Positions 1-33,553 of a DNA stretch of 33,553 nt are shown here, piece by piece. The translations under genes were made by a program, and so were the position numbers. A model generated the notes under the pieces. The model searched no databases and was not told where the DNA came from. It saw only the letters and a list, made by a program, of their open reading frames with translations. Source of the DNA: Myxococcales bacterium (lineage in GTDB: Bacteria; Myxococcota_A; UBA9042); NCBI GenBank assembly GCA_009692425.1, contig SHZF01000049.1, positions 1 through 33,553 of the forward strand, written 5' to 3'. Every line of letters starts with the position of its first letter. Position 1 is the first letter of the stretch.

Positions 1-85
1 GGTCGAAGGCAGCGTCACGTTGTCGTGCTGGTCGGTTCGCTGCCGCCGCCCGATCGACGTGCCCGACCCGGTTCAGCCGCAACCA

Positions 86-100
86 TAACGCTTGCCGTTA
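86..100. promoter_or_regulatory. Palindromic operator candidate for HigA
   Basis: A perfect 5-bp inverted repeat, TAACG and CGTTA separated by CTTGC, lies 27 bp before the toxin start and covers the -35 hexamer of the predicted promoter. HigBA-type pairs are normally repressed by the antitoxin, alone or with the toxin, bound to a palindrome over the promoter. The site is seen directly; the binding is inferred from family behaviour. Confidence 0.5.
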
Positions 101-120
101 GTACCGGGCCGCGTTATTAT
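92..120 (+). promoter_or_regulatory. Sigma-70-like promoter of higBA
   Basis: TTGCCG at 92-97 and TATTAT at 115-120 are separated by exactly 17 bp. TATTAT matches the -10 consensus at 5 of 6 positions. The expected transcription start, about 7 bases after the -10 element, falls on or next to the ATG at 127, so the mRNA would have no 5' leader. The local AT-rich patch (TTATTAT) stands out from the GC-rich surroundings. Confidence 0.6.
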
Positions 121-126
121 GGTGGC

Positions 127-408
127 ATGATCCGGTCCTTCGCCGACATCGAGACCGAGAAGCTCTTCCGCCGCGAGTGGCTCCGCAGGCTTCCGCCGGA
201 CATCCAGCGGACGGCGTTGCGGAAGTTGGTGCAACTGGACGCGGTGATCACGCTGGAAGACCTGCGGGTGCCACCCGGCAACCGGCTCGAAGTCCTGAGC
301 GGCAACCGCGTCGGCCAGCACACCATCCGCATCAACGACCAGTGGCGGGTGTGCTTTGTGTGGAAGACGGACGGGGCGGAGAACGTTGAGATTGTGGACT
401 ACCACTAG
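127..408 (+). CDS. higB: HigB-type toxin (RelE/ParE superfamily, ribosome-dependent mRNase)
   Basis: This is a 93-residue protein with the profile of the plasmid-maintenance killer family: an N-terminal MIRSFADIETEKLF segment, a central RLPPDI...RKLVQLDA helix, and the conserved C-terminal part with the HTIRINDQWRVCFVW strand and the VEIVDYH ending. Members of this family cleave mRNA on translating ribosomes and are neutralised by the antitoxin encoded just downstream. The frame is open further upstream to 25, but the family begins at MIRSF, and the promoter -10 element ends 6 bp before this ATG. No Shine-Dalgarno sequence is visible, as expected for a leaderless message. The antitoxin starts 12 bases after the stop. 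Confidence 0.92.
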   Translation: MIRSFADIETEKLFRREWLRRLPPDIQRTALRKLVQLDAVITLEDLRVPPGNRLEVLSGNRVGQHTIRINDQWRVCFVWKTDGAENVEIVDYH

Positions 409-420
409 CAGGAAACGACC

Positions 421-726
421 ATGAGCGACAAGCTGTCACCGATTCATCCCGGCGAGATCCTGCTGGAGGAGTTCCTTGTGCCGTTGGCCATGTCGCAGTA
501 CCGCCTGGCCAAGGATCTCGCGGTACCGCCCAGGCGGGTCAACGAGATCGTCCACGGCCTACGGGGCATCTCGGCGGACACGGCCTTGCGGTTGTCCAGG
601 TACTTCGGGACCACGGCGGAGTTCTGGATGAACCTGCAGTCGCGGTACGATCTGGAACGGACCCGTGACGTGGCTGACGAGCGGATCCGCCGCGAGGTCC
701 ATGTCTTGGAACGCACGGCGGCTTGA
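421..726 (+). CDS. higA: HigA-type antitoxin, XRE-family HTH
   Basis: This 101-residue protein opens with the family signature IHPGEILLEEFLVPL, followed by a helix-turn-helix (YRLAKDLAVPPRRVNEIVHG, about residues 23-42) and the conserved ISADTALRLSRYFGTTAEFWMNLQ segment. It should bind and neutralise the preceding HigB toxin and repress the shared promoter through the 86-100 palindrome. The order toxin then antitoxin is characteristic of higBA and the reverse of most toxin-antitoxin operons. A good Shine-Dalgarno sequence (AGGAAA, 410-415) precedes the ATG, unlike the toxin gene, so the antitoxin can be translated more strongly. Confidence 0.93.
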   Translation: MSDKLSPIHPGEILLEEFLVPLAMSQYRLAKDLAVPPRRVNEIVHGLRGISADTALRLSRYFGTTAEFWMNLQSRYDLERTRDVADERIRREVHVLERTAA

Positions 727-1236
727 AGCCGCATCGGGGACAATACGCGGCAAACCGACGCAACCGCTTGAAATCACAAGCCACTGAAACATCGGTTTCA
801 TGCGTAGGGGTTGCGGCGACGATCCCCGACCGACACCGGCCATCCCATCCGCCCTGATCGGCACACCAAGGGCGAAGTTCGTCTGAGCGACCGGCGTACG
901 CCGCGCACTTGCCGGTGCCGTGCGCGGTCGATGGGGTCAGGGGAGAACGAATCAATTCTGTGATCGCCTAGGGCGAGGTGGACAAGTCGGCGGTCTGCGC
1001 GCGAACTGGCAACGGGCGGAACGCGGTGAACCGCTCGTGCCGGTCGATCCGCTGGATTGAGAACGAAGGAATCTTATGGAACGCATTACTTTTTTGGAAT
1101 CCCCGTCCACTGCGTCTGCCCCGACCGCCTCGATGCGGTGGCATACGCCTTCAGACGGCACGTCTTCGGTCACCACGCAAGTGCTCACTACGTGGGCGGA
1201 CAGCCAGCCGCAAGCCGCCGCACGGTCTGGCAGGGT
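727..1236. other. 510-base stretch without a supported gene
   Basis: No convincing protein or RNA gene is seen here. The stretch contains a perfect inverted repeat, TGAAAC/GTTTCA with an ATCG loop at 785-800, which has no T-run and so is not a clear terminator. It also has a rare AT-rich patch with a T-run at 1089-1094. An open frame starts at the ATG at 1076 behind a fair GAAGGAA ribosome-binding site, but it runs antisense into the repeat lipoprotein gene and its Ser/Thr-rich product resembles nothing recognised. The toxin-antitoxin pair plus this stretch may be an insertion relative to relatives. Confidence 0.5.
785..800. repeat. Perfect inverted repeat downstream of higA
   Basis: TGAAAC and GTTTCA form a 6-bp stem around an ATCG tetraloop, 58 bp after the higA stop. 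It could be a weak transcription terminator or mRNA end structure for higBA. It lacks a following T-run, so an intrinsic terminator is not established. Confidence 0.35.
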
Positions 1237-3198
1237 CTACCCGCCCGGCCGCACCGTGCTCGGCCCGCCCTTCGTCGCCTTCAGCATCCAGCGGAAGTTG
1301 TCGATCAACGCCACGCTGTCGAGAATGTGGTCGCCTTCATCGAACACGATGAACCGGATCGAAAACTGTTCTCCCGGCGTGATCGGCACCGTCGTCGTCA
1401 GCCAGCCCGTACCGCCGCCGACGCCGTTCTCGTAGCCCGTGCCCTTGAGCGGCCCGTCGCCCAGCGAGCAGTTGGCCGTGTTGCACGCCTCGAAGAACGC
1501 GGCGTTCACGCTGATGCAGTTGCCCTTGCTGTCGAAGCTCGCGTTGCCCTTGAACAGCTTGCTGTCGACCACGGCGAGGAACTTGTCGTTGAACTGCGAC
1601 CCCACCCACTCCGGATACTCGGCCGACATGAAGTGGAAATCGAACGCGAAGGCGTGCGCATTGGCCGGCGCGTTCAGCACCACCTTCCACTCCGTGTAGT
1701 CCGTCGGGCCGCCAGAATTCGGGCACTGCACGCCGGCGGGGTAGGGCATCGCGTTCTCGAACTTGGTGCCAGGCTGCGGGAACACGTAGCCCGGTTCGCC
1801 CGTCGCCGCCGCCACGCCGCACGCCAAGGCGACGAGGTTCGGGGCCTTGGGCGCCTGGTTGTTGGGGCCGAACGACGTCTTGATGGCGCGCGCTGTGCCC
1901 GCCGCCAGCGTGGGAAACGACGAACTGACCACGTTCGAACACATGCCGATCGCCTTTGGGTAGTCGTTCGGGTCTGCGGAATTCAGGCCAGGCTTGTCGC
2001 ACGCGCCCGAGGGCTCGTCGGTCTGGCCGTTGCAGTCGTTGTCGACGTTGTCGCCGGCCACTTCGAGCGCGCCCTTGTTGACGGTCTTGTTGTAGTCGTT
2101 GCAGTCGTCGCAGCCTTTGAAGCCGTCCTTGTCGCCGTCCTCCTGGGCATCGACGATGCCGGAGCAGTCGTTATCTTTGCCGTTCTTGCAGTTGCGCACG
2201 GCGAGCGGGTTCACGGTGATGTCGAGGTCGTCGCAGTCTTCGGCGCACCCGCTCCAGCCGTCGCCGTCGAAGTCCTTGTCGTCGATGGTGCCGTTGCAGT
2301 CGTCGTCTTTCTGGTTACACAACTCCGGCGCGCCGAAGTAGACCTTGGGGTTCTTGTCGTCGCAGTCCTTGCAGGTCGGGTCGCCGTCCTTGTCGGCGTC
2401 GCCGATGCCGTCGATGACACCGTCGCAGTTGTTGTCCTTGTTGCTCCCGCACACGGCCTTGGCGTCCGGGTTGATGGCCGCGTCTTTGTCGTTGCAGTCC
2501 TCGCACGACAGCCAGCCGTCGCTGTCGCCGTCCTCCTGGGCGTCGAGGATGCCGGAACAGTCGTTGTCTTTCAGGTTGGTGCAGTTGGGCTTGGCACCCG
2601 GGTGAATCTTAGGGTCGGTGTCGTTGCAGTCCTGCTGCGGGCCGGGGCAGGGCGAGAAGGTGTCCTTGTCCTTGTCGAAATCGTCGGTCGCGCCGTTGCA
2701 GTCGTCGTCCTTGCCGTTGCAGGTGTCGAGCAGGCCCGGCTTGGCCTGGGGGTCGGCGTCGTCGCAGTCGCCCTGGGCAGGCGTGACGCCGTCGTTGTCC
2801 TTGTCCTTGTCGCTGCCCGGTCCCGTTGCCATCGGTGGCTTGGCATCGACCGTGGCCCCGTCTGGCGACGTCGACCCGCCTGTCGCACCCGCATCCGCAC
2901 CGCGCTCTGTCGGAGTCGGAGCGCCGGCCGTTCCCTGCGAACCGCCATCGTACAAGGGCAAGTCGCCGTCTGCGCCGCCGTCGAATCCCCAACTCCCACC
3001 ATCGGCCGGGCCGAACGCCGCCGCAACTCCGAGAAACGACGCACCGCCAGCGCCGCCCGCAGCGCCGGCCTGCGCTGAACATGCCGCCGTGGCCAACAGC
3101 GCCGAACATGCCGCGATGGCCGGCAGCAACCCGCCGCGCGTGCACAACACGCCGCCGCAAGACCGGTCGATTTGCTGCCTGTCCACCCTGCCGACCAT
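1237..3198 (-). CDS. Secreted lipoprotein with six MopE-type Cys/Asp repeats and a choice-of-anchor L domain
   Basis: The 653-residue product starts at an ATG with GGAG 6 bases upstream. A long positive N-region and hydrophobic stretch (about 22-38) lead to Cys31 and Cys40, either of which could be a lipobox Cys. A Gly/Ala/Asp/Pro-rich linker runs to about 125. Residues 131-395 hold six degenerate copies of DCxDxxPxxxxGAxxxC then DxDCxGxxD, the putative metal-binding motif of MopE-like proteins; the sixth copy lacks its middle Cys. Residues about 460-645 match the choice-of-anchor L domain (FDFHFMSAEYPEWVGSQFND near the start, LDSVALIDNF near the end). The protein is probably a surface Ca- or Cu-binding protein; the ligand is unknown. 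It lies downstream of the HD-GYP gene on the same strand, 152 bases away. Confidence 0.85.
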   Translation of the reverse strand: MVGRVDRQQIDRSCGGVLCTRGGLLPAIAACSALLATAACSAQAGAAGGAGGASFLGVAAAFGPADGGSWGFDGGADGDLPLYDGGSQGTAGAPTPTERGADAGATGGSTSPDGATVDAKPPMATGPGSDKDKDNDGVTPAQGDCDDADPQAKPGLLDTCNGKDDDCNGATDDFDKDKDTFSPCPGPQQDCNDTDPKIHPGAKPNCTNLKDNDCSGILDAQEDGDSDGWLSCEDCNDKDAAINPDAKAVCGSNKDNNCDGVIDGIGDADKDGDPTCKDCDDKNPKVYFGAPELCNQKDDDCNGTIDDKDFDGDGWSGCAEDCDDLDITVNPLAVRNCKNGKDNDCSGIVDAQEDGDKDGFKGCDDCNDYNKTVNKGALEVAGDNVDNDCNGQTDEPSGACDKPGLNSADPNDYPKAIGMCSNVVSSSFPTLAAGTARAIKTSFGPNNQAPKAPNLVALACGVAAATGEPGYVFPQPGTKFENAMPYPAGVQCPNSGGPTDYTEWKVVLNAPANAHAFAFDFHFMSAEYPEWVGSQFNDKFLAVVDSKLFKGNASFDSKGNCISVNAAFFEACNTANCSLGDGPLKGTGYENGVGGGTGWLTTTVPITPGEQFSIRFIVFDEGDHILDSVALIDNFRWMLKATKGGPSTVRPGG

Positions 3199-3350
3199 GC
3201 CTGACTCCGCCCGCCCGCGCCCGCAACGACGAGTGCATTCTACAGGCTACCGTGCAGCCACCCGCCCGGCAACCGCTCAATTGTGAGGGTCATGCAGGGC
3301 GTGCGCCTCGGGCACGGCGACTGGGCGGCGGTCTGACCTGCGTCGCTGGA

Positions 3351-4892
<1,542 letters not shown>

Positions 4893-5072
4893 GCACTTCT
4901 GGGGTCGGCCAGCATGAGACTAGCACGGCAGCGCGGGCGTGCCTACCGGCGGCCTCCCTCGCCCTCCCTCGCCCCCTCGTTTCCCGCAGCAGGCTGGTGT
5001 ACAGTCGCGGCCCGTTCGCGCCGCCCTCCTTTTTTCCGCGCCCCGTCCTCCCTCCACCCCTGGGCCCACCGC
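4893..5072. promoter_or_regulatory. Divergent promoter region between the HD-GYP and HEAT-repeat genes
   Basis: This 180-base region must carry start signals for two genes that point away from each other. It contains a pyrimidine-rich direct repeat (CCTCCCTCG twice at about 4952-4971). No hexamer pair good enough to name as a promoter was found. Confidence 0.35.
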
Positions 5073-7226
5073 ATGAGCCGACGCGACGCCTCCCGCAACC
5101 GGCCCCAACTGCGTGACGCGCGGTCGTTTCCGTTGGCTGGCTTCGACACCGACGTGTTGCCGACGGACGTGCTGCAGAGCCAGAACGGCAAGCTCGACAA
5201 GGCGACGTTGCTGGAGTGCCTGCAGGACGGGCGCGCAGTGGTGCGACTCAATGCCGTGCGCGCCCTCGCCGCGTTGGCGACACCGTTGCCGGCCGCCGAC
5301 GTCCCGACCGTCAGCGTCTCCTTGCGCGACACGGACCCGGGCGTGCGCGCCGCAGCGGCCACCACGCTGCGGCATGTCGCGGATTGCCTGCCGGCGGTTC
5401 CTTTCCTGCTCGAGGCGTCGATCGACAAGTCCGCCGCCGTGGCCGAAGCGGCACGCGATACGCTCCATGGCTTTGGCGGGGCGATGTTGCCGGGGCTGGA
5501 GCCCTACCTCTCGAAGCCGTGGAACTGGTTTGCCGCCCGCGTCGCGCCTGTCCTTGCGCGGCAGGGTGCCACGGCCCTCGACTTCGCCATCCGGGCGCTC
5601 GAAGGCGGCGACCCGACGGCGCGCGACAACATGCTTGCGACCTTCGAGCAGAGCGACGACGAAGCCATCCGCTCGCTCCTCGCGGCGATCGGCACCCGCG
5701 CCGGGCCGACGTTCGAACTGGTGCGCGAGCGTCTGGGGCGTGCCGCAGGCGTGCGGGCGCGGTCGGCCGCAGCAGCACCGCGCGCGGCGATCTCGTACGC
5801 GCTCGACGGCTTCGACACCGACCTCCTGGCCGTGGACCTGATCGCGAAATCGATGGCGAAGCTGCCGCGGGCCGATATGCTGGTGGCGCTGCGCGACGGC
5901 CGGATTGCCGTTCGTGTGAACGCGTTGCAGGCCCTGGCCGCCCATGCGCCGCTCACCCTGGCAGAGTCTGCGGCCGTTGCCGTCCTGCTGAAAGACACCA
6001 GTGCGTCGGTGCGATCGGCCGCCGTGCGCGCGATCGTCCTGGCCCCGAACGCGCTCGACATCCTGCCGGTGCTCACCCTGGTCAGCGCCGACAAGGACGC
6101 ACGCGTGGCGCGCGACGCCGCCGAGGCCGTGCACGCGCTGGGCACGCCCGCCATCGACGCGCTCGTCAAGTTGCTGCTCGTGGAGCCAGAAATCGCCGAC
6201 GCGACGCTGCTGCCCCTCCTCGTCCGGCACGGCGAGGCGGCGCGGCCGGCGTTGGTGCGCGTGTTGCACCACCCCGATGCGCGCGTGCGCTGCAATGCGC
6301 TGGCGGGGCTGATCGGACTCGGTTCAGACGCGCTTGTGCAGTCGACCGCGCAAGTCACCATCATGACACGCGATCAAGACCCGGCGGTGCGCGCGCTGGC
6401 CCGACAGGCGCTCAGCATGATCGCGCGGGCGACGCGGCCGCACATAGCTGAGGTCAGGCCCCTGCCGCTCGACGATTTCGCCGACAAGGTGGTCGACGAA
6501 GCGGAAATGAAGAAGGCGTCAAAGAAGCTGTCGGCGTCGGCGCTGCTGGCGCTGGCCCAAGACGGCCGTCCGCTCGTGCGCGGCAACGCTTGGCGTGGCT
6601 TGCAGGCGCTCGGACCGCTCGACAGCGAGGCGGCCATGCGGGCCGCCGTGGCCTGCAAGGATGTCGAGACCGACGTGCGGCGCGAAGCCGCCCTGAGCCT
6701 GCGTGGTTGCCCCGACGAGGCGCTGGCCACGGTGGTGCCCGTGCTCGTTCACCTCGCGCGTGATCCCGACAAGGCCGCGAGCCAGGCCGCGCGCCAGATC
6801 GTGTTCAGTTTCGGCAAGAAGGCTGTGCCGCACGTGGTGGCGCTTTTTGCCGCGCGCGACGGTGCCGCCAACGCCGCAGCGGTGCGGATCGCCGTTGCGA
6901 TGTCCGACGACTCGGCCCCGGGCGTGCTCGCCGCGATCGAGTCGCCGTTGCCGCTGGTGCGCGAGAATGCCCTGCGGGCGCTGGCCGACATTGGCGGCAA
7001 GGTGCTCGACGGCGCGATGGACAGGGTGGTGGCGCGGCTGTCGGACTCCCACGACGGCGCTCGCTTTGCGGCGGTGGCGGCACTGCGGGGCATGTCGGCC
7101 GACGTCTGGCGCAAGCGCGGTGACCTGCGCGACGTGGCGCGGCGCCTGGCCCGCGAGGATTCCAGCCGCGTCGTCCGCGACGCTGCCGTGGCGTGGGCCA
7201 CCGAACTGGACCGCGTCGCCCTTTAG
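5073..7226 (+). CDS. HEAT-repeat protein made of three copies of a ~220-residue module
   Basis: The 717-residue product is almost entirely helical HEAT repeats (patterns such as DTDPGVRAAAATTLRHVA and DPAVRALARQAL) with no signal peptide or membrane segment, so it is probably a cytoplasmic scaffold. Three long modules begin with a related header: GFDTDVLPTDV near residue 23, GFDTDLLAVDL near 246 and DFADKVVDEAE near 466. Each header is followed by a Leu-rich helix and a DGR-x-x-VR-x-NA motif. The frame is open far upstream, but that part is antisense to the HD-GYP gene. ATG 5073 is the first start beyond it, although no strong Shine-Dalgarno sequence precedes it. The stop lies 39 bases before the preferred purN start. 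The partner and function are not recognisable. Confidence 0.85.
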   Translation: MSRRDASRNRPQLRDARSFPLAGFDTDVLPTDVLQSQNGKLDKATLLECLQDGRAVVRLNAVRALAALATPLPAADVPTVSVSLRDTDPGVRAAAATTLRHVADCLPAVPFLLEASIDKSAAVAEAARDTLHGFGGAMLPGLEPYLSKPWNWFAARVAPVLARQGATALDFAIRALEGGDPTARDNMLATFEQSDDEAIRSLLAAIGTRAGPTFELVRERLGRAAGVRARSAAAAPRAAISYALDGFDTDLLAVDLIAKSMAKLPRADMLVALRDGRIAVRVNALQALAAHAPLTLAESAAVAVLLKDTSASVRSAAVRAIVLAPNALDILPVLTLVSADKDARVARDAAEAVHALGTPAIDALVKLLLVEPEIADATLLPLLVRHGEAARPALVRVLHHPDARVRCNALAGLIGLGSDALVQSTAQVTIMTRDQDPAVRALARQALSMIARATRPHIAEVRPLPLDDFADKVVDEAEMKKASKKLSASALLALAQDGRPLVRGNAWRGLQALGPLDSEAAMRAAVACKDVETDVRREAALSLRGCPDEALATVVPVLVHLARDPDKAASQAARQIVFSFGKKAVPHVVALFAARDGAANAAAVRIAVAMSDDSAPGVLAAIESPLPLVRENALRALADIGGKVLDGAMDRVVARLSDSHDGARFAAVAALRGMSADVWRKRGDLRDVARRLAREDSSRVVRDAAVAWATELDRVAL

Positions 7227-7262
7227 GTACGCTTGCAAAAACAATCGGTACGCGTGCAAAAA
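7226..7262 (+). repeat. Tandem 16-bp direct repeat at the purN start region
   Basis: GGTACGCTTGCAAAAA (7226-7241) and GGTACGCGTGCAAAAA (7247-7262) differ at one base and are spaced with a 21-bp period, two helical turns. The pair begins at the last base of the HEAT-gene stop and ends 4 bp before the GTG start of purN. It could be a two-site operator or a recent local duplication. Confidence 0.6.
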
Positions 7263-7265
7263 TCA

Positions 7266-7854
7266 GTGGCACGCCTCGTCGTCCTGGCGAGCGGCGATGG
7301 CTCAAACCTGCAGGCCCTGCTCGACGCGTGCGCGGCTGGCGGCTTGCCGGCTTGTGTCGCTGGCGTCGTTTCGAACCATGCGGGAGCCTTCGCACTGGTG
7401 CGCGCCGCGCGGCTCGGCGTGCCGACGGCGGTCGTCTCCTGGAAGGCGTGGCAGGCCCACGGGGGCGATCGCTCGGGCTATGACGGTTCGGTCGCCGAGG
7501 CCGTGCAAGCGCTGCAGCCGGACCTTGTCGTGCTGGCCGGGTGGATGCTGGTGCTGGGCCCGCGATTCCTGGACCAGTTCCCCGGCCGCGTCCTCAACCT
7601 CCACCCCGCGCTGCCGGGCGCATTTGCCGGCACCCACGCCATCGAGCGCGCGTGGCAGGCGGGGCGCGCGGGGCACATCCGCCAGACGGGCGTCATGGTC
7701 CATCACGTCGTGCCGGAGATCGATGCCGGTCCGGTGGTCCATTGCGAGGCGATCGACTTGCGCGATGGAGAGAGCCTCGAAGAACTGACGGTGCGGGTCC
7801 ATGCCGTGGAGCATCGCGTGCTGGTGGCTGCTGTGGGCGATGTGCTCGGTGCGT

Positions 7855-7877
<23 letters not shown>
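7266..7877 (+). CDS. purN: Phosphoribosylglycinamide formyltransferase (GAR transformylase)
   Basis: This enzyme transfers the formyl group of 10-formyltetrahydrofolate to GAR in the third step of purine synthesis. The 203-residue product has the PurN start VVLASGDGSNLQALL and the catalytic trio: Asn111 and His113 in LNLHPALPGAF, and Asp153 in PEIDAGPVV. Starts in frame are TTG 7233, GTG 7254 and GTG 7266. The last gives MARLVVLASG, which matches the family's usual N-terminus, so it is chosen; the others add residues encoded by the direct repeat. It follows the HEAT-repeat gene and probably shares its transcript. Its 3' end overlaps that of the convergent phosphatase-fold gene by 23 bp. Confidence 0.92.
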
Positions 7878-9993
<2,116 letters not shown>

Positions 9994-10019
9994 AGACGGC
10001 AGCGGCGACGACCCGGGAA

Positions 10020-11195
10020 TCAGAGCAGTTCGAACGCCGCGCGCTCGACATCGTGGATGCGGCGCATGGTGCCCGCAAGATCTTCGAGGCGCGACCGCAT
10101 CGTGCGCCGGTCCCATTGTGCGGGTTGGAGGTGCGCCTGGCGGATGCGTTCGTGCAGCATGACCAGTTCTGGCAGGCCGTGGGTGCCGCGGTCGCGCCGA
10201 ATCTTCAGGGTGCGCGCGATGGCCGTGCGCAGATCACGCAGGGCCGGGTCGGTGTCGGGCAACAGCAGGTCGCCAAAGTGCCGCCACAGTGCGGCCGCTT
10301 CGCGAAACCGGTCCGCCGCCTTCGCCCAATGCGCGCCGCGAGCCGACACGACGGCACCGGCCTCGGTCAGGAACTCCGCGTAGAGTTCGCGCAGGCCCGC
10401 ACCCTCGCTGTTGCCGGCCAATTGCAGGTACGTGCTGCGGAACGCCTGCACCGCATCTGCAGAACGCACGAGTTGATACATCCAGCCCGACGCATCCTTC
10501 GCATCGGCCAGCGCGTCCGCCCAGCGTCGCCACGCCGAGACACCATAGACGGCGTGCTGAGAGCGTTCGCGACACGCGGCGACCGCATCTTGCACCGCCT
10601 CGGCCAGGTCGAGCGGCCGCGACGGCTGCCGCACGATCACGATCCGGTGCCGCGACGCCGCGATGGCGGCCCGTGCCGCCGCGAGTTCGCCCACCGGCAC
10701 CTGCCACCCGTGCGAGCAGCGGTCATCGACGTGCGCCACGTCGTCGTCGAGGCCATAGACCGCGACCCCGTACACGCACGCCTTGGCCAGCCGCGCGCCG
10801 GGTGGGGTGTGCCGGAACGTCGCTTCGTCTGCGAGGCACCACGCCGGCATACCTTCGCCGAGCACGCTCGCCAGTTGCCCCAGCGCGAGTTTCGGGCTGC
10901 CGGTCTCGCGCACTTCGAGCGGCAGCAACAACCGGGCACACACGGCTTCGGCCAGTTCGCCGCGGTATTTGTGCCAGTCGTGGCGAAACCCGAGCGTTAC
11001 CATGCGCTCGTCGTCCGGCCCGACGAGGTCCATCGACCAGCCGGCGCTCACACCTCCGGCCAGGCCAATCACCCACGCCTCCGACGGCGGACGGGCCTGG
11101 GGACCCAACTTGACGCCAACGTATTCGAGGATGTTGCGGAGACCCGCCGTCTCCCACTGCGCGCCCGGTCTGAGTGGATAGCCGTCAAGCTTCAT
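10020..11195 (-). CDS. BtrH N-terminal / DUF4872-like protein
   Basis: The 391-residue product has no signal peptide. Its first half resembles the BtrH_N fold, a papain/C39-like acyltransferase first known from butirosin synthesis: GLRNILEYVG near the start, SEAWVIGLAGGVSAGW, ALGQLASVLGEGMPAW, and a VYGLDDDVAHVDD strand. The second half is helical, like the DUF4872 partner region. In BtrH relatives the first motif reads roughly HCxTTALRN; here the matching residues are QWETAGLRN, so the Cys and His appear to be replaced by Trp and Gln. The protein may therefore be non-catalytic or use a different chemistry. It precedes the phosphatase-fold gene by 26 bases. The family call is from recalled motifs and moderately sure. 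Confidence 0.6.
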   Translation of the reverse strand: MKLDGYPLRPGAQWETAGLRNILEYVGVKLGPQARPPSEAWVIGLAGGVSAGWSMDLVGPDDERMVTLGFRHDWHKYRGELAEAVCARLLLPLEVRETGSPKLALGQLASVLGEGMPAWCLADEATFRHTPPGARLAKACVYGVAVYGLDDDVAHVDDRCSHGWQVPVGELAAARAAIAASRHRIVIVRQPSRPLDLAEAVQDAVAACRERSQHAVYGVSAWRRWADALADAKDASGWMYQLVRSADAVQAFRSTYLQLAGNSEGAGLRELYAEFLTEAGAVVSARGAHWAKAADRFREAAALWRHFGDLLLPDTDPALRDLRTAIARTLKIRRDRGTHGLPELVMLHERIRQAHLQPAQWDRRTMRSRLEDLAGTMRRIHDVERAAFELL

Positions 11196-11347
11196 GATTG
11201 GGGTATCGGGGGCAGGGCGTCGGCTGTCAAGGGCTGCGACTTGGGCCGGGATTCATCGGATGACCGCCCGGCCTTGCGCGCCAAGGTCCGGCGCCCTTCC
11301 TTGATGACCTCGAGGGGCGGAACCAGCTCCACTTGGAGGCCACCGCC
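11196..11347. promoter_or_regulatory. Divergent intergenic region, BtrH-like gene / sohB
   Basis: This 152-base gap separates two diverging genes and should hold promoters for both. No convincing -35/-10 pair was identified. The right end contains the sohB Shine-Dalgarno sequence GGAGG at 11335-11339. Confidence 0.35.
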
Positions 11348-12382
11348 GTGCGCGAGTTCCTGTCCCAGTACCTTTTGTTTTTCGCCCAGATCGCGACCGT
11401 GCTCGCCGCCCTGCTGATCGTCATCGGCCGCCTCGCCTGGCTCGCCCGCAATGCTGCTGCGGCCGACGGTGCCGACCGCATCCGGGTGAGGCGACTCAAT
11501 GACCGCTTTCGTACACTCGAGCGGGCGGTGCGGGAAGCGACGCTGGCCAAGAAACCGTTCAAGGCCTGGCACAAGGCCGATCAGAAGGCCGAGGCGGCGC
11601 GGCTGGCGGCGGAGTCTGCGGGAACCGCACGCAAGCGACTGTATGTGCTAGATTTTCGTGGTGACATCCGGGCCTCGGCCGTGGCCGGGCTGCGCGACGA
11701 AGTGACGGCGGTGCTCGCGGTGGCCCGCGCGACCGACGAGGTGGTCGTGCGGCTGGAGAGCCCGGGCGGTCTGGTCCACGCCTATGGGCTCGCCGCATCG
11801 CAACTGGCGCGGCTGCGGGAGCGATCGATTCCACTCACGGCGGTGGTCGACAAAGTGGCGGCGTCGGGTGGCTACATGATGGCGTGCGTGGCCGACAAGG
11901 TGGTCGCGGCGCCCTTCGCCGTGCTGGGCTCGATCGGCGTGGTCGCCCAGATTCCCAACGTTCACCGGTTGCTCGAGAAGCACGGCGTCGACTTCGAACT
12001 GCTGACGGCGGGGGAGCACAAGCGCACGCTCACCGTGTTCGGCGAGAACACCGACAAGGGCCGCCAGAAGGCGCAGGAGGAACTCGACGACGCCCACGCG
12101 CTCTTCAAGGACTTCATCGCCCAGTACCGCCCCCAGGTCGACCTGGCGCGCGTGGCGACCGGCGAGCATTGGTACGGCGTGCGGGCCCGCGACCTGGGTC
12201 TGTGCGACGAATTGCGCACCAGCGACGATTACCTGCTCGAGGCGAGCCGGGGCGCAGACCTGTTTGAGGTAAAGTGCACGCCGAAGCAGGCCCTCGGCAA
12301 TCGGCTGGTGGCGTTCGCTGCGGCGCTGGTCGAGGCTGGTATCGACGTAGTGGCGCGCGGCTCACGCGCGCCCGCGAACTGA
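11348..12382 (+). CDS. sohB: SohB/SppA-type inner-membrane serine protease (peptidase S49)
   Basis: The 344-residue product has an N-terminal membrane helix (about 7-30), a charged coiled region, and an S49 domain. Catalytic Ser173 lies in VAASGGYMMAC and the general base Lys225 in GEHKRTLTVFGENTDKG. This is the Ser-Lys dyad of SohB and of the C-terminal half of SppA, enzymes that digest leftover signal peptides and damaged membrane proteins. An upstream TTG (11333) is possible, but GTG 11348 has GGAGG 8 bases before it and gives MREFLSQYLLFF, a natural membrane start. Its 3' end faces that of the ABC transporter gene with only 9 bases between them. Confidence 0.88.
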   Translation: MREFLSQYLLFFAQIATVLAALLIVIGRLAWLARNAAAADGADRIRVRRLNDRFRTLERAVREATLAKKPFKAWHKADQKAEAARLAAESAGTARKRLYVLDFRGDIRASAVAGLRDEVTAVLAVARATDEVVVRLESPGGLVHAYGLAASQLARLRERSIPLTAVVDKVAASGGYMMACVADKVVAAPFAVLGSIGVVAQIPNVHRLLEKHGVDFELLTAGEHKRTLTVFGENTDKGRQKAQEELDDAHALFKDFIAQYRPQVDLARVATGEHWYGVRARDLGLCDELRTSDDYLLEASRGADLFEVKCTPKQALGNRLVAFAAALVEAGIDVVARGSRAPAN

Positions 12383-12391
12383 AGCGCGGTC

Positions 12392-14257
12392 CTACGCCAG
12401 AGCGGCCGGCGCCGCCGCAACGCCGTCTGGCACCGGGTCGGTCGCGAACACCTGGTGCTCCACCAGCCGCCGATAGGTGCCGTCGTGGTCCATCAGGCTG
12501 TCGTGGGTGCCCTGGTCGACGAGCCGGCCGCGCTCCAGAACCGCGATCTGGTGGGCGTCGCGTACGGTCGACAGTCGGTGAGCGATCACGATCGTCGTGC
12601 GCCCCACCATCAGCCGGGCGAGCGCCTGCTGCACGAGCGCTTCGCTTTCGGCGTCCAGACTGCTCGTCGCCTCGTCAAGAATCAGCACGCGCGGATTGGC
12701 CAGCACCGCCCGCGCGATCGCAATGCGCTGGCGTTGGCCCCCGGAGAGCTGCACGCCGCGTTCGCCGATGAGGGTCGCCCAGCCGTCGGGGAAGCGGTCG
12801 ATGAATTCGATCGCGTGGGCATCGCGGGCCGCCGAGACGATGTCAGCCTCGGCCGCATCGGGGCGGGCGAACGCAATGTTGTCGCGAATCGTACCGGAGA
12901 AAAGCACGGGTTCCTGGCTGACGATCGCGATGGCCCGGCGCAGTTCGGCGACCTTGAGCCTGCGGACGTCGACACCGTCGAAGGTGACGCGGCCGCCTTG
13001 GACGTCCTGAAACCGCTGCAGCAGCGCCGTCAGCGTCGTCTTTCCGGACCCCGATGCGCCCACGAGCGCGACGGACCGCCCCGCCTCGACCCGCAACGAG
13101 ATCCCACGCAGCACCGGATGGTCGGAGCGCGTCGGGTAGGCGAATTCGACGTCCTCGAACGCGACGACGGCGCCTTGCAGGTTGCGGCCGTCCACGTTGC
13201 GCGTGACGGGTAGCGGCACGGCATCGGGTGCATCGGCAATGTCGGGCTGCGTGCGCAGGATGTCGAAGATGCGCTCGGTCGCCCCCGCCGCGCGCTGGAT
13301 CGTGCCGCCCAGGCTGGCGAGCGCGCCGACGGACGCCGCGACCATTGCGGTGTAGAGCAGGAACGCGGTGAGGTCGCCGCCCGACAATTCCTTGCTGACG
13401 ACCGCGCCGCCGCCCACCCACACGACTGCAGCGATCGCCAAAGACACAGCGAGCGTCGTACTTGCAAAAAACGTCGCCCGCCAACGCACGAGTTGCAGCG
13501 ACTGATCGAACGCCGCGCCGATGTTGGCACGGTAGGTCTGCGCCTCGCGCTGCTCGCGCACGAAGGCCTGCACGGTCTGCATGGCCGAGACGACCTCCTC
13601 GACGCGCGTCGACGTCACCGCGTGGCGGTCCTGGATGGCGCGACTCAGCCTGCGCACGCGACGGCCAAAAAACACCACGCCGACAACGACGGGCGGCACG
13701 ATCGCCAGCATGAGCAACGTCAGCTTCGGGTTCTCGACGAACAGCAGCACGATGCCGCCAAAGAGCGTAAGCGAGTGGCGCAGCGCCAGCGACAGTTCGG
13801 AGCCGACAAGGTGATCCACGACCGTCACGTCGGACGACAGGCGCGACAGGATTTCGCCGGTGTGGCGCACGTGGAACCACGACGGCGGCAGCGTCAACAA
13901 CTTGTCGAACACCTGGACCCGCAGGTCGGCGACCACGCGCTCGCCGAGCCACGACATCAGGAAGTGGCGGATCCAGATGAAGACGGCCTGCACGAGGAAA
14001 ACCGCGATGAGGAAGAGCACCAGCCAGTTGAGCCGATCGAGCGTCGGGGCCGCCAAGCCGATGTCGACGGCCTGACGCGCGGCTTGCGGGTAGACGAGGC
14101 CGAGGCCCGAGGAGACAAAAAGTGCGATGGTGGCAAGCCAGAACCGCCAACGGTAGGGCTTGACGAGAGCCAGCAAGGACCAAAGCGGGGCGAGATCGGT
14201 GCGGCCGAGCGCGTCGGTTGGCTGGGGCGGGCCGGAGGACGGGGCAAAACGGGCCAT
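12392..14257 (-). CDS. ABC-type exporter half-transporter (MsbA/lipid-multidrug class)
   Basis: This single 621-residue chain has a six-helix membrane domain (about 25-320) and a C-terminal nucleotide-binding domain. All ATPase motifs are intact: Walker A GASGSGKTT, Q-loop VSQEP, signature LSGGQRQR, Walker B VLILDEATS and the switch His in AHRLS. It should act as a homodimer exporting a lipid, peptide or small molecule. No peptidase C39 domain is present. It is the last gene of the agmatine/methyltransferase operon, 34 bases after the PqqD-like methyltransferase gene, which suggests that it exports that pathway's product; this is inference. ATG 14257 is chosen over the TTG and GTG just upstream. 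Confidence 0.88.
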   Translation of the reverse strand: MARFAPSSGPPQPTDALGRTDLAPLWSLLALVKPYRWRFWLATIALFVSSGLGLVYPQAARQAVDIGLAAPTLDRLNWLVLFLIAVFLVQAVFIWIRHFLMSWLGERVVADLRVQVFDKLLTLPPSWFHVRHTGEILSRLSSDVTVVDHLVGSELSLALRHSLTLFGGIVLLFVENPKLTLLMLAIVPPVVVGVVFFGRRVRRLSRAIQDRHAVTSTRVEEVVSAMQTVQAFVREQREAQTYRANIGAAFDQSLQLVRWRATFFASTTLAVSLAIAAVVWVGGGAVVSKELSGGDLTAFLLYTAMVAASVGALASLGGTIQRAAGATERIFDILRTQPDIADAPDAVPLPVTRNVDGRNLQGAVVAFEDVEFAYPTRSDHPVLRGISLRVEAGRSVALVGASGSGKTTLTALLQRFQDVQGGRVTFDGVDVRRLKVAELRRAIAIVSQEPVLFSGTIRDNIAFARPDAAEADIVSAARDAHAIEFIDRFPDGWATLIGERGVQLSGGQRQRIAIARAVLANPRVLILDEATSSLDAESEALVQQALARLMVGRTTIVIAHRLSTVRDAHQIAVLERGRLVDQGTHDSLMDHDGTYRRLVEHQVFATDPVPDGVAAAPAALA

Positions 14258-14291
14258 CGGCACCAAGGCCGGCGCGTGCGGGCCGGGCGAG

Positions 14292-16016
14292 TCAAGGTAG
14301 GACGCCCGCGCGACTTGTCGAGTCCGCCGCAGGATCCGGCCGCGTCACCACCAGCGCAAGGAACTCAGGCGGGCGCAGCCCCATGACCCGCTCGCCGGCG
14401 GGTGTCCAGTGCAGGCCCTCGATCGCAGCGACATCGATCCGGTCACGACAGCGGGCGCGGAACTCGGGCGGCGTCATCGCACGTTTCGGCAGGGCGATGC
14501 CATGGGCCGCCAACAGGGCGCGCAGGTTGCGGAACTGGGTGCGCGTCGTCGCCAGCACCGGCACCGCGCCGTCGAGGCCCACCAGCGCCGCCACCGGTTC
14601 GAGGTGCGCGCCCAGGCCGAGGCAGCGGGCGACTTGGATCAGGTGGCCAAAGTGCACCGACCATTCGGCGTGGTCGAGGTGCGTCGATTCGATGGGAGTC
14701 TGTCGCTCGGCGCCGAACTCCGTCAGCACCGCTACGCCGCCCGGCCGCAGCACGCGCGCCAACTGTTCGATGAGCCGCGCGGCACCTACCTGGATCGCCA
14801 CGGGATTGGCGGCACCGGCAAGGTCCAGGCCGTAACGCCGGACGTCGGCCAACGCATCGGCATCGCCGGCCAGCAACTCGGGATCGATCAGGCCGAGGCG
14901 CAGGTCGGCGATCACTTCGTTGCAGACCAGCAGGTCGACGGACGCGTCTGGCAACGCGAGCGCTTCGGCGTGCCCCAATGTTGAGCGAAAGCGCGGCCCC
15001 CACGGTGTCAGGCGCCGGGCTTGGGCGGCGTGGAGCACCGGGCTCAGTTCGATCACCGTGCACGCAGCGTCCGGTTCGAGGTGCGGATGCCGGTCGCGCA
15101 GCGCCCGCACCCACCCCTCGGCAAACCGGCCCGTCCCGCCGCCCACCTCGACCGACGTCGCGTGTCCTGGACGCAACCAACCGCGCGCGACGGCGGCGTC
15201 GACGAGGGCCGCGGCCCACGTGCGGTGGCGCAGCGCGGGATGCGGGTCGGCGAACAGATGCGACATCGTCGTCTCCAGTTCCTCGAACTGGAGTTCGGCG
15301 TCCGCGATGGAAAAGCTGTGGTAGTCGGTCAGGTCGCGCGCGCCACCTTGCGGCGTGGCAGCCGCATCGGCGGGTTGGTCGAACGGCGCGTACGGCATCG
15401 TGCTCGTGGCGTAGGCGGGCAGGGTCCGCAGCGCCGAATGCGGCCGCAGCAGCAGGCGGGCGAGCTGATGGTCGGGGTGGGTCCAACGCGCCAAGGTGGC
15501 CAACACGTGGCGACGTGCCGTGGTACGGTCCATGGGGGTCTGGACCGCAACGAGTTCGGCCAGTTCGCGCGCCGAGCGTTCGCCATCGAGGTTTCGCCAC
15601 AGCGTGAGATCGGCGCCGGCGAGCTCCTCGGCGCGCGGCTGCGCCCACGGTTCGGGCCCGAAGCCGCGGCTGACGTATGCGACTGCCCGGTCCGGTTCGA
15701 CGTGGTGCACGACGATCCACGGCCCGCGGATCGGGTAGCCATCCAGCACGGCCGCCCGCTCGTCGGTGGCGGGTGCGACCAGGATGCGGTGCGCTGCGAA
15801 CGTCTGCGCAAACTGGGCCAGCGTCGTCATGGGGCTTGCCAGGCCGCAACGCTGCGCTGCCTGCTGTGGCGTGGCGGGGGGCGCGAACGCATCGACGAAC
15901 GCCTTGAGGTCGAGCGACATCTCTAGCAGGAAGCCGTACAGGTCATGCCAGGCATAGACCGCATCGCCGCGGCGGAACCACGACACGAAGCGCGATCGTT
16001 GCAGCCGGTCACCCAC
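14292..16016 (-). CDS. Two PqqD-like winged-helix modules fused to a MidA-like SAM methyltransferase
   Basis: The product is 574 residues from GTG 16016 (Shine-Dalgarno AGGAAAGG, about 9 bases upstream). Residues about 8-85 and 97-190 each look like a PqqD/RRE-type fold: beta strands, then a helix-turn-helix (EMSLDLKAFVDAF; DLTLWRNLDGERSARELAEL), ending in a hydrophobic helix (FAAHRILVAP; HQLARLLLRP). Residues 235-530 form a class I methyltransferase with VEVGGGTGRF (motif I, about 290), VIELSPVLHAAQ and NEVIADL, the last two recalling MidA/NDUFAF7 protein-arginine methyltransferases. PqqD-like modules bind leader peptides in RiPP pathways, so a peptide or protein substrate is plausible. It lies 18 bases after agmatine deiminase. 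The methyltransferase call is firm, the PqqD-like part moderate. Confidence 0.68.
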   Translation of the reverse strand: MGDRLQRSRFVSWFRRGDAVYAWHDLYGFLLEMSLDLKAFVDAFAPPATPQQAAQRCGLASPMTTLAQFAQTFAAHRILVAPATDERAAVLDGYPIRGPWIVVHHVEPDRAVAYVSRGFGPEPWAQPRAEELAGADLTLWRNLDGERSARELAELVAVQTPMDRTTARRHVLATLARWTHPDHQLARLLLRPHSALRTLPAYATSTMPYAPFDQPADAAATPQGGARDLTDYHSFSIADAELQFEELETTMSHLFADPHPALRHRTWAAALVDAAVARGWLRPGHATSVEVGGGTGRFAEGWVRALRDRHPHLEPDAACTVIELSPVLHAAQARRLTPWGPRFRSTLGHAEALALPDASVDLLVCNEVIADLRLGLIDPELLAGDADALADVRRYGLDLAGAANPVAIQVGAARLIEQLARVLRPGGVAVLTEFGAERQTPIESTHLDHAEWSVHFGHLIQVARCLGLGAHLEPVAALVGLDGAVPVLATTRTQFRNLRALLAAHGIALPKRAMTPPEFRARCRDRIDVAAIEGLHWTPAGERVMGLRPPEFLALVVTRPDPAADSTSRAGVLP

Positions 16017-16034
16017 CTGACAATTCCTTTCCTG

Positions 16035-17126
16035 TCAATACTGCAACGTGCCAATCGGAATCTGTTGGGTGACGCAGTGGATGCCGCCATTCCACGTCAC
16101 CAGCGCCCGGGCGTCGAGGCCGACGATGGTGCGAGTGGGAAAAAGACCCTGCAGCACCTCGATCGCACGCGCATCGGCCGGCTGCAGGAACACGGGGACA
16201 AGAACGCGGTCATTCGCGATGTAGAAGTTTGCATAGCTCGCCGGAACCTGTTCACCGTGAAAATAAATCGCATCAGGCACCGGCAACCGCGCCAGCTCGA
16301 AAACCTGGCCGGCCGCGCCGCGCATCTCGCCGAGGCGCGCGAGGTTGGCCTGCATTGCCGCGTAGTCCGCGTGGCCCGGTGGCGGGTCCACGACGGCGAT
16401 GGTGTGCGGAGCGACGAAGCGGGCGAGGTCGTCGATGTGGCCGTCGGTGTCGTCGCCCGCGAGGCCGGCGCCCAGCCAGTGGACACGCTCGGCGCCCAGG
16501 CACGCGCGCAACACGGCGTCGAGGCCGGTGCGGTCGAGGTGCGGATTGCGCGTCGGCGTCAGCAGCACGGCTTCGGTCGTCAACAGGTCGCCGGCGCCGT
16601 TGACGTCGATCGAGCCCCCTTCGAGCACCACACGCGGCCGCACGCGCGGCAACTGCCAGGCCCGGTTCAACTCGCGCGGCACGGCATCGTCCAGGGCGCT
16701 CGCGAACTTGCCGCCCCACGCGTTGAATTCGAAGTCGAGCAGCGTGGCGCGGCCGGCGGGGTCCAGCGCGAGGATCGGCCCATGGTCGCGCGCCCAGACG
16801 TCGTCGCTGTCGATGCAGTGCCAGTGCAGGCGACCCAGATCGGCACCGGCGCGCCCGACAGCGGCGGTCGCGCGCGCCTGCCACGACGCGTTCGGCACAT
16901 TGATGTGGACCTCCTCGCACGCGCTCAGTTCGGCGGCCAGCCGGGCAAACAACGCCTCGACCTCGGCGTGGACACCGCGCCAAAGTTCTACCCGGTGGGG
17001 CCAGGTGAGCAGGGTGCCCTGGTGCGGCTCCCATTCCGCCGGCATCCGCAACGTGCGAGGCGGCCGCACAGGCGCGGGGTCGAGGGTCACGTCCGGCACC
17101 GCCCGCTCGCAAGGCACCCCGGTCAT
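16035..17126 (-). CDS. aguA: Agmatine deiminase
   Basis: This enzyme hydrolyses agmatine to N-carbamoylputrescine and ammonia. The 363-residue product has the guanidine-modifying (pentein) fold signatures: PAEWEPHQGTLLTWPH near the start, DVWARDHGPIL, LEGGSIDVNGAGDLLTTE, GDDTDGHIDDLARF, and the nucleophile Cys351 in GGIHCVTQQIP. All catalytic residues of the family are present. The frame is open to 17207, but ATG 17126 overlaps the stop of the amidase gene as ATGA and is the right start. Together with the upstream amidase it makes the two-step route from agmatine to putrescine. Confidence 0.95.
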   Translation of the reverse strand: MTGVPCERAVPDVTLDPAPVRPPRTLRMPAEWEPHQGTLLTWPHRVELWRGVHAEVEALFARLAAELSACEEVHINVPNASWQARATAAVGRAGADLGRLHWHCIDSDDVWARDHGPILALDPAGRATLLDFEFNAWGGKFASALDDAVPRELNRAWQLPRVRPRVVLEGGSIDVNGAGDLLTTEAVLLTPTRNPHLDRTGLDAVLRACLGAERVHWLGAGLAGDDTDGHIDDLARFVAPHTIAVVDPPPGHADYAAMQANLARLGEMRGAAGQVFELARLPVPDAIYFHGEQVPASYANFYIANDRVLVPVFLQPADARAIEVLQGLFPTRTIVGLDARALVTWNGGIHCVTQQIPIGTLQY

Positions 17127-18019
17127 GGCGCGCCGCCGGGGGCCGTCCGCCAGCGGCGCAACAGGTCGCCGTACAGGTCGATGCGGCGGTCGCGAAAAAA
17201 CGGCCACAGGTTGCGGACTTCACTCACCCGCGCCAAATCGACGTCGGCGATGGCGGTCGCCGGGGCGGAGCCCGCTTCCGCGATGACTTCACCCTGCGGC
17301 CCGCACGCAAACGACAGCCCCCAGAAGTCGATCTGGCCCTCCCGGCCGGCGCGGTTGACGGCTGCAACGAAGCAACCATTCGCGATGGCATGGCCGCGCT
17401 GCACGGTGCGCCAGGCGTCTTGCTGGCGCGCACGCTCGGCGGCGTCTTCGGCGGGCAGTGAGCCGATGGCGGTCGGGTAGACGATGAGTTCCGCGCCGCC
17501 CAGGGCAGCCAGGCGGGCAGCTTCGGGAAACCATTGGTCCCAGCACACCAGCACGGCGATGCGCCCCGCCCGCGTCGCGAACACGGGGAAACCGGAGTCG
17601 CCCGGCGCGAACCAGAACTTTTCCTCGTAGCCGGCATCGCATGGGATGTGCGCCTTGCGGTAGCAACCCGCCACGCGGCCGTCGGCGTCGATGACTATGG
17701 CGGTGTTGTAGTGCAGGCCGGGCGCCGCGCGCTCGAACACGGAGCCGACGACAACGAGCCCACAGGTACGGGCGACGTGCTGGAGCGCCACGGTGGTCGG
17801 TCCGGCGGGAACGGCTTCGGCGCGGTCGAATGCGGCGGGGTGCATGTCTTGGCAGAAATACGGCCCGCGAAACAGTTCCGGGAGCACGGCCACCGTGGCA
17901 CCGGCGGCAGCGGCGCCGCGCAAGGCTTCGAGCGCGAGCGGCAAGTGGTCGGTCTCGGCCGGATTCGCGGGCAACTGGCACAGGGCGAGGCGCAAGGGCG
18001 GCGCGGCAGGCAGGGTCAT
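17123..18019 (-). CDS. aguB: N-carbamoylputrescine amidase
   Basis: This nitrilase-superfamily enzyme releases putrescine, CO2 and ammonia from N-carbamoylputrescine. The 298-residue product carries the Glu-Lys-Cys triad at Glu48 (LPELF), Lys122 (YRKAHIP) and Cys159 (LVCWDQWFPE). The segment HIPCDAGYEEKFWFAPGD is typical of AguB rather than of other nitrilases. ATG 18019 overlaps the stop of the preceding methyltransferase (ATGA), and its own stop overlaps the aguA start in the same way, so the three genes are translationally coupled. Confidence 0.95.
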   Translation of the reverse strand: MTLPAAPPLRLALCQLPANPAETDHLPLALEALRGAAAAGATVAVLPELFRGPYFCQDMHPAAFDRAEAVPAGPTTVALQHVARTCGLVVVGSVFERAAPGLHYNTAIVIDADGRVAGCYRKAHIPCDAGYEEKFWFAPGDSGFPVFATRAGRIAVLVCWDQWFPEAARLAALGGAELIVYPTAIGSLPAEDAAERARQQDAWRTVQRGHAIANGCFVAAVNRAGREGQIDFWGLSFACGPQGEVIAEAGSAPATAIADVDLARVSEVRNLWPFFRDRRIDLYGDLLRRWRTAPGGAP

Positions 18020-18747
18020 GGGCGCACGGCCTTCATCGTGTAAAGCGTGTACGGGATGCGGTAGCCGTCATGGCGCAGCGTCGTGCGCACGTCGGCAAAG
18101 CGCCGCTGCACGAGTTCCAGGTACTGCGCCGGGGTCCGCACGTGGCGGCCGCGATCGTGCCCGATGAGCCAGCGCGCGAGCCGCGACTGCTCCGGCACCC
18201 AGGCGTTGTCATAGGTGAGCAGGAAGCCACCGGGCCGCAACTGGGCCCACGCTGCATCGACGAGGTGGCTCGCCTCGGCGTCGTCGAGGTGGTGCAGCAT
18301 CGCGTTGGCCATCACCACGTCGAAGCCGCCCGCGCGCAGCGGCGTGTCGCCCACGCGTGCCACCTCAAAGGTCCCGCGATCGCCCAAGTCCTGGCGCGCG
18401 AACGCAATGTAGCGCGCGTTCATGTCGAACCCGTGATAGGCCACGCCCTCGGGCAAGAAGCGCACCATCGTGCCGGGCCCGCAACCGATGTCGAGGATGG
18501 ACCAGCCGGTCTGCGGCTCCAGGAGCGTGTCGACGTACCAGCGCCGGAACGTGTCGGCGCCGATGAGGCGCTGGAATGCGTCGTACGCCCGGGGCCGCGT
18601 GAGCACCGCGCGCAAGCCGGAGTCGTCGTGGTCGGTGGGCAAGAGGGGCGTCCTGCTGGCGCGAAGAGCGCGGGTGAGGCGGGTCCGGCACACCCCAGTC
18701 GGGTCCAGGTCCACGAGGCCGCGCACGTCATACACCGTCGAGCCCAC
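18016..18747 (-). CDS. Class I SAM-dependent methyltransferase
   Basis: The 243-residue soluble protein has motif I ILDIGCGPGTMVRF (about 84-97), an acidic motif II (FDMNARYIAFA) and the post-motif NAMLHHLDDAEASHLV, the set seen in small-molecule methyltransferases of the Methyltransf_11/25 type. The substrate is unknown. It is first in the operon with the two agmatine enzymes, with an ATGA overlap to aguB, so a polyamine or guanidine substrate is a reasonable guess but only that. It starts at GTG 18747. The opposite-strand polysaccharide operon begins 107 bases away. Confidence 0.82.
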   Translation of the reverse strand: MGSTVYDVRGLVDLDPTGVCRTRLTRALRASRTPLLPTDHDDSGLRAVLTRPRAYDAFQRLIGADTFRRWYVDTLLEPQTGWSILDIGCGPGTMVRFLPEGVAYHGFDMNARYIAFARQDLGDRGTFEVARVGDTPLRAGGFDVVMANAMLHHLDDAEASHLVDAAWAQLRPGGFLLTYDNAWVPEQSRLARWLIGHDRGRHVRTPAQYLELVQRRFADVRTTLRHDGYRIPYTLYTMKAVRP

Positions 18748-18854
18748 GTTCCGATAGTGCGCGGCGGACGAGCCAGACTATCCGCATGGCAGGGCGTCGG
18801 CTATTCTCGCCGCGCCGCGCCGATGCCGTGCCGCCGTCGAGAGAGCCCTTTGCC
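18748..18854. promoter_or_regulatory. Divergent promoter region, agmatine operon / rfbF operon
   Basis: Two operons diverge from this 107-base gap. A TATTCT at about 18813 could be a -10 element for rfbF, but no -35 element is found at the right distance, so no promoter is assigned. Confidence 0.35.
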
Positions 18855-19625
18855 ATGAAAGCTGTTATCCTTGCTGGTGGTTTTGGCACGAGGTTGAGCG
18901 AGGAGACTGAGGTGCTGCCGAAGCCGCTGGTCAGTATCGGCGAGCGGCCGATCCTGTGGCACATCTTGAAGGCCTACGCGGCGCACGGCATCCACGACTT
19001 TGTGATCTGCCTCGGATACAAGGGCTATAGAATCAAGGAGTTCTTTGCCAACTACGCGCTCCACACGTCGGATGTGACGTTCGACTTCGCGCGCGGCGCG
19101 ATGGAAGTGCACGAAGCGACGACGGAGCCCTGGCGCGTCACCTTGGTCGATACGGGCCTCAGCACGATGACCGGAGGTCGGCTGGCGCGGGTGCGGCGCT
19201 ACGTGCAGGACGACACGTTCTGCATGACCTACGGCGATGGCCTTGCGGACCTCGACATCGGCGCGCTCGTCGCGTTCCACCGCGCGCACGGCCGGCTTGC
19301 GACCTTGACGGCGGTCCAGGCACCCGGCCGGTTCGGCGCGCTGCAAATCGAGCAGGATCGCGTGGTGCAGTTCCAGGAAAAGCCGCACGGCGACGCGGGG
19401 TGGATCAACGGCGGTTTTTTCGTGCTGGAGCCGCAGTCGCTCGACACCATCGACGGCGATGCAACTTCGTGGGAGCGCGAACCGCTCCAGCGGTTGGCTG
19501 CGGCGGGGCAACTGGCGGCGTGGCACCACCGCGGCTTCTGGCAGCCGATGGACACGCTGCGCGACAAACGACTGCTCGAAGAACTGTGGGCGAGCGGCCA
19601 GCCGCCGTGGAAGGTGTGGCCGTGA
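18855..19625 (+). CDS. rfbF: Glucose-1-phosphate cytidylyltransferase
   Basis: This enzyme makes CDP-glucose from CTP and glucose 1-phosphate, the entry to CDP-deoxysugars. The 256-residue length equals the family norm. It has the nucleotidyltransferase signature GGFGTRLSEETEVLPKPLV, ending KPLVSIGERPILWHI, plus YGDGLADLDI and FWQPMDTLRDK. The frame opens at 18786, but ATG 18855 gives the standard MKAVILAGG start. The stop overlaps the GTG of the next gene (GTGA). It is first in the surface-polysaccharide operon. Confidence 0.95.
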   Translation: MKAVILAGGFGTRLSEETEVLPKPLVSIGERPILWHILKAYAAHGIHDFVICLGYKGYRIKEFFANYALHTSDVTFDFARGAMEVHEATTEPWRVTLVDTGLSTMTGGRLARVRRYVQDDTFCMTYGDGLADLDIGALVAFHRAHGRLATLTAVQAPGRFGALQIEQDRVVQFQEKPHGDAGWINGGFFVLEPQSLDTIDGDATSWEREPLQRLAAAGQLAAWHHRGFWQPMDTLRDKRLLEELWASGQPPWKVWP

Positions 19626-20734
19626 CGGACCCCGGTGGCGTGGCTGCGGCGTTCTGGCATGGCAAGCGCGTGCTCGTCACGGGCCATACGGGCTTCAAGG
19701 GAGCCTGGCTGAGCCTGTGGCTGGCACGCCTCGGCGCCGACGTCACCGGTTTCGCGCTCGACCCACCGACGACGCCGAGCCTGTGGCAAGCGGCTGACCT
19801 CGGCGACCTTGTGCGCGACCTGCGCGGGGACGTACGCGACCCGGCGGCGCTCGATTTGGCATTCCGGCAGGCGCGCCCGGAGGTCGTGTTGCACCTCGCC
19901 GCCCAAGCGCTGGTGCGGGCGTCGTACAGCGACCCCGTCGGCACGTTTGCGACGAACGTGATGGGCACCGTCCACCTGCTCGACGCCGTGCGTCGCAGTG
20001 CCGCTGTGCGCGCCGTCGTCGTCGTCACGTCGGACAAGTGCTACGAGAACCGCGAGACGGGCCAGCCCTACCGCGAGTCCGACAGCCTGGGTGGCCGCGA
20101 CCCCTACAGTGCGAGCAAGGCGTGTGCCGAGATCGCGACCGCAGCATGGCGACGGTCGTTTTCGGCTGCGGGCCGCAGTGCCATCGCGAGCGTCCGGGCG
20201 GGCAACGTGATCGGTGGCGGCGACTGGGCCACCGACCGTCTCGTGCCCGACCTGCTGGCCGGGTTTGCCGCGGGTCGGCCTGCCCAGGTGCGCAACCCGC
20301 GATCGGTGCGGCCCTGGCAGCACGTGCTGGATCCGCTGGCCGGCTACCTGACCCTGGCGCAGCGACTCGGCGGTGCACGCCCCCAAGACGATGACCCGGC
20401 GAACTGGGCCCAGGCGTGGAACTTCGGTCCCGACCCTGCGGCGTGTGCTCCCGTCGGCGAATTGGCGCGCCGTCTCGCCAACTTGTGGGGAGCAGACGCC
20501 GTGTTGGATGTCGCGGCGGTGCCAGACGGCCCGCCAGAGGCCCACCGGTTGCACCTCGACGCGACGTTGGCGCGCGAGCGACTGGGCTGGCGACCGCGGT
20601 TGGCGCTCGATGCCGCGCTGTCCTGGACGGTCGATTGGCACCGGTCCTGGACGCGAGCACCGGCAGCGGCCCGCACCGCTTGCGAAGACCAGATCGCCGC
20701 GTTCGAGGCGCTTGCCGATGCCGTTCACGCATGA
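19622..20734 (+). CDS. rfbG: CDP-glucose 4,6-dehydratase
   Basis: This enzyme converts CDP-glucose to CDP-4-keto-6-deoxyglucose with tightly bound NAD. The 370-residue extended short-chain dehydrogenase has the Rossmann motif GHTGFKGAWLSLWL, a form peculiar to this enzyme, then HLAAQALVRASY, TSDKCYEN and the active-site DPYSASKAC (YxxxK). The start is GTG 19622, overlapping the rfbF stop; there is no better upstream start within the family length. The next gene begins 17 bases inside its 3' end. Confidence 0.94.
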   Translation: MTDPGGVAAAFWHGKRVLVTGHTGFKGAWLSLWLARLGADVTGFALDPPTTPSLWQAADLGDLVRDLRGDVRDPAALDLAFRQARPEVVLHLAAQALVRASYSDPVGTFATNVMGTVHLLDAVRRSAAVRAVVVVTSDKCYENRETGQPYRESDSLGGRDPYSASKACAEIATAAWRRSFSAAGRSAIASVRAGNVIGGGDWATDRLVPDLLAGFAAGRPAQVRNPRSVRPWQHVLDPLAGYLTLAQRLGGARPQDDDPANWAQAWNFGPDPAACAPVGELARRLANLWGADAVLDVAAVPDGPPEAHRLHLDATLARERLGWRPRLALDAALSWTVDWHRSWTRAPAAARTACEDQIAAFEALADAVHA

Positions 20735-21668
20735 TGCCCTCGTGACCGGGGCCACGGGCTGCGTCGGCGCCGCGTTGGTGCGGTCGTTGCTCGCCGACGG
20801 GTGCCGCGTCGCTGTCGTCGTCCGCCCTGGGCGCGGCAGTGCCGAGTTGGGCGCAGCCGGCCTGACCGTCCTCGATGTTCCCCTGCACGACGCAGGTGCG
20901 CTGGCCGCCGCAACGAACTCTGTGCGGCCACGCCACGTGTTCCATCTCGCCGGAGCGGGCGTGAATCCGCAGTCGCGCGACCTTGCCTCGCTGGTCCAAG
21001 GCAATGTCCACACGACCGTCGCCTTGCTCGAGGTGGCGGCCGTCTGGGGTTGTGAGCGGCTCGTCGTCGCCGGTTCGAGCGCGGAATACGGTCTGGTCGG
21101 CCCTGCTCCGGTTGACGCCGCTGCGCCGCTGCGGCCCACATCGGCCTATGGGGCCACGAAAGCCGCGGGCAGCGTGCTGGCGCTTGGGCTGGGCGCTGCG
21201 GCGGGGATTCCGACGGTGGTCGTTCGTCTTTTCAACGTGTTCGGCCCCGGAGAGGGTCCCTGGCGCCTGCTGCCGCACCTCGCCGCGAAGCTGGCCCGCG
21301 ACCAGCCGTGCGACCTGACCGCCGGCACGCAGGTGCGGGACTTCCTCTACGTCGACGACGCGGCCGCAGCACTGCGGTCTGGCACTTGCGCGCCACCGGG
21401 CACGACCCACAACGCCTGCACGGGCATCGGCCGCAGCGTGCGCTCCGTTGTGACGCGCGCTGCCGAATTGCTGGGTGCCGCGCCAAACCTGTTGCAGTTT
21501 GGTGTGTTGCCGGCACGAATCGACGAACCCGCAGTGCTCGTCGGCGACCCGGCGAGCCTGTACGCTGCGACAAGATGGCGCGCGACCAGCGACTTCGACA
21601 CCGCCTTGGCGACCACGCTGCACAAGCTGGGCGGGACACCGGGCCGGCGCAGTGGGCAGGACCGATGA
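20718..21668 (+). CDS. NAD-dependent epimerase/reductase acting on a CDP-sugar
   Basis: The 316-residue short-chain dehydrogenase/reductase has GATGCVGAAL near the N-terminus, FHLAGAG, SSAEYG and the catalytic SAYGATK. It should reduce or epimerise the 4-keto group made by the upstream dehydratase, as abequose synthase or CDP-6-deoxyhexose 4-reductases do. The exact product cannot be read from sequence. ATG 20718 overlaps rfbG by 17 bases and gives a normal N-terminus. The next gene starts inside its stop codon (ATGA). Confidence 0.82.
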   Translation: MPFTHDALVTGATGCVGAALVRSLLADGCRVAVVVRPGRGSAELGAAGLTVLDVPLHDAGALAAATNSVRPRHVFHLAGAGVNPQSRDLASLVQGNVHTTVALLEVAAVWGCERLVVAGSSAEYGLVGPAPVDAAAPLRPTSAYGATKAAGSVLALGLGAAAGIPTVVVRLFNVFGPGEGPWRLLPHLAAKLARDQPCDLTAGTQVRDFLYVDDAAAALRSGTCAPPGTTHNACTGIGRSVRSVVTRAAELLGAAPNLLQFGVLPARIDEPAVLVGDPASLYAATRWRATSDFDTALATTLHKLGGTPGRRSGQDR

Positions 21669-22324
21669 GCGAATTTGACGCTTTTGCCCGCGATTACCGC
21701 ACCGTGCTCGACGGCAGCGTCGGGTCGGCGGAGTACTTCGCCGCGCGCAAGGTGGCCTGGCTGCAGCGCACGCTGCCCGCGACGTTTTCCGGGCGGGTGC
21801 TCGACTTCGGCTGCGGGGTCGGACTGCTGGCGGCGGCGATTGACCGTGCCTTTCCGCACTGCCGCCTCGTGGGCTCCGACGTGTCGGCCGACAGCCTTGC
21901 CGCCGTGCCCGCCGACTTGCGCGCTCGCCATACGTTCGTCTCCGACCCCCGCGCCATCGGTGATGGCTTCGAGGTTGTGGTCCTCGCCAACGTGCTGCAC
22001 CACGTGCCGCCGCCGCAGCGCGATGCGGTGCTGGCCGACCTCGCCGGGCGGCTCGTGGCAGGCGGGCGGCTCGCCGTGTTCGAGCACAACCCGTTCAATC
22101 CCGCGACGCGCCTGGTCGTCGCGCGCTGCCCATTCGACGAGGACGCCATCTTGCTGAGCCCGCGCGAAGCGGTACGGCGACTGCGGGCGGCCGGGCTGTG
22201 CCGGCTGGCGACGGCCTACCTCGCGTTCCTGCCGCCGGCCTTGGGGCGCTGGGCCGGCATCGACCGCGCGCTCGGCTGGTGCCCGGCCGGCGCGCAGTAC
22301 GTGGCGAGCGGGGTGCGACCATGA
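21665..22324 (+). CDS. SAM-dependent methyltransferase in the polysaccharide operon
   Basis: The 219-residue class I methyltransferase has motif I VLDFGCGVGLLAAAID, VGSDVSADSL, and LANVLHHVPPPQRDAVL. Its position between the CDP-sugar enzymes and a lipid-carrier glycosyltransferase suggests O- or C-methylation of a sugar or lipid-linked intermediate; similar genes sit beside DPM1-like glycosyltransferases in other bacteria. The chosen ATG overlaps the previous stop, and its own stop overlaps the next ATG. Confidence 0.82.
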   Translation: MSEFDAFARDYRTVLDGSVGSAEYFAARKVAWLQRTLPATFSGRVLDFGCGVGLLAAAIDRAFPHCRLVGSDVSADSLAAVPADLRARHTFVSDPRAIGDGFEVVVLANVLHHVPPPQRDAVLADLAGRLVAGGRLAVFEHNPFNPATRLVVARCPFDEDAILLSPREAVRRLRAAGLCRLATAYLAFLPPALGRWAGIDRALGWCPAGAQYVASGVRP

Positions 22325-23268
22325 CGGAGCGCAAACGGCTGACGGTGCTGATCCCGGTGTACAACGAGGCGCCCAACATTGAACCGCTCCATGCCGCGCT
22401 GACGCCCGTGCTCGAAGCGCTCGGCGCCCGCGGCTACGACGTCGAACTGTTGTTCACCGACAACCACAGTGAAGACGACACGTTTGCGCAACTCGAGCGC
22501 CTGCACGCCCGCGATGCCCGGGTGCGGGTGATCCGGTTTTCGCGCAACTTCGGCTTCCAGCGCTCAATCCTGACCGGCTACTTGAATGCCCGCGGCGCGG
22601 CGGCCATCCAGATCGACGCTGACCTGCAGGACCCGCCGGAACTGATCCTCGAGTTCGTGACGCGCTGGGAAAGCGGCGCCCAGGTCGTCTACGGCGTGCG
22701 GCGCGGGCGGCAGGAAGGGTGGGCCATCACCGCGCTGCGCAAGGCCTTCTACCGCCTGATCGACGCGCTCTCCGAAGTGCGCTTGCCGCTGGACGCCGGC
22801 GACTTTCGCCTGGTCGACCGCGTCGTGCTCGACGAACTGGGCCGCATCGACGACGCGCACCCATACCTGCGCGGCGTGATCGCGGCGATGGGGTTCCGGC
22901 AAGAAGGAGTGGTCTACGACCGGCGGGCGCGGACGCGCGGGGAGAGCAAGTTCGACTTCGGCAGCCTGACCCGGCTGGCAATCGATGGCATCCTCGCGCA
23001 TTCCATCGTGCCGCTGCGGTTGGCGACCTACACGGGGCTCGCCGTATCGGCCGTCACGTTCCTCGGGCTGTGCGCCTATGTAGTCGGGCGCGCGCTGTTC
23101 GGCCAAGCATGGCCGGCGGGTTTCGCGACCGTGACGGTACTCGTCTTGCTTTCGATCAGCCTGAACGCGCTGTTTCTCGGGGTCATCGGAGAGTACCTCG
23201 GGCGGGTGTACCAACAGGTGAAGCGCAGGCCGACGACGATCGTCGAGCGGTGCATCGACCGGCAGTGA
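22321..23268 (+). CDS. Family 2 glycosyltransferase, polyprenyl-phosphate sugar transferase type (DPM1/GtrB-like)
   Basis: The 315-residue product has a GT2 domain (about 7-235) with LIPVYNEAPNIEPL, the DADLQDPPELI metal-binding segment (DxD-like), and FSRNFGFQRS. It is followed by a membrane part with two hydrophobic helices (about 240-300) ending GEYLGRVYQQVKRRP, as in GtrB, ArnC and related enzymes that load a sugar onto undecaprenyl phosphate. It is the last gene of the operon and is joined to the methyltransferase by an ATGA overlap. Confidence 0.9.
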   Translation: MTERKRLTVLIPVYNEAPNIEPLHAALTPVLEALGARGYDVELLFTDNHSEDDTFAQLERLHARDARVRVIRFSRNFGFQRSILTGYLNARGAAAIQIDADLQDPPELILEFVTRWESGAQVVYGVRRGRQEGWAITALRKAFYRLIDALSEVRLPLDAGDFRLVDRVVLDELGRIDDAHPYLRGVIAAMGFRQEGVVYDRRARTRGESKFDFGSLTRLAIDGILAHSIVPLRLATYTGLAVSAVTFLGLCAYVVGRALFGQAWPAGFATVTVLVLLSISLNALFLGVIGEYLGRVYQQVKRRPTTIVERCIDRQ

Positions 23269-23293
23269 AGGGCGCGACGGGAAAAACATTTCC

Positions 23294-23322
23294 TTGCCAA
23301 ATCCTGCGCCATGCCCTATCCT
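23294..23322 (+). promoter_or_regulatory. Sigma-70-like promoter upstream of the DEAD-box helicase
   Basis: TTGCCA at 23294-23299 and TATCCT at 23317-23322 are spaced exactly 17 bp apart. It starts 26 bp after the glycosyltransferase stop and gives the helicase its own transcription start near 23329, with a leader of about 290 nt. Confidence 0.5.
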
Positions 23323-23610
23323 GCCGATGCCCGTAGGTCGAAGGCGATGCCGCCTCTCAGGCCGCGTAGCCGGTGCCGTCTCTGTACGGTGCTGGCAAAT
23401 GACCGTGGGCGCAGCGTTTCTCGTAGCTGGGCAGGGCCATCGCGATGGGGAAATCCATCGACCGGCCCGGGGCGCGTAGCCCCCACACCTGACCCTTCGG
23501 TGTGCTTCTCCAGCGGCCGCTTCCGCAGCCAACGACGACCGCAAATTCGGACCCGCGCCCGCTCGTCGGGCGACTCCGCCGGCACATTCGCCGCGCGTTC
23601 GGGTCCATGC

Positions 23611-23616
23611 TAGGAG
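23611..23616 (+). promoter_or_regulatory. Ribosome-binding site that fixes the helicase TTG start
   Basis: TAGGAG lies 5 bases before TTG 23622. The ATG at 23607 precedes this site and would place it inside the coding sequence, so initiation at the TTG is more likely. Confidence 0.65.
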
Positions 23617-23621
23617 CTATT

Positions 23622-24974
<1,353 letters not shown>

Positions 24975-25088
24975 GCGCCCACGGCGACAGCGCAGGCGTG
25001 GCGCATCGTGATGCTGGTGGCGCTGCCGTGCACGACCTGCAGGCACCCTCGCTGGACGCAGCAGGAATCATTTGATGTCACTGGATTG

Positions 25089-25110
25089 TGCCGGAATTGT
25101 CCCTCCGGCA
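25089..25110. terminator. Hairpin between convergent genes, possible terminator
   Basis: TGCCGGA and TCCGGCA form a perfect 7-bp stem around an 8-nt loop, in the 178-base gap between the helicase and the GH31 gene. It is the best hairpin there and could serve both strands, but no long T-run follows on either side, so a factor-independent terminator is not certain. Confidence 0.4.
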
Positions 25111-25152
25111 GCTGGGTAGTTGGTGACTGCGCCGCTTCATCCCGACGCGCAC

Positions 25153-28100
25153 CTACCACACCCGCACCCGCAGCTTCGCCCCCGCCGCACCGCCCACCAC
25201 CACGAGGGCCGCCTTGCTGTCGAGTCGCAGCGTGCCGGCGCCCACCACATGCCACGCGCCGTCGGAATCTCGCGTTGCGGGCTTGCCGTTCCACTGTGCG
25301 CTCGCCGCCGGACCCGCTGACCACCCATTCGGCTGCCAGGTGTACGTCCGCTTGGGCGCCGCTTCGGCCCACGTCGAGCCCTTCACGTCGCCTCCGCCAA
25401 ACAACCACACTTCGCGGTCCTCGCCCGCCCACGCCAGTCCCTTGATGCCCTTGTCGGCCTGGGCCTCGAATAGCGTCTCGACCCCTTCGGGCAGCAGCAC
25501 CAGCACGGAGCCGGCCGGCACGAGCGCGGGCACTTCGTCCATCTCGGCAGCCACTTCAACGGGTACGGCAGCGCCGATCACCTCGGTCCACGCCTGCGGT
25601 CCCGTGCCAGGCAGGCGGGCGTAGCGCCCCACCGGCAACCACACCGAGCGCTTGGTCGTCTTCGGCGTCAGCACGGGAGCCACCACGATGCGGTCGCCGA
25701 GCAGGTACTGGTCCGTGCGCGTCCACGCCGGCCCGAAATCCGGCCAGCGCACGGACAACGGACCGAACAAGGGAGCGCCGCTCTCGCTGGCCCGCCGCGC
25801 CAGCCCCGCGAAATAGGGATAGAGCCGCGTATGCAGGGCACCGTAGCGACGGAAGTGACCGATCGACTTGGCGTCCTTCTCCCAGTTCCAGTTCTCGCTG
25901 ATGCTGCGGCCGTGGTGCGTCCGCATCACCGGGCTGAGCGCGCCCAACTCGACCCAGCGGAACCACAATTCTTCGGTCGAGGCGTCCGTGAAGACGCTGA
26001 TGTAGCCGGCGATGTCGGGACCGAAATACGGAAAGCCCGTCAGCCCCAGTCCGATGCCCATCGGTACCACGCTCGGCATGCCGTCGCCCTCGCTCCAGTC
26101 AGTCTGCTGGTCCCCCGGCCAGAACACGTGGATGTGAGGCTGCGAGCCGAGCCAGGCGGCGCGCATGAAGAAAATCCGCTCGATGCCATCTTTTTTCTGT
26201 TGCTCGTCGAGTAGTTCCCGATTCAGCCGGGCGTAGTCGGCAGGGTAGGGGTTGTGTGCGTGCAGGCACGACCCGGAAGCGACCACGCAGTCCGTCGGCA
26301 GCCACTCGCAGAAGTCGGCCATCCAGCCGTCGGCACCCTGCTCGAGGCCCTTGCGCATCACGCCCTTGGCCCACGCGACCGCGGTCGGGCTCGACACGTC
26401 GAGCAACGTCGTCGGCTTGAGAGTGGTGCCCGCGAAGGTCGCGGTCTTGCCGTCGGCTGTCTTCATCGTGTGGCCGCCGGCGACAGCGTCGGCATGGACG
26501 TCGGCGGAGTTGACGAGGAACGTGTTGTTGTACGTCAGGAACTTGAAGCCGAGCCCATGCAGGTCGGCCGCCACCAGTTCGAAGTCGGGGTAGACCTTGC
26601 GGTCGACGTTCCAGTCCTCCTCCAGGCCGAAATCCGCCGCTGCGCCGTTGTTGCCGCGCCAGTCTTCGGTCCAGATCGCCGACGATGGCACGTGTTCGGC
26701 CCGCAGCTTTTCGGCCACCCGCCGCACGTTGGCGCTGCCGAACACCGCGTCATGCCACGGCGCGAACGCAAACGCCGGTGGCACGGGCGGGCGACCGGTG
26801 CGTGCGGTCAGGCGGCGCACGACATCGAGCGGCTGCGGACCCTCGAAAATGTGGAGCGTAAGCCCCGCGCCTTCGTTTTCGATGCGCACGGTGTCGGCGC
26901 GCTCGCTGCACAGCGCAAACGTGGCGCGGTCGGGTGTATCGAGCAGCACGCCGTAGCCCCTGCTCGATACGAAGATGGGCATCGGTGAGTGCGTCGAATG
27001 GCGCCGGCCGACGATGGCCCAGTCGTCGCGCTGCGCGTCGGTCGGGTGCTTCGAGATGCCATCCTCTTCGACCCACAGCGGCACGGTCTGGCCGCGGTGG
27101 TCGACGTCCCAACTCTGGCCGCCGAGGCCCTGGAAGTGCTCGTCGGACCGACACGCAAACCCGATCGATGTCCGGTTCCACGTCGCCGCGCGCGGCAGGA
27201 TGCGCATCTGTAGTTCACCTGCCGCTGGTGAACGCATTTCGATGTCGGCCAACGGCTGCCCGGCGCGGTCGAGGCCGACGGCAGCCAGGACGCCGCCGGC
27301 AACCCGCACCGACCCGAAGCCTGCCACGTCTGTCCACGGAAGATCGTCTTTCACGTCGCGCTTGTACGCACCGAACGACATCTTCCAGTTCACATCCTGC
27401 CGCCGGAACGCCAGGGTCGCCCGCGCGGCGTCGGTCGGCGTCGCGTCGTGCGGGGCAGCCACGCCGTCGAAAAGCAGGTCTCCGTTCGACCGCATCACCT
27501 GCAGGCGGGCGGGGTTCTCGGTGACGCGTACGTCAAGGCCACCGAGGCGAAAGACGTTCTTGGATGCAGCAGGTTCCGTCACCCCGCAGCCGAGCAGCGC
27601 GAGTCCCACCGCAACCTCTGCCAGCGCCCGCCGCCGCCGCGCCAGCCAGACACCGAAGCCCAGCAGCACGAGAACGGCAGCGGCGGGGCTCGGCCGGGCG
27701 CCCGCACTGCATGACGACGCCGCGCCATCGACGGGTTCGACCGCAACCGTCGCGCGATCCCACACGTCGGGCGCGCCCAACGACTTGCCGGCGTCGAGCC
27801 CGACCACGGCCTTGGGCACGGACGGCTTCCACGTGCCGAGCACTTCGCCGACTGGCTTCACGATAGCCTTGTGCGCCTGGAGCAGGTCGAGCACCTGCTG
27901 GAACTTCTGCGGCGTCACGTACGTTGGCGCAGTGTGCGTGTCGTTGCTGGAAGCGCGGTGGAACAGCAGGAGCAGCCACCCGCTTGGCGCCTCCTCGGCC
28001 TCGACGAGGTACTCCTCGACCGTTGCCAGCGGCATGTCGTACAACACGTCGATGCAACGCAGTTCGCCGGTCTCGTACGGCCACTGCTCGATGCCCGGCT

Positions 28101-29064
28101 TGACCGTGCGAAAAGAACTGTACGTGGTCAGCGCCTTCTGCCGGACCGCCGCGGTGTAGTGGCCGTACGGTGGCGCGAACCCGCTGACCGCCGCGCCGAT
28201 CGCCTCCAACTGCGCGCGCGACTGCACAAGCGCCGTCTCGACGTCGGCCGGGCCTTGCTGCGTCAGGTCGTCGTGCGTCACGGTGTGTGAACCAATCTCA
28301 TGGCCGCCGTCGATCAGCGCCTCGATCTGGGAGTTTGTCATGTAATCCGAGGAGAATCCTGGCCGGTTCATGAATCCGGAGATGATGTAGTGCGTGCCAC
28401 GCCAGCCCATCGCCTGGAGTTTCGGCACCAGCAGGCCATACGCGCTGACCCAGCCGTCGTCGAACGTGACGCTGACGAGCGCGGGGTGGCTGCCAAAGCG
28501 CCCGCTGCCCCCTTCCGTCTTGCGGGCGGCGGCATACAGGTCCGTCTCCAGCCAACCGACCTGGCTGATCACGTGCAGCAGGCGCAGGGTCGTCACCCAC
28601 GGCGGCAGCGCGACGTCCCCTTTTGCGTATGTCCACGTGGCGGCGGCCGGCAGGTTCGCCACTGCGTAGTACTCCTTTTCGACGCCGGCGCCCTGCACGA
28701 CCAGCATCAGCGTGCTCGGCACACTCGCGCGGTACCAGTCCGATACGCGGTACTTCGTCGTGCCGGGCTCCACCGCGAACGGCGCCGACCACCACTTCGC
28801 GTCGCCGTCGGGCGCCGACACCTTCACTTCGACACGCAGGGCCTTCAGCCCGTCTTTGGCCGGTGTCACCCAGCCGAAAGAGGCGATGACGCCGCCCCAG
28901 GAATCCGTCGTCCATTGAGCTGGTTGGGTCGAATTGAGCGCGTCCGCCACTTCGACCGACGGATTGCCGACATCAGCCCACGCGTCGGGCAGCCCGCCCG
29001 CAGCGGCGAAACCCGCGGCGACGCCCGCCAGCGCCCAGGCAGCCCATGGAGTCGCATCGTTCAC
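25153..29064 (-). CDS. Fusion of polysaccharide deacetylase (CE4) with GH31 glycosidase, joined by MYXO-CTERM and lipobox signals
   Basis: The product is 1303 residues from GTG 29064, which overlaps the previous stop (GTGA). A hydrophobic N-terminus (about 5-30) is a possible signal peptide. A beta-sandwich-like region (about 35-180) precedes a CE4 deacetylase (about 190-400: TFDDG near 200, SHTVTH, FAPPYGHY). Cys452 then begins a MYXO-CTERM-like tail: a hydrophobic helix ending in RRRR. Without a stop, a second hydrophobic stretch follows, ending LALLGC with Cys493 in a perfect lipobox. The rest is a GH31 glycosidase with nucleophile Asp917 (GWMADFCEW) and acid/base Asp985 (FWPGDQQTDW). Motifs such as DIAGY recall the sulfoquinovosidase YihQ, but the recalled sulfonate-binding Arg is not evident. 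It may be a single protein with a hairpin anchor or a precursor cut in two. The enzyme families are sure; the substrate is unknown. Confidence 0.85.
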   Translation of the reverse strand: MNDATPWAAWALAGVAAGFAAAGGLPDAWADVGNPSVEVADALNSTQPAQWTTDSWGGVIASFGWVTPAKDGLKALRVEVKVSAPDGDAKWWSAPFAVEPGTTKYRVSDWYRASVPSTLMLVVQGAGVEKEYYAVANLPAAATWTYAKGDVALPPWVTTLRLLHVISQVGWLETDLYAAARKTEGGSGRFGSHPALVSVTFDDGWVSAYGLLVPKLQAMGWRGTHYIISGFMNRPGFSSDYMTNSQIEALIDGGHEIGSHTVTHDDLTQQGPADVETALVQSRAQLEAIGAAVSGFAPPYGHYTAAVRQKALTTYSSFRTVKPGIEQWPYETGELRCIDVLYDMPLATVEEYLVEAEEAPSGWLLLLFHRASSNDTHTAPTYVTPQKFQQVLDLLQAHKAIVKPVGEVLGTWKPSVPKAVVGLDAGKSLGAPDVWDRATVAVEPVDGAASSCSAGARPSPAAAVLVLLGFGVWLARRRRALAEVAVGLALLGCGVTEPAASKNVFRLGGLDVRVTENPARLQVMRSNGDLLFDGVAAPHDATPTDAARATLAFRRQDVNWKMSFGAYKRDVKDDLPWTDVAGFGSVRVAGGVLAAVGLDRAGQPLADIEMRSPAAGELQMRILPRAATWNRTSIGFACRSDEHFQGLGGQSWDVDHRGQTVPLWVEEDGISKHPTDAQRDDWAIVGRRHSTHSPMPIFVSSRGYGVLLDTPDRATFALCSERADTVRIENEGAGLTLHIFEGPQPLDVVRRLTARTGRPPVPPAFAFAPWHDAVFGSANVRRVAEKLRAEHVPSSAIWTEDWRGNNGAAADFGLEEDWNVDRKVYPDFELVAADLHGLGFKFLTYNNTFLVNSADVHADAVAGGHTMKTADGKTATFAGTTLKPTTLLDVSSPTAVAWAKGVMRKGLEQGADGWMADFCEWLPTDCVVASGSCLHAHNPYPADYARLNRELLDEQQKKDGIERIFFMRAAWLGSQPHIHVFWPGDQQTDWSEGDGMPSVVPMGIGLGLTGFPYFGPDIAGYISVFTDASTEELWFRWVELGALSPVMRTHHGRSISENWNWEKDAKSIGHFRRYGALHTRLYPYFAGLARRASESGAPLFGPLSVRWPDFGPAWTRTDQYLLGDRIVVAPVLTPKTTKRSVWLPVGRYARLPGTGPQAWTEVIGAAVPVEVAAEMDEVPALVPAGSVLVLLPEGVETLFEAQADKGIKGLAWAGEDREVWLFGGGDVKGSTWAEAAPKRTYTWQPNGWSAGPAASAQWNGKPATRDSDGAWHVVGAGTLRLDSKAALVVVGGAAGAKLRVRVW
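27586..27711 (-). other. Back-to-back MYXO-CTERM sorting signal and lipoprotein signal in one frame
   Basis: The Cys codon at 27711-27709 (SSCSAG) starts a tail with a hydrophobic helix and four Arg; 41 residues on, the Cys codon at 27588-27586 ends the lipobox LLGC. The four Arg can serve both as the cytoplasmic end of the first helix and as the positive N-region of the second. No stop codon lies between them. Confidence 0.7.
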
Positions 29065-31310
29065 GGTGCAGCCTCGGCAAAAAGCGACCGCAGCGTCGCA
29101 TACAGCGGCTTCTTGCGCTCCGTCGGCACCACCTTGTCCCACGTCGGCCACGCGTACAGCGGCAGCTTCGCGCCATCGACCGTGCCGCTCGCAAATGCCC
29201 CACGCGGCAGCACGTCGACGATTTGCAGGGTCCCATCGGCCGCACGCCGCGCCGCGACCGCAAACACCTGGACGCCCGAGGTCTTGCGCGCATCGAACGC
29301 GCCTTGCGTGGCCGGATCGTCGAACAGCACATGGCGCGACGACGGGTCCGTGACCCACAGCGCGTGCCACGGGATGCGCACCTCGATGAAGCCGCGCCCC
29401 GGCAGCACGTGCGCCAGCGAGTCCTTGGTCTGGTCGCCCGCCCGCAGCCTGCCGCGCGCGAAGAACTTGCGCTTTGGATTGATGAGACCCGAGGCCTGGT
29501 ACTGCGCGTTGTTGTTCACCATCTGCTCGGTCAGCTGAAACACGCCGCTCGAATTGGCCAGCGGCACACCGCCTTTTTGTGAGTCGCCGTTCAGGCGCGG
29601 CATCGGATCGTACGTGGCGTCGGTCAGCACCACGAAGCCCGTCTTGGGGCGATCGAGCACCACGAGGCTCTCGAAGCCAACCCCCTGAGCCGCCAGGCCG
29701 AGCAGGTTGACCTTGGCGTTGCCGGTGGCGCCATCGACCGTGCTGACGGCGAGCGCCCACACCGTCGCGTCGGGGTCGGGCACGTTTGTCGTGGCCAGGT
29801 CGATCTTCGCGAACAGGAACGCAGGGTCCGCAGCCAGCGTCAGCCCCGTCAGCGTGCGGTCGGCGTCCTTGCCATCGCCGGCGGGCTGGAGCGGTGGTGC
29901 GGATTGACTGCCAACGCGAAAATCGGTCGCCTTCCAGTCGTCGCCACGCCCATCGACGAACTTCGACCAGCCGGGGATCGGGTAATAGGCTACGATGCCA
30001 AAGGATTCCTCCGGACTGCACACATCGTGCCAGAAGGGTCCGCGATCGGCGGGCAACATCGTCGGCGTCGTCACCCACGTGCGCTTGAACCACTCGTCGA
30101 TCCACTCGAACACGACGGCTCCCGCGGCTCCCGACTGGCGGATCGCCCGGTACAGATCGACGGTGACCGCGGCCTGCTCCGCTTCGTTGTAGCCGCCATG
30201 GTCCCACGCGGTCTCGTTGACGTGGGCGACGCCGAACGACGACGGCACGCCGAATTCGGCGACCAGCAACGGAATGTCCTTGTGCGCCGCTTTCAGGTCC
30301 TTGAGGTAGCCGAGGTAGCTGTTCGGCTTGCCGGCGCTATCCTTCGTGTTGCGGTACTGCGGGTCATAGATGATGAATTCCGGGTTGAACGGGTAGACAT
30401 GGTAGCTGACGAACACGCCGCGGTCGAAGGGTGCCACGATCTCGAATTTGCCGAGATCCTCATCGACGATGTCCTGGCCGAAGTTCGGTGTCTCGGTCGG
30501 GTGGTGGATCGGGTCGAGCGCCGGCCAGTTCGAGTAGCCGACCATGTGCATCGCACCCCAGCGGTCCCACTCGTAGGCGACGGTGTGGTCGAGCACGCGG
30601 GCCGCCCAGCCTTCCATCGGCTTGCCTTGCTTCATGCGGATGAAGCGTCCGGCATAGGTCGTGTACTCGGCCCACTTCGCGTCGCCGGCCTTGGCCAGGG
30701 CGCCATCCATCTCGTGGCCGGGCAGCCACGCCATCAGCCACGGTGAAGCGTCTGCCGTGTAGATGCCATACGCCTTGCCGAAGCGTGGCGGAATGTCGGC
30801 CTTGCCGTGCACCGCATCGACCACCAGCCGAGTCTCGGCATCGAGTTGTGGCGTGGCGTCAGTGATGTAGTCGCCGTGCTCGATCTCGTCGGGCCACACG
30901 CCCTGGATGAGGTAGACCGGCGTGCCGGCGTGGGCGCGGTTCCAGTCGCGAAAGGTCTGGTAGAACAGCGGCATGTGCAGCGTGTAGGTGCGAATCGCGG
31001 TGGCGTTCATGGCCGCGATGTCTGTCAGCCAGCGCCAATAATCGTCGCGCGTGGCCGCGTGCAGTTCGCCGGGGAAGTAGCCGGGCTTGGCGATGGCAAG
31101 GTTCACGGCGTTGACGAAAAACGGCCGCCAGCCCTTGCCGTCGTGGCGGTCGATCTCGAAGGTGTCGCGATGCGCCCGAAATGCCGCGGGTTCAGGGCGA
31201 TCGACCGGTACATCTCCGCACGCCGAAACTCCAAGCAGGGCGAGGCCGGCCAGCGCCCAGCCGGCCAGCGCGAGGCCGGCCCGCACGCAGCGCCCGTGGG
31301 GTCGTTTCAA
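29061..31310 (-). CDS. Glycoside-hydrolase (clan GH-A-like TIM barrel) lipoprotein with CBM9-like domain
   Basis: The 749-residue product is a lipoprotein: MKRPHGR, a hydrophobic stretch, and lipobox VSAC with Cys31. A TIM-barrel glycosidase-like domain follows (about 45-420), with FFVNAVNLAIAKPGYFPGE, NATAIRTYTLH, candidate acid/base Glu200 (PGHEMDG) and candidate nucleophile Glu352 (LLVAEFGVPSS), then FEWIDEW. The C-terminal part (about 470-735, DWKATDFRVG and FLFAKIDL) looks like a CBM9/DOMON-type binding domain. The frame opens at 31388, but TTG 31310 has GGAG 7 bases upstream and gives a clean signal peptide. It probably acts on extracellular glycans with the CE4/GH31 protein, whose start overlaps its stop. 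The exact GH family is not determined. Confidence 0.75.
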   Translation of the reverse strand: MKRPHGRCVRAGLALAGWALAGLALLGVSACGDVPVDRPEPAAFRAHRDTFEIDRHDGKGWRPFFVNAVNLAIAKPGYFPGELHAATRDDYWRWLTDIAAMNATAIRTYTLHMPLFYQTFRDWNRAHAGTPVYLIQGVWPDEIEHGDYITDATPQLDAETRLVVDAVHGKADIPPRFGKAYGIYTADASPWLMAWLPGHEMDGALAKAGDAKWAEYTTYAGRFIRMKQGKPMEGWAARVLDHTVAYEWDRWGAMHMVGYSNWPALDPIHHPTETPNFGQDIVDEDLGKFEIVAPFDRGVFVSYHVYPFNPEFIIYDPQYRNTKDSAGKPNSYLGYLKDLKAAHKDIPLLVAEFGVPSSFGVAHVNETAWDHGGYNEAEQAAVTVDLYRAIRQSGAAGAVVFEWIDEWFKRTWVTTPTMLPADRGPFWHDVCSPEESFGIVAYYPIPGWSKFVDGRGDDWKATDFRVGSQSAPPLQPAGDGKDADRTLTGLTLAADPAFLFAKIDLATTNVPDPDATVWALAVSTVDGATGNAKVNLLGLAAQGVGFESLVVLDRPKTGFVVLTDATYDPMPRLNGDSQKGGVPLANSSGVFQLTEQMVNNNAQYQASGLINPKRKFFARGRLRAGDQTKDSLAHVLPGRGFIEVRIPWHALWVTDPSSRHVLFDDPATQGAFDARKTSGVQVFAVAARRAADGTLQIVDVLPRGAFASGTVDGAKLPLYAWPTWDKVVPTERKKPLYATLRSLFAEAAP

Positions 31311-31314
31311 GCGA

Positions 31315-32973
31315 CTACTCCGAACCCGCGTGCGACTTCTGGTGGGCGTGCAGGATCGCGACACCGGGCAGCTTTTCGAGCCGGCCACGCAACTCGGTCA
31401 CGGCTTCGTCGACCATCCTGAACCGGCTCGGGTGGTAGGAGATCGCCAGGGTCGTCAGTTCGATGCGGTGCACGATCGGCAGTTCCGCCACCAACCGCAG
31501 GAACGACACGGCGTCTGCGCAAGAATTGAAGCGGTCCTCGGGCTTTTTCGCCGTCGACCGCAACACGAACTCGGCGAGGTCGTCGGGCACGTCCGGCTGC
31601 ACCGAGCGCGGGTCCGGCGTCGGCGCGTGGATGTGCAGGTAAAAAAGTTCGTCCAACGAGTGGGCGTCGAACGGCACCTCGTGCGTTATCAATTCGTAGG
31701 CAAGGATGCCCAATGAATACAGATCCGACCGCCCATCGAGCACGTTGCCCTGGATCTGCTCGGGGCTCATGTAGTACGGCGTGCCGAGCACCGAACCGCC
31801 CGACTGGCGCGACGAGGCGGTGGCGACCGCGATGCCAAAGTCCAACAGTTTGACCTTGCGGTCCTCGTCGGTCAGGAACACGTTCGACGGCTTGATGTCC
31901 CGGTGCAGCAGCCCGTGCCCATGGCTGTACTCGAGAGCGACCGCGATCTCGCGCAGGATGCGCCGCACGGTGCCGAACGAAAGCTTCGTGCCGTGGCGGA
32001 TCTGGTGCTCGAGTGTGAGGCCCGAGAGCTTCTCCATCACGATGAAATGGGTGCCGTAGGCCTTCTCGGTGTCGAACACCTGGACGATGTGCTCGTGATC
32101 GAGCGCGGCGACGAGCTTGGCTTCCTGGTGGAATTGCTTGGCAAATTCAGGGTGGTACACGAGCGCGTGGCTCAGCATCTTGAGCGCCACGGGTCGGTCG
32201 AGCGTGGGGTGCAGCGCCTCGAACACGGTCGCCACCGATCCTGCGCCGAGCCGGCCAACCACCTTGTACTTGCCGACCGCGCTAATGGTCGATGCCTCCA
32301 ACAGCCGTTCGCCGACCGCCTTCGTCAAGAACACCGCGACGTTGGGGTTGCGCTTGACGAGATGATCGAAGCCGTCTTTCGACAACCGCAGGCAGCGCAC
32401 CGACTCGTCTTCTGCCACCACCGTGGCCGTGCGCGGCGTGCGCGTGACGAGCGCCATCTCGCCGAAAAGCGCCGGGGCCGACAGCACGCGCTCGAAATTC
32501 GTGTCCTTCAGCTCGCCGCGCACCACGACCCGCACGCTGCCGGAGTCGAGCAGGTACATGTCGTCGCCATCTTCGCCCTGCTTCAGGATCACGTCGCCCG
32601 GCTGGTACGCGACGGCCTCCATCGCGTCGCGCAGTCGGTCGATCGCCTCGTCGGACATGCCGCCGAACAGTTCGAGATTCGCCCACGCCGGCCGGCCACC
32701 GTGATCCATGCGGGTTTCGCGCAAAGCCCGCGACCGATGGCTTCCCTGCAACTGGGTCCCGGACATCGACGCGGCCGACGCAGCCCGGTCGGCAACGTGC
32801 GCGACTGAGCCGGGCATGGTGTGCGGCGCGGGACCCATCGGGGGCGGCGGAATCGGTGCGCTGACTGGGCGGGGCGGCGGCACCGGCGGCACGGTCGGAA
32901 TGGTGGGCATGAAATCGGGCGGGTCGGGCGGGTCGGGCGGGTCGGGCGGGCCAGGCGGGTCGGGCGGCGGCAT
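31315..32973 (-). CDS. Ser/Thr protein kinase with N-terminal cyclic-nucleotide-binding domain
   Basis: The product is 552 residues. It begins with a disordered Pro/Asp-rich segment (PPD repeats, about 1-20), then a cNMP-binding domain (about 90-210) with the phosphate-binding cassette FGEMALVTRTPRTATV. A complete eukaryote-like kinase domain follows (about 230-490): GRLGAGSVATVF, ATP-binding Lys265 (VALKML), catalytic Asp359 (HRDIKPSN) and Asp378 (LLDFG). A short alpha/beta-looking tail follows, with no membrane helix. cNMP or a related ligand could switch the kinase on, as in eukaryotic PKG. ATG 32973 has GGGAG 7 bases upstream; an extension to 33177 would overlap the permease gene. It precedes the glycosidase lipoprotein gene by 4 bases. 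Confidence 0.9.
   Translation of the reverse strand: MPPPDPPGPPDPPDPPDPPDFMPTIPTVPPVPPPRPVSAPIPPPPMGPAPHTMPGSVAHVADRAASAASMSGTQLQGSHRSRALRETRMDHGGRPAWANLELFGGMSDEAIDRLRDAMEAVAYQPGDVILKQGEDGDDMYLLDSGSVRVVVRGELKDTNFERVLSAPALFGEMALVTRTPRTATVVAEDESVRCLRLSKDGFDHLVKRNPNVAVFLTKAVGERLLEASTISAVGKYKVVGRLGAGSVATVFEALHPTLDRPVALKMLSHALVYHPEFAKQFHQEAKLVAALDHEHIVQVFDTEKAYGTHFIVMEKLSGLTLEHQIRHGTKLSFGTVRRILREIAVALEYSHGHGLLHRDIKPSNVFLTDEDRKVKLLDFGIAVATASSRQSGGSVLGTPYYMSPEQIQGNVLDGRSDLYSLGILAYELITHEVPFDAHSLDELFYLHIHAPTPDPRSVQPDVPDDLAEFVLRSTAKKPEDRFNSCADAVSFLRLVAELPIVHRIELTTLAISYHPSRFRMVDEAVTELRGRLEKLPGVAILHAHQKSHAGSE
31318..31321 (-). promoter_or_regulatory. Ribosome-binding site deciding the TTG start of the glycosidase lipoprotein
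   Basis: GGAG overlaps the last codon and stop of the kinase gene, 7 bases before TTG 31310. It supports translational coupling of kinase and glycosidase and rules out the longer upstream reading. Confidence 0.6.
32915..32968. repeat. Six tandem 9-bp units encoding Pro-Pro-Asp/Gly repeats
   Basis: Four identical TCGGGCGGG units, one CCAGGCGGG and one TCGGGCGGC lie head to tail at the start of the kinase gene. On the minus strand they encode the PPDPPGPPDPPD run. Copy-number change would keep the frame and only lengthen the N-terminal linker. Confidence 0.9.
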
Positions 32974-33019
32974 GGCGGAACTCCCGGAACGCAAATGAAA
33001 ACCAGACAGACGAGCGGAC

Positions 33020-33553
33020 TCAGGCTTCGGGCTGCGGCGGGTCGGTGCCGGACTTCGCTGGGGTCGAAGCCGACGGACCCGGTGGGGGGGAAGCTCCCAA
33101 ATAAGCCGAAGATCCTTGGTAGCGCTCGATGACCTCGACGAGCAGGATGCGGCCCGACGCCAGTAGGGGGATCGCAATCAGCACGCCGATCAAGCCGAAC
33201 AATTCGCCCATCGCGACGATGCCGAGCAGCACGACGAGCGGCTTGAGCCCCACCTTCGTGCCGATGACGCGCGGCGTGATGATCAGCACATCGACGACGT
33301 AGAAGGCGCCGAACAGGAACACAACACCGAGCACCTGCCATAGCGTATGACCGGTCAGCATCGACAGCAAGGCGCAAAGCAGGGCGCCTGCGATGACGCC
33401 GACATACGGCACCAGGTAGGCCACGCCGGCGACCGGGCCGACGACGACTGCAAATGGCACGTCGAGCAGCACGAGGCCGACCGTGTAGACGGTGGTGGCG
33501 GTGACCAGCAGCACGAGTTCGCCGCGCAGGAAGCCGGCCAGCACCTCGTCGAT
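33020..33553 (-). CDS. AI-2E family permease (PerM/TqsA-like), 5' end outside the window
   Basis: This is the C-terminal 177 residues of a multi-helix membrane protein; the frame runs on past the window edge. GFLRGELVLLVTATTVYTVGLVLLDVPFA, the PYVGVIAGALL segment and LITPRVIGTKVGLKPLVVLLGIVAMGELFGLIG with GVLIAIPL are hallmarks of the AI-2E transporter superfamily, which includes quorum-signal exporters and Na+/H+ antiporters. A short Pro/Ser-rich cytoplasmic tail ends the protein. It is upstream of and collinear with the cNMP-kinase gene (46 bases between). The substrate cannot be told. Confidence 0.88.
   Translation of the reverse strand: MDEVLAGFLRGELVLLVTATTVYTVGLVLLDVPFAVVVGPVAGVAYLVPYVGVIAGALLCALLSMLTGHTLWQVLGVVFLFGAFYVVDVLIITPRVIGTKVGLKPLVVLLGIVAMGELFGLIGVLIAIPLLASGRILLVEVIERYQGSSAYLGASPPPGPSASTPAKSGTDPPQPEA

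Follow-up and report, generated by a model that had tools for sequence, protein, structure and literature searches.

The gene and its locus

The window, i.e. the whole 33,553-nt stretch of DNA that was analysed, carries an open reading frame of 574 aa at 14292-16016 on the minus strand, with a GTG start and zero internal stops. Homologues occur in 14 of the 22 genomes of the window organism's GTDB family, so the frame is a gene, and the original observation on it is confirmed as real. We refer to it as the RRE-MidA-like gene. It is the fourth in a run of five tightly packed minus-strand genes, which are listed below in operon order and are spaced by -4, -85, 18 and 25 nt.

18016..18747, minus strand: generic class I methyltransferase, operon neighbour
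17123..18019, minus strand: N-carbamoylputrescine amidase (AguB), operon neighbour
16035..17207, minus strand: agmatine deiminase (AguA), operon neighbour; same order solely in locus L020
14292..16016, minus strand: whole gene, tandem RRE-fold domains plus MidA-like methyltransferase (ORF, Pfam, AlphaFold, homologues)
12392..14266, minus strand: ABC exporter (MsbA-related), operon neighbour directly downstream of the RRE-MidA-like gene

A search for promoters and terminators gave nothing above chance. Elsewhere in the window, 10020-11195 (minus strand) encodes a BtrH_N plus DUF4872 protein, an enzyme of the peptide- or acyl-transfer type; this gene adjoins a sulfatase gene (7855-10116), with overlap of the start and end regions. 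A single 1684-aa frame at 25153-30207 (minus) contains polysaccharide deacetylase and GH31 glycosidase domains. The gene at 31315-33177 (minus) encodes a cyclic-nucleotide-binding domain and then a protein kinase domain, and that at 1237-3198 (minus) a protein with six metal-binding repeats of the MopE type. On contig 7 of the window's genome (G000) lies a further PqqD-like frame (L159), 260 aa including the upstream part, which scored 26.4 bits.

Distribution of the family

The family was found in 58 of 282 sampled Myxococcota genomes (E < 1e-20), mostly as a single copy per genome and across many families of the phylum. Named records that contain it are mostly Myxococcales metagenome assemblies. 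Among sampled Planctomycetota genomes, 8 of 246 carry it (E 1e-15).

The family profile matched from the first 17 positions in 49 of 59 loci, which indicates that the RRE-fold and methyltransferase halves occur together. At the remaining 10 loci, L087 among them, the match starts at position 85 or later and the first domain is therefore diverged or missing.

An HD_4 domain of the SpoT/MESH1 type is fused in front in 6 of the 9 planctomycete copies examined, and these six copies form one clade (support 1.0). By eye, the HD...ED pattern, which is the catalytic pattern of SpoT/MESH1 HD_4 domains, is kept in five of the six but not in L025. The planctomycete genome G348 contains two divergent family copies (L150 and L152), and no HD_4 domain was evident by eye in either.

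Alignment A1 held 13 sequences, without the fragment L015 and the duplicate locus L016. Loci L031-L034 were left out of alignments A5 and A6; A7 was made without L031-L034 and the truncated L029. Conservation was counted over 64 distinct aligned family sequences (66 minus the duplicates L068 and L072).

Two winged helices at the N-terminus

Two PqqD-like winged helices had been predicted in front of the methyltransferase. Both were borne out by the predicted model and by matches to RRE structures:

15747..16007, minus strand: first PqqD/RRE-like winged helix, residues 4-90 (AlphaFold model; invariant G28; conserved YHDLxGxLLEMSxDL)
15441..15740, minus strand: second PqqD/RRE-like winged helix, residues 93-192 (LWRxIDGERT...LA, WTHSxRQ; weak Pfam PqqD; structure matches)

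The full-length AlphaFold model, built with 19 sequences, had a pLDDT of 92.1 and a pTM of 0.88; residues 1-204 modelled alone gave 94.9 and 0.87, respectively. In the predicted model both N-terminal halves have the same topology, three strands and then three helices. The first comprises strands 11-16, 19-24 and 30-33 and helices 35-42, 50-57 and 63-75, the second strands 102-107, 110-115 and 128-133 and helices 134-141, 149-159 and 164-179. G28 is invariant in 64 of 64 sequences.

Among the matches listed by VIA-align, the best structures for the N-terminal model were mostly peptide-binding RRE domains. TigE matched with Z 13.5 over 91 residues. MccB and MibB, both with Z 10.3, matched the first domain over residues 3-87 and 3-84, and TbiB1 (93-191, Z 9.7) and lasso B1 (93-188, Z 9.3) matched the second; NisB, PbtF and PqqD had Z scores of 8.7, 7.8 and 7.8. 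Winged helices that are not RREs were matched too, namely the Rv2067c C-terminal domain (Z 10.6), MINA53 (Z 8.2) and NO66 (Z 6.2-6.4). Since the RRE fold resembles winged helices with other roles, the fold alone is no proof of peptide binding. A passage of PMC7470986 notes that helix-turn-helix domains resembling RREs are known to be miscalled as RREs, and one of PMC12710340 describes the RRE fold in fusions outside classical RiPP enzymes. Both cautions apply to the RRE-MidA-like protein.

Likeness to PqqD in sequence is confined to the second domain, and the first shares the fold. Against Pfam PqqD (PF05402) the second domain scored 19.7 bits (E 0.0011), short of the gathering score of 23.4; the PqqD score in the genome search was 22.7 bits. 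PqqD entries were its top three matches among PDB sequences (E 0.014), and the first domain had no meaningful match there, PqqD included. Profile-profile comparison of the two N-terminal halves found no sequence likeness (hhalign probability 0.1%, E 0.41). The idea that residues 8-85 and 97-190 repeat one pattern thus holds for the fold and fails for the sequence. Compared with PqqD/RRE (PF05402), the window protein is predicted to have the three-strand, three-helix winged helix twice, the second copy being weakly recognisable by sequence, but it stays below the Pfam cut-off, lacks RiPP context and is fused to a MidA-like methyltransferase.

Two such modules in one chain had been expected to be unusual. 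The arrangement is uncommon but not without precedent: ThcOx, the cyanobactin oxidase, carries two RREs, and two ThcOx entries match separate stretches of the window protein (3-96 and 111-210) as tandem RRE-fold domains. In ThcOx, however, the RREs are fused to an oxidase and belong to a RiPP pathway.

A MidA-like methyltransferase

The C-terminal half contains the following features:

14331..15341, minus strand: MidA-like class I methyltransferase, residues 226-562 (PF02636, VIA-align, hhalign)
15231..15329, minus strand: family signature, residues 230-262, IxDAExQFExxETTLSHLFxxPHPAL plus a few residues ahead (alignment, conservation)
15126..15158, minus strand: SAM-binding motif I region (EVGGGTGRFA), residues 287-297 (alignment A2)
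15021..15050, minus strand: MidA-group motif ELSPxLxxxQ (here ELSPVLHAAQ), residues 323-332 (sequence, alignments)
14904..14921, minus strand: MidA-group motif NE (NEVIAD), residues 366-371, with NEV at 366-368 (sequence, alignments)

The signature and the SAM motif come from alignment A2, made without L035 (29% identity, 174-481 only). All 64 distinct aligned sequences have E290 and E367, and Q332 is kept in 55 of them.

Pfam Methyltransf_28 (MidA, PF02636) matched with 33.5 bits, above its gathering score of 23.3, and several relatives scored 61-68 bits. The profile check against COG1565 that had been proposed for this half was positive, COG1565 being the top PDB sequence match (E 2.8e-9). 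With the full model, ranks 1-5 of VIA-align were MidA/COG1565 chains (Z 19.4-21.2, 253-269 residues aligned), and generic methyltransferases ranked next (Z 17.6-19.1, about 180-240 residues aligned). Comparison with four canonical MidA-type sequences by hhalign gave 97.4% (E 1.3e-11, 106 columns); two generic methyltransferases encoded in the window served as control and reached 83.2% (E 8.7e-6), so the MidA signal is in part one that class I methyltransferases share. Together with the ELSPxLxxxQ and NE motifs, these matches uphold the assignment to the MidA group.

When compared by eye with the four MidA-type sequences, the protein lacks both GYY, near the start of canonical MidA, and D[IVL]TxxVDF, near its end. 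It is therefore related to MidA without being its orthologue, and the substrate of MidA cannot be transferred to it. Like MidA/NDUFAF7 (COG1565, PF02636) it has the methyltransferase core and the two motifs, with MidA chains as best structure matches; unlike it, the window protein has two RRE-fold domains in front, and its family is not tied to complex I. A second PF02636-scoring group in Myxococcota (L121 796-2538, L123 964-2970) has C-terminal repeats that by eye resemble the TPR type.

Rickettsia PKMT1/PKMT2 and mycobacterial Rv2067c, which are protein lysine methyltransferases, also join a methyltransferase to winged-helix-like domain(s). However, these domains come after the methyltransferase, and the target is lysine. 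PKMT2 matched the N-terminal model weakly in VIA-align (Z 7.5, rmsd 11.7, 155 residues aligned over 1-188).

Neighbouring genes

Flanks were taken for 40 regions, about 6 kb per side where the contig allowed. Among 54 loci in which the gene was picked up (60 examined), no conserved neighbour gene was found beyond single clades, and the largest common neighbour cluster covered 6 loci. Of 20 loci compared, just the window and L020 have AguB-AguA beside the family gene, and the pair was dropped as functional partners.

A Rieske ferredoxin lies next to the gene in 4 of 59 loci (L023, L024, L028 and L030); a fifth, L092, is a weak match. The four loci form one clade (support 0.98), which points to a single event, and the ferredoxin was rejected as a general partner. 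In these four loci the gene is followed by the Rieske ferredoxin and, slightly further, by a HEAT-repeat-type protein. A response-regulator-type gene is found in three of the four; in L023 it is a sigma-54 activator.

Proposed function

What was observed here is the gene, its family, the predicted folds, the SAM-binding motif and the wide conservation. As the most likely reading we favour, with some reserve, a methyltransferase of the MidA-like superfamily that uses SAM, acts on a protein or peptide and docks this substrate with its twin RRE-fold domains. The two winged helices would form a built-in platform that holds a protein, and the MidA-like domain would then methylate the docked protein. 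A docking role for the N-terminal part, with a peptide or protein as its partner, is plausible; as in PqqD/RRE proteins, the peptide would lie along strand 3 and helix 3. We infer the binding of a peptide stretch, the protein nature of the substrate and the residue that is methylated. For this residue the first candidate would be arginine, solely by analogy with MidA/NDUFAF7: PMC3829151 reports that NDUFAF7 dimethylates Arg-85 of NDUFS2. The enzyme would be stand-alone, with its target protein encoded elsewhere in the genome, and unconserved neighbours are what would be expected of such an enzyme.

We weighed four other explanations. A small-molecule methyltransferase, with the winged helices structural, dimer-forming or regulatory, is doubtful. 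Generic natural-product methyltransferases come close behind MidA in VIA-align (Z 17.6-19.1), the window operon contains agmatine/putrescine enzymes, and L025 and L027 carry HD_4, a domain typical of nucleotide hydrolases; however, the structural alignment with MidA covers more residues and scores higher than those with generic enzymes, and AguA/AguB adjoin the gene in just the two loci named above. The maturation of a RiPP, with the precursor peptide bound via the RREs, is improbable. The RRE-fold domains, the PqqD-like sequence of the second and the ABC exporter directly downstream in the window would suit it, but the operon gaps leave no room for a precursor gene, the 54 loci have no conserved neighbour, and a gene mostly present once per genome over many families is unlike a typical variable RiPP cluster. 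By gaps and neighbour survey there is no RiPP context, and the reading as a RiPP cluster was rejected.

That the protein replaces MidA/NDUFAF7 in function and methylates NuoD for complex I assembly is quite improbable. The MidA-like domain found by VIA-align and hhalign fits this, and so does the window genome, where NuoD is present and zero further PF02636 matches were found. However, with E 1e-40 as the threshold, 18 of the 58 genomes with the gene have no NuoD match, and nor do 54 of the 224 without it, so that the family shows no association with complex I in this comparison, and the link to complex I that had been considered was not borne out. For several of these 18 genomes, completeness reaches 90% or more. 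Furthermore, G009, G130 and G150 already have a MidA-type protein beside the RRE-MidA-like gene. The missing NuoD matches, the lack of conserved neighbours and the lack of room for a precursor leave both the complex I role of MidA and RiPP maturation unsupported. Least probable is a nucleic-acid methyltransferase or regulator whose winged helices bind DNA or RNA. RREs resemble helix-turn-helix regulators, according to a passage of PMC7470986, and the second recognition helix of the window copy has a charge of +3. Across the family, however, the median net charge is -6 for the first domain and +0.5 for the second, with a recognition-helix median of -1, and such neutral or acidic winged helices speak against DNA binding; moreover, RREs and not DNA-binding proteins are on top among the VIA-align matches listed.

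Significance

Both features have precedents: ThcOx has tandem RREs, and the Rickettsia PKMTs and Rv2067c are protein methyltransferases with winged helices. The combination of tandem RRE-fold domains with a MidA-like methyltransferase was not found in literature searches. A bolder extension of the docking methyltransferase, which we consider speculative and rather unlikely, is that a conserved bacterial protein methyltransferase took up RRE-fold domains as a pair of docking modules, in a role other than RiPP biosynthesis, and that the HD_4 fusion of one planctomycete clade ties protein methylation to nucleotide second messengers.

Should the RRE-fold domains indeed be the docking site of a cellular protein, RREs would serve substrate recognition in general and not just in RiPP pathways, and genome-mining tools would have to allow for non-RiPP RREs. 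The HD_4 fusion would then suggest that methylation answers to nucleotide signals, and Myxococcota would possess a hitherto unstudied protein methyltransferase, widespread in the phylum, whose target could be put to the test.

Follow-up and report, generated by a model that had tools for sequence, protein, structure and literature searches.

A single gene in the window, that is, in the whole 33,553-nucleotide contig analyzed here (G000:C98), encodes a CE4 polysaccharide deacetylase and a GH31 enzyme in one reading frame, with a MYXO-CTERM sorting signal and a lipoprotein signal placed back to back between them. We propose, with a probability of roughly two in three, that this gene encodes a precursor of two products, in which the two signals form a hairpin with a shared Arg cluster, and that it arose by gene fusion. 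The order of CE4 domain, Cys, helix, RRRR, LLGC and GH31 domain within 1303 residues, which had been claimed in the earlier note, is found in a frame without interruption at the coordinates claimed (Table 1).

Table 1. Positions of the features discussed. Positions are those of the window, except in the last line.
Feature	Position	Strand	Basis
Fused gene, 1303 aa: signal peptide, CE4 deacetylase, MYXO-CTERM, lipoprotein signal, GH31	25153..29064	(-)	Reading frame
N-terminal Sec signal peptide, about residues 1-30 (..GLPDAWA)	28975..29064	(-)	Sequence reading; one homologue starts alike
Upstream 775-aa gene, no assigned fold	29061..31388	(-)	4-base overlap with CE4 start; beside CE4 in relatives
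CE4 polysaccharide deacetylase domain, residues 195-311	28132..28482	(-)	PF01522, E 6e-19; TFDDG and HTVTH motifs
MYXO-CTERM, residues 450-479, SSCSAGARPSPAAAVLVLLGFGVWLARRRR, Cys452 at 27709-27711	27628..27717	(-)	TIGR03901, 24.7 bits
RRRR, residues 476-479, read as cytoplasmic turn common to both signals	27628..27639	(-)	No other positive n-region for second signal
Second export signal, ALAEVAVGLALLGC, lipobox LLGC, Cys493 at 27586-27588	27586..27627	(-)	Lipobox at same place in GH31 homologues
GH31 TIM-barrel, YihQ-like, residues 759-1085	25810..26790	(-)	PF01055, 5e-41; PDB 5aed YihQ, 1e-74
Lipobox-type MYXO-CTERM gene, conserved in four genomes	L301:3234-6269		Also at L389, L390, L391; both cysteines retained

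The residues are counted from a GTG codon at 29064-29062. This start is credible because it overlaps the stop codon of the upstream 775-aa gene by four bases (GTGA). The order of the 775-aa gene and the CE4 gene is preserved among relatives. The 775-aa protein has no match in Pfam or PDB and is perhaps an exported carbohydrate-active enzyme. Further upstream, a Ser/Thr protein kinase joined to a cyclic-nucleotide-binding domain is found at 31315-33177 (minus strand).

In the N-terminal half, both the PF01522 domain and the metal-binding motifs of CE4 enzymes are present. The MYXO-CTERM elements that follow are Cys452, a helix at residues 461-475 and the Arg cluster at residues 476-479. The TIGR03901 score should be noted, since it is 24.7 bits in the whole-genome search (cut-off 20) and 17.7 bits, under the cut-off, by hmmscan; we regard the match as genuine though not strong. 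The Cys, the helix, the Arg cluster and the predicted surface sorting are the same as in the known MYXO-CTERM/myxosortase system (TIGR03901, MrtX NF040593). The difference is in position. Usual MYXO-CTERM proteins end a few residues past the Arg cluster (median 5 over all 119 sites read here), whereas the window protein runs on for 824 more. Among the other 21 genomes in the family, nine have the CE4 gene, and all nine proteins end at the MYXO-CTERM, with the stop codon no more than about 20 residues past the Arg cluster. A separate 1954-aa frame (G011:C72:5048-7717) contains several tandem copies of the N-terminal non-catalytic domain of the CE4 protein (query residues ~6-180).

The C-terminal half contains the PF01055 domain and the catalytic Asp pair of GH31. 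Its best PDB match is the sulfoquinovosidase YihQ (PDB 5aed), with which it shares that Asp pair. However, the sulfonate-recognizing residues R301 and W304 of YihQ align with Gly and Glu, respectively, suggesting that the sugar is probably other than sulfoquinovose. The GH31 clade to which this part belongs (window 25156-27588, minus strand) consists mostly of lipoproteins, is spread across Myxococcota and is closest to YihQ without its sulfonate-binding residues.

The stretch RRRRALAEVAVGLALLGC has the positive n-region, the hydrophobic core and the lipobox Cys of a bacterial lipoprotein signal (Lgt/LspA). LLGC falls short of an ideal lipobox but is acceptable, with Leu at −2 and Glu483 at −10; it also follows a short core. 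Lipoprotein signals usually stand at the start of a protein, whereas this one is internal, 40 residues separating Cys452 from Cys493, and its n-region is borrowed from the preceding sorting signal. All 16 GH31 homologues inspected in the same family begin with a lipobox Cys at the position matching LLGC. Both signals of the window protein are beyond chance, since each is inherited from a separate gene family.

The earlier note had left it to the relatives to show whether two genes or the fusion are kept. They carry two unlinked genes, GH31 being on another contig with its own lipoprotein signal, and the pairing is not conserved. None of 98 GH31 loci (flanks of at most 6 kb per side; some contigs were fetched twice) is fused with CE4, has a CE4 homologue nearby or carries an in-frame MYXO-CTERM-like tail; this includes 80 loci from GTDB species genomes, some of them on contigs already counted. 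A weak match of the CE4 gene of G009, which extends beyond its stop codon into the GH31 start, is due to chance, with no GH31 gene at that place. Since the two are separate genes in relatives, the CE4-GH31 pairing is derived and so far unique to the window genome, a single MAG.

The junction bears on how the fusion may have arisen. A gene fusion by stop loss had been suggested; the fusion is supported, but simple stop loss by one substitution is not. Changing one base of GAG483 to give TAG would terminate the first protein at RRRRALA, yet leave GH31 with no usable start. No ATG, GTG or TTG codon is placed so as to provide GH31 with a signal peptide of its own, the only ones being GTG466 in the first helix and GTG486 in the core; CTG474, inside the first helix, is a further candidate start. 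As no start with an n-region lies between RRRR and the lipobox, a mere stop-loss substitution is insufficient. Two overlapping genes masked by one indel are also rejected, since frames +1 and +2 yield no protein pair that keeps RRRR in both. The Arg codons CGGCGGCGGCGG possibly come from either parent, so that a small deletion or recombination at these codons would be the simplest origin. We infer that two once-separate genes were joined in this way, probably at the cost of the stop codon of the first and the start codon of the second.

The N-terminal signal peptide would route the deacetylase through Sec, and the MYXO-CTERM helix would then halt transfer, leaving RRRR in the cytoplasm. The usual topology of a signal peptide is N-in/C-out. 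In the established MYXO-CTERM model, the first helix is N-out/C-in with cytoplasmic arginines (PMC11980579). A first helix so placed would orient the following signal N-in/C-out. RRRR would thus double as the n-region of the second signal, restarting translocation for the GH31 part. Myxosortase would cut beside Cys452 and the deacetylase would be sorted to the surface, while Lgt and signal peptidase II would lipidate and cut at Cys493 to give a GH31 lipoprotein. In general form, such a hairpin would be cut twice, on one side by myxosortase and on its opposite side by signal peptidase I or II. A candidate myxosortase is at hand: 21 of the 22 family genomes each encode a single MrtX-like CPBP protease, scoring ~76-110 bits against a curated cut-off of 180. 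That of the window genome (G000:C129:65905-66585, minus strand; L155) scores 101 bits, under the same cut-off. It adjoins a convergent metalloprotease-like ORF with a MYXO-CTERM-like tail, akin to the mrtX neighborhood reported for Anaeromyxobacter.

The arrangement recurs in other proteins. We read 119 TIGR03901 sites in the 22 same-family genomes, which are fragmented assemblies and probably all MAGs, at E <= 0.001, a threshold that misses weaker motifs. The protein ends within 25 residues at 98 sites, and the other 21 are internal, with at least 90 residues after them. A second hydrophobic export core directly follows 20 of the 21 internal sites, the exception being G015:C69. By an automatic rule, a core with an A-x-A site or a lipobox is found after 17 of the 21 internal sites versus 3 of 97 read-throughs past real stop codons (Fisher 4e-14), a test that counts homologues separately; when collapsed by eye, the sites represent about nine unrelated pairings, eight of which have the pattern. 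The control rates are 3-5% for read-throughs and 8% for random windows from the same proteins. Many of these hairpins have no in-frame start codon at all between the arginines and the second core, so that the second signal must use the arginines of the first. The C-terminal parts are outer membrane (OM) barrels/OmpA or lipoproteins and the N-terminal parts are surface repeats, kinds unlike enough to need different anchoring.

Fusions of adhesin, MYXO-CTERM, signal, barrel and OmpA are also found across the phylum, in families f3, f5, f19, f30, f31, f38 and f45, including a single-contig genome of 10 Mb. In Minicystis rosea, a complete genome from another group, none of 47 MYXO-CTERMs is internal, which rules out a universal rule across the phylum. 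One internal site (G017:C48:3304-3390, minus strand) stands after a PLC-like N-terminal part and precedes a signal-like stretch ending in MAALCQC, which is not a consensus lipobox. Judged from these sequences, the hairpin of two opposed sorting signals with a common Arg cluster, first suggested for the window gene, recurs in about eight unrelated pairings within this family and is conserved across genomes. The accompanying suggestion of two separately localized products gains support from the same recurring, conserved architecture, the cleavage itself being putative.

The window genome has a second internal MYXO-CTERM, in a 603-aa gene (G000:C38:100537-102348, minus strand; L003:736-2547). It encodes an FN3 domain, a MYXO-CTERM, RRRR, a Sec signal peptide ending in ARA and a domain of ~225 aa. 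All 22 family genomes carry this fusion as one ORF, which in one of them is truncated where the contig ends; one genome of another family has it as well. Elsewhere in the class, most families have FN3 and barrel as two neighboring genes. The junction retains 29% identity as against 51% for the C-terminal domain, and the diverged junctions keep the Cys, the helix, the arginines and the second core. In nearly all of the fusions, an A-x-A site stands just before the mature xSPxT terminus, and unfused barrel genes have a predicted cut at the same place. The C-terminal domain is predicted to form an eight-strand barrel (pLDDT 77) that matches OmpA and OmpW. With a C-terminal half that as a predicted barrel belongs in the outer membrane and an N-terminal half that carries a surface-sorting tag, this protein is hard to reconcile with an uncut state. 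In the unfused families, the FN3 proteins (L182-L188) end in CF(V/I)ATAAxG followed, after some intervening residues, by a helix that bears an Arg cluster; this seems to be a C-terminal signal other than MYXO-CTERM.

A hairpin of the lipobox type is also found with unrelated domains. The gene at G014:C158, whose C-terminal part is an SGL propeller, is one ORF across the junction in four genomes. Both Cys residues are retained across its diverged junctions, RRKRASAIGMVLLTMAC (G014), RRRRRRALLVAAVALLGLGC (G017), KRRRSGPAVVLALLAGC (G016) and RRRSTRRSWWVMGALVALLVIAGC (G008). These proteins are the closest analogues of the window gene. We lean toward regarding the hairpins collectively as a general polyprotein device of Myxococcota, in which a MYXO-CTERM and a signal peptide share one Arg cluster, with exits through signal peptidase I or II. 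Such a device would have been made repeatedly by gene fusion, CE4-GH31 being its lipoprotein-type member.

An error of assembly or consensus, by which the MAG lost a stop and a start between two genes that are separate in the cell, is an unlikely explanation of the CE4-GH31 frame. It would fit a single MAG, here in 137 contigs, the unlinked genes of relatives and a CGG repeat that sits at the junction. However, a misjoin must fall in frame and spare both sorting signals, and no insertion or deletion of one base gives RRRR back to both proteins. Other proteins with the same arrangement are conserved in 22 and 4 independent assemblies, and it is also seen in a single-contig genome. We consider it decidedly improbable that the fusion is real but stays uncut, with the hairpin as a mere membrane anchor for two periplasmic domains. 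No sequence feature proves cleavage, and the non-ideal lipobox would agree with an uncut protein, but both Cys residues persist over the diverged junctions of the lipobox-type family. In related designs, moreover, the C-terminal part is an OM barrel with a retained A-x-A site; as long as it stayed attached to the inner membrane, such a barrel could not get to the outer one.

Little weight can be given to two translation products, in which a GH31 lipoprotein would be made from CTG474 or GTG466 besides the long product. Initiation at CTG474 does yield MARRRRALAEVAVGLALLGC, a plausible lipoprotein signal. CTG is nevertheless a rare start codon, a scan upstream of it gave no Shine-Dalgarno match, and several other hairpins lack any in-frame start codon from their arginines up to the core. 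Hardly any credence attaches to a decaying fusion with one non-functional half, which the recent, lineage-specific origin might suggest: the catalytic motifs TFDDG, HTVTH, WMADF and GDQ are all intact in the fused protein, and GC3 is 0.86 in the CE4 and GH31 halves alike.

True polyproteins are rare in bacteria. In the cytochrome b/c1 polyprotein encoded by fbcH of Bradyrhizobium, a signal peptide located internally, behind a membrane segment, is cut by signal peptidase. The window protein resembles it in being one bacterial precursor whose internal signal peptide comes after a membrane segment. It differs in that fbcH involves neither a C-terminal sorting signal nor lipidation, and the fbcH products are integral respiratory subunits.

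The novelty that had been claimed for the precursor design holds only in part. Internal MYXO-CTERMs have been described as rare cases, one being MXAN_5598 of Myxococcus xanthus, in which two surface proteins are probably fused and the N-terminal part is proposed to be processed and anchored (Guo, Haft and Wall 2025, PMC11980579). Proteomics of outer membrane vesicles (PMC4158809) also lists MXAN_5598, as an OmpA domain protein. As in the window protein, its MYXO-CTERM lies between two exported parts, but its C-terminal part is an OM barrel with OmpA instead of GH31. The passages of PMC11980579 covered here describe no second export signal after the Arg cluster, no lipoprotein version and no recurrence beyond 'rare cases'. 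In the literature searched, the near-constant export signal after internal MYXO-CTERMs, the conservation of the design, its two exit types, including the lipoprotein type, and the CE4-GH31 pair appear to be new.

Hairpin precursors would be natural substrates for asking which enzyme lipidates the MYXO-CTERM cysteine, for which Lgt is the leading candidate (PMC11980579). The lipobox type places a conventional Lgt substrate Cys and a MYXO-CTERM Cys on the two legs of one hairpin. Gene callers and models of 'C-terminal' sorting signals will miss or mislabel such precursors. If the proposal is correct, a single round of translation on one mRNA supplies two separately anchored envelope proteins at a constant ratio. 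The coupling of envelope protein pairs in myxobacteria would find an explanation in such a recurrent hairpin, at which one surface protein stops and the next begins.
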